A stretch of DNA of 64,000 nt, taken from assembly GCF_014243345.1 (NCBI RefSeq), contig NZ_JACLZF010000002.1:620001-684000 (forward strand). The letters run 5' to 3'. Below, in pieces: positions 1-64,000 of this stretch. The notes under the pieces were generated by a model. That model saw only the letters and a program-made list of their open reading frames with translations, did not search any database and was not told the DNA's origin. The stretch is from Robiginitalea sp. SC105. Lineage in GTDB: Bacteria > Bacteroidota > Bacteroidia > Flavobacteriales > Flavobacteriaceae. Every line of letters starts with the position of its first letter. Position 1 is the first letter of the stretch. The position numbers and the translations under genes are program-made.

Positions 1-409
1 GGTGCAATTTGCCGGAGTTGAGGATTTGGTTGGTAACCCCATTGGCCCCGTCGAAAGTGGGGGTAAGGCCTACCCGGCTTAAGTGCATGCCGACGGAATC
101 CAGGGAAACCGTATCGATTCCATGGTCGATATAACCGAAAAGTGCCTGTATGGAGGCCAGCATCCCGTTGCGCATGTATATTTTTTCATTGACTTCCGCC
201 AGGTTCTCCAGGTAGTCCACTTCCAGTTGCGCAAGCAACTCCTGCTCCTCCCGGTTATTCTGTTGTTCAATGTTCCAGTTGTTCACCTGCAGGGCCAGTA
301 GGATACCGATCATGACAAGCACGATTTCGCCCAGGGCGTACAACAGGTACTGCCTGGTTTTGCTTTGGCCCAAAAGGCCCATTCTGATTTTGTTGAAGAG
401 TTTGATCAT
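1..409 (-). CDS. DUF6090-type membrane protein, 3' end cut by window edge
   Basis: Reading down from an ATG at 409, the frame stays open to base 1 (136 codons). The N-terminus MIKLFNKIRMGLLGQSKTRQ is followed by one hydrophobic helix (YLLYALGEIVLVMIGILLAL, residues ~21-40) and QVNNWN, the hallmark of the family that recurs many times downstream. The rest is a soluble, charged, probably helical region. The family function is unknown; an inner-membrane anchor with a cytoplasmic or periplasmic helical domain is my inference. This copy is the only one on the minus strand and its 5' DNA is the most diverged from the common module. Confidence 0.8.
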   Translation of the reverse strand, partial: MIKLFNKIRMGLLGQSKTRQYLLYALGEIVLVMIGILLALQVNNWNIEQQNNREEQELLAQLEVDYLENLAEVNEKIYMRNGMLASIQALFGYIDHGIDTVSLDSVGMHLSRVGLTPTFDGANGVTNQILNSGKLH

Positions 410-462
410 ATAATGTCGCTTGGTTATGGGAAAAGGTCCCATGATTGTCTGCAGGAAGACCT

Positions 463-894
463 TTATCCTGAGTAAAAGACCTTTTTTCGGAGAACGATGT
501 TCAGGAGTACCCGAATTACGAAGTACAATCCCAGGACCATAAAAAACCCATTGAATTGAAACTGGAAAATCATATCTGTGAATGGCCAGAAAACCTTATT
601 GAAAAGAGGCCCGGTAATATGTATGTGGAGTAAAAGCCAGACGGCAATTGCCAGGACCTCAAAGAGTACGTTTTTAGATTTGGTTAAATTCTGAAGGCCA
701 TACTTGAGGCCAAACACCACCAAAAGGAACGACATGTAAGAAGCCGTTGAAAACCCCAGCCAGTACCACGGGTGTTTTTGGAATACTGTATCGGTCCTCA
801 GAATGTGTTCCAGGTAATCGAAGATGAACAGACCACTTGCCATTAGGAACAGATAAAAATCAAATTGTCGGTAATAAGCTACCCGTTCAGGCAT
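463..894 (-). CDS. small four-helix integral membrane protein, unknown function
   Basis: This 143-residue protein starts at MPERVAYYRQFDFY. It has four hydrophobic segments (about residues 11-32, 46-68, 78-97 and 113-132) and ends in a basic tail, RKKVFYSG. I do not recognise a family. The frame stays open up to 1080, but the extra 62 residues are not hydrophobic in the same way and overlap the leader of the divergent gene at 1090, so the shorter start is preferred; an ATG at 957 is a second option. It is divergent from the DUF6090 gene at 1090. Confidence 0.55.
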   Translation of the reverse strand: MPERVAYYRQFDFYLFLMASGLFIFDYLEHILRTDTVFQKHPWYWLGFSTASYMSFLLVVFGLKYGLQNLTKSKNVLFEVLAIAVWLLLHIHITGPLFNKVFWPFTDMIFQFQFNGFFMVLGLYFVIRVLLNIVLRKKVFYSG

Positions 895-1089
895 GGTGAA
901 AAGGCTATTATTTTGAAGTCGTGATAATCGGGATTGAAACAATGACGCTTGTCCCATAAGCAACAGGTGCCAATTTAGGTAAATATCCCCATGGGTATTT
1001 AAAGTAACAGGCAAATTGTCCAATTTCGCGCCCTGAAGAAATCCCCTGGTTTTCTTTACCTTGATGCAGATAACAACCAACAGCCAGCC

Positions 1090-1845
1090 ATGTTCCGTTT
1101 TTTCCGCATGCTCCGTCAGCGCCTTTTGGCTGAAAACCGCTTCGGCCGATATATGATTTATGCAATTGGTGAGATCGTCCTGGTGGTCATCGGGATCCTG
1201 ATTGCACTGCAGATTAATAACTGGAATGAATTGCGCAAGAAAGCACTGGAAGAATACACCATTCTGGATGAACTGGCCACAACCTTAGGTGGAGATCTGG
1301 AACACCAGAAAGACATGATCGGTAAAAATAAGGCATCCCGGGAAGCCATTGCATTTCTTCTGACGTATCTGGAGGGGGATTTACCCTGGAGTGACAGTAT
1401 TGCGACCTACTTTACCCGGGCACACAGCCGCGGTCATGGTCTGGCCAGGGCACACGCCTATCAGAACGCAAAAGCCCATGGACTGGACTTCCTGCAAACT
1501 GATTCCCTGAAAGAACTGCTTACCTGGACCTACGAAGTCAATACGGACTGGCTGGCCGAACTGAACAGCCGGAACAACCTGTACGAAAGCGAGACGGTAA
1601 TTCCGCTCACCACCCGGTTATTCCGGGAGACCCATATCTCGGATATTTACGTAGATCTGGGAAGGTCCATGTATCCAATGGATTTTGAAGGGCTCAGAGG
1701 AAATGCCGTCTACCTCAGCGTGCTCAGGACCACCGATTATAAACGGCAGGAGTTCCTTTATTTCCAGGAGCGGAGATACCGCAGGATGCTTCGCCTCAGG
1801 GACATGTTGCAGGAAGAGCTGGCATTGAAGCAGGCAGAATTATAA
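1090..1845 (+). CDS. DUF6090-type membrane protein
   Basis: The protein has 251 residues. It begins with FRFFRMLRQRLLAENRFGRY, then one transmembrane helix (YAIGEIVLVVIGILIALQ, ~24-41) and NNWNELR. The C-terminal ~200 residues are polar and helical with no motif I know. The constant N-terminal block is that of the large paralogous family in this window; the body is unlike the other copies apart from the SDSIxxLLxW-like DSLKELLTW stretch (~130) also seen in the copy at 7130. It is a single gene, followed by 129 bp and then the DUF5916 gene on the same strand. Biochemical role unknown. Confidence 0.85.
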   Translation: MFRFFRMLRQRLLAENRFGRYMIYAIGEIVLVVIGILIALQINNWNELRKKALEEYTILDELATTLGGDLEHQKDMIGKNKASREAIAFLLTYLEGDLPWSDSIATYFTRAHSRGHGLARAHAYQNAKAHGLDFLQTDSLKELLTWTYEVNTDWLAELNSRNNLYESETVIPLTTRLFRETHISDIYVDLGRSMYPMDFEGLRGNAVYLSVLRTTDYKRQEFLYFQERRYRRMLRLRDMLQEELALKQAEL

Positions 1846-1974
1846 GGCTCCTGAGCCCTTCCGTCTGGACGTATTCCAAAGTCCTGAAGATGCTTCAATC
1901 CGGTTCTCAGGTGACCCGAAGAAACATTGGTTTTTCCTGTACCGATCTGCTTATTTTCGCTACCTTGATATGTT

Positions 1975-4194
1975 ATGTTTCCAAGGAGTTTTTTACTACT
2001 GACCTGGTGTTTTCTTTTTACCTCTGTCCTGCAGGCCCAAACCAGCGATCCGTTACCGATACAGCGGATCGACGGGATCACCTTTGACGGCCGCGTGGAC
2101 GAGGCCGCCTGGGAGGCCATCCCGCCCCTTCCCATGGTACAGTACGAACCCAATGCCGGGGATGCCCCCACGGAACGCACGGAGATCCGCCTGGCCTACG
2201 ACGACACCTATTTTTACTGTTCCATGCGGGCCTACGACAGCGACCCCAACGGGGTACGTGCCACCTCCCTATACCGGGACCGGATCTCCGGCTCGGACCA
2301 CCTGGAGCTTCTGTTAGATACCTACAACGATAATGAAACAGGCTACGTCTTTACCACCACGCCTGCAGGCATCCGCAACGATTTGGAGATCTCCAATGAC
2401 GGTACCGGAGGCACCATCTCGTCCAATTCCTGGCTGAACCGCGATTTCAATACCTTCTGGGATGCCGAGACCACGGTTACCGAAGAGGGCTGGTTTGCCG
2501 AAATCCGGATCCCGTTCAGCAGCCTGCGCTTCCAGGATACGGATGGCCGCGTGATCATGGGGCTGACCGTGCAGCGCAAGGTGGCCCGGAAACTGGAACG
2601 CCTGGTATTCCCCGCCGTACCGCCCAAGACCAATTACGCTTTCCTTCGGCCCTCCCTCGCCCAGAAGATCGTCCTTACCGGGATCAAGCCCATCAAAACG
2701 CTCTATGTAACCCCCTACCTGCTGGCCGGACACGAACAGACCAATGTGCTGAACGAGGCGGGGACCGCCTATGTGGAGAACAAAGAATTACTGGGGAATG
2801 TCGGGGGGGATGTGAAGTTCTCCATCACCAATAACCTGACGGCCGACTTTACGATCAACACAGATTTTGCCCAGGCCGAGGCGGACGACCAGCTGGTAAA
2901 CCTATCTCGTTTTTCCCTCTTCTTTCCGGAAAAAAGGCAGTTTTTCCAGGAGCGGGCATCCATATTTGATTTTCGCACCGGGGGGCAGAGCCGGCTGTTT
3001 TTCAGCCGCCGGATCGGCCTGACCAATAACGGGGAGCAGGTGCCTATCTACGGAGGCGTACGCCTGATCGGCCGAATGAAGACCTGGGACCTGGCGGTGC
3101 TGGACATGCAGACCCAACAGCAGGATACCATCCCTTCCGAAAATTTCGGGGTGCTTCGGGTGCGCAGGCGCGTCTTTAACCGCAACAGCTATTTGGGCGG
3201 AATGTTCACCAGCCGGCTCGATGCGGATGGCAACAGCAACCTGGCCTATGGGGTGGACGGGCTGATCCGGGTGGCGGGGGACGACTACCTGACCCTGCAG
3301 TGGGCCCAGACCTTCGACAGCCGCTTCGAGGATGATGCGACATCCGGCTTCAAAAGCGGGCGCCTTGCCCTGGAAATGAACCGCAGGCGCCGCCGCGGCT
3401 TTGGGTACACGGTGGGGGCCATCCTTTCCGGGCCCAATTACAACCCGGGGGTGGGCTTCGTGGACCGGAACGATTTTAAATTCGGGACTGCGGCCCTCTC
3501 CAACACCTGGTTCCGGGAAGAAGGCCCGTTTATCTGGCACAAGCTGGAGGTACTGGGAAATGCCTACCTGCAAAATGTCAGCAATGACGTCCTTTCTTCG
3601 GAATACGGGACGGAGTGGTCCTTTTCGAGGCGGAACCTCGATAACGGCGGCCTGCTGGTCAAGAAGGTCTATGAAAATATCCTCTCGGACTTCCCCCTGG
3701 CGGAAAGCGTGGTCATCCCCCCGGGGGCCTATGACTTCTACCGGGTCACCGGCACCTACAGCATGGCCGTGGACCGTACCCTGCGGACGGGGGTAGTGCT
3801 CGAAACCGGGACTTTTTACGATGGTTGGCTGCACGCGATCACCCTCACCCCCTCCTGGTACCAGTCCAAATATTTCCAGCTGAACCTGGAGTACAGCTAC
3901 AACTACGGAATTTTTGACCAGCGGGACGAATTGCTGAATTTCCACATTGCCCGCCTGCGGGTTGGGACCGCCCTGGACCGCCATATTTCGACCAATGCGC
4001 TGTTGCAATACAACGGTGCCCAGGACCTGTTTTCATTCAATGTCCGTTTCCGATGGAACTTCCGGGAAGGGCAGGACCTGTGGGTGGTTTTCAATTCCGG
4101 CCTGAATACGGACCGGATGGGTTTTGTTCCGGCGCTGCCCCGGATCGATAACCGGAGCGTGCTGTTGAAGTATATACATACTTTCATATTTTAG
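1975..4194 (+). CDS. DUF5916 outer-membrane protein with N-terminal CBM9-like domain
   Basis: The protein has 739 residues. A signal peptide (FLLLTWCFLFTSVLQAQ, cleavage around residue 22) is followed by a CBM9-like beta-sandwich (about 30-215: DGRVDEAAWEAIPPL, then DDTYFYCSMRAYD and WFAEIRIPFSSLRF). The long C-terminal part contains FSLFFPEKRQFFQERASIF, typical of DUF5916, and ends with aromatic beta-strand repeats expected of an outer-membrane barrel closing on HTFIF. In Bacteroidetes these proteins sit in the outer membrane; the substrate is not established. High local GC gives long antisense frames, which are shadows. Start choice is fixed by the signal peptide. Confidence 0.85.
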   Translation: MFPRSFLLLTWCFLFTSVLQAQTSDPLPIQRIDGITFDGRVDEAAWEAIPPLPMVQYEPNAGDAPTERTEIRLAYDDTYFYCSMRAYDSDPNGVRATSLYRDRISGSDHLELLLDTYNDNETGYVFTTTPAGIRNDLEISNDGTGGTISSNSWLNRDFNTFWDAETTVTEEGWFAEIRIPFSSLRFQDTDGRVIMGLTVQRKVARKLERLVFPAVPPKTNYAFLRPSLAQKIVLTGIKPIKTLYVTPYLLAGHEQTNVLNEAGTAYVENKELLGNVGGDVKFSITNNLTADFTINTDFAQAEADDQLVNLSRFSLFFPEKRQFFQERASIFDFRTGGQSRLFFSRRIGLTNNGEQVPIYGGVRLIGRMKTWDLAVLDMQTQQQDTIPSENFGVLRVRRRVFNRNSYLGGMFTSRLDADGNSNLAYGVDGLIRVAGDDYLTLQWAQTFDSRFEDDATSGFKSGRLALEMNRRRRRGFGYTVGAILSGPNYNPGVGFVDRNDFKFGTAALSNTWFREEGPFIWHKLEVLGNAYLQNVSNDVLSSEYGTEWSFSRRNLDNGGLLVKKVYENILSDFPLAESVVIPPGAYDFYRVTGTYSMAVDRTLRTGVVLETGTFYDGWLHAITLTPSWYQSKYFQLNLEYSYNYGIFDQRDELLNFHIARLRVGTALDRHISTNALLQYNGAQDLFSFNVRFRWNFREGQDLWVVFNSGLNTDRMGFVPALPRIDNRSVLLKYIHTFIF

Positions 4195-4241
4195 GACAAA
4201 CGTCCAATAAACTATGGATACGGAATAAAAGGGATGGTACC

Positions 4242-5363
4242 ATGGAACGTGTAATCTACACCTTGGTTTGGGCAGCCATTCTCCAGGGCCTGCTTCTCGG
4301 GATGCTTTATTTGTTATCGAATAAGCACAGAAGCCGGGCTAACAGCATATTGGGCTTTTTTATTCTGGCCTTCGTCTTCGAGGCATTTACTTTCGTGCCT
4401 GTGGAAGACCTCTGGGGGTATCCCACCGGCGGGTATTTTACCCTTCCTGAAGTTAAGATGCTCTTCCCGGTACTCTTTCTGCACTATGTCCTTGAGAAAA
4501 TCGGCCGGGCCCACCACTACCTATATTTTCTGAAGGTTCATTATTTCCTGGCTTTCGCAGTCATTGCCATTACCCCGCTGAATATTTTCCTGTTTGTTTT
4601 CAGGGGGGAAACCATTTATCAACTGCTCGACTTTCAGACCGTTGAAGGGGTGTTCATGACCATGCAGTATTATGCTTTTGTGCTCACTCTCGTCGGCATG
4701 GCCCTTGCCATTCGCGAAATCCAGAATTATAAAACGCTGGTCAAAAACACCTTTTCGGACCTGGCCATGTTGCAGATCCGTTGGCTCTGGCAGTTTGTTT
4801 TGGGTGTAAGCCCCATTGTGCTGGTATGGGGTTTGGAATTAGGGAGGATTGCCTTTGGCGGGGGAGGAGGCAGCGATGTCACTTCCTTTACCTGGCTGTT
4901 GATCATCATCTTTATATACTTCCTGAGTTATAAAGCCTACCAACAAAAAACTTTGTGGCAGCAGCCTCCCGGGCCTGCAGGAAAATATGGGAACAGGAAA
5001 GATCCGCATGCCGAAACCGATCATAAAGACTATGCGGCATTGGGCCAAAAACTGGAAGGTTTTATGGAATCCACCAAGATTTACAATCAGCACGACCTGA
5101 CCCTCCATGAGCTGTCCAAGGCCGTGGATATTTCCCCCCGATTGATTTCAGGGTGCATCAACCGACACTTCAATAATAACTTTGCCGAGTGGGTCAACGG
5201 CTTCAGGGTGGATGCGGCCAGGTCCAAGTTGGAGGATCCCGCCTTCAATCACTTGTCTGTGGAGGGGATTGGTTCGGACTCCGGTTTCAAGTCGCGTTCT
5301 GCCATGTATGCCGCCTTCCGGAAACTAACCGGGCATACCCCGGGCTACTTCAGGAGGGAATAA
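4242..5363 (+). CDS. AraC-family regulator with N-terminal membrane domain
   Basis: The protein has 373 residues. Residues 1-240 hold about seven hydrophobic helices (first one LVWAAILQGLLLGMLYLL). After a polar linker the C-terminus has an AraC-type double helix-turn-helix (about 270-372: LTLHELSKAVDISPRLISGC, NNFAEWVNGFRVDAARSKL, then GFKSRSAMYAAFRKLTGHTP). This seven-helix plus AraC arrangement is common in Flavobacteria and is thought to act as a membrane-bound transcription factor. It is 47 bp downstream of the DUF5916 gene and followed by the DUF418 gene, so it could regulate either. The signal sensed is unknown. Confidence 0.85.
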   Translation: MERVIYTLVWAAILQGLLLGMLYLLSNKHRSRANSILGFFILAFVFEAFTFVPVEDLWGYPTGGYFTLPEVKMLFPVLFLHYVLEKIGRAHHYLYFLKVHYFLAFAVIAITPLNIFLFVFRGETIYQLLDFQTVEGVFMTMQYYAFVLTLVGMALAIREIQNYKTLVKNTFSDLAMLQIRWLWQFVLGVSPIVLVWGLELGRIAFGGGGGSDVTSFTWLLIIIFIYFLSYKAYQQKTLWQQPPGPAGKYGNRKDPHAETDHKDYAALGQKLEGFMESTKIYNQHDLTLHELSKAVDISPRLISGCINRHFNNNFAEWVNGFRVDAARSKLEDPAFNHLSVEGIGSDSGFKSRSAMYAAFRKLTGHTPGYFRRE

Positions 5364-5464
5364 TGTCCTGATTCCGGAAATCCGTACATATGGAGGGTTG
5401 CTGAACTGATACAACCCCTCATACCCCGTTGTCATTGAGGTAAAGAATCTAAAAATTTACGATT

Positions 5465-6616
5465 ATGAAACTACTACCAATTGCAGCAGGGGCAAGAATC
5501 GAGGCAGTTGATGCCTTAAGAGGATTTGCTTTACTGGGGGTGCTGTTGGCCAATGTGCCTTACGCAGGCCCGGATACCATAACCGGTCAATGGGATGACA
5601 TCCTGACATTTCTATCTCATTTTCTGATCTCAAAGAAGTTCATAACGGCTTTCTCCATCTTATTCGGTTTCGGATTTTATATCCAGATGACCCGGGCCGA
5701 AGCAAAAGGTATCCACTTCAGGAGTTATTTCCTGATCCGGATGGGACTGCTTTTCCTGATCGGTATAATCCATTCCTATGGCCTGTGGAACGGGGATATC
5801 ATCATGTCCTACGCCCTGGGAGGTGTTATCCTGTTATGGGTTCGCCACTGGTCGGTTAAGAAATTGTTCCTATTGGCCATACTGTTTAATGTGGTGCTGA
5901 CAGGGATCTTCTTTATTGGCAACAGCGCTTTCGGATGGCAGATTTACGATTACGATTATGCCCTGGACCGGGAGTATCCCTTAACTTCTTCCATTGCTCG
6001 CTATCTGACCATTAATTTTATAATGAATCCCTGGACGAATTTTTTCAAGGACATGCCCATTACCCTGGTCTTTACTTTTGGGAATATGCTCATTGGGCTC
6101 CTGCTGGGAAAGCTCGATTTTTTCCGCCTTTCCGAAAAAGCCCGTAGAATCTCCACGTATTTGATTGTACTGGGGGGTACCATAGGATTGGCCTCGAGTT
6201 ATTGCTACCACAAAATCATGGTAGGCGAGATCGAACTGGACCTTCCCCTCCTGTGGGTGCCGTTTGTCCTGGCCGCTGGGATGATCCTTCAGAGCCTGTG
6301 CTATATTTCGCTATTTGTACGCGCCTTCCAATTGCCAAAGATCAAGGCTGTCCTAAGGTTCTTCAGCATTGTAGGGCGCACCGCGTTAAGCAATTATATT
6401 CTGCAATCCGTTTTTTACCTAACCATCTTCTACCATTGTACCCACCTGTTTCAGCTATTTGGGAAAATTACCATGGGCCAGACCTTTCTGCTCGCCCTTG
6501 TATTGTTCGTTATCCAAACGGGGATTAGTTACCTCTGGCTTAAAAAGCACTCCCAGGGCCCCCTGGAATATATTTGGAAGAAACTCAGTTACGGCATGGC
6601 GACAAGCAGGTCTTGA
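5465..6616 (+). CDS. DUF418 family multi-pass membrane protein
   Basis: The protein has 383 residues. The N-terminal motif RIEAVDALRGFALLGVLLAN is the signature of the DUF418/YeiB family, acyltransferase-3-like membrane proteins. About eight to nine transmembrane segments follow, ending with the DUF418 region (FFSIVGRTALSNYILQSVFY, ~296-315, and GPLEYIWKKLSYG near the end). Family members lie in the inner membrane and are suspected transporters or acyl transferases; no substrate can be assigned. The gene is preceded by a 100-bp gap after the AraC gene and followed by a hairpin terminator. Confidence 0.85.
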   Translation: MKLLPIAAGARIEAVDALRGFALLGVLLANVPYAGPDTITGQWDDILTFLSHFLISKKFITAFSILFGFGFYIQMTRAEAKGIHFRSYFLIRMGLLFLIGIIHSYGLWNGDIIMSYALGGVILLWVRHWSVKKLFLLAILFNVVLTGIFFIGNSAFGWQIYDYDYALDREYPLTSSIARYLTINFIMNPWTNFFKDMPITLVFTFGNMLIGLLLGKLDFFRLSEKARRISTYLIVLGGTIGLASSYCYHKIMVGEIELDLPLLWVPFVLAAGMILQSLCYISLFVRAFQLPKIKAVLRFFSIVGRTALSNYILQSVFYLTIFYHCTHLFQLFGKITMGQTFLLALVLFVIQTGISYLWLKKHSQGPLEYIWKKLSYGMATSRS

Positions 6617-6630
6617 TTTGGTGATTTGAT

Positions 6631-6677
6631 GAAGGGTCCCTGGAGTTTCAGCTTGAAGCTCTGAGGGATCCTTTTTT
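6631..6677 (+). terminator. Rho-independent terminator after DUF418 gene
   Basis: GAAGGGTCCCT near 6631 pairs imperfectly with AGGGATCCTTTTTT near 6664, with an inner AGCTTGAAGCT hairpin and a T6 run at the end. It lies 14 bp after the stop of the DUF418 gene. It also abuts the 3' end of the remnant on the opposite strand. Confidence 0.6.
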
Positions 6678-6966
6678 CTATTTTAACCCCTCAATGGTTT
6701 CCATAAGCCCCTCCCTGAAGAGGGCTTCCGCCGGGTTGCACCCCACATGCTGGTAGCGGAAGCGTTGATCCTTCTCTATTACCAGGAGGGGTATCACCGC
6801 CCAGGTCCGCATTGATGACATAGAAGGACACCTCGCCTTCATCGAAAGCCGCTTTTACCTGTTCCAGTTCCCGTAATTCCAGGATACAGGGTTTGCACCA
6901 GGTACCGAAAAAATCCAATACGACCACCTGGCCCTCCAAAATGGAAAATAATGCCCAGGATGTCCA
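6678..6966 (-). pseudogene. TlpA/ResA-like thioredoxin remnant, truncated and frameshifted
   Basis: On the minus strand, GQVVVLDFFGTWCKPCILEL carries the WCxPC active site of TlpA-like thiol-disulfide oxidoreductases and is followed by FYVINADLGGDT. After GDT the frame shifts by one base in a C/T-rich run near 6795; the other frame continues with LLVIEKDQRFRYQHVGCNPA and runs to a stop at 6678. At the 5' side a stop (6967-6969) precedes the fragment and no proper start or signal peptide exists. The gene has therefore lost its N-terminus and is frameshifted. A sequencing error could explain the shift but not the missing N-terminus. Confidence 0.7.
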
Positions 6967-7129
6967 TTAGAGCCAGTGACATATGTGCTGTTTCGGATGC
7001 GGTGCTGGCTATATCTCCTTAAAGATACCATAGTCTGCCGAACCCTCGCAAGGTCTGCTGTGTTTGGTGTTAAACCCGGATTATGGGTTTGTTTTTTTGT
7101 ACTTTGGCGTAACCAACCATTACCAACTC

Positions 7130-7882
7130 ATGCTTCCCTTCTTCCGCCAACTCCGTAAAAGACTCCTGACTGAAAACCGCGTCCGCAACTATATGCTCTA
7201 TGCCGTCGGGGAAATCACCCTGGTGGTTTTCGGGATATTGATCGCGCTGTGGGTGAACGATTGGAGCGAAGACCGGAAAGAAGGGGAAAGAAGGGATAAG
7301 TTGCTCAACGCCCTCTCCGTGGAATTTAACGCCAACCTGGTGCAACTGGACAGCGTGATGCTCTTCAATGACCGGGTGCTCGATGCGTCCCTTAAATTGA
7401 TACGGCTGGAGCCTGAGGCGGCCCTTTCCATCCCGTCCGATACGCTGAGGGACTGGCTCCAGAATACCAGCTGGCTCTGGACCTTTAATCCCCAGAACGG
7501 GGCGCTGCGATCGGGGATTTCCTCAGGGGATATCCACCTGATCAAAAGTGATTCACTGATCAATTTGCTTTTCAGCTGGCAGGATGTGGTTGCGGATGCC
7601 GGGGAAAACGAAGAAAGGCATATCGACAGTCAGCTCAGTTCCCCTTCCGTTATAGCCCCTTACGTCAGAAGCACCGATTTTTACCGGATCACCTATCCCA
7701 AAATGGTGAAAAGCAAATTTCCCTCCGATTACCCGGGTCTGGTGCGCGACCCTATTTTTGAGGATTACCTCTCCGAAGTATACGGCCATACCCGGGATGC
7801 CAAAAATGAACTCCAGCTTGTACGGAAACAGAACCTGAAGATCCTCCAACTGGTGGACAGGGAGCTGGGACGTGCCAATTGA
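7130..7882 (+). CDS. DUF6090-type membrane protein
   Basis: The start is set at MLPFFRQLRKRLLTENRVRN, where the family module begins; an in-frame ATG at 7064 would add 22 residues lying in the leader. One transmembrane helix (YAVGEITLVVFGILIALWV) is followed by NDWSEDRKE and a ~200-residue polar helical body of 250 residues in total. The leader just upstream (TTTTTTTGTACTTTGG ... AACCAACCAT) resembles the one before the copies at 27701 and 30587. Function unknown. The gene faces the glycosyltransferase gene tail to tail. Confidence 0.85.
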   Translation: MLPFFRQLRKRLLTENRVRNYMLYAVGEITLVVFGILIALWVNDWSEDRKEGERRDKLLNALSVEFNANLVQLDSVMLFNDRVLDASLKLIRLEPEAALSIPSDTLRDWLQNTSWLWTFNPQNGALRSGISSGDIHLIKSDSLINLLFSWQDVVADAGENEERHIDSQLSSPSVIAPYVRSTDFYRITYPKMVKSKFPSDYPGLVRDPIFEDYLSEVYGHTRDAKNELQLVRKQNLKILQLVDRELGRAN

Positions 7883-7971
7883 TACGGGCGTTGGGATCGG
7901 CCGGCTTAACTTCTTGCCATCGGAAGGGACTGTCGGCCAGGATAATGATGCCGGGGTTTTCCGGGCCCGCA

Positions 7972-8760
7972 CTACCGGAGGCCTTTCCGCAATTGCCAAA
8001 GGCGCGCGTAACGAAGCATAACGAAATACGCATTGGTTGCGGCGCCTACAAACCCCGGGAGTCCCTGCATGAAACCGCCCCGGACCAGGTATTGGTGGAT
8101 AAAGCGCCAAAGCGGTTTCACCGTAAAATGATAGAGGGTGGGCCGGATGCCTTTCCGATGGTATTCCCGGGCCTGCAGGTTGGCATACCGGTCTTTTTTC
8201 CTAAAATACTGCTCCCAGGAAGTGTAGGTATAGTGCCAGATTGGGTTGTGCAGCTTGCCGGCCCGCCCACGGCAGATTTTTCCCTGCTCATGAACCAGCA
8301 CCTCTTTTTTGTAATTGCAGCATGAACGGTCCATCATACGGAGCTTGCAACTTTCCCTGAAGAAATTTTCACGCATAAAGCGACCCATAAAGTAATGCCG
8401 GAAGGGCACTTTGTAACCGGACAATACGTTGCCAGAGCTGAGTACCTGTTGGATTTCTTCCCGCAAGGCGGCGGATATGCGCTCGTCTGCATCCAAAAAC
8501 AGGATCATATCGTGGGTTGCCTGCCGGGCGGCGTATAAACGCTGCTCCAGGAAATTGGTAAATGGTTTTTCCAGGAATAGCACGTCGTACTCCTGGGCTA
8601 TTTGCCGTGTACGGTCCGTACTGCAGGAATCCACCACAAGGACCTCGTCGGCAAAAAGGGCACTTTCCAGTACCCCGCGGATATGATCCTCTTCATTGCG
8701 GGTCAGTATGACAATACTCAATTTTTTTCGGGAAGGTGCTGTGTCAGGGACAATCTCCAT
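7972..8760 (-). CDS. family 2 glycosyltransferase
   Basis: The protein has 262 residues from the chosen ATG at 8760. It shows the GT-A fold motifs LSIVILTRNEEDHI (~13-26), EVLVVDSCSTDRT (~40) and the DXD-type MILFLDADERI (~85). The C-terminal part (YHRKGIRPTLYHFTVKPLWR, IHQYLVRGGFMQGLPGF) is typical of the WaaE/KdtX-like group that adds sugars to lipopolysaccharide core or related glycans at the inner face of the membrane. The frame is open to 8904, but the extra 48 residues precede the conserved fold and exceed the usual family length, so the internal ATG is preferred. Acceptor unknown. Confidence 0.85.
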   Translation of the reverse strand: MEIVPDTAPSRKKLSIVILTRNEEDHIRGVLESALFADEVLVVDSCSTDRTRQIAQEYDVLFLEKPFTNFLEQRLYAARQATHDMILFLDADERISAALREEIQQVLSSGNVLSGYKVPFRHYFMGRFMRENFFRESCKLRMMDRSCCNYKKEVLVHEQGKICRGRAGKLHNPIWHYTYTSWEQYFRKKDRYANLQAREYHRKGIRPTLYHFTVKPLWRFIHQYLVRGGFMQGLPGFVGAATNAYFVMLRYARLWQLRKGLR

Positions 8761-9093
8761 GGAATCCCGGAGAGGGAAAGCGGCATTCAAGTGCTGCGTG
8801 GCGAGCCTTTCCGGCTGGGTGACTGCAGGGGCCCCGGGGCTCCTGTTGCTTTGAAAGGCAAGTCCTTTAGTCTGGGCTGTCCGGGAATTTGGCAAGATGA
8901 ACATAGGAAGCTGTATTTATCCCTAAAATCCCCCAACCTTCCCAAACAGACGTCCTGAATCGTGTCCGCGGCAAAAATCCGGACAGGTTGCCTGCTGCCT
9001 GAAATCTGTGGGATCCTTATGCTTTGCAGGGACGCTGCTGTTGAATGCCCGCCTCTTTCGGTTGGATTTGTTATTTTAAGCGGAAAGAAATCG
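8761..9093. other. intergenic, divergent promoter region
   Basis: The region lies between the divergent glycosyltransferase and TonB-plug genes. The stretch GGATTTGTTATTTTAAG near 9065-9080 resembles a Bacteroidetes -7 element for the gene at 9094. I see no gene, repeat or structured RNA here unless the longer start of the glycosyltransferase is used. Confidence 0.4.
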
Positions 9094-10878
9094 ATGTTAA
9101 ACAACAGGATGTCCGGAAAACTTCATTACAGATGCGCCCGCCCGGGGCTTGCATTGGTTTTTCTTTTGATGGCACTCATGCCAGTGTGTGCCATAGCCCA
9201 GGAAGGACAAAGGATATACGGAAAGATTACCGATGGCTTCGATCCTTTGCAGGGAGTCGCGGTAGGTGTGAAAGGGACGTCGACGGAAGTCTTTTCCGAT
9301 GCCGGTGGGATGTATGAGATTTTCGCCTCCCCCAGGGATGAACTGGTCTTTTCAAGGGCCGGTATGGATACCTTGCACATCGTGGTGGAGGATGTGACTT
9401 CGAGGCTGAATATCGAAATGCGCCGGCAGGTTCAGGAACTGGACGAAGTGGTGGTGACCGAATCAAAAATCTCCATGCAAAAGCAACTAGCCATGGATTA
9501 TTTCACCAAACCGTCCATTATCAACACCTCCTTTGGCTACCTGGACAACGAAAAATCCGCCTACCACTTTTACGTGATAGACGGGGAGAAGATCAACCTG
9601 GCGGCCCCGGATATTGTAAGTGTTATCGCGGCCCGCATACCCGGGGCCCGTGTCCGTTCGAACAGCACGGGCGAACGTGTCGTATCGTTTCGCGGGGGCG
9701 CGGGTTCCGTGTCGCTGATGAGCCAGCCGGTTTATGAGATCGACGGGGTGTTATACACGGATACCCCGACCTGGCTCCCATTGAACAATATTTTGCGAAT
9801 CGGGGTCATCCCCGGCCTGCAGGCGGTATGGCGCTATGGGGCCATTGCCACCGGCGGACTGGTCATTATCAATACCCGGAATAGTGTCCACGGCCTGAGG
9901 GAGGAGGGTAGCCTTGAGCGGTACGACCAGGCGCGTTTGCGGCACAACCTGGCATCGGATAATTATCTGACACCGGAAGATGCTGCGAAAAGCGCACCTA
10001 CCTACCTGGTTGAACTGGCCAATGCGCAATCCGAAAGCCAGGCTGTGGATGTCATCGAAGGGTATGCCGGCGCTTTTTCCGGTGACCCCAATTTCTGGGT
10101 GGAATGCTATAAGTCGCTGTTCGAAAAATGGGGGCCGGAACCGGCCGATTCCCTCCTGGACAGCCATGGGGAACGCTTTTACTCCAACCCGATCTACCTC
10201 AGGACGCTTGCCTTTACCTACGAACATCAGAGACGGCCGGAAAAGGCACATGAACTGTACAAACAGGTGCTGCTACTGAGGCCGGACTACGCCCAGAGCT
10301 ATATTGACCTGGCAAACAGTTACTATGGGATCGGGGACCACTCAAAGGCATATGCGCTGTTGCTGCGGTACCTGAACCTGGTCGACGGGGATTTGGTGGC
10401 CAGGGATACGGTCGATTTACCGGTGCTGTTGGACAATGAGCTCGTCGCCGTAGCATCCGTATCGGGAAATCTACGGACCCAATCGGAATCGGTGGAGCCG
10501 GAAGGTACCCGTCTGTTTTTTACCTGGAGCGATGCCGAAGCGGAATTTGAGCTGCAGTTTGTCAACCCGGGAAACCAGTATTACAACTGGAAGCATTCCC
10601 TGCAAAACGATGCGGCCCGGATCTACAGGGAGAAAGTTCACGGGTATACCTCCCAGGAGTATTTAATGGATGATTCCCTTCCCGGGCAGTGGCAAGTGCG
10701 TTGTACCTATTACGGAAACAAAAAATTGTCTCCCACCTATCTGAAAATGTACATATACAGGGATTTTGGCCAACCCTCTCAGACACGGGAGGTCCGGACG
10801 TTCCGCCTGGACCTGAAAGACGTGAGCCGGCAGTTGCTTACTTTTTCAATAGGGCCAAAAGGCGTCAAATTAAGGTGA
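9094..10878 (+). CDS. TonB-plug-like protein with TPR domain and no barrel
   Basis: The protein has 594 residues from the ATG at 9094; an upstream in-frame ATG at 8962 would place 44 non-signal residues before the signal peptide. After the signal peptide (LALVFLLMALMPVCAIAQ) comes a carboxypeptidase-regulatory-like fold (IYGKITDGFDPLQGVAVG, then DAGGMYEI), a linker LDEVVVTESK, and a TonB plug-like domain (~160-270: VIDGEKINLAAPDIVSVI, YEIDGVLYTD, GGLVIINTRN). Instead of a 22-strand barrel there are TPR-like repeats (~370-430: PEKAHELYKQVLLLRPDYAQ). Probably periplasmic or outer-membrane associated; role unknown. The architecture is unusual. Confidence 0.75.
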   Translation: MLNNRMSGKLHYRCARPGLALVFLLMALMPVCAIAQEGQRIYGKITDGFDPLQGVAVGVKGTSTEVFSDAGGMYEIFASPRDELVFSRAGMDTLHIVVEDVTSRLNIEMRRQVQELDEVVVTESKISMQKQLAMDYFTKPSIINTSFGYLDNEKSAYHFYVIDGEKINLAAPDIVSVIAARIPGARVRSNSTGERVVSFRGGAGSVSLMSQPVYEIDGVLYTDTPTWLPLNNILRIGVIPGLQAVWRYGAIATGGLVIINTRNSVHGLREEGSLERYDQARLRHNLASDNYLTPEDAAKSAPTYLVELANAQSESQAVDVIEGYAGAFSGDPNFWVECYKSLFEKWGPEPADSLLDSHGERFYSNPIYLRTLAFTYEHQRRPEKAHELYKQVLLLRPDYAQSYIDLANSYYGIGDHSKAYALLLRYLNLVDGDLVARDTVDLPVLLDNELVAVASVSGNLRTQSESVEPEGTRLFFTWSDAEAEFELQFVNPGNQYYNWKHSLQNDAARIYREKVHGYTSQEYLMDDSLPGQWQVRCTYYGNKKLSPTYLKMYIYRDFGQPSQTREVRTFRLDLKDVSRQLLTFSIGPKGVKLR

Positions 10879-10946
10879 CGTCGACGCAGTCCAGGACAAA
10901 TCGATATTGGGCAAAGGTCTTGGGCAGGGCCTCTTCTCTGGGGTTC

Positions 10947-12497
10947 CTAGAGCTCCGTACATCCAAGAAGCGCATCTGCCGTGTCGCGATTCGTAATTAC
11001 TGCTGGTATTTTAATATCGCCCCATTTCATCCCCTGCCGGATGCACATCATTTCGAAATGCCTGATAAGCCCTGGGGACCGATTGATTTTTAGAGGATTC
11101 AATTGACCAATTTCCCTTGCATACCGATAATGGTAGTTTTTCAGCAATTCCCGCTCCAGTTTCACGGCCTGTGGTAGTTCCCCATCCTGATCGGTCAGGA
11201 TCCGGTACCCTCTATAAGCGTAATCCGGCACCAGTATCCGGTTGAATTGAGGTTGTCCCAACTCCGTAAAAAGCCTGAGGGCATCTGATTCAGTAACTTT
11301 TTCCCCTACCAGGTCACTGGTTTGGTTATTGCGCCCAATGAATTTCATTAAGGGCAATCCATTCCAGAATCCCTCTATCCTGACAATATCATGGGTTCTA
11401 TAGCGATACAGGCCACTTTGGTTTGATAATACCAGTTCGTAGTCCGCATCCTTCCTTACATTCATTACGTCAACCACACTGCCATTATCCTGGATGAATT
11501 CAAGAAAGTTAAATCCGATCAGCGGGATCGCAAGCCCGGTTTCCCTCAATGGAATCGAAATTGGCGCTTCGGTGGATAACATCCCTTTAGGCTGGATCTC
11601 GGCATTTGGGAAATATGCTTTGAGTTGCTCAGCATAGATTGCGGAACTTCCTGCTGTCCAGCAGGAAATCAATTTCAGGTGCGGCCAAACCACCCGGCTA
11701 TCGAAGTGGTCGGTTTCCAGCAGTTGCCGGAGACGTTCAAGCTCGGATAGCGACAGGGCAGGGGCTTTTCCTATCGCGGCATTGTAAAGGATTTTATCCC
11801 GGTTTGCTTCGATGAACTCGATGAGTGAGATCAGGTAGGTAGGGCTCCAAACAAAAAATATTTCAAGGTCTTTTGCCCGTAATAGCTCAATGGCCAGTTG
11901 CATCCGAAACTCCTGAAAGGACCTTAAACTCTGCAACCCTGGGGTATTTACACTGAACTTCCTTGCCATCATTTTTCCGAAAAAACCAAGAAAATCTTCA
12001 TCGTCTTCAAAACACTTGCGACCAGGGACGGACTTCAGCCCCTCCAGGGCAGGGGGTGAAATACTGTAGAATGTTTTCAGGGATGTGAGCCTGGGCCGGT
12101 GTTTTAGTGTGTCATGGATATAAATTGACATATATCCCCTGAAATTCCGTAAAGCAGCAGCCGTATACGGGATGATTTTCCGGGGGCCACTGCTTCCAGA
12201 AGTCTGCTCAAAAGCGACAATTTTTGATCTGGTAAGAAAGGAAGGCTTACCTATTTGGCTATCCTCGATGAAGTGTTGGACATCCTCATAGGAGATCAGT
12301 GGTATTTTTTTCCGGAACTCCTCCATGGTATCAGCCCTGCTGATACCAAAGGAGCGGCCGTACCTGCTTCCCGACAATTCAAGCATTACCCGGGAGTAGG
12401 TTTGTCTCAGCGTCCTTTCGGGGTTTTTCAACTGGCACCTGAAACGACGGTAGTCCCGGTATGTTGTGGCAAGGAATAAGTTTCGAGAGAAACTCAT
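10947..12497 (-). CDS. GH3-family acyl-acid amide synthetase-like protein
   Basis: The protein has 516 residues. It carries GH3 hallmarks: the ATP/AMP-binding loop EQTSGSSGPRKIIPY (~97-111), LISCWTAGSSAIY (~276), and YRYRTHDIVRIEGFW followed by FIGRNNQTSDLVGEKV (~364-395). GH3 enzymes adenylate a carboxylic acid and join it to an amine; the substrate here is unknown. The ATG at 12497 overlaps the upstream TGA (ATGA), which fixes the start and shows translational coupling; the frame is open 32 codons further upstream. Last gene of a four-gene operon with a Rieske oxygenase and a GNAT-like protein. Confidence 0.85.
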   Translation of the reverse strand: MSFSRNLFLATTYRDYRRFRCQLKNPERTLRQTYSRVMLELSGSRYGRSFGISRADTMEEFRKKIPLISYEDVQHFIEDSQIGKPSFLTRSKIVAFEQTSGSSGPRKIIPYTAAALRNFRGYMSIYIHDTLKHRPRLTSLKTFYSISPPALEGLKSVPGRKCFEDDEDFLGFFGKMMARKFSVNTPGLQSLRSFQEFRMQLAIELLRAKDLEIFFVWSPTYLISLIEFIEANRDKILYNAAIGKAPALSLSELERLRQLLETDHFDSRVVWPHLKLISCWTAGSSAIYAEQLKAYFPNAEIQPKGMLSTEAPISIPLRETGLAIPLIGFNFLEFIQDNGSVVDVMNVRKDADYELVLSNQSGLYRYRTHDIVRIEGFWNGLPLMKFIGRNNQTSDLVGEKVTESDALRLFTELGQPQFNRILVPDYAYRGYRILTDQDGELPQAVKLERELLKNYHYRYAREIGQLNPLKINRSPGLIRHFEMMCIRQGMKWGDIKIPAVITNRDTADALLGCTEL

Positions 12498-13297
12498 GGC
12501 AGGTTGAATTCCCGGATGAAACTTTTCGCCTTTTTTCTCAAATACTTGCTCCAGACGTTCATGAAAAACGAAAAATCCAGTTTTCCCAGGCACGCCATTT
12601 CGAATCCATATTGGTAATTTGGATTATTTCGGACAAAAAAGGCTATTTCAGGAACCTGGTCCACAAGTTCCCGGGTAATGGGGGTTACGTGGCGGCCAAG
12701 GCTGCCCGATCCGGGATGGGGCTTTATCAACCCTTGCCCCGGCTGGAAGTTTAACCCGAAACGGTCTTTGGCAAGGACATCGATAATCCGCTGGATTTCA
12801 GGTGGGGTAGAACTGTCGTGACGGGGCCAGTAATTAGGGGTGTTCCTGGCCATGGTCAGGTAGGTTCGATAACCCATGACCACAAGGAACCAGTAAAAGG
12901 GTTCCTTGGGGTATTTTAATTTGTGTTCGAGCAGATAATTGCCGACGCTCCTGTGCAGCGCCTTTTGTCCCCAGTACGCTTTCCGGAACATCGTGTCCCC
13001 AGAAAAGTAGACCCAATTCCTTTTTCCGTCCACGCGGATACTGTAGATTTTGGACGTGGTGAATCCCCCCAATTTAGAAGGGTTCACGCGGTCAAATCCG
13101 CAAAAGACATAATCCTTCTCCGCCAGGTCTGAAATGAACTTTTCCTTTTTAACCCCATCGTAGTTTTTCTGATACAACTGCCACATCTTGTCAAGGAGGG
13201 TACCTGATACCTCTTGAACCGGAATTCTTTGAATTGAGAGTTGAGGTTTCCCCCGGTGTTTAATCGGCGGTTGTTCTGTCTGAGTTGCGACTTTCAT
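12494..13297 (-). CDS. conserved protein of unknown function in GH3/Rieske operon
   Basis: The protein has 267 residues with no signal peptide or membrane helix. It is rich in aromatic and basic residues (KEPFYWFLVVMGYRTYLTMA, GRHVTPITRELVDQVPE). The first half (TLLDKMWQLYQKNYDGVKKE, YVFCGFDR, IYSIRVDGKRNWVYFSGDTM) is reminiscent of an acyl-CoA N-acyltransferase fold, but I cannot assign it. It lies 9 bp after the Rieske gene and overlaps the GH3 gene by 4 bp, so it should act in the same pathway. Confidence 0.7.
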   Translation of the reverse strand: MKVATQTEQPPIKHRGKPQLSIQRIPVQEVSGTLLDKMWQLYQKNYDGVKKEKFISDLAEKDYVFCGFDRVNPSKLGGFTTSKIYSIRVDGKRNWVYFSGDTMFRKAYWGQKALHRSVGNYLLEHKLKYPKEPFYWFLVVMGYRTYLTMARNTPNYWPRHDSSTPPEIQRIIDVLAKDRFGLNFQPGQGLIKPHPGSGSLGRHVTPITRELVDQVPEIAFFVRNNPNYQYGFEMACLGKLDFSFFMNVWSKYLRKKAKSFIREFNLP

Positions 13298-13306
13298 GAT
13301 CTGGTA

Positions 13307-14353
13307 TTATAATTTAAACGATACGTTTTCCTCTTGTTCCCATTCCGGCTTGTTTGCTCTGGGGCCTGATTTATAAAGGTCGGAAAGCATTACGGCAGAC
13401 ATATCCGCCAGGGAGTGATGAAAACTCCGCTTTCCCATCCGGCTGATCATACGCTGTTGATTTTCCAGGATTGCGCGATCCTGCTTTACCACCTTTCGGG
13501 TGATCAGCCAGATAACCGGGTAGATGGCCCGGGTAAAGAACCCGAATTGCAACCCCATCCGGATGTAAACCGAGGTTTTGCCTGTATCATTCGGGGTAAC
13601 ATGCAAATGCGTTACCAGGTGTGATTTTCCAAACCAGTAATCAATCTGCAGGGAACCCGGGTAATGGTACTCGTCCACATGCCTGATTTCTTTTTTGTTT
13701 GTTAGTACCCTAAGGTCTTTCTCCCCGGATTTTTTCTGATTTTCGCCTTTCGTTTCTGCTACAACCCGGTCATTGGTACCCCGAATGACCACGTTGATGA
13801 ATTGCGCGGGATTGGAACGGAACAGGCCTCTGTGGACAAAACAGGTATGTGCACTATCCATACCGTTTTCCAGTATCAGATCAGGGGAGGCAATGGTTTG
13901 GTATTTTATGTCGAACCATCGATGGTTTTTATCCCTGGGAAGCGACCTCGGCAATTTTTCCTCCAAGGGATTTCCTGAAATATCTTTTATCCAAACCCAT
14001 CCGTCCTGCTCAATTACACGGTAGGTCGGAATACGAAATCGAAGTTTCCCGGTTCTTTCCGCAGGCCCGTGACAGGGGATTGCGGTGCACCTTCCTTCAC
14101 AGTTAAACTGCCAGCCGTGATACGCACACTCAATTTGATCACCGCGCACCTTTCCCATTGATAACGGAAGGTTTTTATGTGGGCACCGGTCTTGCATGGC
14201 AACCGGGGTGCCATCCCTTTTGCGGAACAGGACAACCGGTTCGCCGAAGAATTCCATTGCCAATGGCTTTTTGCGGAGCTCTTTGCTCAGGACGGCAACA
14301 TGCCATCCATCCCGGAGGTGGTTCGGAATTGATATAGGATCTTCTGAGTTCAT
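13307..14353 (-). CDS. Rieske non-heme iron oxygenase
   Basis: The protein has 348 residues. The N-terminal Rieske [2Fe-2S] site is C57-P-H59 and C76-A-Y-H79 (CPHKNLPLSMG ... CAYHGWQF). The mononuclear iron site is in the catalytic domain at LENGMDSAHTCFVHRG, with H169 and H174 as ligands. Such enzymes hydroxylate, demethylate or desaturate aromatic or lipid-like substrates and need a reductase and ferredoxin, which are not encoded nearby. It sits 4 bp from the GNAT-like gene and 9 bp from the next gene, in an operon with the GH3-like synthetase. The substrate is not predictable from sequence. Confidence 0.88.
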   Translation of the reverse strand: MNSEDPISIPNHLRDGWHVAVLSKELRKKPLAMEFFGEPVVLFRKRDGTPVAMQDRCPHKNLPLSMGKVRGDQIECAYHGWQFNCEGRCTAIPCHGPAERTGKLRFRIPTYRVIEQDGWVWIKDISGNPLEEKLPRSLPRDKNHRWFDIKYQTIASPDLILENGMDSAHTCFVHRGLFRSNPAQFINVVIRGTNDRVVAETKGENQKKSGEKDLRVLTNKKEIRHVDEYHYPGSLQIDYWFGKSHLVTHLHVTPNDTGKTSVYIRMGLQFGFFTRAIYPVIWLITRKVVKQDRAILENQQRMISRMGKRSFHHSLADMSAVMLSDLYKSGPRANKPEWEQEENVSFKL

Positions 14354-14357
14354 AATC

Positions 14358-15443
14358 TTACAATATTTTAAAGTCCGGAAACGAGGGGGAATTCAAGTTC
14401 CTGCATGGGTCCTTTTCAATCTTATCCGATGTTGGATGGACAGTCAGGACCTTGGCCGTAATGGAAATTGACAGAAATCCCTTTAGCCTGCTAATCAAAG
14501 GATCCCGCCTGCCAAGGCCCAGATGCAGCAGGTTGTATTTATTTTCACAGCAAAAATTAAAGGCCCACCGGATCAGGTCCAAAGCAGATTCGGCATCCTC
14601 ATCATCCAAGCGGATTATTTGATTGATATACAGCTCCCTGAAGGCTTCCCCCTTCCTGGGAAATTGAGGCAACTTTAGGGTTGCCTGCAGGATTCGCATC
14701 AGTAGGAAGAACAGGTAGGATCCTTTTTTGAATTTTGTGATTCTGGTTTTTTTATAATTACCCAGGTCCAGTAACTCACAAATTGCCGTTATCCTGCCAG
14801 AAGATTCCAGTATGGCATACTCCGATGCCGAATGATAATTAAAATCGAGCGGCATAAAACTCCCCGTCCCCCTGTTTTTGGCCATGAATCCTTCAATTTT
14901 TGCCCTGTCCGATTTGGCAGCCAACCGGATTGTTCCGTTGGGGTTGAAATTTTTCTTGCGGGTTATTATTAAAGACTTCGTCACAAACTCACTGTACTCC
15001 CGGATCAGGGGCATATTTTTTACCTGTCCCGCTTTGATTTTGAAGAATCGATCCACCGGATTATTCCCGTTCAGAAAAACAAAGTATCCTACACCCGGAG
15101 GGTACATGGATTCAAATTCCATGATCATAAATTCTATGAGCCTTGTGAAAAGCCCTTGGCGCTGAAAATCCGGGTGGATGAAAAAGTTCCCGAAATACCT
15201 CAGGTTGGTGCCAAGGCCGGCCATATACCCCTGGTGATCCACTATCTTCCCAAAGCCCGCAAGGACATTCTCCTTGAATATGCCATAAAACCGACAAGTG
15301 CCGCTCAAAAGGCCGTTCCGGTCAAACAGGCAGCTGCCAAAATCGAATTTCAGGTCATAGAACAGCGATCGCATGGGCGATGCCTCGATGATTTCGAGCA
15401 TCCTTTGGTTGTATGAGGTATCAAGTTCCCGAATGGTTGCCAT
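14358..15443 (-). CDS. GNAT-like N-acyltransferase, first gene of the operon
   Basis: The protein has 361 residues. Residues ~50-150 form a GNAT-like core: a beta strand YGIFKENVLAGFGKIVDHQG, then the pyrophosphate-binding segment NFFIHPDFQRQGLFTRLIEF, where the Q/R-x-x-G-x-G/A element is Q-R-Q-G-L-F. The C-terminal half (~200-340) looks like a second, degenerate acyltransferase repeat (ALDLIRWAFNFCCENKYNLL). Substrate unknown. The stop lies 4 bp from the Rieske ATG. About 435 bp of non-coding DNA lie upstream, so the promoter for the whole operon should be there. Confidence 0.75.
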   Translation of the reverse strand: MATIRELDTSYNQRMLEIIEASPMRSLFYDLKFDFGSCLFDRNGLLSGTCRFYGIFKENVLAGFGKIVDHQGYMAGLGTNLRYFGNFFIHPDFQRQGLFTRLIEFMIMEFESMYPPGVGYFVFLNGNNPVDRFFKIKAGQVKNMPLIREYSEFVTKSLIITRKKNFNPNGTIRLAAKSDRAKIEGFMAKNRGTGSFMPLDFNYHSASEYAILESSGRITAICELLDLGNYKKTRITKFKKGSYLFFLLMRILQATLKLPQFPRKGEAFRELYINQIIRLDDEDAESALDLIRWAFNFCCENKYNLLHLGLGRRDPLISRLKGFLSISITAKVLTVHPTSDKIEKDPCRNLNSPSFPDFKIL

Positions 15444-15878
15444 CAGCTATAAATTTTATGATTAGGACCTTTATCCGCCAGGCAAAACCACCGCATGAAT
15501 AATCCTCAAGTCTAATTACAGTATAGAATTCTGCGATGTTGGTTTGCTTACGGGTTACAAAATATCACAAGGTGTTCATACCCGTGTCCGAAAATGTGCC
15601 ACGAGCAATAATCCGGACCAACTTGTTATTTCTGTGACTTAACACGATTAACCACCGGTCTTCGCAAGGACCTAATTCTTATTTCAGAAAAGACGGGGGT
15701 CTGCTGGTAGAAAAGAGGGTGGGCAGTTAACTCTTGAATGCCTTTTGCGGGGTCACTCTGTGATTCGAAGATAGTTTGTCATCCAGTCGGGCTTACATAG
15801 CCCAGATTCAATCTATTTTGGTAGAGCGAACAATGGTGTTACCTTATTCATGATGCAAAGGATACACCTAGCCGATGA
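15444..15878. other. intergenic region upstream of GNAT/Rieske/GH3 operon
   Basis: This AT-richer gap of 435 bp has no convincing ORF. On the minus strand GATATTTTGTAAC (near 15560) and TAATCATAAAATTTATAG (near 15450) could hold a -7 element for the operon start at 15443. I see no terminator of good quality for the phosphotriesterase-like gene, whose 3' end is to the right. Confidence 0.35.
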
Positions 15879-16913
15879 TCAATTTTTCCGGATCCTCAGC
15901 GCATACGCCTTCCCGGGATTTTCTTTAAGCACGAGGTCCAGGTCATCCTGCCTAAAGCCGTTTTCCCGGAGTCGTGGGATCAGGTGGGTGAACAGATCCG
16001 TATAGCCCCGGTAGCCACCGCCATTTGGTTCTCCCACATCGTACCAGCCGGCATCGTGGGAGATCAGGACATGGTCCAGGATGCCTTGGGATTTGAACCT
16101 CGAAAGTGTTTGTACATACCAGGGAATATTGCCGGTACCATCCGCAGGCCCGGGCTGCCCGGCTTGGATGTGGTCCAGCGATATCCAGGCCCCCTGCCTG
16201 GCAGCCTGCAGGTAACCTTCGAAGGTCCCGTTCTGCGCATGGGTCCAGACAAAGGCGTCGGGAGACACCCCCATTTCCTGCAGGATTTTTAATTGTGCCA
16301 GCGCCGGCGCGTCTCCCCCCGTATGCGAGACAATGGCCAAACCGGTTTCCAGATGCGTGAGCGCTGCCGCCCGGACCAGTTTTTCATGCATTGGCGGGAG
16401 CGTATCACGGTTTTCGACGGATATTTTGATGAACCCGGGCCGAATGCCCGTATTATCAATACCCTGCCGGAACTCGTCAATCCAGATTGCAGCCAGTTCC
16501 CCCGGCGAGGAATCCAGCGCAAAACCGGGGACAAACTTGTTTGTGCCTGCCCCGTAAAACCCGGTATTGGTCAGGATGTGGATGCCTGTTGCCTCCGAAA
16601 GCTCCTTCAGTACCCGGGGGTCGCGTCCCAGATAGGCGGGGGTGCAATCCAGGAACGTGCCAACGCCATACTGCCTGAGCTCCTGCAGGTACGGCAAAGC
16701 GCGGGCCACCACTTCCTTGCGATCCCAGCGGTGATAGCCCGTGCTGTCGGCACCGATCCAATCCACCAAAATGTGTTCGTGGATCAGCGTCAGCCCCATA
16801 TCCCGGGAATCAATAGCTCCCTGAACGGTGATGACCTGTCCCGGCAATACCCAGGGCAGGAGTAGGGCCGCTACCAGAAAGAATGGATTGAATGGATTTT
16901 TCATGCGTCCCAT
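15879..16913 (-). CDS. phosphotriesterase-family metal-dependent hydrolase, secreted
   Basis: The protein has 344 residues from the ATG at 16913, followed at once by signal peptide MKNPFNPFFLVAALLLPWVL. The binuclear-metal TIM-barrel ligands are visible: HEH at ~45-47 (LTLIHEHILVDW), the carboxylated lysine K163 (GFIKISVEN), H197 (VSHTGGDA), H225 (THAQNG) and D287 (ISHDAGWYDVGEPNGGGY). Members include lactonases and aryldialkylphosphatases; the native substrate is unknown but lactone hydrolysis is plausible. The frame is open to 17030, but that start would bury the signal peptide. An ATG at 16904 is equally possible. Confidence 0.85.
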   Translation of the reverse strand: MGRMKNPFNPFFLVAALLLPWVLPGQVITVQGAIDSRDMGLTLIHEHILVDWIGADSTGYHRWDRKEVVARALPYLQELRQYGVGTFLDCTPAYLGRDPRVLKELSEATGIHILTNTGFYGAGTNKFVPGFALDSSPGELAAIWIDEFRQGIDNTGIRPGFIKISVENRDTLPPMHEKLVRAAALTHLETGLAIVSHTGGDAPALAQLKILQEMGVSPDAFVWTHAQNGTFEGYLQAARQGAWISLDHIQAGQPGPADGTGNIPWYVQTLSRFKSQGILDHVLISHDAGWYDVGEPNGGGYRGYTDLFTHLIPRLRENGFRQDDLDLVLKENPGKAYALRIRKN

Positions 16914-17011
16914 GGTCTTTTCAATAGATATGAAAAGGTAGTATAAGTTACGCATTAGGATTCGCCAGAGTGCGAAAATATTCCTATACTCCCTTTCACA
17001 GATTGTTATGA

Positions 17012-17206
17012 AACAACTGCCAGCCAACACCCGACGGGATCGGTTTTACCATGTCGATCTTCATCGCAAACCTGGCCTTTGAAGAGGCCGCCATGCTGCA
17101 ACAGGCCAAATTGGCCACCCTGATAGCATTTGTTCTCGCCGTGTTCCTCGGGGTAGTAATATTTCGGGTGTTTGTGCGGGAATTTGAGGACGGAGTTGGC
17201 CCTTGA
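17012..17206 (+). pseudogene. nhaA: C-terminal remnant of Na+/H+ antiporter NhaA
   Basis: A short plus-strand frame (after a stop at 17009) reads [20 protein letters not shown] at about 17036-17095, then a last transmembrane helix [18 protein letters not shown], and stops at 17206. [15 protein letters not shown] is the highly conserved segment near the end of NhaA antiporters. The ~390 residues that should come first are absent; the sequence upstream is the 5' side of the divergent phosphotriesterase gene. This is a truncated, non-functional relic that points to a past deletion or rearrangement at about 17030. Confidence 0.8.
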
Positions 17207-17269
17207 AAGAGCCAGAACCTTCCGCGTCCTTTGATTAAGTTAAATCGCGTCCGGATTGCCAGCGGCCGC

Positions 17270-18832
17270 TCACCAAATCTCGTCCTGTCCGGGGTCCTTT
17301 TGGCAATCGCGTAAGTCGGGTTTAGGAAGCTCCCATTGCGGAGTAGCTGCAGCAAAATCCCGGCAGAATTGAACAGCCCGCACATTCCATCCGGACAGGT
17401 CCTGGTTAAATGATGGGGCGCCTTGGAACATCCACTGCATATTGTATACTCTTTGTGTCTCCCAGGAACGGATATCCTGGTTGAATTGTCCTGCTTGTTC
17501 AAACATGCCCTGCATGGATATGACTCGGGAGACATCCCAATTTTGTAAGTCCCTGTTAAACCCGGATCTGACAAACATAAAATTCATAAAAACCACGGAA
17601 CTCACATCCCAATTCCCGATTTCCTGGTTGAAGGTTTCACCTCGCTCCTGATCCGGTGCCTGGCCTGTGTCTGCCTGACCAAACATGGAACTCATGTCCA
17701 GGACCTGGGCGGTATCCCAGTCTCCAATCGGCTGATTGAACGGGGAGGCATAGAACATACCTTCCATAAATAATACCTGGCCGACATCCCAGGACTCCAG
17801 GGGTTGATTGAAATTGGTAAAGGCAAATACATACCTCATGTTTTGCACCTTGCTCACATTCCAATGGCCAACTGGTTGGTTGAATCCGGACTTATAAAAC
17901 ATGCGTTCCATGGACCTGACCTCCCCAAGATCCCAGTGCTCCAGTGGCTGGTTAAACGGGCGCCCGAGGAAAACCTGGCTCATATCGGTCACATGGCTTA
18001 CATCCCAGGATTCGATACTTCCTACCGGTCCACCGTCTTGGAATAAGCCCCTAAAGTTGGTTATGCGACTGGTACAGACCTGGCTTAAATCGGCGTCAGC
18101 GGACACCAGATCCCTTAGCATGGACTCATCCACGAGTCGATACACCACGCCGTTTATTTTTGCGGTATCTCCGGCTTCGGCCCAGGAGGCAGCCTTTACC
18201 GTTACGCCGTTGGGATCGAGGAACAAAGCTTGAGACGACTCTATTGGATCCCCCCCGTTCCTCGTCATCTCAAAGGTGCCGAGGAACCGGTTATTCGTAG
18301 CCTCAAAAGTACCCTCAAAGTGGATTTTGTAGTCCGCATAGCCCCAGTAGCATTCCGTGAGGGCCGACTGGGCTTTGCTTGTAAAGGTCAGGATGTCCGA
18401 TTCAACCTGATAGGTGGTAGCCCATTCAAAATTCAGGTAATTACCGAAAATGCTGACGATTTCCACGAAAGTAGGGTAGTGGATATACATCCGATTTCCG
18501 GAAGGGTCAAAAAAGGTATTGGTGGTAGCACTGTAACCGGTCCAGAGGCCCAGCACTACCGTTTCAAATTCTTCGCGGTCGGGCCCTTCGTATGAGTCGA
18601 CGCTCAACACCTCGACTTCAGCGTTGTAAACAGTGGAGAAACCTGTCTGGCCTGCGCTTACCAGGAGGGGTTGCCCGGTACGGCCACCCAGGATCCGGGA
18701 GGCGGGAAAATTGGTGGCGACCGGGACAGTAACGGGCCCCTCGGGCCCCTCAGCTTCATCGGTTTCTTTGGAACAGGCCGTCAGCAGGAACAGGCTGCCC
18801 AGGATCGGAATAAGGGATTGCAGCGTTTTCAT
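17270..18832 (-). CDS. BspA-type repeat (DUF285) surface lipoprotein
   Basis: The protein has 520 residues. Signal peptide with lipobox LFLLTAC, then SKETDEAEGPEGPVTVP. Residues ~40-240 form an unassigned beta-rich domain. From ~250 to the end there are at least nine tandem repeats of ~23 residues of the type FNQPLEHWDLGEVRSMERMF (FNQ, W-D/N-V, V, M, MF), the DUF285/BspA-like leucine-rich pattern. Such proteins are exposed lipoproteins that mediate adhesion or binding in Bacteroidetes. It ends QDEIW rather than in a sorting domain. It is a single gene converging on the nhaA relic. Confidence 0.85.
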   Translation of the reverse strand: MKTLQSLIPILGSLFLLTACSKETDEAEGPEGPVTVPVATNFPASRILGGRTGQPLLVSAGQTGFSTVYNAEVEVLSVDSYEGPDREEFETVVLGLWTGYSATTNTFFDPSGNRMYIHYPTFVEIVSIFGNYLNFEWATTYQVESDILTFTSKAQSALTECYWGYADYKIHFEGTFEATNNRFLGTFEMTRNGGDPIESSQALFLDPNGVTVKAASWAEAGDTAKINGVVYRLVDESMLRDLVSADADLSQVCTSRITNFRGLFQDGGPVGSIESWDVSHVTDMSQVFLGRPFNQPLEHWDLGEVRSMERMFYKSGFNQPVGHWNVSKVQNMRYVFAFTNFNQPLESWDVGQVLFMEGMFYASPFNQPIGDWDTAQVLDMSSMFGQADTGQAPDQERGETFNQEIGNWDVSSVVFMNFMFVRSGFNRDLQNWDVSRVISMQGMFEQAGQFNQDIRSWETQRVYNMQWMFQGAPSFNQDLSGWNVRAVQFCRDFAAATPQWELPKPDLRDCQKDPGQDEIW

Positions 18833-18946
18833 CTTGCGGATTTTCGTGTAAAGCTACACGCGGGAAGCGTCCGCAGCCGGATTCGTAGACGAACGACGGA
18901 TTCCTGTAGGCAAAGGGGTCAATTTAATAGACCAGGCCAAACAGGG

Positions 18947-19750
18947 CTACTGCTCAAGCAACTGCAGCTCGATTTTCCGGAATTCGGTGGGATGGCTCTC
19001 CGCCTGTATGGCGATGTACCCGGATGCCATTGGCTGGCCCTCGACATAGGCTTCGGGTTTGTAGCCGCTGATGGCCCCGCCCCCCATCCGTGGGCTGAAA
19101 TAGGTCATGACCGTGTCTCCCTCCACCAGGTGGTGGATCACCGAATCCCCCAGTACCACCATCTCCACCGTCACCCATCGGTCGCCCCTGAAGGTTTTGG
19201 AGTTGGAGTTCATGCAGTGTTCGGTGCGGAGTTCCCCGTCCATCACAACGTTGGAACCGGGCGTGCACAGGTTCATGGTGGAACGCTCTCCTTCGTCCCT
19301 GCCGCCCAACAGTTGCGCTTCCAGGGAAATAGGGAAGTCCTGGTGGAGGCCCATACTGGCCGGGGACTGGCAATGCAGCATGAAGCCGTTGTTGCGATAG
19401 GCCCATTCCGGACCATCGGCCACCTGTTCGCCCACAAAGCGGTATTCGGCCCGGAGCCGGTAGCGGGAAAACGGGGTTTTGTAAAACAGGTGCCCGTAGG
19501 TCTCCCCGATGGTGTCGTAATCGGCATAGGAAACCTTCAGGATGGAGTCTTCCACCCGGAAGGTACCCCGGTAGTTATCCCCCAGTTCAAATCCGCGGAT
19601 CTTCGGCTGCCAGTCGCCAAGGTCTTTGCCGTTGAAGAGTTGGATCCACTCCGGCTCCTCCAAGTCGGGCTCCCCTGTCTGGGGGCCTTTTTTTTCGCCA
19701 CAGGCCACTGCCAGGGCCAAAATCAGGAGGAAGAGGAGGGATGCTCTCAT
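18947..19750 (-). CDS. DUF1080 (3-keto-disaccharide hydrolase-like) lipoprotein
   Basis: The protein has 267 residues. Lipoprotein signal LLFLLILALAVAC and then GEKKGPQ. The DUF1080 jelly-roll begins at WIQLFNGKDLGDWQPKIRGF (~37), with LFYKTPFSRYRLRAEYRF, NNGFMLHCQSPASMG and FPISLEAQLLGG further on, ending ESHPTEFRKIELQLL. This family adopts a concanavalin-like fold and is linked to cleavage of keto-glycosides; periplasmic or outer-membrane location is expected. It follows no close partner. Antisense frames across the whole gene are shadows of its high GC. Confidence 0.88.
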   Translation of the reverse strand: MRASLLFLLILALAVACGEKKGPQTGEPDLEEPEWIQLFNGKDLGDWQPKIRGFELGDNYRGTFRVEDSILKVSYADYDTIGETYGHLFYKTPFSRYRLRAEYRFVGEQVADGPEWAYRNNGFMLHCQSPASMGLHQDFPISLEAQLLGGRDEGERSTMNLCTPGSNVVMDGELRTEHCMNSNSKTFRGDRWVTVEMVVLGDSVIHHLVEGDTVMTYFSPRMGGGAISGYKPEAYVEGQPMASGYIAIQAESHPTEFRKIELQLLEQ

Positions 19751-19826
19751 GGTTAAGGTTTTGGTTGCTTGTAATAAATGTAGGGATTTTGGGGAGATTC
19801 AGGGTGGGGCGTAATCCGTGAAAGGC

Positions 19827-20444
19827 CTAACCGATTTTGGCTGTCCCCCAGAAATTGAAGCTGGCCGGTTTCCAACCGGGGATATACATGGTCTGCATAC
19901 GGGTTATCTCAAATCCATTATTTGTGATTATTGCCGGTATGTCCCGGTTGAGGTTACAACCGCCACCAAGACGCTTCCATAAGGGGTTGAGTCGATTCTG
20001 CCATCGCGCCACGGCCTTGTCTGGTGCTCTGCCGTGTTCGCAGAAAATTAACCTGCCATCAGGTTTCAGGGTACGCCTGATTTCTGAGAAGGCAGCAGCC
20101 AGATCGGGGATGGTGCAAAGACTATAGGTAACCACCACGGTATCCATACTATTGTTACCCAGCGGTATATCCTCGGCACCGGTTTCAATGTAACGGAACT
20201 GAAAGGGTAAGTTATCCGGATCCCCGTCTCTTTCTTTCCAAATTTCCGGAGAAGGATCGATACCGATGACGCTTTTTACGCTTGTCGCATCATAAAAGGG
20301 AAGGTTCAGTCCGGATCCGATACCAATTTCAAGCACGTCACCTGAGGCTTGAGGAATTACTTTTTCCCGCTGTTTCATCGTGGGGGATTGCCCGCAGGTC
20401 CAGTCGATTACTTTCGGCAGAATTATTTTATTGTAAAATCCCAT
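19827..20444 (-). CDS. class I SAM-dependent methyltransferase
   Basis: The protein has 205 residues from ATG 20444 (MGFYNKIILPKVIDWTCGQS); an ATG at 20468 would add 8 residues. Motif I is DVLEIGIGSGLNLPFYD (~36), motif II VIGIDPSPEIW, motif III DTVVVTYSLCTIPDL and motif IV LKPDGRLIFCEHGRAPD, followed by the tail WKPASFNFWGTAKIG. It belongs to the UbiE/COQ5-like group related to phospholipid or menaquinone methylation, but the substrate is not fixed. Single gene, divergent from the DUF6090 gene at 20657. Confidence 0.8.
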   Translation of the reverse strand: MGFYNKIILPKVIDWTCGQSPTMKQREKVIPQASGDVLEIGIGSGLNLPFYDATSVKSVIGIDPSPEIWKERDGDPDNLPFQFRYIETGAEDIPLGNNSMDTVVVTYSLCTIPDLAAAFSEIRRTLKPDGRLIFCEHGRAPDKAVARWQNRLNPLWKRLGGGCNLNRDIPAIITNNGFEITRMQTMYIPGWKPASFNFWGTAKIG

Positions 20445-20611
20445 GAAAGTGATTTTTGGGTGCAGCAAGAGTACGTCGTTACAGCGCCTAACATTATAAA
20501 ATACAGCCTATTAACCTTCATTAAGGTAGCAAAATTTCGCCATACTTCCATTAATTTCATTCGAATTGGAGCCGCATGCCAACACGCCTGCGTTCCGCTT
20601 CCTAAATTCCT

Positions 20612-20656
20612 GTTTTATTTCCTTACCTTGAAACGAGCAACCACCAACCTCAACCA
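20612..20656 (+). promoter_or_regulatory. conserved leader (type A) of DUF6090 gene
   Basis: TTATTTCCTTACCTTGAAAC then GAGCAACCACCAACCTC precede the ATG. The same block recurs before 25095, 31543, 38951 and 40824. TACCTTGA/TATCTTGA is close to the Bacteroidetes -7 consensus TAnnTTTG, and the ~30 nt between it and the ATG would be a constant 5' UTR. Confidence 0.55.
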
Positions 20657-21406
20657 ATGCTCCGCTTCTTCCGAAAAATCCGCCGAAGCCTCCTTACGGA
20701 TAATAAGTTCAGCAAGTATTTTTTGTATGCCGTTGGGGAGATAATGCTGGTGGTGATCGGGATATTGATCGCTTTGCAGATCGATAACTGGAACGAAGGC
20801 CGGAAAGCGCGCCAGAGTGAAAAACAATTGTTGGTAAGCCTTTCGGAGGACTTCAAGTACAATCTGGTCTCCCTCGAAACTTCACTGGATGAAATCCCCC
20901 GGATAATTGAAGAATACAGCCTGGTAGTCGAGCACGCAGGGGATGTGAAAAACGGGCTGTCCGAGAAGATAAAGGCGGACATCCTGAATACAGGATTTAT
21001 CCGTACCGTTTTGGTTGATGGCACCCTATCTTCCGTGCTTGGCTCCAGCACCCTTGATTTGATACGCAATGATTCCCTGAAAAGGCTGCTCACCTCTTAC
21101 CCTGCCCGCCTGAAGAATTACAAAGAATCTGAAAATGACCTGATCGAATACGTAATTGGGGTCCAGCGGCCATTATTCAGGTCCTATGTCTCTTTATCCG
21201 ATTTCCTGTTGGATGAGCCGCGATTCGACAAGTACAAGGCGGTTGCTCCGGAATCCGATTATGAAGGCCTTTTAAGAAACAGGGAGTACCTCAATTCGGT
21301 CATTGGTATCAGGAGCTTTAACACAAGCCTGTTGAATCGGTGCAGGGAACTGCATGGGTATACACTGGATATAAGCCGGATATTGGAACAGGAGCTAACG
21401 AGATAG
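20657..21406 (+). CDS. DUF6090-type membrane protein
   Basis: The protein has 249 residues. The N-terminal module LRFFRKIRRSLLTDNKFSKY, one helix (FLYAVGEIMLVVIGILIALQ) and IDNWNEGRKA match the window-wide family. The body contains ESDYEGLLRNREYLNSVI (~215-232) and ends ILEQELTR, a weakly conserved C-terminal pattern also seen at 1090, 7130 and 38951. Function unknown. It has the type A leader and is followed by a small membrane protein gene on the same strand. Confidence 0.85.
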   Translation: MLRFFRKIRRSLLTDNKFSKYFLYAVGEIMLVVIGILIALQIDNWNEGRKARQSEKQLLVSLSEDFKYNLVSLETSLDEIPRIIEEYSLVVEHAGDVKNGLSEKIKADILNTGFIRTVLVDGTLSSVLGSSTLDLIRNDSLKRLLTSYPARLKNYKESENDLIEYVIGVQRPLFRSYVSLSDFLLDEPRFDKYKAVAPESDYEGLLRNREYLNSVIGIRSFNTSLLNRCRELHGYTLDISRILEQELTR

Positions 21407-21576
21407 CTATTCAGCCAATCATCCGTTTGATCAACTTGTTCAGGAAAACAGGCAGACAATGGGCAGGGGAGAATGGTTTTCGGAAGTACCGGTCCAATGA
21501 GATTGGAGTGGAGACACCAACTTTTGTTATATAGGATTTACAGGAATTCTGATTGTATACTTTTAAATAGAATGCC

Positions 21577-22071
21577 ATGGAAGAATTTTACGCATTGGGC
21601 GAGATTACCATTAGTATTGCCGGTTTTGCCGCCCTCTTCTCCATCCTCAGGCCGGGCCACAAAAACTGGACTGTCCGGGACAGTCTGAACCTGATCCGGT
21701 TCTACATGATGATCGAGGTGGCGAGCATCATCACAATTTTTAGCTTTCTCCCGGTTATCCTACAGGGTTACTTTGAGATTGAAACCAGTTTCCGGGTGTC
21801 CTCCGGACTCTATTTGCTTACCATGATACTCTATCAGGTATTTGCGCTGAAAAGGAACAAAAGGCATTCCGGGAAGATTGCCATCGGGGGGAACATCACG
21901 GTAATCGTGATTTTATACACGCATGTCATCATGGTTTTCGCGCTTCTGCAAACCCTGGGATTTTTGGGGAATAATCATAAAACCAACTACCTGGTGTTGC
22001 TTTTTGCCACTTTTATCTTCAATATATACCTCTTCATTCGCCTGATATACTTTACCGTTCGGAAGGAATAA
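21577..22071 (+). CDS. small membrane protein, unknown function
   Basis: The protein has 164 residues with four hydrophobic helices (about 10-25, 45-68, 76-92 and 105-127, with a further one at 138-158 possible) and charged loops (RPGHKNWTVRDSLN). I recognise no family. The start ATG 21577 fits the first helix (EITISIAGFAALFSIL). It is 170 bp downstream of the DUF6090 gene. Confidence 0.65.
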   Translation: MEEFYALGEITISIAGFAALFSILRPGHKNWTVRDSLNLIRFYMMIEVASIITIFSFLPVILQGYFEIETSFRVSSGLYLLTMILYQVFALKRNKRHSGKIAIGGNITVIVILYTHVIMVFALLQTLGFLGNNHKTNYLVLLFATFIFNIYLFIRLIYFTVRKE

Positions 22072-22399
22072 AGGTGCACTTTGTGTGAATCCCGTGTAGC
22101 CCGGGTCTGTGAGGATACCATCCGGCCGGTCCCTCCATACGCCCACCGTGCAGATTCTTGACGGACAATCACAGCATTCCCTCGGCCCTTATCCGGATGT
22201 TGGCGAATCGGAAATTGATCACTACAGGCGAATCCGATATTCCCTAGAACGGTAATGCATCGATCTCCAGAAAAGCTGATTCAGATCATGTTGTCTATTT
22301 TATTGAATGGCTATTTTCCCTCCTAATAATAAACCTGAAGCAATTGGGTTGAAATTCGTAACTTGAAGGTACTGCTTATCAATTGGAAATTAGGGGCCC
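22072..22399. other. intergenic, no gene seen
   Basis: No ORF with coding character was found on either strand in these 328 bp. TTGAAATTCGTAACTTGAAGG near 22347-22367 may hold the promoter for the TolB/TPR gene at 22400. Confidence 0.35.
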
Positions 22400-24115
22400 A
22401 TGGACGCTTCTGCCTCCGGAAATAGAAATCTGGGCAAGACCCTGGTCGTATATCTCGGTACGGCGGGCGTATTCATTGAACTTTTTAATTTTATTGTCGA
22501 TAAGTACCAGTTGCAGGGTACGCTTCCGGATGTACTGGTCATCCTCGTTATATTCGGGCTGCCCGCCGCCCTGATCCACGAATGGCACAACCGGAAATTC
22601 ACGCGGAAAGCCATTTGGATACACCTTTTGAACCTGACCATTGCAATAGGCGTTATTGCCTATGGATACTTCAATCCAAACCACTTGCGGCCAACGGAAC
22701 TCCGGTTGCTACAGTTTCGCAAAAGTCAGAAGGAACTGGCTTCCTCGGTACGATCGATCGCCATCCTGCCTTTTGCAAATCTCACTGGAGATCCCGATCA
22801 GGAAGTAATGGCCCGGGGGATGCACGATGAGCTCATTGGTCAGATGGGTACGGTAAGTGGCCTTAGGATTATTTCAAGAACCTCTTCGGAACACTATGCA
22901 GGCACGGATAAAAGCCTCCACGAAATTGCCGATGAACTCCAGGTGGATGCAATTGTCGAGGGGTCCATGCTTCCGGCAGCGGGGACAGAACTTAAAATCC
23001 AGCTCCGCCTGATCGGGGATATGCCCCGGGAGCTCCAGTTATGGACCAAATCCTTTGAACTCGAAAAGGAAAAGGTATTAAGCCTGTACGATGATATCGT
23101 CCAGTCCATAACCGATGAGATCAACATGGCCCTGTCCCCGGAGGAAGAGGACAAACTGGAAACATCAAAAGCCATTGACCCTGAAGCCTATGAATATTAC
23201 CTGAGGGGCAAATTCAATCTTTCTTTTCTCACACCCCAACTCATAGAAACCGCAGCGGAAAACTTCCGGGAATCGCTTGAAATCGATCCGGGGTTTGCCC
23301 CGGCCTATGCGGGTCTCGCAGGGGTATGGGTGGCGCGGAAGCAGCTGCCCTTCTTCAACTATCCGCCGGAGGTTACGGAACCCAAAATAGCTGAGTATAT
23401 TCAAAAGTCCTTTGCGCTGGACAGTACCGATGCCGAGATCTGGCGCTGGCACGCCACCAGGCTGGCTTACGATTACAAATGGGAGGAATGCAACAAAGCC
23501 CTGGACAGGTGCCTGGAATTGAATCCGAATTTTGCCGAGGCCCATGCGTTTAACGCCCACTTCCTGATGATGCAGAGCCGGTGGGAAAGCGCCTGGGAAC
23601 ACATTGGGAAGGCACAGGAACTGGATCCGAAAAACCCGCTTATCCTTAATTTCTACAGGGCCATGCTGGTTCATAGCGGACAGGTGGAAGCCCTTCGCGA
23701 AACGTTTAAAGGTGCGGAAAACGAATGGGGTATTGATTATTTATATTTTGTTGAAAACAAGTACGACAGCCTGATACACTTCAAAAGCGGGCAGCTTAAA
23801 GGTTTGGGGCTGCCCGACATGGCACTGTTGCTGGAAGCCACCTTTGAAAAGGAGGGGTTAAAAAACGCCCTTGGTGTCACCGCAGATTCTCTGGAATCCA
23901 TCTCCGCCGGACACTATGTGCCTGCATCTCTGATTACAACGTTTTATGAACTTGCTGAAAACAGGGAGAAAACCGTCCAGTGGATCGAGCGCATGTATAT
24001 CCGCAGGGATCCGAACCTTCCCTACTGGGCCATCAGGCATCCCAGTAAACCCCAATGGTTTTTTGAGAATTCAAGAATCCGGGAAATCATGCAGCGCATT
24101 CACCTTTGGGATTAA
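22400..24115 (+). CDS. membrane-anchored TolB-like/TPR protein
   Basis: The protein has 571 residues. Two to three N-terminal hydrophobic segments (VVYLGTAGVFIELFNFIV, VLVILVIFGLPAALI, LTIAIGVIAYGYF) are followed by a TolB/FlgO-type amino-terminal domain (~110-230: SIAILPFANLTGDPDQEVMA, DELQVDAIVEGSML). Then TPR repeats follow (~250-420: PEAYEYYLRGKFNLSFLTPQ, ESLEIDPGFAPAYAGLAGVW). This layout is typical of proteins attached to adenylate-cyclase or CadC-like output domains, but here there is no catalytic or DNA-binding domain. Probably a signalling or scaffold protein at the inner membrane. Confidence 0.78.
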   Translation: MDASASGNRNLGKTLVVYLGTAGVFIELFNFIVDKYQLQGTLPDVLVILVIFGLPAALIHEWHNRKFTRKAIWIHLLNLTIAIGVIAYGYFNPNHLRPTELRLLQFRKSQKELASSVRSIAILPFANLTGDPDQEVMARGMHDELIGQMGTVSGLRIISRTSSEHYAGTDKSLHEIADELQVDAIVEGSMLPAAGTELKIQLRLIGDMPRELQLWTKSFELEKEKVLSLYDDIVQSITDEINMALSPEEEDKLETSKAIDPEAYEYYLRGKFNLSFLTPQLIETAAENFRESLEIDPGFAPAYAGLAGVWVARKQLPFFNYPPEVTEPKIAEYIQKSFALDSTDAEIWRWHATRLAYDYKWEECNKALDRCLELNPNFAEAHAFNAHFLMMQSRWESAWEHIGKAQELDPKNPLILNFYRAMLVHSGQVEALRETFKGAENEWGIDYLYFVENKYDSLIHFKSGQLKGLGLPDMALLLEATFEKEGLKNALGVTADSLESISAGHYVPASLITTFYELAENREKTVQWIERMYIRRDPNLPYWAIRHPSKPQWFFENSRIREIMQRIHLWD

Positions 24116-24213
24116 TACCCTTGGATCCCATGACATTTTCCAAAGCCCGGCAGATAAAGGTATTAAGTCGCTTATATATGTTATCTTAGAATGAATTACC
24201 AGCCAACTTTCCA

Positions 24214-24984
24214 GTGATTTCATTCTTCCGACAAATCCGACAAAGCCTGCTCACCGATAATAAGTTCAGCAAGTACCTGCTGTATGCGGTGGGGGAAATT
24301 TTGCTGGTGGTGATCGGGATCTTGATTGCGTTGCAGGTCAACAACTACAGCGAATCAGCACAAACCCGGTCCCGGGAGCTGGTATTTCTGCAGGGGTTGC
24401 GCTCGGACCTCCAGCTCAACCTAAATGAGTTGGAGCGCTGTATTGCCCGTTACCAAAAAGTTATACGTTCCGCGGAGATAATGATCGCTTACTTTGAGGA
24501 TGCCGGCGTACCGGATCAGAATTCCTTTAATTACCACGCCATGGAGGTGATGCGCTGGGACCCCTTCCTTCGCAACAACAGCACCCTGAAGGAGCTTATC
24601 AGCTCCGGGAGCCTGGGCATCCTTTCGGATGAGCAATTGAAAAGTGGACTGCTGAAGATGGAGTTCGCCTTCGACAGGATCGACGTGGCCCAGGAGCACA
24701 TGCGATTCGACTACCAGGAGTACCTCTACGGTCCCTTTTTCCGAATAGGAGATGTGTGGCAATCCTACAGGAGCTACCAGGCCTTTACGGACAATGAAGG
24801 GGACCGACCGGATTCAAAACCAATAGACCCTGGTGTGGTTGCCACCTTGCTTGCAGATCCTGCTTTCAAGAATGGCTTTTCCCTCTGTATTTTGAACAGC
24901 CGGGACCTGATTGGAAAATTGCAGGCGGAGGCAGCTTCATCACAACAGTTGCTTGAGCGCATCAATGCCCAATTGATCAACTGA
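24214..24984 (+). CDS. DUF6090-type membrane protein with GTG start
   Basis: The protein has 256 residues. The GTG at 24214 replaces the usual ATG CTC CGC: it reads ISFFRQIRQSLLTDNKFSKY and then YAVGEILLVVIGILIALQVN. The GTG is exactly where the family start lies and no ATG is available closer, so it is accepted. The leader (ACCAGCCAACTTTCCA) is an eroded version of the common one. The body has NSTLKELISSGSLGILSDEQ (~115), the same element as in the next copy (NSTYMELLSTGELNLLTDQK), so these two neighbours have related bodies. Function unknown. Confidence 0.8.
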   Translation: MISFFRQIRQSLLTDNKFSKYLLYAVGEILLVVIGILIALQVNNYSESAQTRSRELVFLQGLRSDLQLNLNELERCIARYQKVIRSAEIMIAYFEDAGVPDQNSFNYHAMEVMRWDPFLRNNSTLKELISSGSLGILSDEQLKSGLLKMEFAFDRIDVAQEHMRFDYQEYLYGPFFRIGDVWQSYRSYQAFTDNEGDRPDSKPIDPGVVATLLADPAFKNGFSLCILNSRDLIGKLQAEAASSQQLLERINAQLIN

Positions 24985-25051
24985 CCTGCGGCAATATTAT
25001 TCAAGGGCCTTCGCCATAAACTCCTGAGACCTGATAGTTAACCGCAGTCCC

Positions 25052-25094
25052 ATTATTTCCTTATCTTGAAAGGAGCAATAACCAACTTTAACCG
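25052..25094 (+). promoter_or_regulatory. conserved leader (type A) of DUF6090 gene
   Basis: ATTATTTCCTTATCTTGAAA then GGAGCAATAACCAACTTTAACCG precede the ATG at 25095. Almost identical to the leaders before 38951 and 40824; TATCTTGA is the likely -7 element. Confidence 0.6.
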
Positions 25095-25916
25095 ATGCTC
25101 CGCTTCTTCCGTCAGATTCGTCAGCGCCTCCTCACCGATAACAAGTTCAGCAAGTATCTGCTGTATGCAATAGGGGAGATCCTGCTGGTGGTGATCGGGA
25201 TTTTGATTGCGTTGCAGGTCAACACCTACCAGGAAAATAAAATGGCCCGCTCAAAGGAATGCGAATACCTATCCAGCTTGTTGGCCGATCTTACAACCGA
25301 AAAGAATTTCCTGGAAACCTATGCCGGGTTCGACAAGGATGTAATCTTTAATGCAGAAGCACTTTTACAGGCATATTATGACCGGGGAGCGATTTCGGTG
25401 GATGAGGCGTTTTCAAGACAGCTTAGTATTTTGAATAACAGGAGCACGTTTCGTAAGCACAATTCGACCTATATGGAACTCCTTTCCACAGGAGAATTAA
25501 ATTTACTGACGGATCAAAAACTGAAACAAAGCATCATGCTGTACTTTCAAACGGTTGAGCAGTATGAGACCATCATCCGTCAAAACAATGAGTACATAGA
25601 TAATCATTTTGCTCCATTGGCCTTGCAGGTAAGCACCCATTACGTTCCAAATGCCCAGATAAAATGGAGTAAAAACATCCTGGAAAAGGGATACATCAAG
25701 GAAAAGTTCAATCGACCCCCGGAGTTCGAATCTGATTATTTCGATTACGTTGCCAAACGACTGAACCATCCCCTTGAAGAGTTAGAGTTAGTAAATCAGA
25801 TACATTATCGCTATCGCATAAGCATGGTACATCTGTCCCTGGCGGATGATCTTCTGGAGACTAACAAGGGGCTCTTAAATCGCATTGAAGAGGTGATTGA
25901 TTCCTGTTCTTCCTGA
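25095..25916 (+). CDS. DUF6090-type membrane protein
   Basis: The protein has 273 residues. Module LRFFRQIRQRLLTDNKFSKY, helix YAIGEILLVVIGILIALQVN, then TYQENKMARSKE instead of NNWNE. The body is helical (LEELELVNQIHYRYRISMVH near the C-terminus) and is related to the previous copy 110 bp upstream. Tandem direct copies with a shared 5' end of ~130 bp could recombine with each other. Function unknown. Confidence 0.85.
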   Translation: MLRFFRQIRQRLLTDNKFSKYLLYAIGEILLVVIGILIALQVNTYQENKMARSKECEYLSSLLADLTTEKNFLETYAGFDKDVIFNAEALLQAYYDRGAISVDEAFSRQLSILNNRSTFRKHNSTYMELLSTGELNLLTDQKLKQSIMLYFQTVEQYETIIRQNNEYIDNHFAPLALQVSTHYVPNAQIKWSKNILEKGYIKEKFNRPPEFESDYFDYVAKRLNHPLEELELVNQIHYRYRISMVHLSLADDLLETNKGLLNRIEEVIDSCSS

Positions 25917-26104
25917 ATATCCTGATTTGGGGATTCATTGATTCAAAACATTTGAAATCCAGCATAATGTACTTGGTTGGAATTATCAATCACGCCTGTA
26001 TAGGAATTAAATCCATATTTTGTTATTTGTATGGAATACTTAATAGGGAATGGGCAGTTTTCTTCCCTTCTGAATAGTACAGAACCAATTTTTAACCATG
26101 GATC

Positions 26105-26572
26105 ATGAAGACTAGGTTTATAATTCTAATGGTTATTATGGCGGGATGTTCCTCCCCTCAGGAGTCCATTACCGAATCGGAAGTAATTTCAACTATCGAG
26201 GGTTTTTTTAAGGCCTTGGATGTGGAGAATGACAATCCTGAACTCCTGGATCATTATATCACCGGAGACTTCATGATCTTCGAGGACGGCTTGAAAATGA
26301 ACCGGGAGGAATTCAGGGAATTTGTGTCGGAGGCAGGGCCGATTCTTAAAACCGATTGGGAACTCAGCGATTTTAAGGTGTCTTTAGATGAACATTCGGC
26401 ACATGTGCGATTATTTAATCAGGGAACCTTCATTGTGCGGTCAGATTCCTTTAGAATCAAGCTCAAAAATCAATGGTTGGAAAGTGCCTTCCTGGTCAGG
26501 GAAAAAGATTCTTTGAAAATACGTTTCTACTTCTCAGATAATATCGGGAGGGAATCAGATACCATACAGTAA
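26105..26572 (+). CDS. small lipoprotein with NTF2/SnoaL-like fold (tentative)
   Basis: The protein has 155 residues. Signal MKTRFIILMVIMAGC with lipobox and then SSPQESITE. The rest (EVISTIEGFFKALDVENDNP, LDHYITGDFMIFEDGLKMNR) resembles the DUF4440/SnoaL group of NTF2-like folds, a general small-ligand or dimerisation scaffold. The assignment is by pattern only. An orphan DUF6090 5' fragment begins 4 nt after its stop codon. Confidence 0.65.
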   Translation: MKTRFIILMVIMAGCSSPQESITESEVISTIEGFFKALDVENDNPELLDHYITGDFMIFEDGLKMNREEFREFVSEAGPILKTDWELSDFKVSLDEHSAHVRLFNQGTFIVRSDSFRIKLKNQWLESAFLVREKDSLKIRFYFSDNIGRESDTIQ

Positions 26573-26576
26573 TCCG

Positions 26577-26606
26577 ATGCTCCGCTTCTTCCGCCAGATT
26601 CGTCAA
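26577..26606 (+). pseudogene. orphan DUF6090 5' fragment (30 bp)
   Basis: ATGCTCCGCTTCTTCCGCCA and the next 10 bases reproduce the first ten codons (MLRFFRQIRQ) of the intact copy at 25095, and then the match ends abruptly. It starts 4 nt after the stop of the lipoprotein gene. No leader is present. Confidence 0.75.
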
Positions 26607-26659
26607 TTATGGACCACTATTAGCCGTCCTTACAAGGATACCAACTACTTTATAATAGA

Positions 26660-27604
26660 ATGAACATGAGACAGCCAAATGATTTGAATTTAAGGGCAGT
26701 GTTAAGCCTGTTGGCATTATTTTTTTTCAGCAGCATATTGTTTTCACAACAAGTGGCGGACATTAATTATAATCCGGAAATTCCAGCGCCTGAGTATGGA
26801 ACTGGAGAAGGTCCTGTGATCTTTATAGATGAAGGGCACCATAACTTTCACACAAAGAACGGGCGGTACAAATCCTTCTCCAATTTACTGGAGCGAGATG
26901 GATATCAGGTTGAGCAATACACAGGAGCGTTCACAATGGAGGAACTGGAGCAGGGAAAGATCCTGGTTATTTCAAACGCTTTGAATGAGGCAAATGTTGA
27001 AGACTGGTCATTACCCAACCCATCGGCCTTCTCAAGGGAGGAAATTGAGGTGCTGCAAAACTGGGTAAATAACGGAGGGAACCTGTTTTTGATCGCTGAC
27101 CATATGCCGATGGCGGGTGCAGCGGAGGACCTCGCCCTTGTCTTTGGCTTTGAATTTACCAATGGTTTTGTCTTTGACACAATTTCCCGGGGCCCGGCTC
27201 TTTTCAATTATGAAGATGAAACGCTTATTTCGAGCTCTATTACAAAAGGACGGGAGAAGTCGGAAAGCGTTAGCCAAATAGCAAGTTTTACAGGCCAGGC
27301 CTTTAAGATCCCCGAAAATGCAACACCCATCCTGGTATTCGACGAAAGGTATATAAATTTCCTTCCTGAGGTAGCCTGGGAATTCGACAACACTACCGAA
27401 AGGTTTAACGTTGGGGGAATGTGCCAGGGGGCCTACATGAAGTTTGGCGAAGGCAGAGTAGTGGCTTTTGGGGAAGCGGCAATGTTTAGCGCTCAGCTCG
27501 CAGGATCAGAGAAACGAAAGATGGGAATGAACAACCCGGTTGCTCCTGAAAATTATAGGCTGCTCCTAAACATCATTCACTGGCTCGACGGGAAATTTGA
27601 CTAG
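26660..27604 (+). CDS. secreted protein with DUF4350/GATase-like domain
   Basis: The protein has 314 residues. Signal peptide (AVLSLLALFFFSSILFSQQ). The core PVIFIDEGHHNFHTKNGRYK (~53), LVISNALNE, LQNWVNNGGNLFLIADHMPM (~133) and GEGRVVAFGEAAMFSAQLAG (~264) is that of DUF4350-like proteins, a class I glutamine-amidotransferase-like fold without the catalytic triad cysteine. Found in many Bacteroidetes; function unknown. Tail NYRLLLNIIHWLDGKF is typical of the family's end. Confidence 0.75.
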   Translation: MNMRQPNDLNLRAVLSLLALFFFSSILFSQQVADINYNPEIPAPEYGTGEGPVIFIDEGHHNFHTKNGRYKSFSNLLERDGYQVEQYTGAFTMEELEQGKILVISNALNEANVEDWSLPNPSAFSREEIEVLQNWVNNGGNLFLIADHMPMAGAAEDLALVFGFEFTNGFVFDTISRGPALFNYEDETLISSSITKGREKSESVSQIASFTGQAFKIPENATPILVFDERYINFLPEVAWEFDNTTERFNVGGMCQGAYMKFGEGRVVAFGEAAMFSAQLAGSEKRKMGMNNPVAPENYRLLLNIIHWLDGKFD

Positions 27605-27663
27605 TACAAGACTCCTACAGCACATAAACAAGGCCGCTTTCTTCCGTATAATTATCACATCTA

Positions 27664-27700
27664 ATTTTTGTAATTTGATAAGGTAACCAACCTTGGGTCC
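27664..27700 (+). promoter_or_regulatory. conserved leader (type B) of DUF6090 gene
   Basis: ATTTTTGTAATTTGATAAGG then TAACCAACCTTGGGTCC. The same start (TTTTTGTAATTTGAT, GGnAACCAACCT) occurs at 30551-30586 and, weaker, upstream of 7130. TAATTTG is a plausible -7 element. Confidence 0.55.
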
Positions 27701-28432
27701 ATGCTCCGATACTTCCGCCAGCTTCGTCAACGCCTCCTCACTGATAGCAAATTCAGCAAGTACCTGCTGTATGCGGTAGGGGAGATCCTGCTGGTGGTGA
27801 TCGGGATTCTGATTGCTTTGCAGATTGACAACTGGAACGAGGGCCGTAAGTCGGATATTAGTGCAGGGGCCTATCGCGATAGGCTTATAAGCGACATTGT
27901 CCAGGATACTACCAACATCAAAATCGCTATGGAATTGCGACGTAAGACCATAGCCAATATACAAAGCTATTATAGATTTTTTGATTCGAACAGGGTTTCC
28001 ATAGAGGAGAACCTCGATATCTCATCCAAGGTTGACATTGAACTCAACCGCTACTTTCCAGTCAATTACACCTTTGAGGATATGAAATCATCGGGCAATA
28101 TGAATTTGTTAAATGAGGAACAACAACATATCATGTCAGAATTGTCCCAAGCCCAGGAAAGGGCTCAGCTGGTTGCCGAAAAATTGATGACCGTGTTTTT
28201 TCACGAGGCAAATGAAGAACAAAAATACCTGGGTAATTGGAGGCCGAACAAAAAAGATTTCTATGAAGCAATTGGCATGAAAAAAGACCCTGAAGCAATG
28301 GCCCAGGGGCTTTTACACAGACAAAACAAGTTCAATAGCCTGGCGAGTTACCATGTGGTAATGATCGAAACGCACAATCAAATTATTGAGAAAAGTAAGG
28401 ATGCGATAAGGATCCTTCAGGGTGAAGATTAA
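27701..28432 (+). CDS. DUF6090-type membrane protein
   Basis: The protein has 243 residues. Module LRYFRQLRQRLLTDSKFSKY, helix YAVGEILLVVIGILIALQ, IDNWNEGRKSD. The body contains FEDMKSSGNMNLLNEEQQHI (~127), the counterpart of the STGELNLLTD element of other copies, and helical segments after it. Type B leader upstream. Function unknown; the gene stands alone, followed by a repeat (28459-28489) also found near 41719. Confidence 0.85.
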   Translation: MLRYFRQLRQRLLTDSKFSKYLLYAVGEILLVVIGILIALQIDNWNEGRKSDISAGAYRDRLISDIVQDTTNIKIAMELRRKTIANIQSYYRFFDSNRVSIEENLDISSKVDIELNRYFPVNYTFEDMKSSGNMNLLNEEQQHIMSELSQAQERAQLVAEKLMTVFFHEANEEQKYLGNWRPNKKDFYEAIGMKKDPEAMAQGLLHRQNKFNSLASYHVVMIETHNQIIEKSKDAIRILQGED

Positions 28433-28458
28433 CCAAATTAGGTTGTGTGGGGCTCCGC

Positions 28459-28489
28459 TGGGGTTAATTTCGCTTCGCTAGTTGGACCC
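28459..28489 (+). repeat. 31-bp dispersed repeat, copy 1
   Basis: TGGGGTTAATTTCGCTTCGC and the following TAGTTGGACCC match the copy at 41719-41749 at all but three or so positions. Each copy lies just downstream of a DUF6090 gene or fragment (27 bp after the stop here). Confidence 0.6.
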
Positions 28490-28671
28490 GGGAATCTAAG
28501 TCACTTATAACCAGTCGGGTGGCATGATGTCAACTTTTATGGTATCCGGGTTGTGTGGCTCTTTAAGGATAATACTTTATTTGTTTTCATATAAATCTAA
28601 GTGTGAATCTTAGATTGTAATGTGTAAAATCTATATGACTGTAAATGGAGATAAAGGATGGTGTTACACGA

Positions 28672-29502
28672 TTAATGGGTATAGTGTGCCAGCCCCGGGA
28701 CGGCAATAAACTGACCTTTATCCCTGACAAAAATGCCGGGTTTCTCACCGGTTATATTCTTAAAATCATTTATAAAATGAGCCTGGTCATAATAGCCGCA
28801 ATGGTAAGCAACACTTGTTAAATCAATGGCCTTATTACCTTTTAGCAAGCGAAGTACTTCGTTTATCCTGATAATGCGCAGATAGTGTTTCGGGCTGATA
28901 CCAACCTTATTCTTAAATTCCCTTTCCAACTGACGCTGGCTGATACATACCTGCCCTGGGAGATCTTCTATCTTAACCCCTTTTTTGTTCCTGATCAGTT
29001 CCGCAGCAACATTGATGTAGTTCATGTCAATTTTACTGTCCATCAGGTTCTTTAACAAAAATTGTTCGGTTTGCCTGATCATGGAAACAACACTTTTTTC
29101 TTCTTTCAGCCTATTGCTGAAATCCATGAATCGGTCACCTAATATCAGTGCCATATCATGGTAGGTGTCTTTCAGTTCTGAGGCCGGCACCCCAAAAATG
29201 CCATAAAGACCTTCCGGTTTAAAGCGTATAGAAAAGACTTTGACGAAATTCTTAAACCTGACCTCATAGGGCTTGGTGTGTAACCCAATTACCATATAGT
29301 CCGGACTCTGGGACCACGTATGGTCTTTTTCAAGATCACAATGCAAATCGTTAAGATGAAATATCAGTTCCAGGCAGCCGTTCGGAACCGTTTGCATGGA
29401 TATTCGCCCGGATGCATCTGCATTAAAACTTCCTTCCCAGTACAATTCTAGGAAGGGCCTGAGCTTCTGGCATGGCAGGTATTCTATAATCAGATTATTC
29501 AT
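28672..29502 (-). CDS. AraC-family transcriptional regulator
   Basis: The protein has 276 residues. N-terminal cupin-like DUF6597-type region (LRPFLELYWEGSF, NGCLELIFHL, RFKPEGLYGIFGV) and a C-terminal AraC HTH (~175-270: GQVCISQRQLEREFKNKVGI, SPKHYLRIIRINEVLRLL, AYHCGYYDQAHFINDFKNIT, then GEKPGIF). Cytosolic regulator; its likely target is the MBL gene directly upstream (29622-30353), 119 bp away in the same orientation with a terminator between them. Confidence 0.85.
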   Translation of the reverse strand: MNNLIIEYLPCQKLRPFLELYWEGSFNADASGRISMQTVPNGCLELIFHLNDLHCDLEKDHTWSQSPDYMVIGLHTKPYEVRFKNFVKVFSIRFKPEGLYGIFGVPASELKDTYHDMALILGDRFMDFSNRLKEEKSVVSMIRQTEQFLLKNLMDSKIDMNYINVAAELIRNKKGVKIEDLPGQVCISQRQLEREFKNKVGISPKHYLRIIRINEVLRLLKGNKAIDLTSVAYHCGYYDQAHFINDFKNITGEKPGIFVRDKGQFIAVPGLAHYTH

Positions 29503-29570
29503 ATTGGCCTAACCGGGTATTCCCAAGGTAATTAATTTACAGACAATAATATAACCGGATCTTCCTATTT

Positions 29571-29617
29571 GACAGGGCCCCAAAATTTTACCGCGAGTGG
29601 TTTTGGGGCTCCTGTCT
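29571..29617 (-). terminator. hairpin terminator after MBL-fold gene
   Basis: GACAGGGCCCCAAAA pairs with TTTTGGGGCTCCTGTC, a 14-15 bp stem with one bulge, 4 bp from the stop of the gene at 29622 on the minus strand. It separates this gene from the AraC gene. Confidence 0.7.
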
Positions 29618-29621
29618 GGTT

Positions 29622-30353
29622 TTACTTCGGTTCACCTCCCCATAGTTCCCTCATCACGATATTGAGGTCTCTCAGGGCTTGACTACAGTCCCCGTTAAAG
29701 GAAGCCCCATGCATAGTTGCCAGGGTTTTGGGCTTTAGATCTGCCAGGGAGTTAAGCAATTTCGGTGTTCGTGTTGAATACGGTGAATATTCCATTAATG
29801 GCCCCTTTTCATAATCGAGCAATGAACTTTTATGCGCGGCCAGAATATCTTTATCTGTAATATCATCCGTTAACCCATTTTGATGGAACAGATCGGAACA
29901 CAACAACGTTCCGTTGGTTTCTTCAAACATTACACCAGCATCCCAGCCATGGGGCAAATGAGGTGTTTTGATAAAGCGATAGTTATGCTTTCCTGTATTT
30001 AATACGGTATTATCTGCCATGGCAAATGCTGGTCTGATGGCAAAATCCCCCATATTTACTATGGCGCCTACTTCACTGCATACCGCTTTGGCGTTGGGCG
30101 CTACCTGCAGCCATTCGTTGAGCGCCCCGCACTCATCCACTTCAAAATGACTAAAACCAATCCACATTAATTTTGAGGGATCGATAATTTTACTTACCGC
30201 TTCCCTTAAAACAGGAAACATTTGCTTCATCCCGGCATGATACAGCATGGGCTCATCATCATCAATCAGAAAATGATTGAACTGTAAATTAAAGTCTTTG
30301 ACAAATACCGATATCCGGTAAACATCTGGCGCGATTTCTGAAACTTTGATCAT
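29622..30353 (-). CDS. MBL-fold metallohydrolase of the ODP/flavodiiron type
   Basis: The protein has 243 residues. Metal motif 1 is SHFEVDECG (~69-77: H-x-E-x-D), as in oxygen-binding flavodiiron-like MBL domains rather than the hydrolytic HxHxDH. H-G-W region TPHLPHGWDAGVMF (~131), D154-type ligand LLCSDLFHQNG and the last histidine TMHGASFNGDC follow. No flavodoxin domain is attached. Flavodiiron relatives reduce O2 or NO; a redox or sensor role is therefore likely. Upstream of AraC gene. Confidence 0.8.
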   Translation of the reverse strand: MIKVSEIAPDVYRISVFVKDFNLQFNHFLIDDDEPMLYHAGMKQMFPVLREAVSKIIDPSKLMWIGFSHFEVDECGALNEWLQVAPNAKAVCSEVGAIVNMGDFAIRPAFAMADNTVLNTGKHNYRFIKTPHLPHGWDAGVMFEETNGTLLCSDLFHQNGLTDDITDKDILAAHKSSLLDYEKGPLMEYSPYSTRTPKLLNSLADLKPKTLATMHGASFNGDCSQALRDLNIVMRELWGGEPK

Positions 30354-30550
30354 CTGACTCGGTTTTTATGGTTAATAATCGTTTAACTCTTATCAGGTCA
30401 TTTTAACCTGAGCCAAAATGTATTACCAAATAAACCGCTGTGATTGTAAAAAAACGACATTATCAGACGGTCGCCGGCAACCCTGGAGTATAATGCCCGG
30501 TTTTAGAAACTCTATTCTGATAATTAGCACATTCAATTTCTGAAAGATTA

Positions 30551-30674
30551 TTTTTTGTAATTTGATTTGGCAACCAACCTCAACCAATGCTCCGCTTCTT
30601 CCGCCAGATCCGCCAATGACTTCTAACTGATAATAAGTTCAGGAAGTAACTGCTGTATGCAATAGGGGAGATCC
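30551..30674 (+). pseudogene. decayed DUF6090 leader and 5' fragment
   Basis: The type B leader (30551-30586) is intact, then the ATG at 30587 reads MLRFFRQIRQ and hits TGA at codon 11 and TAA at codon 21 (CGA to TGA and TAC to TAA compared with the copy at 40824), continuing LLYAIGEI to 30674 where homology stops in mid-gene. The fragment is 88 bp of coding module plus leader. It abuts a piece of an AraC-type gene on the other strand. Confidence 0.8.
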
Positions 30675-30810
30675 CCGGTTTGTCGGAAAGTTCCTTTAGC
30701 GTAATATCATATTCGAGGTAGGGTTTCTCCTTATCAATAAACCGGGTAAGCGCTCCGAAATATTCGCCAAAAACATCGTCAGGCAGGGTATATTCCGACA
30801 GGCGATCCAA
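30675..30810 (-). pseudogene. AraC-type regulator fragment
   Basis: On the minus strand the frame reads DRLSEYTLPDDVFGEYFGAL, TRFIDKEKPYLEYDITLKEL and SDKPGISP, which matches the start of an AraC C-terminal DNA-binding domain (dLTLkeLaeklgisp). It is cut at 30675 where the inverted DUF6090 5' fragment starts, so the second half of the HTH is lost. There is no plausible start codon upstream. Confidence 0.6.
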
Positions 30811-30883
30811 CTAAAAATCAATACGTTAACGGGATATGGGATGACATCAATTTTGTACCTTTAAGATAAAAATCACAAGGTCT

Positions 30884-31327
30884 ATGGTTCTTGTTTCAAC
30901 GTTTCTGTATATAGCGCACGTTGTTGGGGTCGCATTGGGAGTCGGGGCCGCCACCGTAAAGCTCGTTCTGCTTTTGAAAAGCAAATCGGACCATACGTTC
31001 ATCCTGGCCTTTCTCAAGGTGGTCAAACCCATCACCCGGCTCATAATCTCAGGCTTGGTTATTCTGACTTTATCCGGGATTGGGTGGTTGATCATGGGCT
31101 ACACTTTTACACCCTTACTCATCGCCAAGATCGTTTTAGTGGCATTGACCTGGGTGCTGGGGCCCATTATTGACAATGTTGCCGAACCCAAGTTTGTACG
31201 GTTAGCTCCGGGACCGGAAGAAAATGCTTCCCAGGAATTTGTCCAGGCCCATAAACAGTACGTTACCCTGGAACTGGCGGCAACATCACTTTTCTACATA
31301 ATCCTGGTAATAGGAGTCCTTCTGTGA
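30884..31327 (+). CDS. four-helix membrane protein, DUF2269-like (tentative)
   Basis: The protein has 147 residues with helices at about 3-27, 45-67, 72-94 and 124-146. Conserved-looking H at HVVGVALGVGAATVKLVL, and ITRLIISGLVILTLSGIG. The layout resembles DUF2269/CopD-like small membrane proteins, but I am not certain. Single gene after the two decayed fragments. Confidence 0.6.
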   Translation: MVLVSTFLYIAHVVGVALGVGAATVKLVLLLKSKSDHTFILAFLKVVKPITRLIISGLVILTLSGIGWLIMGYTFTPLLIAKIVLVALTWVLGPIIDNVAEPKFVRLAPGPEENASQEFVQAHKQYVTLELAATSLFYIILVIGVLL

Positions 31328-31501
31328 CGGACATGTGGTCGTAATTCGGTTTTTGATCCCTACGGTGCACTCTGTGGTCCGGAAGGATGATGGCAGCCTT
31401 TCAGTGTCCGCTCAACCGCCGCGCCATTCCTCCCCTGCATGCACCTGCGGCCCTATTTCAGGGCAGTGCCACCCGGGCCTTAACCGTTCCGTGCCAACCA
31501 A

Positions 31502-31542
31502 ATAATTCCCTATCTTGAATGGAGCAACAACCAACCTCAGCC
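31502..31542 (+). promoter_or_regulatory. conserved leader (type A) of chimeric DUF6090 gene
   Basis: ATAATTCCCTATCTTGAATG then GAGCAACAACCAACCTCAGCC, identical to the leader of 38951 except for a few bases. TATCTTGA is the likely -7 element. Confidence 0.6.
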
Positions 31543-32276
31543 ATGCTCCGCTTATTCCGCCAAATACGCCGACGCCTCCTTTCAGGTAACAAATTCAGCA
31601 AATACCTTTTGTATGCTGTTGGAGAGATTTTACTGGTAGTTATCGGTATTTTAATTGCACTTCAGTTGGATGACCTGAATGAGAAGCGTAATACGGATGA
31701 GCAGGAAACCAAACTGCTCCTGGCCCTTCAGGTGAATAACTGGAATGAAGACAGACAAAGAAAGGTGCAGGAAAGGGAAATTCTGAATGGTATTAAAAAT
31801 TGATTTGGAAAACGACCTGGCAGCCATTGAAAAGGCTCTTCCGGCGGCAAATTTATCTAAATCTGCAATTAACTTTTGACTGGAGCATCATTAGCAGTAA
31901 AGAATTAAGACAAAAACTGATTGGTTATTATAGGACTTCGGACTTCACGACAAAACAAAGGGACATATATACCCGCGAATTGTTAGAAGCTTCCAGGAAT
32001 GTTTGGAATACCCGGTTTGATGGATTTTGGGAATCAAACTATGAAGACTGGAAAGAAAGAAACAATTATGATAGCTGGGGCAATTTTAATCCGGGAGATC
32101 TGATAGGCTATGCCAGGCCCCTGGATTTTGAAAAATTAAAGAATGATTCCGAATACCATTATTCCCTCATACGCATACGGAATATTTCGGGATGGTATAG
32201 GGAGATTTCAATGATCAATATGCAAAAGAAAGCTGAGAGTATCCTGGGGGATATCAGTAAAGAATTGCAGGACTAA
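31543..32276 (+). pseudogene. chimeric, frameshifted DUF6090-type gene
   Basis: From the ATG at 31543 it reads LRLFRQIRRRLLSGNKFSKY, the usual helix, LQLDDLNEKRNTDEQET and then LLLALQVNNWNEDRQRK, that is, the IALQ-x-N-N-W-N-E junction twice. After ILNGIKN a TGA (31801) ends the frame; a +1 shift restores NDLENDLAAIEKALPAAN and LSKSAINF, and another shift leads to the frame ending at 32276 (EYHYSLIRIRNISGWYREIS). So at least two frameshifts split the body. The double junction suggests recombination between two family members joined at that point. Confidence 0.75.
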
Positions 32277-32550
32277 CGGCTACTACTTAGCGGTTATTTA
32301 CTCAGAATTTTATAATTTAAAGGCATTAGGAAATACGCTGGTAACTCGTAGTTGACTTTAATGTCAATTTGCTGATCCCTTGTGGGATATTTGAATTCTT
32401 TCCCCAAACGACTGATAGAACTTTTACACTTTAATATTCATGGGTATTTAGCTTAATCATGCTTGTTGATTAAGGCAATGTCAATGTATTCCAACTGGTC
32501 ACTTTGGTTGGATTACAACATAGGAATGAGGTAACTCTTTTTGATTTAGA

Positions 32551-34401
32551 ATGGTTTTAAAGTTTCAAACAAAACGTAACTCGTTACTTCGACAGTTCGT
32601 ATTGATACTCTCAATTGCCGCCTGCTCGATGCATTCAATCAGGGGCCAGGCTACAGCTAAAGTTGATAGCCTTATTCTGGTCCTCCAAGAAGAATCAAAT
32701 AGTACATCTGACAGTCTTAGGATAATAGAGTCTATTGTTCAAAATACCCAAGATGACAACATGCATGAAGAATACACTGCATTGTTTCTGGAGGTTGCCT
32801 TAAGATTTGGTTCAGACAGCATTTTAGAGAGTGCCTTTTTTGAGCGGGGAAATGCTGTTTACATCCAGGGAAGATATCCTGAATCTCTCGAATTTTATTT
32901 CAAGGCCTTGGAGCTTTCTCAAAAACTTGGTAATGAGCGTGATGTAGCAGCTGCCTATTCAAACATTGCCAATGCATATTCTCAAATGGATAATCCGGCC
33001 AATGCTGTAGAGTATTATCAAAAGAGCATTGAAATCCTCAAAAACGGGGGTGATTCAATCGTTCTTGCCGCCTCATACAATAATCTTGGCGATAATTACC
33101 TGAAGCGCAACGTACTTGATTCCGCAGCGTTTTATTTTGAACAATCCGGCAGAATATATAAGGCGCTTTCTTATGAATTAGGCATTGGATATTATGTCGG
33201 TTCTTTAGGCATTGTCAATGCATTGAAGGGGGAAGGAGACAAGGCCATTTCCCAGCTGAAAGAATCGATCTCCATCTTGAATCAGGAGAATGCCACATAT
33301 GCCGTAGCCTCATTTTTACCTTATCTATCGGATGTTTACAAAAGCCGTGGCGAGTATCACCTGGCCATAGAGGCTGCGAACCAAACACTTCAAATAGCGA
33401 GTAAGTATCAAATGCGAAGGCCTGTTCGTGATGCACACCTTTTGCTGTCTGAATTGTTAGAATTATCTGGAAGGACATCAGAGGCTTTTGATCATTATAA
33501 ATTATATACTAAGTACAAGGACAGTATTCAAAATCTGAACCAGGTCAATCAAATGGCCAAGATCAGAAATGACTTTGAAATATCACAGAAGCAGACGGAA
33601 GTTGATTTATTAGAAAAAGAGGCTACAATTCAAAGACTCACAGAGCGACGTCAAAAGATTCTTATCTATATTATTATTGGTGTGCTGATTGTAGTATTTC
33701 TGATAGGGTTCGGCTTGTTCAGGAGGTATAGGTATATCAGTAGGACCAATAAGATCATTAATGAAGAAAAGTCACGTTCTGATAATCTCCTCAAAAATAT
33801 ACTGCCCAGTGAAACGGCCATTGAGCTAAAACAAAATGGACTGGTTACCCCAAAGAAGTTTGATGAAATTACGGTTTTGTTTACTGATTTTAAGGGGTTT
33901 TCATTAATATCTGAGGGTGTCTCCCCAGAAAAGTTGGTGCATAGCGTAGATTACTATTTTAAGCAGTTTGATGGTATTATAGAAAAACATGGGCTGGAAA
34001 AAATAAAGACCATAGGTGATGCTTATATGTGTGCTGGAGGAATCCCGAGTCCAAATACATCCCACGCGGAAGATGCACTGAATGCAGCTTTTGAAATCCT
34101 TCAGTTTGTCAAAATAACCAAGATAAATCCACCAAAGGATATAATCCCATTTGAAATACGTATTGGCCTGAATACTGGACCTGTTGTTGCAGGGGTTGTG
34201 GGAACAAAGAAGTTTGCCTATGATATCTGGGGAAGTACTGTAAATTTTGCGGCCCGGATGGAATCATCCTCAGAACCTGGCCGGATCAATGTATCGGAGA
34301 ATACCTATAATCTGCTAAAAGATAAATATCAATTCACCTTCAGAGGTGAGGTAGAGGTTAAAAATGGGCAGGTCTTGAAAATGTATTTTGCCGCGGCCTG
34401 A
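32551..34401 (+). CDS. class III nucleotidyl cyclase with TPR sensor domain
   Basis: The protein has 616 residues. Signal/anchor at ~15-33, five or six TPR-like repeats (~100-330), a transmembrane helix (~369-390) and a C-terminal cyclase homology domain (~412-616). Metal-binding aspartates are D446 (VLFTDFKGFS) and D490 (IKTIGDAYMCAGG); substrate residues K487 region and D in FAYDIWGSTVNFAARM (~560) fit adenylate cyclase. The periplasmic or extracytoplasmic TPR should sense a signal and drive cAMP (or cGMP) synthesis. The gene 34437 is 36 bp downstream and may be co-transcribed. Confidence 0.88.
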   Translation: MVLKFQTKRNSLLRQFVLILSIAACSMHSIRGQATAKVDSLILVLQEESNSTSDSLRIIESIVQNTQDDNMHEEYTALFLEVALRFGSDSILESAFFERGNAVYIQGRYPESLEFYFKALELSQKLGNERDVAAAYSNIANAYSQMDNPANAVEYYQKSIEILKNGGDSIVLAASYNNLGDNYLKRNVLDSAAFYFEQSGRIYKALSYELGIGYYVGSLGIVNALKGEGDKAISQLKESISILNQENATYAVASFLPYLSDVYKSRGEYHLAIEAANQTLQIASKYQMRRPVRDAHLLLSELLELSGRTSEAFDHYKLYTKYKDSIQNLNQVNQMAKIRNDFEISQKQTEVDLLEKEATIQRLTERRQKILIYIIIGVLIVVFLIGFGLFRRYRYISRTNKIINEEKSRSDNLLKNILPSETAIELKQNGLVTPKKFDEITVLFTDFKGFSLISEGVSPEKLVHSVDYYFKQFDGIIEKHGLEKIKTIGDAYMCAGGIPSPNTSHAEDALNAAFEILQFVKITKINPPKDIIPFEIRIGLNTGPVVAGVVGTKKFAYDIWGSTVNFAARMESSSEPGRINVSENTYNLLKDKYQFTFRGEVEVKNGQVLKMYFAAA

Positions 34402-34436
34402 GAGGTAGGACATTTAAATCATTAAAAATCAGGGTC

Positions 34437-34841
34437 ATGATTGAATTCATTCACAAACATATTACCTCGGAATTGCAACAAAACACGAAGACTGATATTA
34501 TTTTCATTATCACCTCGATCGTGCTTAACCTAATTGTACTTGCGGTAAACTCTGGTATGTCCGAGGAATCGAAAGATGATCAAACCTTTCTCGTGGTGAT
34601 GATTCTCTTTGTAGTGTTATTGATTCTGCTAAATGCCGTTGTTATTGTGGGATTGCACAAAGGGAAACAAACAAGGTCAAAGTTACTATCCGGACTACTG
34701 AAAATGTACAAAGACCAGAATGTTGAAAAATACTATGATTCAACATTAATGGGAAATTATAATACGCGCTATAACTTATTTATGTTGGTGGTCGTGTTAA
34801 CGGGAATAATAGCCATAATAGTTCCTTTTGTACTTAGGTAG
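34437..34841 (+). CDS. small membrane protein downstream of cyclase
   Basis: The protein has 134 residues with three hydrophobic helices (about 22-41, 54-72 and 113-132) and a short soluble loop (KMYKDQNVEKYYDSTLMGNY). I do not recognise a family. Its 35-bp distance to the cyclase gene suggests one transcript and perhaps a role with it. Confidence 0.6.
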   Translation: MIEFIHKHITSELQQNTKTDIIFIITSIVLNLIVLAVNSGMSEESKDDQTFLVVMILFVVLLILLNAVVIVGLHKGKQTRSKLLSGLLKMYKDQNVEKYYDSTLMGNYNTRYNLFMLVVVLTGIIAIIVPFVLR

Positions 34842-34894
34842 CTTGTTTTGATCAATTTCCAAGTAGCTATATAGCGATAGCAATCCCTTCTAGA

Positions 34895-36757
34895 TTAATT
34901 TATGCTTTGAGGCAGGTCTTCCGGAACTGCTAAAGGAGGCACTGGAAAGCCGACTTCTTTGTACATATTTAAGTAGCGGGGATCATTTCGAATCGGTGCC
35001 AACAAAGGCTCAGACCTGAGCCAAACCATTTCGGTTTCGTGTTTTTCGAATGATTTCTGAAGCCACTCCATACAGGATTCGTATTCCCCAGCATGGGAAT
35101 AATAGAGCGCAAGGTGCCAAGCTGGTGAACCAGATTTTTGGGACCTGTATTTAGACTCCAATTCCACAAGGGATTCTTTAAGTTCGTCTTGCATATTCTC
35201 TTCATATGCATGAACTGCAGAAAGAAATAATATCAGGGGAGAGTTATCGCCAAACGCTGATTTAAGACGATTTAACGCCTTCCTAGATTGATCATAGTTG
35301 CCCAGATAGTAATACCATTTGGCAGCCTCGGTCAAAAAAGCCGGACTGTCCCACAGTATTTCTATGTATTCTGTCAATAGATCTTCTGCTTCTGCTTCTC
35401 GGCCCAGGAAAAAAAGTGATGCCGCTTTTAAGGGTATCCCCCTGCTCGACATAATACCATTCTCAGATGCCCGAAGAATTCCTTCCTCATTTGTTTCCAG
35501 AGATTCTTCATACCTTCCCGTATAAAGCTCATAAACAGACCTAAAGCCGACAGGGTCAACAAATTCCTCTCCATAAACCTTTTCGATTCGATCAAAATCC
35601 CAGTCATAGAAAAGGTAATTCCACAGAAGCGCATTTTCCACAATTACTTTTACTTCTTCATAATCAGATTCACCTTCAGCTAATTCGATTACTTTTTCCC
35701 ATGCCGTCTTAGTATTCTCCCAAGCAAGACGTTCTGGATTGATCCCCCAATAAAGTCCACTGAACATCCAGTTCATGCCTAAATTATACCACGCTTCAAT
35801 AAAGTTTGGGTCGAGTTCGACGGCCTTTTGGAAATTGGCAATCCCCTTATTGACGTTTTCTTCAGATTGTGTTCTTAGTTGGTGAAGACCTTTTAGAAAA
35901 TAACGATAAGCTTCCATGCTTTCTGTCAACACATAATCCTGATCGGATTCGATATCACCTCGAATGTCTTTGTGAATTCGCTCCAATACATTATTGGTCA
36001 CATTAGATTGTATTTCAAACACATCCTTACTATCCCAGATGCCTGTAAATTCCTCTGACCAGACATAACGATTGGAATAGCCGTCGAGCAATTGAACTTT
36101 TACCCGTATTTCCTCACCAGCGATTTGGACACTACCGTCCAGAATAAACTGAACCTGTAAGCTGTCTGTCAGTTCTTTTAATTTGATTTGTGATTGCTTA
36201 TACTGGAGCATTTCTGCAAATGGAACTACCCTTTCCATGTTTTCCGCCCGTTCTAATTTTGTCGCAATTTCATCGGCCATCCCGTCACTGACATATTCCA
36301 ATCCCGGATCACCACTCCAGTTTTTAAAAGGCAATACTGCGATTGAGGCTGTTAATGCATCAGTAGATCCATCAGAATCTACACTTTGTGATAATCCTGA
36401 TTGTGAACGTCCGAATTGATTGTAGAGAAGCAGGACAACAGCTAGTGAAAGGGAGGCAATAATAACTCTGTTTAGCCGACGATTTTTTATTCTGGAAGGG
36501 GATTCAGTCTCCTTTATATCTATGGTTTTCTTTAGTCCCTCTGGCGTTACATCATAGACCCAGGAAAAAATCAGATTAACAATAAACCCAAGTGCCAAAA
36601 AGACTATTAAGATCTGAAGAATAAAGGGTGGTATGTTGAATACAGGAAATATTGCGGAAGAAACTTCAATGATCACCCAGGCGACGACCAAATAGGCAAT
36701 TGCGGCCTTGAAGACTTTTCGCTTTTTCAATTCCTGAAAATACTCCTTAAAGTCCAT
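34895..36757 (-). CDS. TolB-like/TPR protein with N-terminal membrane anchor
   Basis: The protein has 620 residues. N-terminus MDFKEYFQELKKRKVFKAAI plus helices AYLVVAWVIIEVSSAIF, ILQILIVFLALGFIVNLIFS and a third (VIIASLSLAVVLLLY) is the standard start of TolB/TPR signalling proteins. TolB-like domain ~137-250 (ASIAVLPFKNWSGDPGLEYV), then TPRs ~275-600 (GIANFQKAVELDPNFIEAWY). No cyclase or DNA-binding domain is attached. It converges on the cyclase operon, with the cyclase's partner gene 53 bp away. Confidence 0.8.
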   Translation of the reverse strand: MDFKEYFQELKKRKVFKAAIAYLVVAWVIIEVSSAIFPVFNIPPFILQILIVFLALGFIVNLIFSWVYDVTPEGLKKTIDIKETESPSRIKNRRLNRVIIASLSLAVVLLLYNQFGRSQSGLSQSVDSDGSTDALTASIAVLPFKNWSGDPGLEYVSDGMADEIATKLERAENMERVVPFAEMLQYKQSQIKLKELTDSLQVQFILDGSVQIAGEEIRVKVQLLDGYSNRYVWSEEFTGIWDSKDVFEIQSNVTNNVLERIHKDIRGDIESDQDYVLTESMEAYRYFLKGLHQLRTQSEENVNKGIANFQKAVELDPNFIEAWYNLGMNWMFSGLYWGINPERLAWENTKTAWEKVIELAEGESDYEEVKVIVENALLWNYLFYDWDFDRIEKVYGEEFVDPVGFRSVYELYTGRYEESLETNEEGILRASENGIMSSRGIPLKAASLFFLGREAEAEDLLTEYIEILWDSPAFLTEAAKWYYYLGNYDQSRKALNRLKSAFGDNSPLILFLSAVHAYEENMQDELKESLVELESKYRSQKSGSPAWHLALYYSHAGEYESCMEWLQKSFEKHETEMVWLRSEPLLAPIRNDPRYLNMYKEVGFPVPPLAVPEDLPQSIN

Positions 36758-36869
36758 GCACCATCAAGATACTAAATATCAGGATAGTAGATAATAGATA
36801 ATTGCGATTTTTGCTTAAAAAATATGATGATTTATACCCGGAATTATGGAAGGGAGAATCGAGAAGATT

Positions 36870-37241
36870 TTACTGTCTTACCCATTTATAATCCAGACCT
36901 AAAAGGGTTAAGGTGTCCCCCACAATAGATAGGTCATAAATCGCGTATCCCCCCAAATCGCTAAATTCTTCGATGGTAAATGTGGTGGCGTTGATCGTAT
37001 TGATCCTTTGATAGGTGCCTTCATCAAACTGTGATGTGCCATCTATTTCAAAGCGATACCTGCCATTTTGGTAATAATACCGGGTAAAATTCCCATTCGG
37101 ATTATTAACGCTTTTCCAGGTGCCTACTACTTCTGTAAATCCGGCATCACTTTTCGAGCAGCTCAATAGAGATGACAAGCAAAAGCATAGGAGTGCCGAG
37201 AACAAATTCCTTAAAACGATTGATGATCTTAAAATTTTCAT
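36870..37241 (-). CDS. small lipoprotein, lipocalin-like (tentative)
   Basis: The protein has 123 residues. Signal LFSALLCFCLSSLLSC, then SKSDAGFTEVVGTWKSVNNP. GTWKS plus TRYYYQNGRYRFE and a C-terminal LTLLGLDYKWVRQ resembles short lipocalin-like or DUF5004 proteins of Bacteroidetes. Outer-membrane lipoprotein probable. Confidence 0.65.
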   Translation of the reverse strand: MKILRSSIVLRNLFSALLCFCLSSLLSCSKSDAGFTEVVGTWKSVNNPNGNFTRYYYQNGRYRFEIDGTSQFDEGTYQRINTINATTFTIEEFSDLGGYAIYDLSIVGDTLTLLGLDYKWVRQ

Positions 37242-37310
37242 TGGTTACTTTTTTTGGTGTATCGATCATAGTTGGAATAAGTAAGTCGTATCAACTTCTT
37301 TTGAAATTAT

Positions 37311-37694
37311 TCAATCATAGGGATCAATGAATAATGTCGTCATTCTCGGAGAGTAGCTAAATTCTTGAAAGGGATATAAATTATCAGAATCCTTCCATCC
37401 ATAAGCACTTATAACTTCAACTTTATTTTCTTCGTCTTGGTTTATTGTAATTACAACTTCCCCATTCTGGTCAGTGAACCCATATCCGTAAGAAACTCTT
37501 CCACATGCACCTGCTCCTCCATAAATAGTTCCTCCACATATTATTTCGCCATATAGAGTGATTTTTACGTTAGCAGCTGGCGACCTATTTTCTGAATCCA
37601 GGACGGTATAATGTTTATCAATATTGCCGTCATCCGAGCTGCAACCATTCACCAAAACAGCTATTGTCAGTATTAAAATTAATTGTACTCGCAT
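37311..37694 (-). CDS. small lipoprotein with Ig-like/carboxypeptidase-regulatory fold
   Basis: The protein has 127 residues from ATG 37694 (a further ATG lies at 37700). Signal MRVQLILILTIAVLVNGC, then SSDDGNIDK. PAANVKITLYGEIICGG, YGFTDQNGEVVITI is a beta-sandwich pattern. Four cysteines in ICGGTIYGGAGACG may bind metal or form disulfides. Function unknown. Confidence 0.65.
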   Translation of the reverse strand: MRVQLILILTIAVLVNGCSSDDGNIDKHYTVLDSENRSPAANVKITLYGEIICGGTIYGGAGACGRVSYGYGFTDQNGEVVITINQDEENKVEVISAYGWKDSDNLYPFQEFSYSPRMTTLFIDPYD

Positions 37695-37944
37695 ATCCAA
37701 GAATTAGATTTTGGGATGGTATCAACCCTATTTTGAGCCGATTGTAATTATCCGTAGGTCTTAATTATCATCAGCCGTATAATTATTCTACTCCCTATTT
37801 TTTATTGTACTTGATTTATCTGAAAACAAGATAATGCGGCAAACTCAGGAGAATGTCCGGTATTATGCATCAGGCAGATATTCGGATATCGACACGCATG
37901 GTTGGAGCTATATTGATCTTGGAAACAATTAAAATTCAAGACAG

Positions 37945-38712
37945 ATGAAATCGTCACAAAAAATATTTGTTCTTGTTTTAGCTGGATTAACTTTCTTTTT
38001 TGAAGGATGTTCAAAGTCGGAGGAAGACGTCACAAACATTCAATTTTTGATTACCGATTATGTAACCGGCCAACCCATACCCCATGCAGAAGTCTATCGG
38101 GCTGAGTGTAGAGGTGATGACTGCACTTTAATTAGTGAAGCATTACATTCAAACGACAATGGGTTTGTAGAGATATATTCGGTCAGTGAATACGATGATT
38201 TTGAAATAAGGGCGAGGGGATATCATCCATTACTTAAGTCGCGGTATTATCACGGTTATAGAATGAATATGGAAACTCCCCAACTCAGGGAGTACCAAAT
38301 GCTTCCGGAAGCATCAATCAAGTTAAGAATAATTGGTAATCCATATGAAGAGGAGATTGAGGCTTATGCCCTTGCGGGTTGCTTTTTTAAGGAAGCATGT
38401 GAATATTGCGGTTTTCAAAAACCTGGAGACCCTTGTCTGAATCAAAATGATGGCTTCTCTGATTCCTCAGGGTATAATGGATGGTTGGATTTGGGCTGGG
38501 GCCCTTCTGAACCACCCCCGAATTATGATGTAAAGGCAGATACAGAACTTAGTGTATTTGCTATTGGAGATACTTATATTCACCTTAAAGTTTGGTTAAA
38601 AAATCATGAAGTTCCTTGGAGGCTTGTATCAAAAGTGATATCCAAAGTTGTCTACATTTCAAGAAATACAGAAACAGAAATTACCATCGACTTGAGTGAA
38701 TACAAGATGTAA
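37945..38712 (+). CDS. lipoprotein with carboxypeptidase-regulatory-like domain
   Basis: The protein has 255 residues. Signal MKSSQKIFVLVLAGLTFFFE with lipobox FEGCSKSEED. The next part, FLITDYVTGQPIPHAEVYRA and DNGFVEIYS, is like the divergent lipoprotein at 37311 in type (TDQNGEVVITI), so the two may be relatives. Cysteine-rich stretch ~140-165 (CFFKEACEYCGFQKPGDPC). Function unknown. Confidence 0.7.
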   Translation: MKSSQKIFVLVLAGLTFFFEGCSKSEEDVTNIQFLITDYVTGQPIPHAEVYRAECRGDDCTLISEALHSNDNGFVEIYSVSEYDDFEIRARGYHPLLKSRYYHGYRMNMETPQLREYQMLPEASIKLRIIGNPYEEEIEAYALAGCFFKEACEYCGFQKPGDPCLNQNDGFSDSSGYNGWLDLGWGPSEPPPNYDVKADTELSVFAIGDTYIHLKVWLKNHEVPWRLVSKVISKVVYISRNTETEITIDLSEYKM

Positions 38713-38908
38713 GTGTCCACTAATTAGAGGTTTAACCTAGGTCCATTATTTAGGGTACTGGATTTTGAAACCTTTCTAAATTTAAACACATGTTCAAACG
38801 TTAATATCATTGAAGTTATCTTGTAAGTTTGCCAAAAAACATCGTCCGTGGACTAGATATTCTCAAAAAAGTACATTTCTAAATGCCCTAGTATTTCCCT
38901 GAAAACCA

Positions 38909-38950
38909 ATTATTTCCCTATCTTGAAAGGAGCAACAACCAACCTCAGCC
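38909..38950 (+). promoter_or_regulatory. conserved leader (type A) of DUF6090 gene
   Basis: ATTATTTCCCTATCTTGAAA then GGAGCAACAACCAACCTCAGCC before ATG 38951. Best conserved copy; with the one at 40781 it is identical over ~30 positions. Confidence 0.6.
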
Positions 38951-39718
38951 ATGCTCCGCTTCTTCCGCCAAATACGCCGACGCCTCCTTACTGATAACAA
39001 GTTCAGCAAGTACTTACTGTATGCGGTGGGTGAGATATTGCTGGTGGTGATCGGGATCCTGATTGCTCTGCAAATCAACAACTGGAATGAACAAAGTAAA
39101 GATCGTGAGATTGAAAGAAAATGGCTGTCAGTAATCCATGCAGAGGTTACCACAAACATCCAGCATTTTAATGAAATAATACAATTTCACAAGGACTCAA
39201 GAAAAATGTGTATTGATCTGCTGAGAAATTTTAGTGATCCAGACAGGAAAATAAATCATGTCATTCTTGATTCGTTAGTGGAGAATGCCACTGCACCAAT
39301 AACTCTGAACCCGCAGATAGGAAATGTCAAGTCAATTATTTCAACTGGGGATATTAAATACATCAGGAATGATTCGGTTATTCAGTTTGTTACTATGTAC
39401 GAAGATGCACTTAATGACCCTACGGACGATTTTAATAGACTTCTTGGGGTATGGAACTCACAGCTTTGGCCTCTTGAAAATTTATATGTCCGCAGAATAA
39501 ATCGTGCTCACTCTAATAATGAATGGTTGGGAGTAGATCTAACCGGGGTAAGCGCCCAATCGGATTATGAAGCATTTTTTAAAGACATTGTCCTAGAGAA
39601 TGCTTACATGCTCACGCTTTATGAGCAAACGGAAATAATAAAAAAGGAAGAATCCCTTAGGGATCGAATGAAATCTATTCTTGAGGTCATAAACTCAGAA
39701 CTTCTCCTTTCAGAATAA
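38951..39718 (+). CDS. DUF6090-type membrane protein
   Basis: The protein has 255 residues. Module LRFFRQIRRRLLTDNKFSKY, helix YAVGEILLVVIGILIALQIN, NWNEQSKDREIE. The body has NVKSIISTGDIKYIRNDSVI (~120), again the STGDI-type element, and SDYEAFFKDIVLENAYMLTL (~210). Function unknown. A 28-bp orphan copy of the 5' module begins 6 nt after its stop. Confidence 0.85.
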   Translation: MLRFFRQIRRRLLTDNKFSKYLLYAVGEILLVVIGILIALQINNWNEQSKDREIERKWLSVIHAEVTTNIQHFNEIIQFHKDSRKMCIDLLRNFSDPDRKINHVILDSLVENATAPITLNPQIGNVKSIISTGDIKYIRNDSVIQFVTMYEDALNDPTDDFNRLLGVWNSQLWPLENLYVRRINRAHSNNEWLGVDLTGVSAQSDYEAFFKDIVLENAYMLTLYEQTEIIKKEESLRDRMKSILEVINSELLLSE

Positions 39719-39724
39719 AACAGT

Positions 39725-39752
39725 ATGCTCCGCTTCTTCCGACAAATTCGCG
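39725..39752 (+). pseudogene. orphan DUF6090 5' fragment (28 bp)
   Basis: ATGCTCCGCTTCTTCCGACA and AATTCGC match codons 1-9 of the module, then diverge. It sits 6 nt after the stop codon of the intact copy, as at 26577 and 41578. Confidence 0.75.
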
Positions 39753-39807
39753 TATGATTTCCATGTAACTGTAAAGAGCCAGATAAATGATTTGATTGCC
39801 CGAATCA

Positions 39808-40722
39808 ATGAAGATTGTATTTATAGTCAACAGCAGGAAAAACCGCATGGCCTATCTCAAGAGGGTGGAACAGTATTGTCAAAAAGTGAGCCCGGGCAGC
39901 GCGCAATTTTTACTAACAATGCGTAAAAATCACGCTATCCAATTCGCCAAACAGGCCGCTGAAAACAACTGCGATTACCTCATTGCCGTTGGGGGCGACG
40001 GCACCCTGAACGAGGTAATCAATGGTGTTTTCCAGAGCAACCTGCCCTCAAATTTATATCCAACTTTGGGGCTGCTACCCTGCGGCTCGGGTAATGATTT
40101 TGCCAGGACAGCCCGGATCACAAATTCTATTGAAGAGCTAATGGGGCTGATTAAATCTAAAAGCATCCAAAAAACAGACCTCGGAAAAATAATCTTACAT
40201 CAGACCCGGGAAACCCGCTACTTTATTAATATAGCAGGGGTTGGTCTTGGGGCCGAAGTGGTGCAATCCATGGTACAATCCAAAAGTTTCTTCGGACCAG
40301 CCGTCAATTATTCCTGGCATATCCTGAAAGGGTTTCTTGATTACGATAAAAAGGAAGTCGTGTGCAATGGAAGCGACTGGGAGTGGAAAGGCAGACTGCT
40401 TCAGATGGCGATAGCCAATGGCCGTTATTTTGGGAATGCCCTCTGTATTGCGCCCGACGCGAACCTTTCAGACGGGATGTTTCAGTTGGCCATTTTTGGG
40501 GATCTAAGTATTTGGGATTATCTGAAAAACCTGGGGAGGCTGAAAAAAGGTTTAAAAATATCCCATCAACAGGTACACTATCACATAACCCGGGAAGTTA
40601 CACTCCAAAGCAACGACCCATGCAGTATTGAGGCAGACGGGGAGTACGTGGGCCAGCTGCCGGCTACCATCAGGGTTTTGCCAAGGGCCATCTCCTTTTT
40701 ATCACCTTCCAATCTTCCGTAG
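39808..40722 (+). CDS. diacylglycerol/lipid kinase family protein
   Basis: The protein has 304 residues from ATG 39808 (MKIVFIVNSRKN). The ATP-binding glycine-rich VGGDGTLNEVINGV (~61) and GLLPCGSGNDFARTA (~88) are the DAGK/YegS-type signatures. C-terminal half GAEVVQSMVQSKSFFGPAVN, VVCNGSDWEWKGR and IEADGEYVGQLPATI are typical. Phosphorylates a lipid such as diacylglycerol or sphingosine-like base, in the cytosol at the membrane. An upstream TTG (39796) in frame is unlikely. Confidence 0.88.
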   Translation: MKIVFIVNSRKNRMAYLKRVEQYCQKVSPGSAQFLLTMRKNHAIQFAKQAAENNCDYLIAVGGDGTLNEVINGVFQSNLPSNLYPTLGLLPCGSGNDFARTARITNSIEELMGLIKSKSIQKTDLGKIILHQTRETRYFINIAGVGLGAEVVQSMVQSKSFFGPAVNYSWHILKGFLDYDKKEVVCNGSDWEWKGRLLQMAIANGRYFGNALCIAPDANLSDGMFQLAIFGDLSIWDYLKNLGRLKKGLKISHQQVHYHITREVTLQSNDPCSIEADGEYVGQLPATIRVLPRAISFLSPSNLP

Positions 40723-40780
40723 CCCGAAGTCCGTCTTTTATTCTATCATTAGGAATTTTACGCAGACCCTTTTTCATGTA

Positions 40781-40823
40781 ATTATTTCCCTATCTTGAAA
40801 GGAGCAACAACCTACCTCACCCC
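40781..40823 (+). promoter_or_regulatory. conserved leader (type A) of DUF6090 gene
   Basis: ATTATTTCCCTATCTTGAAA then GGAGCAACAACCTACCTCACCCC before ATG 40824. Same block as at 38909. Confidence 0.6.
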
Positions 40824-41564
40824 ATGCTCCGCTTCTTCCGCCGGCTCCGTCAACGACTTCTGACTGATAATAAGTTCAGCAAGTACCTGCTGTACGCGGT
40901 GGGGGAGATCCTGCTGGTGGTTATTGGCATATTAATCGCGTTCCAGGTAGATAGTTGGAATGAAGAGCGTAAATCTGAAATTGAGACAAGTCGTTTAATT
41001 GGTGATCTTCAGGACGAAATAATAGTCGCGGTGGCAAGTCGGCATGAGATCATTAGTCTGTATATGGATAGCCGAGAAAAACTGGCTTTAGCTCTCGACA
41101 AAATAACCTCAGAACCTCCAAAAAAACTTTCTCAGGAGGAGTGCGAGGCGGTAGCATTTTCTCATTACATAAGGTGGAGCCCTTTCACCCTATCCACTTT
41201 GGATGAAATGGTGACCACGGGAAAAATTTCTTTCATTAAAGATATACGGCTGAGAAACGCCTTACTGGATTTTAGAAATAACAGCGGCAGCAATAGAGAA
41301 GAACTCGGTCAGACCATTATGGAACCAAACGTTTTAGTAGACGAGTTTCCAAACTTGGTCATTCGTAATTGGAATGCCGATTCCCAGGATTCTGATTTTG
41401 ATTGTCTTTCAGAGAAAATGAATTTAAATAAAAAGTTTATGGCACAACTACAAAGCAATAGGGGTCGAATGGGGGCACCGGTCATTCGCGCCCAAAGAGA
41501 ACTAGAAGCACTTCTTGGCATACAAAAAACTTTGCGGGAATATCACAAATCCAGTAAGAAATAA
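40824..41564 (+). CDS. DUF6090-type membrane protein
   Basis: The protein has 246 residues. Module LRFFRRLRQRLLTDNKFSKY, helix YAVGEILLVVIGILIAFQVD, SWNEERKSEIE. The body (IRWSPFTLSTLDEMVTTGKI, SFIKDIRLRNALLDF) resembles the STGEI-type element. Function unknown. The last intact copy before the defence island; an orphan 5' fragment follows 13 nt after the stop. Confidence 0.85.
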   Translation: MLRFFRRLRQRLLTDNKFSKYLLYAVGEILLVVIGILIAFQVDSWNEERKSEIETSRLIGDLQDEIIVAVASRHEIISLYMDSREKLALALDKITSEPPKKLSQEECEAVAFSHYIRWSPFTLSTLDEMVTTGKISFIKDIRLRNALLDFRNNSGSNREELGQTIMEPNVLVDEFPNLVIRNWNADSQDSDFDCLSEKMNLNKKFMAQLQSNRGRMGAPVIRAQRELEALLGIQKTLREYHKSSKK

Positions 41565-41577
41565 AATACTGCAGCCC

Positions 41578-41659
41578 ATGCTCCGCTTCTTCCGTTAGCT
41601 CCGCCAACGCCTCCTTACTTAAAACTGGTTTAGCAAGTACCTGCTGTATGCGGCTGGGG
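41578..41659 (+). pseudogene. orphan DUF6090 5' fragment (82 bp)
   Basis: ATGCTCCGCTTCTTCCGTTA then runs through the module to CTGCTGTATGCGGCTGGGGT, with TAG at codon 7 (CAG to TAG). Homology ends near 41659, at nearly the same module position (YAVGE) as the 30587 fragment. The neighbouring sequence is the 41719 repeat and the island boundary. Confidence 0.75.
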
Positions 41660-41718
41660 TTGGCTCCCTTTGGTCGCCTGACCCAGCCGTCCAGTACTGC
41701 AAATAGACCAAAGACCGC

Positions 41719-41749
41719 CGGGGTTAACTTCGCTTCGCTCGTTGGACCC
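41719..41749 (+). repeat. 31-bp dispersed repeat, copy 2
   Basis: CGGGGTTAACTTCGCTTCGC and TCGTTGGACCC; see 28459-28489 for copy 1. It lies 60 bp after the orphan DUF6090 fragment. Confidence 0.6.
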
Positions 41750-41850
41750 AGCCGTCCCATCCTGCAAATGCCAAACCCTGCCAGGCTGCGCTTGCCGGGT
41801 TTTTGTTTCCGTCGAAAGGTCCAAGTAGACTTGGCCTTACCCCGAAAACA

Positions 41851-41880
41851 AAAACCCCCGCCAATTCTGGCGGGGGTTTT
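41851..41880 (-). terminator. perfect 13-bp hairpin terminator
   Basis: AAAACCCCCGCCA, loop ATTC, TGGCGGGGGTTTT, with A- and T-runs on both sides so that it works on both strands. It is the strongest terminator in the window. On the minus strand it follows the tRNA 3' fragment. Confidence 0.85.
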
Positions 41881-41891
41881 GCGCTTGATCG

Positions 41892-41916
41892 TGACTTGGC
41901 TGGGGCTCGAACCCAG
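41892..41916 (-). other. 3' end of a tRNA gene (possible attachment-site remnant)
   Basis: On the minus strand CTGGG-TTCGAGC-CCCAG forms a canonical T-arm, followed by CCAAGTC and A as the 3' acceptor strand and discriminator (no CCA encoded, as usual in Bacteroidetes). Upstream no anticodon arm, D-arm or matching 5' acceptor strand is present. The fragment sits at the border between the chromosome-like DUF6090 region and the AT-rich defence island, where integrated elements commonly leave a duplicated tRNA 3' end. Confidence 0.5.
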
Positions 41917-41943
41917 GATTTCAACTATTTAATTACCAGACTC

Positions 41944-41959
41944 TTGTCAACTTGTCAAC
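41944..41959 (-). repeat. 16-bp repeat GTTGACAAGTTGACAA, copy 1 (inverted)
   Basis: It is a tandem GTTGACAA; the same 16 bases are at 56527-56542 on the other strand. It lies 28 bp from the tRNA fragment. Confidence 0.45.
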
Positions 41960-42039
41960 ATTTTAGGTATCCGAATTGTATGCCTTTGATTCTTAAATTA
42001 AGCAATATAAATTGTCAAATAGGAACATTAGGATAGAAT

Positions 42040-43035
42040 TTAATCGACTAGAGTAAATTTCCAACTTTCAGCTTCTTTTCTCCAAAGATCGCTATTAAAG
42101 ACTTTATGAAAGGGATTCCTAAGTATTTGAGGTTTATAGCTTTTTTCATGCATCTTTGACCTATTTACCAGATATAAAAAATATTTATCCCCTAAATCCT
42201 TTGCAACCCTTATTTCATTCTTAGACCAATAAAATTTAACATCTTCCTCGTAAGATTTGACTTCAATAAAACGGTTGTTAAAGATAGAATCAATGTCATT
42301 AAAACTAATTAAATCATAACCGGCATCGGTTTCATTTTCAGATACAAGTTGAATTTGCTCGACATTTGGATGTCCACAGAGCCTATTATTTTCGAATTCG
42401 AGTACGAATAATTCAGCCCTTTTTCCCGCTTCTTCTTTTTGTTTTAGCAGATGCTTTAAACGCTTAAGACTTAGTTTAGACTTCCTCCTTTCAATTAAAT
42501 TAAGCCTTTGTATCACTGAGGTGTTTAATAGACTATTGAAAAACTTATTAACCCAGATATGATTCTTTATTCTTGAATCTCTGTAAAAGAAACTAGTTGA
42601 AATCAGGAGATTTCTTATTGAAAAATATTTTATTGAAATTTCATTGTCAAGAACATAATACTGATTTCTTTCCACATTAAATTTCAAACCGTCGTTACTA
42701 AATAACTTAGAAATTGCGCCCTCATTGAATAATCTCTGAAAAAAGATGTTGTAGAAGTGGTCTGTTTCGAAGTAGAGTTTTTTGTTGTGAAGATTAGGAT
42801 CAAAATGATTGAAATCTAAACTTATTCTTTCATTCTTGATTTTAACGAAAGACACGAAATCTAAAAGCTCCAGAATTCCTTCTATTGAATTGTAGATGGA
42901 AAACCTATTGGATTTAACGTACTTCTTTATTTTGTTTATGGCCTGGGATTCAGACAAAGGCAAAACCTCGAATAGGATAAAAGTTATTTCATCCTTTGTG
43001 CCAAGTAATCTATGCTTTAGAAGATCTTCTAACAT
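42040..43035 (-). CDS. DUF3883-like PD-(D/E)XK nuclease
   Basis: The protein has 331 residues. The C-terminal third matches DUF3883-type nuclease folds: E208 (AGKRAELFVLEFE), D241 (DAGYDLISFND) and E258-x-K260 (NRFIEVKSYEED), followed by YWSKNEIRVAKDLGDKYFLY. The first 190 residues are unassigned and may bind DNA or partners. It is the last gene of a five-gene operon and overlaps the SNF2 helicase gene by 26 bp. Probable effector nuclease of an R-M-like system; inference only. Confidence 0.75.
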   Translation of the reverse strand: MLEDLLKHRLLGTKDEITFILFEVLPLSESQAINKIKKYVKSNRFSIYNSIEGILELLDFVSFVKIKNERISLDFNHFDPNLHNKKLYFETDHFYNIFFQRLFNEGAISKLFSNDGLKFNVERNQYYVLDNEISIKYFSIRNLLISTSFFYRDSRIKNHIWVNKFFNSLLNTSVIQRLNLIERRKSKLSLKRLKHLLKQKEEAGKRAELFVLEFENNRLCGHPNVEQIQLVSENETDAGYDLISFNDIDSIFNNRFIEVKSYEEDVKFYWSKNEIRVAKDLGDKYFLYLVNRSKMHEKSYKPQILRNPFHKVFNSDLWRKEAESWKFTLVD

Positions 43036-45004
43036 AGTCTCTAATTATAGCCCTAATGTCATTATCTAAGTCTATATCCCTACTAAGATTTTCAGAAATT
43101 AAAGGAATTTCTTGGCTCTCAATTAATTCAAGCATCCTTCTTTCTTTGTCCATTAATCTTCTGTGAATTGTTTCATCAATTGAGTCTTCTGATAGGATAT
43201 AGTGGTAGTGTGTCAACTGATTTTTTTCTAAGCCAACGCGATGAATTCGGTCTTTGGATTGAATAAAATTTGAGGCATTAAAAGTTCGTTCAAAATAGAC
43301 GGCATGGTGACAAGCATGGTGAAGAGATATTGATTCTGCTACCGCAAAAGGATTTGCAATAATTACTCTGAACGGACAATCTTCTTCATGAAATTCCCTT
43401 ATGATTTTTTCCCTTGTAACAATTTCTTCGGGCATATCATCCCTTTCAACGGGAACCTCACCAATTAATAACCTAGAATCAATTCCAGAAGAATTGAGAT
43501 ATTGCTGAAGTTGTTTAATCGACAATATAAAAGTGCCCCAAAGGATGACCTTCTGTCCATCTGAAACTAAATCTGATACCAATGACTTAATAGTCTCAAA
43601 TTTAGCAGGAATAGTTTCATGGCTATGGTAGTTCAATATTTTGTCAAGAACATGATTATCATCTAGGTATAGGTTGTTACTTAATCCCTGTTCTTGATAG
43701 TAGTCCTCTAACGATTGTCTTAATAAATCGGGATTAGTGGCACACTGCATAAGTCTAACAAATCGTGCCTTCTTTAAATTTGTTGTGGCTGATAAGGCAT
43801 CTTGATTATCCTCAAAGTATGAGATATATCGATCTTCCAAGAAATCATAAATTTCTCTTTGAACTTTACTCATTTTTACTTTGATGGGATCGTGATTGAC
43901 GATAGGCGGAAGGCCTAAATCATTTTTCTTTATCCTAATAAAGAACGGAGAAATACTTTCAACGAGTTCGTCAACTCTATCGTCAAATCTATTATTTGAC
44001 ATATCCTGTAATTGAAAAACATTGAAGTTTATGATATTTTTATTTGGCCATATAAACTCATACAGATTATAAATATCCTCGTATCCGTTCGGTACAGGTG
44101 TTCCTGTCAAAACAACCTTAGACTTTACACTTGGTAATTTTGAAAGCGATAGAACAGCAGGAGCCCATGTGCTATCGGGATTGGTGCTTTTTATTTTATG
44201 TGCTTCATCCAATACTATCATCACATGGTTGGATGGTTTTTTTAAGAAAAATTGAAGACCTTTAAGATTATATTGGACACTTTGATAAGACATTAAGGAC
44301 AATTCAGCGGTCTGCTCAGGAGGTTCGATTGAAAAGAGGAAATCATTTCTTTCTTCGGGACTTACGCCTCCGGATAAACGTTTTGACGATACTTTTTTTC
44401 CAAAACATTCTTCATACTCGTTTTCCCAAGGACCAAAAGAGCTCAAGGGTCCTATAATTAATAACCTATTGACAAAATCTGGATGATCTTCCGGTAAGTT
44501 GCTTAAGTATGCATAAGCTCCGTATACCACGGAGGTCTTCCCTGCTCCAGGCACAGAAAAATTACAGGCGTTCTTTGCAAAAGCTAAATGGAAAGCCGCT
44601 AATAGTTGCTTATCGTATAGTGTTCTATTAGTTAAATTCCTTTCCAGTGATTCTTTGAATTCTTTGAATTCATTAGGATCAACTTCATTATTCCAAATAC
44701 ACCTAGCTTTTTGGCTGAATATTTCGAAATCTTTGCGTCGCTTAAAATAGGAAGCCAATATCTTCTTAATTCTCTCTGATTCCTGATATTCAATCTTATA
44801 TTTTTCTAACGCATTATGAATGGAGATTAAAAGTTCTTCCTTTTCGACATTTCTGATCTCAAGTAGGACAGCAGAATCATTAAATTCGGCATCCATGTAA
44901 CTTTCAAAATAGGCCTTGGCCCTTCTGTTCTTTCCTATTACGCCTGAGCTATCTACAAGTAAGAAGTAAGTCTCACTTTGATTTATGTCAATTATAATAC
45001 TCAC
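43010..45004 (-). CDS. SNF2-type helicase/translocase
   Basis: The protein has 664 residues. Walker A at 151-157 (VPGAGKT), DEAH at 266-269 (IVLDEAHKIKS), motif III VVLTGTPVPNGYEDIYNLYE (~297), and helicase C with NPFAVAESISLHHACH and KDRIHRVGLEKNQLTHYHY (~590-610). The N-terminal ~130 residues are extra. DNA translocase of the SNF2 (superfamily 2) class, as used in several defence systems. It overlaps the ParB-like gene by 4 bp (ATGA) and the nuclease gene by 26 bp, so it is translated with them. Confidence 0.85.
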   Translation of the reverse strand: MSIIIDINQSETYFLLVDSSGVIGKNRRAKAYFESYMDAEFNDSAVLLEIRNVEKEELLISIHNALEKYKIEYQESERIKKILASYFKRRKDFEIFSQKARCIWNNEVDPNEFKEFKESLERNLTNRTLYDKQLLAAFHLAFAKNACNFSVPGAGKTSVVYGAYAYLSNLPEDHPDFVNRLLIIGPLSSFGPWENEYEECFGKKVSSKRLSGGVSPEERNDFLFSIEPPEQTAELSLMSYQSVQYNLKGLQFFLKKPSNHVMIVLDEAHKIKSTNPDSTWAPAVLSLSKLPSVKSKVVLTGTPVPNGYEDIYNLYEFIWPNKNIINFNVFQLQDMSNNRFDDRVDELVESISPFFIRIKKNDLGLPPIVNHDPIKVKMSKVQREIYDFLEDRYISYFEDNQDALSATTNLKKARFVRLMQCATNPDLLRQSLEDYYQEQGLSNNLYLDDNHVLDKILNYHSHETIPAKFETIKSLVSDLVSDGQKVILWGTFILSIKQLQQYLNSSGIDSRLLIGEVPVERDDMPEEIVTREKIIREFHEEDCPFRVIIANPFAVAESISLHHACHHAVYFERTFNASNFIQSKDRIHRVGLEKNQLTHYHYILSEDSIDETIHRRLMDKERRMLELIESQEIPLISENLSRDIDLDNDIRAIIRDYVRRSSKA

Positions 45005-46320
45005 TTACTGTGTTTATCGTGTTTTAGAATTATACGCTTGAATTCTTCGGAAAGCTTTCTTATTTCATTCACCATTGTGTACACATCATCGTCTTCTAAG
45101 AAGGATTTGGATTTTGTATTAATTGAGTCTAGTTTGTCTTTCGCACTTTCTAAGAGCTCAAGTGGTCTGTCTCTGTTATTTTTATTTTCTAGGGCACTTT
45201 TAGATCGCCCCATATTTCTTTTCAGGACACTGTCTGCCCTATTTGCCCAGGCGACATCTCTTCCTTTCAAAAGAATTTCTAAGCTCTCGGATGGATGATC
45301 TTTCCTTATCTCATCTATTGAGGGCTCAGATTGGTTGATTTCTTCTATCTCATCAAAGTGCTTATCTCGAAACTTTTCCCAAATTTTCTCATTGCTGAAA
45401 AAACTACCTTTTTTACTAGTGCGGCCAATAAATCTGTAGTCTTTTGAATCTCCGCTATCTGCCGATTTGCTACTATTATAGATTCCACGGATATAGTCGA
45501 AATAGATCATTTTTAGATCGTTTAAGTCTGTTTCATCGTATTTCCATTGAACCATTTTCGACTTACCCCCTTCATATCTTTTCAAATAGCCATTAAGATC
45601 AACAAATGCACCTTCAGTCTTATCCAAACGCGTATATATTCCTCCGTATCCAAGTTGGTCTTGTTCAAGATATTCATTCATTAAATCCATTATGGACAGG
45701 TATTCTTTGATCTTAGATTCTGATTCCCCCATCATTTTTCCTATTTCTTTCGAAGAAAATCCTAATTCAATCAAATCTTGACATTTGAGATATTTTTCAA
45801 TTGCATTGTAGTCGACTTTTGCATCTTCACCCATTTGGTAGGTTGTCTCAAGTCTCATTATTTCCTTTGGATCATCGTCCAAAACTTCGTCGAGAACGAC
45901 ACCTAGAAAATATACTGGGCTTTCCTTTTTCTTTTCTGCCACTCTACGGAGTATCATTGACCTTCTGTTTCCGTCAATAATTACTCCATCCTTAGTAACT
46001 ATACCATATTCATTTTGTCCTTGGTCAAATATGCTTTTTTCCGTTGCCTTATTTGCAGGAATATTTGATCTCCACAGAAAGTCTTCAATAATGGCCGCTC
46101 CTTCTTCGGTGGAAGCATCAATTTCTTCACCGGTTTCTTGGGCATGTGATTTGACCAGACTTGCTATTCTACCATTCCATTGATTATAAATTAAGTAATC
46201 AAGATCGATTTCGTAGACAGGCAATTTTTGCTTTTTACCCTTATAATAAATATCCTTGTGGGAATAAGGCTTTTTCTTCTTTAACCCTTCAAAATATTTT
46301 ATCCTAGCTTCTTTCTCCAT
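45001..46320 (-). CDS. ParB/sulfiredoxin-like domain protein
   Basis: The protein has 439 residues. ParB-type nucleotide-binding core: VTKDGVIIDGNRRSMILRRV (~108-127, with GNRRS) and an HTH-like region (FSSKEIGKMMGESESKIKEY, ~188-207). The C-terminal 200 residues are charged (SLEILLKGRDVAWANRADSV, FKRIILKHDK). ParB-fold proteins bind CTP or DNA and occur in phage-defence operons. Overlaps the helicase gene by 4 bp and lies 2 bp after the methyltransferase gene; it may give sequence recognition. Confidence 0.8.
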   Translation of the reverse strand: MEKEARIKYFEGLKKKKPYSHKDIYYKGKKQKLPVYEIDLDYLIYNQWNGRIASLVKSHAQETGEEIDASTEEGAAIIEDFLWRSNIPANKATEKSIFDQGQNEYGIVTKDGVIIDGNRRSMILRRVAEKKKESPVYFLGVVLDEVLDDDPKEIMRLETTYQMGEDAKVDYNAIEKYLKCQDLIELGFSSKEIGKMMGESESKIKEYLSIMDLMNEYLEQDQLGYGGIYTRLDKTEGAFVDLNGYLKRYEGGKSKMVQWKYDETDLNDLKMIYFDYIRGIYNSSKSADSGDSKDYRFIGRTSKKGSFFSNEKIWEKFRDKHFDEIEEINQSEPSIDEIRKDHPSESLEILLKGRDVAWANRADSVLKRNMGRSKSALENKNNRDRPLELLESAKDKLDSINTKSKSFLEDDDVYTMVNEIRKLSEEFKRIILKHDKHSK

Positions 46321-46322
46321 GA

Positions 46323-48038
46323 CTATTTTTTATTTGCAACAGAGGTTATTTTATTTATTGTGTATAATGCCATTATTTGTTTCTTAGGAACAATCTCTTT
46401 GTTATTGAAAACTATTGAATCTCCTTGATCGTAAAATGGATTTTCGAACTCAAATTCATCTATGAGCTCAGCAACTTCCTCGATCAGTGAGCTGGGGTCA
46501 AGGTATTGCTCTATTTGTTGCTGTAATTCGTGCATTCTTTGCAATTCACTAGCAGAGGCAATCTTATTTGTGAATCCATTATTTACGATTTGAATAAATT
46601 CTTCACCTCCATTAAAGTCTTTAATGATCGGCTCTATTTCCTTGTAGAAACCATCGGCTATATTTCTACATGGAAATCCTTCGCCATTTCCATATTGAAC
46701 TGAAGTTATCCAGCCTTTACTTTGCTTGCCACTTAAAATGTCATAATTGGATAAGGTTACCGTTATATTTCCATATTTGAATGGATGTCGCCTGAACCTT
46801 GCTCCTGGCTTCTTCTTAGGAGGATGGTCAAAGGTCCTTGCCTCATATGTATTGAGATTCCTTACACCCTTCAACTTTGGTTTTGTGGCTACAATTGGCG
46901 TTGAGATTTCTTGCAATCCCAATTGCTTTAGTACTGTTTTGGCCAATGCCCCACTAACAGTGGGACATACGGCATTTCCAACAAGTCTGCACTTTGAATA
47001 TTCACTGTCCCCAAGGAATTGATAAGTTATGGGAAAGCTCATTAGACAGGCCATTTCGCGAACCGTTGGAATCCGAAATTCACCATCTCCTTTTCGTCGA
47101 TATTCAGAACGGTATATCAATGCTTCTCTGGAGGAGCCAATTTTTGTTGCTGTTACGGTCCTGCTCGGTTTGTTAATTTCTTCCGGAAAAGACATTCGGC
47201 CCATATAAGGATGATTCCTTTTCATGAAGAGTGAACTATTCCATTGGGTCTTATATAGCCCTGAATCATAGAAATGATCAGTAATCCTTTGAAGGGGTAT
47301 ATTTATTTCAGGGTATAAAGGATCTCGAATCCTTCTCGAACTTTTCTTAACGTTTGGTCTGGGGAGTCCCCGAAGTACTGATTTTAGTGTTTTTGAAGGT
47401 AGGAGGTTTCCTTTTTCGCTAATTTTTTGAGAATGTGTTTTTGGTGGTACTATCAATTTGCCTTTTGATACAATTTCGCCTACTATAGCCCTTTTCCTTG
47501 ATTGAGGAGAACCAAAGTGTGCTGAGTTAATCATTGTACTATTTCCCTCGATACTAATTGCAATATCGCTTGGAAGCAGATTTTGATTCAGTGCCCATTC
47601 GGATAAATTCAAATCCTCAAAGGAATAGGATTTTGGTAAGTACTTTAGAGTATTGGTGACATTTTCCATGAACCAAGCTTTTAACTTGGATCGTTCCTGA
47701 AATTTCTTAACTGCCACAATCCTTAAAAACGTCTCGGTCAATCTTAAACCCAATGACTTATCTGCCTTCCCTGAACGATTGGAGTTGGAAAAGCTTACAC
47801 ATGGTGGGCTACCAACTATCACATCAGAATTTGGAATTTCATTGATCAGCTCTATGGAATCCCAGTAGTCGAGAATATCCCGAGGAGGATCATTTAAATC
47901 GAAATTATGATTAAAGGTGCGGACGGCAGGAATCCATTTATCAACACCCCTTAAAATTGTAAACCCTTGCTGCCTGAAGCCCTCTGAAAACCCTCCAGCA
48001 CCACAGAAAAAATCTACAACGGTTAGCTTATTGATCAT
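46323..48038 (-). CDS. DNA (cytosine-5) methyltransferase with C-terminal extension
   Basis: The protein has 571 residues. Motif I VVDFFCGAGGFSEGF (~7-21), motif IV GSPPCVSFSN with catalytic C80, motif VI MENV (124-127), motif VIII QSRKR (179-183), TRD ~190-290, motif IX RTVTA (293-297), motif X GNAVCP (354-359). The usual PPCQ is PPCV here. Residues ~371-571 extend beyond the usual end and are unassigned (KGWITSVQYGNGEGFPCRNI). Methylates a C in a site of unknown sequence. Overlaps the Vsr-like gene by 11 bp. Confidence 0.9.
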   Translation of the reverse strand: MINKLTVVDFFCGAGGFSEGFRQQGFTILRGVDKWIPAVRTFNHNFDLNDPPRDILDYWDSIELINEIPNSDVIVGSPPCVSFSNSNRSGKADKSLGLRLTETFLRIVAVKKFQERSKLKAWFMENVTNTLKYLPKSYSFEDLNLSEWALNQNLLPSDIAISIEGNSTMINSAHFGSPQSRKRAIVGEIVSKGKLIVPPKTHSQKISEKGNLLPSKTLKSVLRGLPRPNVKKSSRRIRDPLYPEINIPLQRITDHFYDSGLYKTQWNSSLFMKRNHPYMGRMSFPEEINKPSRTVTATKIGSSREALIYRSEYRRKGDGEFRIPTVREMACLMSFPITYQFLGDSEYSKCRLVGNAVCPTVSGALAKTVLKQLGLQEISTPIVATKPKLKGVRNLNTYEARTFDHPPKKKPGARFRRHPFKYGNITVTLSNYDILSGKQSKGWITSVQYGNGEGFPCRNIADGFYKEIEPIIKDFNGGEEFIQIVNNGFTNKIASASELQRMHELQQQIEQYLDPSSLIEEVAELIDEFEFENPFYDQGDSIVFNNKEIVPKKQIMALYTINKITSVANKK

Positions 48039-48471
48039 AAAGTTTATTAGTTACTCTGTTTAGGCATCGGTCTAATTGATTCATGATTTCGCACTCCCAT
48101 ATCGTTAGGGTCCTCCAACCTAGATCCTCTAACTCCTTTATTTTACGTTTATCCCTAGTGACGTTTTTTTCAAATTTTTCTTTCCAAAAGGATGTATTTT
48201 TTCTGGGAAGGTCCAATCTGCATTTGGGACATCTATGCCAATAACAACCATTCACAAATATGGCAATTTTCTTACAAGGGAATGCAATATCTGGCTTTCC
48301 TGGAGCCTTTCCCCATTGAATACGATATCCTCGCGTTCCATTATTCCAAAGTGCTTTTCGGAGTAGGAGCTCGGGTTTGGTATCCTTAGCTTTAATTGCA
48401 CTCATCCTCCTGCTTACCATTTCATCTTCTGGAACTGGCGCTCTTCCATCCCTTATATATAACTTACCCAT
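48028..48471 (-). CDS. vsr: Vsr-like very short patch repair/nicking endonuclease
   Basis: The protein has 147 residues. Family hallmarks: MSAIKAKDTKPELLLRKALW (~23), GKPDIAFPCKKIAIFVNGCY (~61) and the zinc-site cysteines/histidine WHRCPKC (~82). Vsr nicks T:G mismatches 5' to T at methylation sites, or acts as the endonuclease of a methylase system. First gene of the five-gene operon, overlapping the methyltransferase gene by 11 bp, so it probably shares that enzyme's site. Confidence 0.88.
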   Translation of the reverse strand: MGKLYIRDGRAPVPEDEMVSRRMSAIKAKDTKPELLLRKALWNNGTRGYRIQWGKAPGKPDIAFPCKKIAIFVNGCYWHRCPKCRLDLPRKNTSFWKEKFEKNVTRDKRKIKELEDLGWRTLTIWECEIMNQLDRCLNRVTNKLYDQ

Positions 48472-48570
48472 CTACTTTTAATAGTTCAATGACCTGTATC
48501 CAAATCTTTTAAAGCGGTGTCTCAGCCAAAGAGCGATCCGCATGAGTTTTATTTGTCGAGGTCATTTTGT

Positions 48571-49818
48571 CTAGTCTATTTCTAATAGCTCTAAAACACG
48601 TTTGCCAATTTCTGGATCTAATTCATCACTTTCTGTTTTGAACACGGAAACGAAGCCCATTTTACATTGGTGATTCACCCTGGTTATACTCTCAGTTACT
48701 TCAAAAAAGTCGTCGGTTCGATACGGGTTGAATGATTTTTCAACATGCTTTCCTGGGTATAGCAGAAGGGCTTTATCCGCATTCCAAAATCGACAATACG
48801 CATACATTTGACGAAGGTCTGAAACTGAGGGCGTTCCGTTATGAGGTTGCTTCCATTTCGTATCAATAATGAAGGTCTTTCCCCCTTTTCGGATTACGAT
48901 ATCTGGTTTCAAATAATTGTACCTCCAAAAGGGTTTTGATTCCTGCCCATTAACTTTAATTCCAGTTCCTCTTGTATCCCTATGTAAACTCTTAAGGATA
49001 TATTCCTCCCAAAGTTGATTCATGTCAAAAAGCAAGGACAGCATTCGTTCTTGACCGTGGGAAATATCCGGAGAATGATTTTTTATGATAAGTATCGCCA
49101 ATTGAAGCGCATTTTCATAGGCCCGTGTTTTTCGATTTAAGGTGATACTTTCAAGCTTTGACACGGAAATGGACCTTCTTTCAATTTCGGGAAAGGAGAA
49201 TAGAATGCGTTTGCAAACATCGCTCAACCTTGAGCCCATTGAGAATTGATCAACGATATCCAATGCCTTAAGAAGGATTTGATGCAACAAGTGTTCGGGA
49301 TCATATACCTCATGAGTAGTGTAAAATCGTTCTTTATGTATTAGGTTACGTTGCAAATGACCTGCAAATTCTAACTTGCCCCTGAGTGCTTTTTGATTCG
49401 CTGTACGCTTACGATATTTCTTCACGAACCCTTTGCGAATTAGATCTTCCAACTCTCCTAAGAACATCTCAAAATAAACTTCCAGTAGGTTAAGATGCTG
49501 CTTATTGACATGAGCTGGTCCAGCTGATTGTGCCTTGAGTTTTCCACAGGATTGAAGCATCTTTAATAGCACGCCTTTCCATTTCCTATCTGGATCATTC
49601 TTGTCTGCTTTCGGATGTATCTCAATGCTCAGTCCATCTACCTGGATGACCCCAACGTACTGTTTGAACTTGAGGCCTTTGGCAATGGGTTCGAAATACT
49701 TTCCATTATGGAATTCATTTAATCGAAGCAGGGCTTCCAAATGTGAATACTTGAAGCCATTTTCTCCTATGAGAAGTCTCTGGTGTTCAAATACGGATAT
49801 TTCCTTTAGTGACCTCAA
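48571..49818 (-). CDS. mcrC: McrC, 5-methylcytosine restriction nuclease subunit
   Basis: The protein has 415 residues. Conserved McrC signature LLFDMNQLWEEYI (~262-274) and PD-(D/E)XK nuclease active site PDIVIRKGGKTFIIDTKWK with D306, D319 and K321. It forms the nuclease of the McrBC complex with McrB, which cleaves DNA with modified cytosines. The ATG follows the McrB stop directly (49818 and 49819), showing coupled translation. The length is within the family's usual range. Confidence 0.92.
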   Translation of the reverse strand: MRSLKEISVFEHQRLLIGENGFKYSHLEALLRLNEFHNGKYFEPIAKGLKFKQYVGVIQVDGLSIEIHPKADKNDPDRKWKGVLLKMLQSCGKLKAQSAGPAHVNKQHLNLLEVYFEMFLGELEDLIRKGFVKKYRKRTANQKALRGKLEFAGHLQRNLIHKERFYTTHEVYDPEHLLHQILLKALDIVDQFSMGSRLSDVCKRILFSFPEIERRSISVSKLESITLNRKTRAYENALQLAILIIKNHSPDISHGQERMLSLLFDMNQLWEEYILKSLHRDTRGTGIKVNGQESKPFWRYNYLKPDIVIRKGGKTFIIDTKWKQPHNGTPSVSDLRQMYAYCRFWNADKALLLYPGKHVEKSFNPYRTDDFFEVTESITRVNHQCKMGFVSVFKTESDELDPEIGKRVLELLEID

Positions 49819-52323
49819 TTAAGCTTCTTCAGACGTATTGAACAATTTTTTTAGGGCTGGAATGATTGTGTTCTCATTTATCGGTAGAAGCCTGTAGGAA
49901 GGCTTTCTTAAATCATCTGAATTGGGATATTCCATATGTGCAAATTGACTATTCTCATTCGAATCCAACGCTACGAATCCCTCCCCTAAGACCAGTCCGA
50001 TCTTCCCATAATCCCCATAGAAGTATTCTTGAAGAAGGGGTATTATTTTATTCTCAAATACTTCAACAAGTCCTTTTGGAGTGGTAACCTCCATAAAATA
50101 GGAATGACCTATGGTATGATCTCGGTCAATAAGCAATTCAATGCGTTCGTTGATCGTTCGAAGAAGTTTTCCTAGGTGTATCCCATTGATCTCTTCTGTT
50201 TGGTCTAGCAAATCGGGATCGGGCATCATCTCGACAAAGGAAAAACGCCTGCGAAGGGCTGTGTCCAAGGCTTCAACACTGCGATCTGCCGTGTTCATAG
50301 TGCCAATGATATATAAATCATTTGGGACCGAGAATTTATCCTTGGAATAGACTAATTCGACCTCTATTTCATTGATATTGCCTTTACGTTTATCGGGTTC
50401 TAGTAGGGTAATCAACTCGCCAAAAATGGAGGATACGTTACCTCGATTAATCTCATCTATGATCAATACTTTTGGTTGATCAGCTTTCTTAGTTGATTCC
50501 CTTTTTTCCTTAACATAGTGTAATAAGGACCTATAGAGGCTTTCGTAGCCCAACAAATATTTGTCCCATTTTGTTGGAAGCTTCTTGTACAAGACCTCCC
50601 TGCCGGATTGTGAAAAGTCCTCATCCTGAATTTCGCCATCGAAATAGGCATTCATGATCTCATCTATAAAATCCCTAGAAAGGTCCACGACGCCAGAATC
50701 CCTTTGAATCCTCAGGAAATTATCGGTAACACTTACGATCTTGTATTTATCATTTCTCCCAAAAGTGTCGTTGATTTGAAAAATAGATGAGTTTGTGCAA
50801 AATTCCTTGAAGATTCCGGGTATGATCTTATAGGCAATCTGATCATTTTCAGTAATGGGCTTGATGCCTTCGATGAAATCCTCATAGCTCATACTTTGAT
50901 GGAAAGTCGTAAAAAGTATCCTTCCCTCTGCCACTTTTTCCGCATAATGCATCATGACCTTTTCGCGAGATAATTCTTCGACATTAATTCCCAAGATCTG
51001 AAGTGCAAGATTTATTGAATTAAATGTCTTTCCAGTCCCAGGAGGGCCATATAGGATCGTGTTTAAGGTTTTGTCCATGGATTCAAGTCTAACTTTTTCA
51101 TTGGGTTCATTTTCTGTGGGATTGGCATCTAATTCTTTTGTTTCCCGCTCCTCATTGTCTTTACTCCAGAGGTTATCTAAAACAATGTAAAGTATATTTT
51201 GGGCAAGTAATAGTTTCTTTGGATCGACCTCACTTAAGTCCTTGGGAATAAATTCATCATGAAGTTCCAACAATTCCTTATCTGTGATTACATATTGATC
51301 CGTAAAATCCTTAAGTAGGGATAGGTAGTGTTCATACTTATTTCCCGGCTTTTTGGGCCTAACACCTATTAAAGAACAGTATTTACGATAATACGAATCC
51401 TTATAAATACCATAATTATTAGGATCATTGAATGCCCACAATACGGAAAGGAAACGCTCGTCCTGTTGCGCAACTTTCCATTTAGGATGCCATTTTACAA
51501 GTAGTTCATCCCCTTTGATCTTCGATTGCTTGATGCGTTCATTCAGAGGTACTTCCTTGTCGAAGATCAGTTTGAAATGATCCCAGGCCTCTTCTGGATG
51601 TTTTCGTGCCAAATTAATGAAGGAAGTAGCCTGTTGAGAAATTAAATTATCCAATTTGAGTTGCTCCAGGGCCTGTGAAAAGTCATTATCCTGTAAACTC
51701 CATGTTTCCCTAAACCTTTTGGCCAATTCCCATTTATACCATTCTTTGGAATTTCCGGTATCTCGAAGGTATTCTTTATAAACCGCAATGAGTTTCGCTT
51801 GAGGTGGTAACTGCGTATAATTTATGAACTCCTTTCGTGTAGTGGAGTCAAAAATAACATCAAATAAAAAAGGTAAATGCTTGCCACGATGGACTACTTT
51901 TCTGGCAGATTCTAATTCCTTTTCGACTGAATCAATAACCAACGGCATTAAAATGTCGTTGACTTTTGGCCAATCCGAGATCGGGCAATATACTAGTTCA
52001 CCTTTGCCATCCTTGAATTGGGTACTTCCGTGAGTGATCTCTTTGGGAAGTACACTCGCTGGTATGTCGGTACCCAAATAAAACCGTAGATAGACCTCAT
52101 CCTTGTCAATGTAGAATCCTCCGATGTATTTCATTCCTAAAATTATCCCGAGGCGTTCTTTGGAACTGTCCGATCTAAGTGTAAGAGCTATCCTTTCATC
52201 TTCTCGTGAAAGTTTTATTCCTTCAAGAAGTCTTTTACATGCATTTAGGGCATGATCCCATTGCTGTGGTGTTAATCGGGCAAGCCAGGGATAACCAAGT
52301 TCACTAGAAGTAAGGTCAATCAT
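49819..52323 (-). CDS. mcrB: McrB-type AAA+ GTPase
   Basis: The protein has 834 residues. Walker A GPPGTGKT (426-433), Walker B IIDEINRGN (621-629), and the McrB-specific GTMNTADRS (674-682). The N-terminal ~400 residues contain recognition domains (CPISDWPKVNDILMPLVI, WHPKWKVAQQDERFLSVLWA) of unassigned type, not the E. coli DUF3578 form as far as I can see. It drives DNA translocation and activates McrC. It is the middle gene of a set preceded by another nuclease-like gene (52407-53444). Confidence 0.92.
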   Translation of the reverse strand: MIDLTSSELGYPWLARLTPQQWDHALNACKRLLEGIKLSREDERIALTLRSDSSKERLGIILGMKYIGGFYIDKDEVYLRFYLGTDIPASVLPKEITHGSTQFKDGKGELVYCPISDWPKVNDILMPLVIDSVEKELESARKVVHRGKHLPFLFDVIFDSTTRKEFINYTQLPPQAKLIAVYKEYLRDTGNSKEWYKWELAKRFRETWSLQDNDFSQALEQLKLDNLISQQATSFINLARKHPEEAWDHFKLIFDKEVPLNERIKQSKIKGDELLVKWHPKWKVAQQDERFLSVLWAFNDPNNYGIYKDSYYRKYCSLIGVRPKKPGNKYEHYLSLLKDFTDQYVITDKELLELHDEFIPKDLSEVDPKKLLLAQNILYIVLDNLWSKDNEERETKELDANPTENEPNEKVRLESMDKTLNTILYGPPGTGKTFNSINLALQILGINVEELSREKVMMHYAEKVAEGRILFTTFHQSMSYEDFIEGIKPITENDQIAYKIIPGIFKEFCTNSSIFQINDTFGRNDKYKIVSVTDNFLRIQRDSGVVDLSRDFIDEIMNAYFDGEIQDEDFSQSGREVLYKKLPTKWDKYLLGYESLYRSLLHYVKEKRESTKKADQPKVLIIDEINRGNVSSIFGELITLLEPDKRKGNINEIEVELVYSKDKFSVPNDLYIIGTMNTADRSVEALDTALRRRFSFVEMMPDPDLLDQTEEINGIHLGKLLRTINERIELLIDRDHTIGHSYFMEVTTPKGLVEVFENKIIPLLQEYFYGDYGKIGLVLGEGFVALDSNENSQFAHMEYPNSDDLRKPSYRLLPINENTIIPALKKLFNTSEEA

Positions 52324-52406
52324 TTAGTGTGTGAATTCTTATGGGATATGATTCAAAAAATACTAAGAAAATGGAAAACCAATATTCGAAAATAATCTCT
52401 TCTAGG

Positions 52407-53444
52407 CTAAGAACCGGATAAATCATTTATCTCCTTTTCGATGACCGAATATTTATCCCTTACATCCTCCGCCATGTAAAAAGCCAATAGATCTGCTGAA
52501 GTGAGCGTCTTTTCTTTTAGGAGCTTCTCCATGTATTTCTGGTTGAAATCCATTAGTAAAAAGGATTTCTCAAGCTGCTGTAATATCTTCTCGTTGGTCT
52601 TGATATTGGATTCTACGAGCTTACGAATGGATTTAAACTCATCAATTGTGTGAATGATTCGTTTTATAATCACAAGTAGTAAATCCAAATCCAAGTCGGG
52701 GGTGGAGGCATTTACAGCAATGTCTCGAGCCAGGTTATAGGCAATCACCAAATTGCTGTAATCCCCCCGCTGTACATCAATCACGCTAATGAAACCTATA
52801 GAAGGAATAAAGCCCACATTTTCTGTAAAATCCAATATCGACTTATCTACTAAAGAGCGATCAAAGACCATTATGGAAACCTTGGATTCCCTGTTCGCTT
52901 GTGTTTCGATTAGTTGGGACCATGCCGTATCCATTTTTCGAGTGAACACGTCCTTATCTGCAATATCACCCAACTTGATACTCTTATCAAACTTGCATTC
53001 GATCCCAATGCGTAGGTCTTGGGTGCCGTCGATATGGACCAGGATATCCCCAGTCTTATTTCTTGGCAGGGCTCCGGCGTCGCCTCCCGTCAGAAAGGCA
53101 TCATCCTTGATCTTTTTTTGATCGAAGTAATCGTTCAGGAATGCCGCCACATCCTCTTCAGCCGCTACTCCCTTGATCGTGCTTTTGTAGAAAAGTTCCT
53201 GTTTGAGGTCAAAGATCTGCTTGAGGCTTTCTAGTTCAACACCCAGCTCGCTTTGCGTCTTGGCTAGGAAGGCAGAAAGGCGATCCTCCATCAGTGCAAG
53301 GACCCCTATATAAAAGGCCTTTAGGAAAACCTCCTGATAATCTTCCTTCTTTACTTTTTTGTCAAAGAATTCGAAAACCAGTTCGTTGGAGATCGTAATG
53401 TTCTTTAACTCGAGCTGTTTTTTTTGTTGATTCAGTTTGATCAT
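52407..53444 (-). CDS. PD-(D/E)XK-like protein associated with McrBC
   Basis: The protein has 345 residues. Helical N-terminus (~1-90), a nuclease-like region with E96/E97 (KGVAAEEDVAAFL), D133 (NKTGDILVHI) and E149-C-K151 (GIECKFDKSI), and a long helical C-terminus (VIIKRIIHTIDEFKSIRKLV, EKILQQLEKSFLLMDFNQKY). I do not recognise a named family. It lies 83 bp upstream of mcrB on the same strand and may be a third component of the system. Its promoter should lie between 53445 and 53724. Confidence 0.7.
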   Translation of the reverse strand: MIKLNQQKKQLELKNITISNELVFEFFDKKVKKEDYQEVFLKAFYIGVLALMEDRLSAFLAKTQSELGVELESLKQIFDLKQELFYKSTIKGVAAEEDVAAFLNDYFDQKKIKDDAFLTGGDAGALPRNKTGDILVHIDGTQDLRIGIECKFDKSIKLGDIADKDVFTRKMDTAWSQLIETQANRESKVSIMVFDRSLVDKSILDFTENVGFIPSIGFISVIDVQRGDYSNLVIAYNLARDIAVNASTPDLDLDLLLVIIKRIIHTIDEFKSIRKLVESNIKTNEKILQQLEKSFLLMDFNQKYMEKLLKEKTLTSADLLAFYMAEDVRDKYSVIEKEINDLSGS

Positions 53445-53724
53445 GTGGTCATTAAGATGTAAAGTTCGGCTATTGCGGCCTAATGCGAATTGAGCAGGTT
53501 TCCGAAAAATATAGGTGTAAGATTTAATTTACAAGGAGATTTGAACATAGTTATCATTTATTTTTAGATAAGAAATAATATATTTATAGGGCATCCGGAA
53601 CGCTTTTAGCGTACCAACCGAGCAAAGAAGCCACGGTGGTTTAGCATGCGGACGATCGTCAAAAAAATGATCTCATGAATTTCGTTCTGCTTTCTAGATG
53701 CGTTAACCTTAAACGCATAACGCA
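53445..53724. other. intergenic promoter region, no gene seen
   Basis: It holds the divergent starts of the McrBC set (minus) and the small gene at 53725 (plus). Repeat-like CGTTAACCTTAAACGCATAA at 53701-53720 lies just before the plus-strand start. No ORF or RNA gene seen. Confidence 0.4.
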
Positions 53725-54141
53725 ATGGAAACCAAACCCTTGATCCATTTCCAGGAGCGGGGATACCTCATGTTCCCGTATTTCATTATTCGTGTAAAGC
53801 CAGCCCTGTATGTCCAGGTCCCCTTGCATCGCGCAAACCTACAGGATCAATTCGACGAAGGATACTTTTTAGATGAGGAGGAAGAAGCCGATATGGGCTA
53901 TTCCGAGGCGTCCCTAAAGGCGCTTGCCCGATTTTGGAGCTATGGAAAGCGAATTAATAAACCCAGGGACGTCTGTTTGGCAATGAGTAAGGAGCAAGGC
54001 TACTTTATTGCTAAAGATGCACCGCTTGAATCTGCTGATCGTCCGAAGCCAGGTCCTGTCCCGATAGGGGGATTGCTAATTACGGTAAATCATGAGATTA
54101 TCTGCATTAACCAGCCGCATTACGTTTGCCAGGTAATATAG
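53725..54141 (+). CDS. small protein, unknown function
   Basis: The protein has 138 residues, soluble, with an acidic stretch (FLDEEEEADMG, ~50) and no signal or TM helix. It contains YFIIRVKPALYVQVP-like strands and KEQGYFIAKDAP. I recognise no family. Divergent from the McrBC set and convergent with the GIY-YIG gene, with a shared terminator at 54141. Confidence 0.6.
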   Translation: METKPLIHFQERGYLMFPYFIIRVKPALYVQVPLHRANLQDQFDEGYFLDEEEEADMGYSEASLKALARFWSYGKRINKPRDVCLAMSKEQGYFIAKDAPLESADRPKPGPVPIGGLLITVNHEIICINQPHYVCQVI

Positions 54142-54168
54142 AAAGGGCCGCATCGCTGCAGCCCTTTC
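54141..54168. terminator. bidirectional hairpin terminator
   Basis: GAAAGGGC (54141-54148) pairs with GCCCTTTC (54161-54168), then TTCC. It lies between the convergent gene ends at 54141 and 54173 and would serve both. Confidence 0.7.
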
Positions 54169-54172
54169 TTCC

Positions 54173-54832
54173 TTATTTGATGTAATACCATCGATATCCT
54201 CCGGAATGATCGCGTTCGCCTCGGCACGCCCTTGCAATGCAGGTCTTGCTCAGTCCTGTTGCCCGGCTTGCCTCGGCAACAGATCGGTGGCTGGCTACCA
54301 AAAGTCCTTCCATTGTAAGCTGGATCACGGATTTCTTCCGCTGATCGCTTGAAATAGGGTAGGAGGTATACTCGGAATAACTCCAAAAATATCCACTGCA
54401 GCTGCGGTTATACCCCAGACAGGCGTTGCTGATGGTCCTGGTACATGATCCCACTGCCTTTGCAGCCTCCTCGAGCGATTTAAAGTTCCCTAAAGGCCTT
54501 CCTGTTTCCGGGCAGTACTGGTAGATGGTTTTGGCAAATCCTCCTCCCTGATCGCGGTTGTAGCCCTTTTTCTGGGAGTCGTAGTGCTCGATATAGTATC
54601 GTTCCTTCTCAGCCAGTTCATCCAGGTTACCTGATGAATCGATCACCTCCCAGGTGAAGGCATCGGGACCATAGGTCCCGATAGCCTCCTGGAAGATGCC
54701 TCCTTTTCCCTGAGATGCCTTCTGCAGGTGATCTTGCTTGCGGGCTTCCAAGGTGGAGGTGGTTGCACCGATATAAACCTCACCGGTTATCCGGTTCATC
54801 GCTTTGTAGAGAATCCCGTTGATCTGGCTCAT
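54173..54832 (-). CDS. GIY-YIG endonuclease with NUMOD-type repeats
   Basis: The protein has 219 residues from ATG 54832 (MSQINGILYKAMNRITGEVY). The GIY-YIG core is GILYKAMN ... VYIGATTSTLEARKQDHLQK, with RYYIEHYDSQKKGYNRDQGG (E) and N later. Two C-terminal NUMOD-like HTH repeats (LGNFKSLEEAAKAVGSCTRT; LVASHRSVAEASRATGLSKT) bind DNA, as in homing endonucleases. The gene overlaps the 3' end of the primase/helicase gene by 53 bp on the same strand; an upstream in-frame ATG at 54904 would increase this overlap. Possibly a homing or mobile-element nuclease. Confidence 0.82.
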   Translation of the reverse strand: MSQINGILYKAMNRITGEVYIGATTSTLEARKQDHLQKASQGKGGIFQEAIGTYGPDAFTWEVIDSSGNLDELAEKERYYIEHYDSQKKGYNRDQGGGFAKTIYQYCPETGRPLGNFKSLEEAAKAVGSCTRTISNACLGYNRSCSGYFWSYSEYTSYPISSDQRKKSVIQLTMEGLLVASHRSVAEASRATGLSKTCIARACRGERDHSGGYRWYYIK

Positions 54833-56252
54833 CCTGACCACTGTTTTCAGTGTTTTTGTCAGAAATGGTGAAGAAATATCCTCCACCAGAAGATGCCGGA
54901 TCATATTGGTAACCCAATATCCGTGCGTACGCCCTCAATTTCATCCCAAAGGACTTATTGGAGAACTGCTTTTTGCTGAAGCCATATTCGGCCCGGAACT
55001 GGTCTTCAAGCTTACGTTTATCCATCCGGGTCCCTAGCACCAACTCCCGCTGCATGAAATCCACAAATTCTGGTGAAGTTTCAGCTGCCAGTTGATTTTG
55101 CTGAAGGAACTTATTGGATACTGCCAGCAACCCGTATTTCAGGTATTCGTGCGCACAGTAAATCATAAATCCGTAGAATCGGTTCCACTCCTGATCATCC
55201 CATCCCGAAAAGAATGGGTTTCCGAATTCATGTTCGGGTTTGTGGCTCAGTCCGTAGTGTGGCGCCAGTTCAAAAAACCAGGACCGGTCCCTGCCAGAGT
55301 TCCCTTCAACTCCCCGTATGGGATAGTTGCTGGTAACCAGAACCTTAGGAGACCGTTCGTAGGGAATGTAAAACGCGTCCTTGAATTTACGGTTTACGGT
55401 GATTCCTGAGGTGAGCATCGAGAATATGTCCTCTAGGGTAAATTTTCGGCCCACATCATCGAAATTGATGATCCGTGTATCCAACTCAAGGCTGGCATGG
55501 GCAAACGGATCGGAAGTCCGGTAATGCCTTCCATCAATGGATTCCGATTTGCGCATTTCCCCAAGGGCTTTTGCAATCAGTGATTTCCCCGTTCTACCAT
55601 TGGCCACTCCAGGGGTGTAGACTTCATCCTGCAAGATGATCGCTCTGGTAATGCTGGGATCTTTATATCCGCTTAGCATATAACCCAAGGCGGTTCGTAG
55701 AGCTTTATTCCGCTTAGGGTCCCCCCCGGATACATTTTCCAAAAACTTGACAAATTGACCAGGCCTGCTTACCCGCATCACGAATGGTCTTGGCAGGACC
55801 TCGTCCTCCCAGATTAGGTGGGGCAGGTCTTCGTAAGGTACCGGCTCAATTCGCGTTTTGGTAACCGCAACAGCGGTATTCTGGAAATAAAACCAGATTA
55901 CACCTCGGTCATCAGCGGGGGTTAGCTGTGGAATTCGCTTTAACGTACTGAGTTTTCGGCTGGAGGCGTAGGTGGTTATCCCCTTGAGGTATTTCTCCAG
56001 GACCTCCATCTCCCCATTCTCCTCCAGGTAGCTGATAATCAGCCGGTCAACATCATCTTGCGTGATCCTTCTCACGCGATTATTCTTGGTATATACCAGG
56101 CAGGTATTCCCATTGGATAGCTCCATGTTGGCTACCCCCATCATCTCTAACGCCACCTTCAGTTCGTAGTGGCGGATCGTTAGGTTTCCCTTGGCATCCT
56201 TCGCCCAGAAAACCGGTATTTTAGGAGCGTTTGCTCCCTTTACAATCTTCAT
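54780..56252 (-). CDS. SF3/primase-type helicase of a mobile element
   Basis: The protein has 490 residues. Walker A GRTGKSLIAKALGEM (~228), Walker B IINFDDVGRKFTLEDIFSML (~262), and sensor-like KVLVTSNYPIRGVEGNSGRD (~312), followed by RSWFFELAPHYGLSHKPEHE. This is the D5/P4-like superfamily 3 ATPase pattern (primase-helicase C-terminal part, DUF5906 type) used for plasmid or phage replication. The N-terminal ~200 residues lack an obvious primase motif. Upstream of the overlapping GIY-YIG gene. Start ATG 56252. Confidence 0.75.
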   Translation of the reverse strand: MKIVKGANAPKIPVFWAKDAKGNLTIRHYELKVALEMMGVANMELSNGNTCLVYTKNNRVRRITQDDVDRLIISYLEENGEMEVLEKYLKGITTYASSRKLSTLKRIPQLTPADDRGVIWFYFQNTAVAVTKTRIEPVPYEDLPHLIWEDEVLPRPFVMRVSRPGQFVKFLENVSGGDPKRNKALRTALGYMLSGYKDPSITRAIILQDEVYTPGVANGRTGKSLIAKALGEMRKSESIDGRHYRTSDPFAHASLELDTRIINFDDVGRKFTLEDIFSMLTSGITVNRKFKDAFYIPYERSPKVLVTSNYPIRGVEGNSGRDRSWFFELAPHYGLSHKPEHEFGNPFFSGWDDQEWNRFYGFMIYCAHEYLKYGLLAVSNKFLQQNQLAAETSPEFVDFMQRELVLGTRMDKRKLEDQFRAEYGFSKKQFSNKSFGMKLRAYARILGYQYDPASSGGGYFFTISDKNTENSGQDEPDQRDSLQSDEPDNR

Positions 56253-56626
56253 TTTCTTTTTTTTAAGATTGCTTGTCTCTAAGCCCGGGTTGAACCGGGA
56301 TGCCCAAAGCGGGCGTGTAATCCGCAGTCTATCCTGCTGTCGTTAGCTTAAGGGTGGAAAATTTCCCCGGACGGGGACATAACAGTGAAGTGCCAGCCAC
56401 AGGATCGTAATCGCGTAGCCATCTCTAACATTCATACAAATATAAATAAATATATATGCAAAAACAAATATACATTAAAAAAATTAATGGTTAAATCACC
56501 CCTCCCTATCAGATATCTCAGCAAAAGTTGACAAGTTGACAACATTTTTTTGAAATTGACAGGGGGGGGGTAATTCTAACTGTTTACCTGCACAGGGATG
56601 GCAGAAACTGTGGTTTTATTGATCAT
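56253..56626. other. 374-bp intergenic region in the mobile-gene cluster
   Basis: Contains the GTTGACAAGTTGACAA repeat (56527-56542), a G9 run at 56562-56570 and an AT-rich stretch 56430-56510. The small hairpins GGGTTGAACC-type near 56285 (CCCGGGTTGAACCGGG) and CCCGGACGGGG near 56365 may be structured. No ORF seen. Possible replication origin or promoter for the primase gene (minus). Confidence 0.4.
56527..56542 (+). repeat. 16-bp repeat GTTGACAAGTTGACAA, copy 2
   Basis: Same 16 bases as 41944-41959 in inverse orientation, followed by CATTTTTTT as on the plus strand of copy 1 (CATTTTA). Confidence 0.45.
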
Positions 56627-57607
56627 TTAATTATTTAATAGCCAATTTGTTACGCCATTTCTGAGGCTTTTGGCCAGATTATTCACCAGCCCGTGCGCCT
56701 GCAGACTCCGGACGAGGAAGCTATCGATGTAGGAGCTCTTGTTTGCCTCGGTAAGCAGGTTATAGAGCCGCCAGAGGTTGATTTGTCCATCGGTATCCCT
56801 GCCGAACGCTTCCGAGCTATAGTAATCGCGGACTACCGTGTTGATCTGGCCGTCGGTCAGGGATATCTCGGGCAATCCATCCTTTTCCTCGCTGCTCAGG
56901 TGCGGGTACATCCGAAGCTTTCCGATCAGGTGGGCAAACTGCTCCTCGCTCAGTTCGAAAGCCTCCAGGTCGCCCAATTCCTCCAGATGCCCTTGCGGAT
57001 CGTAGCCAGCGATCAACTCAAATACCGCATTGAGCAGGTCTCCCTTCGATCCAACCCGTAAATCCCCCACAAATCCATCCGATCTTACGCAGAGATTCAT
57101 GCAGATCTGATTTCGATAACCCACGAACACCTTAAAGCGCTCCAACGATTTCCGGCTGTACAGGTTCTCCTGGTTGTAGGCACGAACACCACCGATGGAT
57201 AATCGCATCGGATTACCAGCTACCATGGCGTGTTCGCCCGATATCTCGAATTGAAAGGCGCACCGCTCATAATAGATCGTCTTTTCGTGATCGAGTAGTG
57301 CAGATGCCGGTTTACCGATGGCAGAAGGGATGCGTCCCTTGACCACATGGGATACGCGTATTTGTGGGATACTGATATCCAGTCCGGGCCAATAGGCTTG
57401 GGCAGCCTTGCAGACCACCTCGATAAACTCGTGATGTGCGATCGTGGTCTCGTTGTCCTTGCTAAATACGGGGATGATGCACTGGTCGCGCAAATGATCC
57501 AGGCTCACTTCTCTGGTATTGGCCACGATAAAGGGTTTTTCTCCTACGTTAGCTTTATTTGGCTGTGTCACAGGTGGGGTATCCAGTAGATTATTGATTG
57601 TTTCCAT
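56627..57607 (-). CDS. DUF3871 family protein (mobile-element associated)
   Basis: The protein has 326 residues. The start VGEKPFIVANTREVSLDHLR and middle IRVSHVVKGRIPSAIGKPAS, YERCAFQFEISGEHAMVAGN, RLSIGGVRAYNQENLYSRKS, FKVFVGYRNQICMNLC are DUF3871-type features, typical of Bacteroidetes plasmids and conjugative elements. The function is unknown; it resembles DUF932-like proteins. It lies 17 bp downstream of the Sak4-like gene and is likely co-transcribed. Confidence 0.78.
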   Translation of the reverse strand: METINNLLDTPPVTQPNKANVGEKPFIVANTREVSLDHLRDQCIIPVFSKDNETTIAHHEFIEVVCKAAQAYWPGLDISIPQIRVSHVVKGRIPSAIGKPASALLDHEKTIYYERCAFQFEISGEHAMVAGNPMRLSIGGVRAYNQENLYSRKSLERFKVFVGYRNQICMNLCVRSDGFVGDLRVGSKGDLLNAVFELIAGYDPQGHLEELGDLEAFELSEEQFAHLIGKLRMYPHLSSEEKDGLPEISLTDGQINTVVRDYYSSEAFGRDTDGQINLWRLYNLLTEANKSSYIDSFLVRSLQAHGLVNNLAKSLRNGVTNWLLNN

Positions 57608-57624
57608 AGTTATTGTTTTATAAG

Positions 57625-58473
57625 TTAATCGTTCGTTTTGGTGACCTGTCCATTGAGCCGGGAGAGTTCGATTTTTCGTTTTTTAAATAATTCTTGAAGC
57701 GATTGCTGGACTGCCGGGTGCTTCCGATAGAGATTCGCTAGTTCCTCCAAATCCTGGCATTGGCTGATTTTCTGTTCAACCTGCTCAAGCAATCCATGAT
57801 CCCCGGACCACTCCAGGAGTTTCTTGCCCGTAGCTGAATTGATGACGAACTCCGGCTTGCCCATGAAAAGACCTGTACGGTCCTTGGAGGCTTTAGCCAA
57901 GTGCTGATCATTGACCAGCTCAAAATTCACCGTTAGCTCGTATTCGAATCCTTCCCGGGTTACTTCCTTGGTGCCATGTTTGACCACCTGGGTCTTTCCG
58001 TTCTGGCCTAAATCCAGGGAGTAATCGATCTTGCGTCGCGTAGTGGTGATGATATGGCAGCGGCTAGAAAGGATCTTTTCAATAAAACGCTGGTGGCGTG
58101 GCGTAATAACGGCCCAGTCCTGAAATCGACCTCCCAGGGAGTGATGGATCTCCAGGCATCCACCAACCCCAATCCATTCATGGGAGATCGAATCGATGAT
58201 GACTACTTCCATTCCGGCTTTCTCGCAAGCTTCAATGGCTTGGATGTACCGCTCAGGAGCATACGGTTCTCTCAGAGGAAGTACGTGATAGGGACCAAGG
58301 TCCGAATACAGGTTCGCGCTGGCGTTCTCGGTATCGATAACGGCAATTTTGGACCAGTCCTGAGTAATCCCATGGGCTAGCAAAAGGGCAGAATAGGTCT
58401 TCCCGAATCCGGAAGCCCCGGATATACCGACTCGAAGCTTCACTACATTTTTTTTAGCGATGTGTAATTTCAT
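57625..58473 (-). CDS. RecA-fold ATPase, Sak4-like
   Basis: The protein has 282 residues. Walker A GISGASGFGKTYSALLLAHG (~18-37), Walker B MEVVIIDSISHEW (~88), and H/D residues in CHIITTTRRK (~140). This is the compact RecA-like ATPase seen in phages (Sak4-type single-strand annealing helper) and in elements. The rest (TREGFEYELTVNFELVNDQH, FMGKPEFVINSATGKKLLEW) is typical of the group. It probably helps replication or recombination of the element. Confidence 0.8.
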   Translation of the reverse strand: MKLHIAKKNVVKLRVGISGASGFGKTYSALLLAHGITQDWSKIAVIDTENASANLYSDLGPYHVLPLREPYAPERYIQAIEACEKAGMEVVIIDSISHEWIGVGGCLEIHHSLGGRFQDWAVITPRHQRFIEKILSSRCHIITTTRRKIDYSLDLGQNGKTQVVKHGTKEVTREGFEYELTVNFELVNDQHLAKASKDRTGLFMGKPEFVINSATGKKLLEWSGDHGLLEQVEQKISQCQDLEELANLYRKHPAVQQSLQELFKKRKIELSRLNGQVTKTND

Positions 58474-58531
58474 TTTGTTTGATTTTATACGATTAATTGA
58501 TAGAAGTGCTACCGGTTGATAGCAGAAATGA

Positions 58532-58558
58532 AAAAGCCTCCGGATAAGGGAGGCTTTT
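58532..58558 (-). terminator. hairpin terminator
   Basis: AAAAGCCTCC, loop, GGGAGGCTTTT. On the minus strand it lies 25 bp after the stop of the small gene at 58583 and separates it from the Sak4-like gene. Confidence 0.7.
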
Positions 58559-58582
58559 AAGGTTGCTAATGGGTCGGTTGAC

Positions 58583-58930
58583 CTAGACAGCGAGCATATC
58601 GGGTACTTTCTGTTTGGAACCCGCAGCCAACAGGTTGGGATTTACATATTCCCAGCGATGGCTTAACCGGAGCATCTCACCGGTTTGTTCACTGGTATAG
58701 TCATAGGGCTCGCAGGGGATGCGTTCCACAGATCCTTCCAGTTCAACTCCGATGAGCTTCTCACAAGCCTCTGCATCCAATGTTGTAGGGACCCGCGCTA
58801 CGCGGGCTGTCACATAGATCTTTCCGGTTAGCTGACTCTTTACAGCTTCGGTCTTTCCCTGGACGAGCAACACATTGAAAGTTTCCCCATCATCCTTTTG
58901 CACGGTCTTAAATCCTTTGATTGTTACCAT
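58583..58930 (-). CDS. small protein, unknown, first gene of element cluster
   Basis: The protein has 115 residues, beta-rich in part (MVTIKGFKTVQKDDGETFNV, LTGKIYVTARVARVPTTLDA), ending VNPNLLAAGSKQKVPDMLAV. It might be a single-strand DNA-binding-like or anti-restriction fold, but nothing is certain. Upstream of the Sak4-like gene, with a terminator between them. Confidence 0.6.
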   Translation of the reverse strand: MVTIKGFKTVQKDDGETFNVLLVQGKTEAVKSQLTGKIYVTARVARVPTTLDAEACEKLIGVELEGSVERIPCEPYDYTSEQTGEMLRLSHRWEYVNPNLLAAGSKQKVPDMLAV

Positions 58931-59097
58931 AGTACTACATTTTAAAAGTTATTACTACCTCGGGGGGATATCCCCAAAACACTAAGACGGGGGGGATGAA
59001 GCTGGATTGATTCGCACTCGCATCAACAAGATAGAATCCTGGCACGTTTCTAAAATTTGTTAAATTAGAAGTTATCCTCCAGGCATTATTTTATAAT

Positions 59098-61179
59098 ATG
59101 GGAATACCTACGGTGAAAACGGTGGCATTGAGTCCCATTTTTGTGTCCTTGATCCTAGCGATTTTTATTGGTTATTTTCTGCCAATAACGCATTCCAAAT
59201 ACCAAATAAGTAAAGTCCAGCAAGAACAATTACAGGAAGGTTCCCGGCTCTATTTTGAAGATCTGGATGGTGACGGCTCGCGAGAACGAATCGTTGCTCT
59301 GGACAATCGTTTGGGACTTTCTTCATTTATTGTATACAATACGAATAAGACGCTAGTAGACCAGTGGAATTTTGATTCCAGATACCCTGACCAAGGACCA
59401 GGCCTCTTCTTTACGGATCTCGATCAAAACGGTTTTAAAGAAGTATGGGCATTTACTACCCAAGGCGATTCAGTGCTAATAAATGGTATTGAGCCGCTAA
59501 ATAAGAATGGATTTAAGCAGCTCGATGTCTTTCTGGATTCAATCGGTTCCTACAATGGAATGTCTGATCTAAATGAAATATCTGATCCCTGGGTCACAAA
59601 ACATTCTGCCGACTCTACCAGAAGCCTAGTGTTTACTTTGAATGCGGGTTACTCGCAATATCCAAGGAACACCTATGCCTATAACCCCTTTAGCGGTGTG
59701 ATACGCCGATCACCCTTTCTTACAAATACTTCCGGGGTATATGGGTTCTCCGACATAGATGAGGACAGTAAAAAGGAAATCCTCATTAGGACAATATCTG
59801 CAGCCAATTCCATTGACTCCAGTTTGTCTCAAAAATCAGATTACAAGGTGTATCTAACAATCTTGAATGAGGATTTGGAATTCTATCTGCCGCAAATGGA
59901 GCTCCCTGGACCTTATTCTGCCGTTTACGGAATCTACTCCGATGATTCAAATTTTATAATTGGATACAAGTCAAAGATCGATTCAATCCCTTCGGCATTG
60001 CTCAAAATGAACTCTGAAGGAAAGATAGTTGCTCGAAGGACCATTCCCTTTCCATCCAATTACATGTTTTATGTCCCAGAAGATCAGGAATATTATATCA
60101 ATACAATAGGTGGATCGACAATACAGGGGTTTGATAGCGACCTAAATTTGCGCAACACATTTACTCTTCTAGAAGGGGATGAAATCATTAATGCCCATTT
60201 GCTTTCAGAAAGGCGATGGGTAATCATTTCTAATCGATTTGATAGGCTAACCATCTATGACTCTGAATTTGAAAACCCAGTTAGCTATACCATTGAAACA
60301 GATAATACCTCCAATATATATTTCAACATCCTTGATCAGACCAGCTCCGAATTACTTTTGGGAATTCAAAAGGGAGATCAGCTATTTACTTTAGGCTATG
60401 CCTTTAATCCGCTTTATTATACTAAGTATACGATCTACATTGGGCTATATGCACTGGTTTTTATCATCGTTTGGGGAATCATGCGTATCCAGTCCTATAA
60501 GGACAGGAAAAAGGCCGCATTACAGCGGGAGATAACTTCCTTGCAAATCAAAGCCTTAAAAAATCAGTTTGATCCCCATTTTGTCTTTAATATCATGAAT
60601 AACCTAAGCGAGATGAATCTAACAGGCAATGAACTCGAAGCCGATAAATTACTTTGTAATTTGACCGATTTCATGCGTCACACCCTTAGAAGCTCAGATG
60701 AAATTACGCATACTTTGGAAGACGAACTCCATTATGTTAAGAATTATCTGGACCTTATAGCCCGTGGTATGGATCGTGAAATCCAATATGACTTTAAGAT
60801 GGACCTTGGTCTAGACAAGAAGATACACGTCCCGAAAAACATGCTATTTACCTATGTGGAAAACGCCATAAAACATGGTGCGCCACCCACTGGTGTGCTA
60901 AGGATCCGGATTGAGGGTATTGTTGACAGTGGATTCATTCAAATGATTGTGAGTGATAATGGGGGCGGGTATCAAACCATTCAAACCAATGACATGAAAA
61001 CGTCTGGTCGAGGAATTAAGATCATGCAGGATGTTTTCGATTTGCATAAATCACTGAACAATATTGAAGTTCAGGTAGAAGTTCAAACCGTTGAATTTCC
61101 TGAGTCTGAAAAAGAATATGGTACGAGGGTAACGTTGACTTTTTCCAAAAGGAAAGCGCATTTACTCATTAATGAGTAA
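59098..61179 (+). CDS. FG-GAP/LytS-type histidine kinase
   Basis: The protein has 693 residues. N-terminal helix (PIFVSLILAIFIGYFLPI, ~13-30), then an extracytoplasmic beta-propeller-like domain with FG-GAP-type motifs (LDGDGSRERI ~56, DLDQNGFKEVWAF ~109, SDIDEDSKKEIL ~223). A second helix (TIYIGLYALVFIIVWGIM, ~445) precedes a His_kinase domain with H494 (KNQFDPHFVFNIMNNLS) and a HATPase domain (NMLFTYVENAIKHGAPP, SDNGGGYQTI). Membrane sensor kinase of the LytS/YehU class; the ligand is unknown. Overlaps or abuts its response regulator. Confidence 0.87.
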   Translation: MGIPTVKTVALSPIFVSLILAIFIGYFLPITHSKYQISKVQQEQLQEGSRLYFEDLDGDGSRERIVALDNRLGLSSFIVYNTNKTLVDQWNFDSRYPDQGPGLFFTDLDQNGFKEVWAFTTQGDSVLINGIEPLNKNGFKQLDVFLDSIGSYNGMSDLNEISDPWVTKHSADSTRSLVFTLNAGYSQYPRNTYAYNPFSGVIRRSPFLTNTSGVYGFSDIDEDSKKEILIRTISAANSIDSSLSQKSDYKVYLTILNEDLEFYLPQMELPGPYSAVYGIYSDDSNFIIGYKSKIDSIPSALLKMNSEGKIVARRTIPFPSNYMFYVPEDQEYYINTIGGSTIQGFDSDLNLRNTFTLLEGDEIINAHLLSERRWVIISNRFDRLTIYDSEFENPVSYTIETDNTSNIYFNILDQTSSELLLGIQKGDQLFTLGYAFNPLYYTKYTIYIGLYALVFIIVWGIMRIQSYKDRKKAALQREITSLQIKALKNQFDPHFVFNIMNNLSEMNLTGNELEADKLLCNLTDFMRHTLRSSDEITHTLEDELHYVKNYLDLIARGMDREIQYDFKMDLGLDKKIHVPKNMLFTYVENAIKHGAPPTGVLRIRIEGIVDSGFIQMIVSDNGGGYQTIQTNDMKTSGRGIKIMQDVFDLHKSLNNIEVQVEVQTVEFPESEKEYGTRVTLTFSKRKAHLLINE

Positions 61180-61228
61180 TGAAACTTTAAAGATTCTGGG
61201 GAAATTTAGAAGACAATCGAATACTGAT

Positions 61229-61792
61229 ATGAAGAGTAAGCTGAAGGTAGTAATCGTTGATGATGAAAACCGGGCGATCAATCGGCTTAAAATACTTATA
61301 AGGTACATCGATGACCTGGAGTGTATAGGTGGCTTTCAGCGTCCTGAAGAAGCTCTGTCTTTTATATCAAAAACGAATCCTGAATTAGCTTTCGTTGATG
61401 TTGAGATGCCCCATATGGATGGGATCCATTTGGCACAAAAAATTAATTCACTTGGGGTTAAGACTAAGGTTGTTTTTGTAACGGCTCATAAGGATTATGC
61501 CATTGAAGCGATTAATATTTCTGCTTTTGGATATCTGGTCAAACCAGTCGGACTCGATAAACTCAAGAATACGGTATTACGATATTTGGATGAGAAGAAG
61601 TTGGCATTCACCGAAAGGGAATTGGAAATTATCGAACTTCTTCAAAAAGGAGATAGCAGTGCCCTGATTGCTCAGAAACTACATCTTAGCAAGCACACGA
61701 TTGATACGCATAGACGACGCATGCTTTCCAAAGCAGGTTGCAAAAACACAGCAGAACTTATCGCCTATGCGCTAAGTGGTGCAAGCAATTGA
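61229..61792 (+). CDS. LuxR-type response regulator
   Basis: The protein has 187 residues from ATG 61229 (MKSKLKVVIVDDENRAINRL). Receiver domain with D11/D12, phosphoacceptor D57 (LAFVDVEMPHMDG), T/K at VFVTAHKD and GYLVKPV. Output is a LuxR-type HTH (~130-185: FTERELEIIELLQKGDSSAL, LSKHTIDTHRRRMLSKAG). Cognate to the kinase upstream; an alternative ATG at 61172 overlaps its stop codon. The typical LytS partner has a LytTR output, so the LuxR-type output is notable. Confidence 0.85.
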   Translation: MKSKLKVVIVDDENRAINRLKILIRYIDDLECIGGFQRPEEALSFISKTNPELAFVDVEMPHMDGIHLAQKINSLGVKTKVVFVTAHKDYAIEAINISAFGYLVKPVGLDKLKNTVLRYLDEKKLAFTERELEIIELLQKGDSSALIAQKLHLSKHTIDTHRRRMLSKAGCKNTAELIAYALSGASN

Positions 61793-61930
61793 GTAATGAA
61801 AATACTCAGTTGTTATGTCCAAGATTACCAGTAGATAGTGAATACTCTCCAATAGGGGGCTTTTAGATTTGATAGAATTCAAGGCACAAAAAAGTGTTTT
61901 GAAAGTTATGTTTAATCTAAATACCACCTC

Positions 61931-63121
61931 ATGAAAAAGCATTTACAAAAAAGTACCTGGGCTGCTTTGCTGGGTTTATTACTCATTTTTAGTTCCTGTC
62001 AAAAGGACTACGGAGATGACATGACCGCTGAGAATGAATTGCGTGGGATTCCACTCATAAGCGATGGCGCTAATCTCGGAAATGGCAACTTTTACTTCTT
62101 ACCACCTATGGTGCCTAGTCCAACAACCAGTGGGATATTTGACGCGGATCAAAGTCCGGAGGTAAGGATTATTGTATTGGATAATGGGGTTCCCACAGAG
62201 ACTCCTCTGGCAACGTTTGATCTTAATAGCGGGCTGGTCGTGAGCCTGGAGGAGGAACATTACCGTGTTAATTGGAGTTTACGCGATTATGAGCTTGACC
62301 CGCAGGTAACCTATCGAATCGAAATACAGGTTTCAAATTTAGTCCTTGGATTTGCGGATGTGGATATAGTAGCTAATGGAAGTGAACTTAAGAATGTAGA
62401 CACCAATGAATATATCCCATTAACGGATAACCGTACGCTATCAATAAAGTTTCGCATTGAGGAAGGTGCATTAGCCAACAGTATTAATGAACTACATCGT
62501 TTGGCCTGGTACCCCTTTAATGGGAACGCAGATGATGAATCAGGCTATGGAAACCACGGAACTGTCTTCGGGGCGGCACTTGCCACGGATCGGTTTGGAT
62601 TTTCCAATAGCGCCTATTCATTTGATGGAATGGATGACTTCATCCAAGTGCCGTCAGCTTCTCAGAATCTTTTTACGAGTAGTGATTGGACTGTTTCCGT
62701 TTGGTTTTTGAGTACAACGACAGAGGAGGCAGTGATTTGGAATAAACGCAATACAAGTAGTTGCGGTTCCGCCTCTGGTCCAACAACAGGTTTTGCGCAG
62801 ACCAATTTGGCCAATGGAAACACATTTACAGGATTCGCGAGATCATCCGGGGAATACAGGCTTTATTCTCAAGGTTCGGTCAGTGACGGATTATGGAACA
62901 ATGGCGTAATGGTTCGTGAGGGAAATACGCTCTCATTGTATCTAAACGGAAATTTGGAGCAAACCATGACAATTGCTGCTGGTGCAGATTTTACGACCAC
63001 TCTGGATTTGTTCATAGGCAAGACAATCTATTGCAGTGGGGAACACTTTGAAGGAAAGATCGATGACTTTGCCATCTATGATGTGGCATTGACGCCAGAT
63101 TTGATCAATCAAATCCTGTAA
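61931..63121 (+). CDS. lipoprotein with LamG/concanavalin-like domain
   Basis: The protein has 396 residues. Lipoprotein signal WAALLGLLLIFSSC followed by QKDYGDD. After an N-terminal DUF-like beta domain (~30-180: YRIEIQVSNLVLGFADVDIV) the LamG-type domain begins at ~190 (LAWYPFNGNADDESGYGNHG, SYSFDGMDDFIQVP, DWTVSVWFLSTTT, KIDDFAIYDVALTPDLIN). Surface-attached carbohydrate- or protein-binding lipoprotein. It lies downstream of the two-component system and could be its target. Confidence 0.82.
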   Translation: MKKHLQKSTWAALLGLLLIFSSCQKDYGDDMTAENELRGIPLISDGANLGNGNFYFLPPMVPSPTTSGIFDADQSPEVRIIVLDNGVPTETPLATFDLNSGLVVSLEEEHYRVNWSLRDYELDPQVTYRIEIQVSNLVLGFADVDIVANGSELKNVDTNEYIPLTDNRTLSIKFRIEEGALANSINELHRLAWYPFNGNADDESGYGNHGTVFGAALATDRFGFSNSAYSFDGMDDFIQVPSASQNLFTSSDWTVSVWFLSTTTEEAVIWNKRNTSSCGSASGPTTGFAQTNLANGNTFTGFARSSGEYRLYSQGSVSDGLWNNGVMVREGNTLSLYLNGNLEQTMTIAAGADFTTTLDLFIGKTIYCSGEHFEGKIDDFAIYDVALTPDLINQIL

Positions 63122-63142
63122 GGATCAATTAGAGAGAATAAG

Positions 63143-63168
63143 AAGCCGGCAAATTGCCGGCTTTTTTA
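63143..63168 (+). terminator. hairpin terminator after LamG lipoprotein
   Basis: AAGCCGGCAA pairs with TTGCCGGCTT, then TTTTT. It lies 20 bp after the stop at 63121. Confidence 0.8.
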
Positions 63169-63172
63169 TAGT

Positions 63173-63525
63173 AATTGGAAGTACACGCCACGCCGAGTAA
63201 AAGAAAGAACATAGCATTAATAATCATTTTTTTACATTTCCTCTGAAGTCCGGGCAGGTTAAGATGAACTCTGTTGTTAATGTACGGATAGACAGAATTT
63301 AATATCCATAATTGGACCTTTAGCCTTGCCTTTTTACCATTCATGCGAAATACAATACGCTTTATCATACTCTGTAAACTATATACGGATAATATGCTTA
63401 TCTTCTCTATCGTAGAACGCTAATATCTCAAAATAAATCGCTGGTTTAGAAGTGGTTTCAATTTTGGATATAAATCCAGTAACATTACAGTCTGCATTAA
63501 AAATTGTCACTCTAAATTTTTTATC
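63173..63525. other. intergenic, no gene accepted
   Basis: A 79-codon minus frame (63129-63368) runs into the terminator and is not believed. TTTGGATATAAATCC near 63463 could hold part of a promoter for the next lipoprotein gene. No repeats seen. Confidence 0.4.
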
Positions 63526-64000
63526 ATGAAGAGAATTACAATTTCAATTTTGTCAATTTTTGGAATTCTCGCTAGTTGTAGCGATTCTGTATCCGACGAC
63601 TTTAAAGAAGTAAATGGTAACGTTGAGAACCGTAGACTACAGTCTATTTCTGCTATATCCGCAGGATATCCTGATGACGATAAATTCTTTTTGTTCACCT
63701 ATGATAGTAAGGACAGACTTACCTCATTTACTGATGGAGAAGAAACAGCTTTACTTCTTTACCAGGATGATAAACTCAGTAATCTTGCTGACTCCTATGG
63801 CAGTATTAGTGTGGAAGAATTATATGCTTCTCCTTACGACGCCTATAATACGGGACAAGTAGAGGAGTATGACAATAATGGTAATCCTAGGCTGCTTTCC
63901 TTTTTAGAAACCTATTATGATTACAATTTGGGCACTGACGTTCAGGAGCAATATACCTTAGAGATCTCTTATGACAATAAACCCAATCCATTCTATTTCA
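63526..64000 (+). CDS. lipoprotein, 3' end cut by window edge
   Basis: From ATG 63526: MKRITISILSIFGILASCSD, a lipoprotein signal (lipobox LASC), then DSVSDDFKEVNGNVENRRLQ and YD-type phrases (YDSKDRLTSFTDGEET, YDNNGNPRLLSFLETYYDYN). The pattern of short beta-strand phrases D-x-x-x-R/K-L resembles YD/RHS-like repeats of Bacteroidetes lipoproteins. Open to the end of the window. Confidence 0.75.
   Translation, partial: MKRITISILSIFGILASCSDSVSDDFKEVNGNVENRRLQSISAISAGYPDDDKFFLFTYDSKDRLTSFTDGEETALLLYQDDKLSNLADSYGSISVEELYASPYDAYNTGQVEEYDNNGNPRLLSFLETYYDYNLGTDVQEQYTLEISYDNKPNPFYF

What the first reader, a model, noticed from the sequence alone, without database searches (positions are those of the whole stretch)
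42040..48471. Five-gene Vsr / m5C methyltransferase / ParB-like / SNF2 / DUF3883 operon: candidate undescribed defence system
All five genes overlap or abut (11 bp, 2 bp gap, 4 bp ATGA, 26 bp). They combine a nicking endonuclease family, a DNA modifier, a ParB-fold protein, a translocase and a PD-(D/E)XK nuclease. It shares parts with DISARM class 2 (methylase, SNF2) but lacks DrmA/DrmB/DrmC, and differs from BREX, Dnd/Ssp and Mza systems that I know. A methylation-guided translocating restriction system with ParB as recogniser or switch is a reasonable model.
Basis: partly seen in the sequence, partly recalled or inferred. Interest (0 to 1): 0.8.

Follow-up and report, generated by a model that had tools for sequence, protein, structure and literature searches.

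The report
ParB-SNF2 restriction module with swappable parts
Next to a DNA-marking enzyme, this bacterium carries three coupled genes (a DNA clamp, a DNA motor and a DNA cutter) that recur as a set in many bacteria and probably form an undescribed kind of DNA-restricting defence against viruses and plasmids.

Summary
The five genes are real, intact and tightly coupled. The core is ParB-like + SNF2 + NOV_C/DUF3883 nuclease beside a DNA methyltransferase; Vsr is optional (19 of 80 loci). Around the 80 best SNF2 relatives, from eleven named phyla, ParB lies immediately upstream in 76 (four loci start at SNF2), NOV_C immediately downstream in 74, and a C5 methyltransferase within 6 kb in 72 (eight truncated); 0 of 65 more distant SNF2 genes show this. 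Elsewhere the ParB-SNF2 pair accompanies unrelated methyltransferases (Dam-like, N6/N4, type III Mod) and nucleases (MutH/Sau3AI, BglII, PLD, type III Res). The ParB-like protein is predicted to resemble Spo0J/Noc/KorB. Best reading: a restriction-modification system whose restriction arm is an ATP-driven clamp, motor and nuclease. Restriction, nucleotide use and target site are untested; an accessory role is the main rival. SNF2 fused to DUF3883 in R-M operons was predicted in 2013 (PMC3710099, passages); I found no description of the ParB-containing module. McrBC next door is not conserved with it.

The parts
48028..48471 (-). Vsr-type T:G mismatch nicking endonuclease, 147 aa; optional part
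   Evidence: TIGR00632 120.1 bits above cut-off; D61 and H79 among the residues identical in at least 85% of 21 operon-linked Vsr rows, window included; immediately upstream of M5C in L118-L121, the four nearest SNF2 relatives by tree path
46323..48038 (-). C5-cytosine DNA methyltransferase, 571 aa; residues 6-370 catalytic, about 371-571 extra C-terminal domain
   Evidence: PF00145 111.7 bits over 6-370; PC (P78, C80) and ENV (E125-V127) identical in at least 93% of 41 rows; C-terminal domain found in 42 of 42 M5C, 0 of 30 M5C2; modelled at pLDDT 91.3 with no PDB match at E<=0.001
45001..46320 (-). ParB-family protein, 439 aa: ParB N-domain with DGNRR motif, helix-turn-helix, helical C-terminal part
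   Evidence: AlphaFold2 pLDDT 92.0, pTM 0.87; Foldseek best hits Spo0J 1vz0 E 3.4e-4, Noc 7nfu E 5.2e-4, KorB 8qa8 E 7.5e-4, probability 1.00; motif residues D116-R120 identical in at least 93% of 94 rows
43010..45004 (-). SNF2-family ATPase/translocase, 664 aa
   Evidence: PF00176 76 bits; Walker A G153-x-G-K-T157, DEAH 266-269, motif VI QSKDRIHR identical in at least 93% of 100 rows
42040..43035 (-). NOV_C/DUF3883 PD-(D/E)XK nuclease, 331 aa
   Evidence: PF13020 52.2 bits, cut-off 22.1; D241, E258-V-K260 and E208 identical in at least 93% of 88 rows
41851..41880 (-). terminator-like stem (13 pairs, 8 G-C) about 160 bp past the operon's 3' end
   Evidence: the scan as a whole finds no more such sites than shuffles do (10 against a mean of 10.6), so weak

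Best explanation
It is a restriction-modification system of an undescribed build. The C5 methyltransferase marks the host's own sites; Vsr repairs the T:G mismatches that deamination of 5-methylcytosine leaves there. DNA lacking the mark is attacked by three proteins: the ParB-like protein binds and closes around DNA as a clamp (probably nucleotide-dependent) and recruits the SNF2 ATPase, which tracks along the duplex and brings the NOV_C PD-(D/E)XK nuclease to cut. In this branch the extra C-terminal domain of the methyltransferase probably does what a separate endonuclease-like protein (REx) does in the sister branch: it ties site recognition to the clamp, motor and nuclease. Shown here: gene set, conserved order, correlated divergence, conserved catalytic residues, ParB-like fold, exchange of methyltransferase and nuclease partners, mutual exclusion of REx and the C-terminal domain in the loci examined. 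Inferred: complex formation, restriction, ATP or CTP use, the role of the C-terminal domain, and the target site.
For: ParB immediately 5' of SNF2 in 76 of 80 loci (the other 4 start at or within 225 bp of SNF2), NOV_C 3' in 74 of 80 (two of these with broken frames, L186 and L190), against 0 of 65 control SNF2 genes. A C5 methyltransferase within 6 kb, either strand, in 72 of 80; the other 8 contigs break off within 2.7 kb upstream. Starting from ParB instead: SNF2 next to it in 15 of 16 genomes, a methyltransferase beside it in 16 of 16. SNF2-NOV_C overlap is exactly 26 bp, as in the window, in 38 of 74. Pairwise identities co-vary: SNF2-ParB rho 0.84, SNF2-NOV_C 0.69, SNF2-M5C 0.44 in 33 loci, 0 of 500 permutations as high. 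Catalytic residues kept. Of 14 loci seen without NOV_C (contig ends left out), 10 have another nuclease: MutH/Sau3AI (L187, L189, L195, L027, L097), PLD fused to SNF2 (L097, and just under cut-off L098) or an annotated type III Res (L101-L103, L107). C-terminal domain in 42 of 42 M5C, 0 of 30 M5C2, 0 of 41 REx. Found on plasmids and on IMG/VR and phage contigs.
Against: No restriction, methylation or phage data. The 80 loci are the best matches to the window's SNF2 and include near-duplicates, so they are not independent; the 65 controls come from another collection. In many relatives a complete R-M system (REx, MutH/Sau3AI, BglII or type III Res) already sits beside the module, so it could be an accessory. 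NOV_C is kept beside another endonuclease in type B, L184 and L237, and 4 of 14 loci without NOV_C (L115, L003, L004, L106) show no other recognised nuclease, so the replacement pattern is not clean. One ParB locus lacks SNF2 (L108). No shared palindrome (parS-like) upstream of 79 operons. The ParB sequence profile is not significant against PDB ParB (E 0.64), Foldseek superpositions are loose (rmsd 6-14 A among the six hits at E<=0.001), and the second ParB nucleotide motif is diverged. How unmarked DNA is recognised is unexplained.
Confidence: 0.55

Rival explanations
1. Accessory module: ParB-SNF2-NOV_C does not restrict on its own but acts after or beside a conventional R-M enzyme, for example degrading or holding DNA ends made by the endonuclease, or tuning self-restriction.
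For: It sits beside otherwise complete R-M systems of several unrelated kinds: M5C2 with REx, MutH/Sau3AI, BglII with an N6/N4 methyltransferase in L237, type III Mod-Res in 4 of 13 plasmid loci (annotation; L107 also by NCBIfam). NOV_C is kept beside another endonuclease in type B, L184 and L237.
Against: In the window's operon and in the runs of its nearest relatives (L118-L122) no separate endonuclease of a known family was recognised (not every flanking gene was scanned), so there would be nothing to assist, unless McrBC or an unseen enzyme does it. NOV_C keeps its catalytic residues.
Confidence: 0.22
2. The ParB-like protein is itself an NTP-regulated nickase or nucleotidase effector, as proposed for ParB/Srx proteins in conflict systems, not a clamp.
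For: ParB/Srx-fold domains with nicking or NTPase activity are discussed for conflict systems (passages of PMC5512222 and PMC10853773); the motif IDGNRR resembles the (I/V)DGQQR motif of DUF262 (passage of PMC10952713). The only Pfam match is the sub-threshold ddrB-like ParB domain.
Against: The predicted fold matches Spo0J, Noc and KorB; a nuclease is already present.
Confidence: 0.1
3. In this genome McrBC is the restriction partner of the methyltransferase (a LlaJI-like arrangement, recalled), and the ParB-SNF2-NOV_C genes are a separate neighbour.
For: McrC- and McrB-like genes lie 99 bp upstream on the same strand. The CoCoNuT paper reports McrB-like GTPases associated with DNA methyltransferases (passages of PMC11090510).
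Against: Seeded with the window's McrB and McrC, the scan found an McrB-like gene within 6 kb on the same strand in 1 (L153) of 100 relatives with SNF2, and no McrC, whereas M5C-ParB-SNF2-NOV_C recurs.
Confidence: 0.08
4. Orphan methyltransferase with Vsr plus an unrelated DNA-maintenance or partition cassette; no defence role.
For: PADLOC's VSPR entries are Vsr with a methyltransferase and are said not to be a defence system (passages). ParB proteins usually serve partition; ParA-family genes lie near the module on some plasmids (L098 about 1 kb upstream, L099 and L103 further off).
Against: The module recurs beside many unrelated R-M enzymes and keeps a nuclease. No ParA profile search was made, so absence of ParA elsewhere is not claimed.
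Confidence: 0.05

Closest known systems
SNF2 fused to DUF3883 in R-M operons with HEPN-AAA (Ava_2192 context), predicted in PMC3710099 (passages)
   Same: SNF2 helicase with DUF3883 as a restriction endonuclease domain in R-M operons
   Different: There a fusion protein beside a HEPN-AAA protein; here separate genes with a ParB-family protein
Type I and type III restriction-modification
   Same: Methyltransferase plus ATP-driven translocase plus nuclease
   Different: No HsdS/HsdR or Mod/Res in the window operon; the motor is a separate SNF2 protein and a ParB-like protein is added. In 4 of 13 plasmid loci the ParB-SNF2 pair stands beside an annotated type III system
Type II R-M with Vsr (VSPR entries of PADLOC)
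   Same: C5 methyltransferase with Vsr
   Different: Adds ParB, SNF2 and NOV_C; no recognised type II endonuclease in the window operon
Zorya type I ZorD; DISARM DrmD; Dpd DpdE
   Same: SNF2-family ATPase; best PADLOC matches of the SNF2 protein
   Different: No partner proteins of those systems seen; matches far below NCBIfam cut-offs (ZorD 50.9 of 1500 bits, DrmD 33.8 of 610, DpdE 17.6 of 500)
PD-T4-1 and Tiamat (TmtA)
   Same: PADLOC models with a stretch similar to the NOV_C part of the last gene
   Different: Only that stretch matches (residues 160-311 of 331)
Spo0J/ParB, Noc, KorB
   Same: Fold of N-domain and helix-turn-helix
   Different: Extra helical C-terminal part; partner is SNF2; no shared parS-like site found upstream

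Membership tests
Restriction-modification system (broad sense) | DNA methyltransferase linked to a DNA-cleaving arm | tested here: met
   By gene content only: M5C with PC/ENV motifs and NOV_C with D241/E258/K260 conserved; methyltransferase near the module in 72 of 80 and 16 of 16 loci
Restriction-modification system (broad sense) | Cuts DNA lacking its own mark | not testable with these tools
   needs phage, transformation and in vitro assays
Type II R-M | Separate site-specific endonuclease gene | tested here: not met
   None recognised in the window operon; other loci have MutH/Sau3AI or BglII, and probably REx (sub-threshold)
Type I R-M | HsdR, HsdM, HsdS | tested here: not met
   No such Pfam or NCBIfam hit in the eight genes scanned
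Type III R-M | Mod and Res | tested here: not met
   ResIII matches the SNF2 protein only as a helicase domain (29.4 bits, cut-off 22.5), weaker than SNF2; no Mod
DISARM | DrmA, DrmB, DrmC present | tested here: not met
Zorya | ZorA/ZorB with ZorD | tested here: not met
   ZorD similarity at 50.9 bits against a cut-off of 1500; no ZorA/B in the rows shown
VSPR (PADLOC) | Vsr with C5 methyltransferase | tested here: met
   Vsr and MTase_II models hit adjacent genes; describes two of five genes only
ParB family | ParB N-domain plus helix-turn-helix fold | tested here: met
   Foldseek; the sequence profile alone is not significant (7bnk E 0.64)
ParB family | CTP binding and hydrolysis | tested here: inconclusive
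   GxRR motif kept; second motif diverged (my reading of the alignment)
ParB family | Specific loading site (parS-like) | tested here: inconclusive
   No 6-bp-arm palindrome shared by more than 2 of 79 upstream regions (shuffles reach 3); long inverted repeats (arms of 8 or more) are commoner than in shuffles, 24 against 2-8, but were not shown to be shared; sites elsewhere not searched
McrBC / LlaJI-like | McrB and McrC conserved with the methyltransferase operon | tested here: not met
   McrB-like gene near 1 of 100 relatives, McrC near none

The most novel reading that the evidence does not exclude
ParB-SNF2 is a general restriction platform: a nucleotide-gated DNA sliding clamp plus a chromatin-remodeller-type motor that has been plugged into unrelated methyltransferases (two kinds of C5, Dam-like, N6/N4, type III Mod) and unrelated nucleases (NOV_C, MutH/Sau3AI, BglII, PLD, type III Res), turning simple modification enzymes into ATP-driven restriction machines.
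Probability: 0.4. Interest if true: 0.88.

Novelty: new variant of a known kind. Interest (0 to 1): 0.72.

Why it matters
ParB-type clamps are known (recalled) for chromosome and plasmid partition, occlusion and gene silencing. A conserved ParB-family protein that travels with a SNF2 motor and usually a nuclease beside R-M methyltransferases would give the clamp a job in immunity, explain many 'hypothetical protein, DEAD/DEAH helicase, DUF3883' runs on plasmids and prophages, and add a restriction architecture that current catalogues miss (of 46 ParB homologues none hits an NCBIfam model; in PADLOC two models are hit, by one member each, at E 5e-4). It is directly testable with a 6.4 kb operon.

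Tried and rejected
Five-gene unit: rejected, because Vsr lies within 6 kb in only 19 of 80 relatives, while ParB-SNF2-NOV_C is nearly constant. DISARM, Zorya, BREX, Dpd: rejected on missing partners in the genes scanned. McrBC as part of the system: not conserved. C-terminal domain of M5C as a hidden copy of REx: hhalign probability 0.3, so no sign of homology. Fold of that domain: no PDB match at E<=0.001. parS-like site: none shared upstream. A genome-contig scan with the ParB protein alone confirmed no relative, although relatives exist; the SNF2 profile worked. Related DNA in plasmids (blastn): no match. Flank comparison in nine same-genus genomes: the right flank matches in three of them, only at the riboswitch-like element, and the left flank is repeat-rich, so insertion could not be shown. 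PDB search with NOV_C and REx profiles: nothing useful. Two ParB hits at E about 1e-4 (G287, G291) had no SNF2 near and were left out of the 16. Genes downstream of three type III-linked ParB-SNF2 pairs (L101, L103, L107) have no Pfam match, so no NOV_C there.
Full report
WHAT IS THERE. The SNF2 gene starts with GTG, so the four-base overlap is GTGA. Vsr, C5 methylase, SNF2 and NOV_C (DUF3883) pass curated cut-offs; the ParB-like protein does not by sequence. GC is 0.359 over the operon against 0.448 for the window. McrC- and McrB-like genes follow upstream on the same strand (48571-52323), then a 345-aa protein without library hits. From kinship and equal contig lengths (G360:C1 = 1376305 bases, Leeuwenhoekiella aestuarii; G195:C7 = 565374, Algibacter luteus) the host shares a family with these Flavobacteriaceae; the species is not known to me.

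IS IT CONSERVED? A scan of one genome for each of 84,980 species with a profile of 12 SNF2 proteins (A3) matched 142 stretches, 116 of them relatives, of which the best 80 were kept as loci (L118-L197). I called ORFs and classified them with profiles built from the families. ParB lies within 500 bp 5' of SNF2 on the same strand in 76 of 80 (two of them only as a fragment at the contig end, L129 and L132); in the other four the locus begins at or within 225 bp of SNF2. NOV_C lies within 500 bp 3' in 74 of 80 (broken frames in L186 and L190); one locus ends there (L119); two have NOV_C just beyond a broken or split SNF2 frame (L169, L184); three lack it (L187, L189, L195). As a control, the same profiles on the 67 more distant SNF2 loci (L030-L096; viral contigs, so another collection) gave 65 with a scorable SNF2, of which 0 had ParB or NOV_C adjacent. 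A C5 methyltransferase lies within 6 kb on either strand in 72 of 80; the other eight contigs break off within 2.7 kb upstream of SNF2. The SNF2-NOV_C overlap is exactly 26 bp, as in the window, in 38 of 74. The 80 loci fall in 37 Bacillota, 25 Bacteroidota, 3 Minisyncoccota, 2 each of Omnitrophota, Chloroflexota, Pseudomonadota and Nomuraibacteriota, 1 each of Verrucomicrobiota, Falkowiibacteriota, Campylobacterota and Actinomycetota (eleven named phyla), plus a Saccharibacteria and a 'Deltaproteobacteria' record known by title and one unnamed. Some are near-duplicates, so these are not independent events.

STARTING FROM PARB INSTEAD. In whole genomes the ParB profiles matched 12 of 397 genomes of the family and 8 of 395 of the phylum (two of these, G000 and G251, are in both). 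Leaving out two hits at E about 1e-4 (G287, G291; no SNF2 near), 16 genomes remain. SNF2 is next to ParB in 15 of 16 (L235 only partly, at a contig end; in L237 a 162-aa ORF that is probably the SNF2 N-terminus lies between); the exception (L108) has ParB, an alpha/beta hydrolase and M5C. NOV_C follows in 13 of 14 assessable loci (L115 lacks it). A DNA methyltransferase is beside the module in 16 of 16, on the opposite strand in L236. So the system is found in 2-3% of the genomes sampled.

TWO MAIN BRANCHES. Type A (the window) has M5C of about 570 aa; type B has a shorter methyltransferase (M5C2, about 450 aa) plus REx, a protein of about 310 aa with sub-threshold matches to DpnII and BanI endonucleases, whose catalytic motif I could not identify. 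On a FastTree tree of 98 SNF2 proteins the 41 type A and 41 type B rows, other rows not counted, need one change of label (the root is not inferred and several branches are long). The extra C-terminal domain of M5C was found in 42 of 42 type A methyltransferases, 0 of 30 M5C2 and 0 of 41 REx, so C-terminal domain and REx exclude each other here. It is modelled well (pLDDT 91.3), has no PDB match at E<=0.001 and no profile similarity to REx. Its conserved residues show no nuclease motif to my eye. I read it as an adaptor; this is inference.

OTHER PARTNERS. MutH/Sau3AI-type endonucleases stand near the pair in L187, L189, L195, L184, L027 and on the Priestia plasmid L097; a BglII-family endonuclease with an N6/N4 methyltransferase in L237, and a sub-threshold BglII-like protein in L178; Dam-like D12 methyltransferases in L115, L235 and L236; annotated type III methyltransferase and endonuclease in 4 of 13 plasmid loci read (L101-L103, L107; the L107 endonuclease also by NCBIfam). 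In L097 and L098 SNF2 carries a PLD-like domain (PF13091, 34.4 and 26.4 bits, cut-off 27, so the second is just below). Pfam finds NOV_C in 4 of the 13 plasmid loci (L099, L100, L104, L105), which my own NOV_C profile had missed, so absence by that profile alone is weak; the genes after the pair in L101, L103 and L107 have no Pfam match. ParB is adjacent in 12 of 13 by profile; in L106 an annotated ParB-N gene, without a Pfam match, follows SNF2. In two Enterococcus plasmids a protein of about 870 aa with a sigma-like helix-turn-helix precedes the pair. Of 72,556 plasmid records 77 match the SNF2 protein at E<=1e-15 and 66 the ParB protein at E<=1e-5. Of 50,697 phage records 4 match, among them Streptococcus phage Javan191 with a full type B set. 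Twelve IMG/VR contigs (L018-L029) carry close SNF2 relatives; ParB is adjacent in 11 of 12 and NOV_C in 10 of 12.

CORRELATED DIVERGENCE. In 33 type A loci pairwise identities correlate: SNF2-ParB rho 0.84, SNF2-NOV_C 0.69, ParB-NOV_C 0.62, against 0.39-0.45 with M5C. In 31 type B loci ParB-REx is 0.87, SNF2-REx 0.78, SNF2-ParB 0.76. No permutation of 500 reached any of these; eight near-duplicate loci had been dropped from both sets together. In type A the module holds together more tightly than it holds its methyltransferase, which fits partner exchange.

THE PROTEINS. Window included, NOV_C keeps D241, E258 and K260 (and E208) in at least 93% of 88 rows; SNF2 keeps Walker A, DEAH and motif VI in 100; M5C keeps PC and ENV in 41. 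The ParB-like protein is predicted at pLDDT 92.0 and matches Spo0J (1vz0, E 3.4e-4), Noc (7nfu, 5.2e-4) and KorB (8qa8, 7.5e-4) with probability 1.00. For the six hits at E<=0.001 TM-scores are 0.33-0.57 by target length and 0.16-0.32 by query length and rmsd 6.1-13.7, so the match is partial and loose. By sequence the PDB profile search is not significant (7bnk ParB, E 0.64) but lines up DGxxxDGNRR with a GERR motif and a K-x-D-Y-NPIE-like stretch with R-x-D-L-NPIE. Names of the ParB motifs and their role in CTP binding are recalled.

HOW IT PROBABLY WORKS. Shown: the gene set, its order, the exchange of partners, conserved active sites and the ParB-like fold. Inferred: methylation protects self; ParB loads on DNA and recruits SNF2; SNF2 moves the complex; NOV_C cuts. 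For NOV_C as the cutter: of 14 loci seen without it (contig ends left out), 10 have another nuclease (MutH/Sau3AI, PLD, type III Res). Against a clean rule: L115, L003, L004 and L106 have neither that I recognised, and type B, L184 and L237 have both. Type A has no other recognised endonuclease in its operon, which argues that the module restricts by itself there; not every flanking gene of the relatives was scanned. The main rival is an accessory role beside a conventional R-M enzyme. I put 0.55 on the restriction arm and 0.22 on the accessory role.

KNOWN OR NEW. SNF2 fused to DUF3883 as a 'novel REase domain' in R-M operons was stated in PMC3710099 (passages seen), so that pairing is not new. 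DUF3883 is listed as a presumed type II endonuclease in PMC10609329 (passage). ParB/Srx proteins in conflict systems are discussed as NTP-regulated nucleases or NTPases in PMC5512222, PMC10853773 and PMC12839542 (passages). None of the passages I saw in 13 papers describes a ParB-SNF2-DUF3883 module, and the listings of the full-text searches showed no title or abstract start that does. Three of these listings were capped (25 of 121, 15 of 5,194 and 20 of 508 papers), and the library lacks most subscription journals and holds no bioRxiv collection, so this is not proof. No PADLOC model hits the window's ParB; among 46 homologues two models are hit by one member each at E 5e-4; NCBIfam hits none of 46. 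'VSPR' in PADLOC is Vsr with a methyltransferase (passages of PMC10740426, PMC11973324, PMC12988326). I therefore call it a new variant of restriction-modification, with a real chance of being a broader platform.

Noticed in passing
window 53586-53676 (+): SAM-I/IV riboswitch (RF01725, 56 bits, gathering 41.1) followed by a 138-aa ORF that is no methionine gene that I recognise. In the genus 4 of 10 genomes have one copy each. In G002 and G005 the neighbouring genes look defence-like to my eye. An orphan riboswitch, hotspot marker or attachment site?
   Followed up: partly
window 48571-53444 (-): McrC-like, McrB-like and a 345-aa protein without library hits (its ECKF stretch looks PD-(D/E)XK-like to my eye) directly upstream. 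A 5-methylcytosine-dependent McrBC beside an active C5 methyltransferase would be a self-conflict unless its target differs.
   Followed up: partly
window 54173-58930 (-): Phage- or satellite-like genes: GIY-YIG homing endonuclease, phrog_28855 with weak primase similarity, a phrog_1366 protein with Sak4-like similarity; GC 0.483 for 53.5-59 kb against 0.359 and 0.398 for the two defence stretches.
   Followed up: partly
   Followed up: no
L111 5635-8864: SNF2 gene of a type A operon interrupted by two ORFs that look to my eye like an IS3-type transposase pair.
   Followed up: no
L108 8895-12637: ParB-like gene followed by an alpha/beta hydrolase and M5C, no SNF2 or NOV_C found.
   Followed up: no
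L115 6303-11286 (-): Dam-like methyltransferase, SNF2, ParB and an MTA/SAH-nucleosidase-like (PNP_UDP_1) protein in a row.
   Followed up: partly
L003 9275-15012 and L004 9390-15065: Enterococcus plasmids: protein of about 870 aa with a sigma-like helix-turn-helix before ParB and SNF2; an annotated protein of the same kind follows Dcm and Vsr in L098.
   Followed up: partly
L099, L100, L104: Alphaproteobacterial plasmids: a conserved protein of 280-319 aa directly before ParB-SNF2-DUF3883, no Pfam or NCBIfam hit in the two of three that were scanned.
   Followed up: partly
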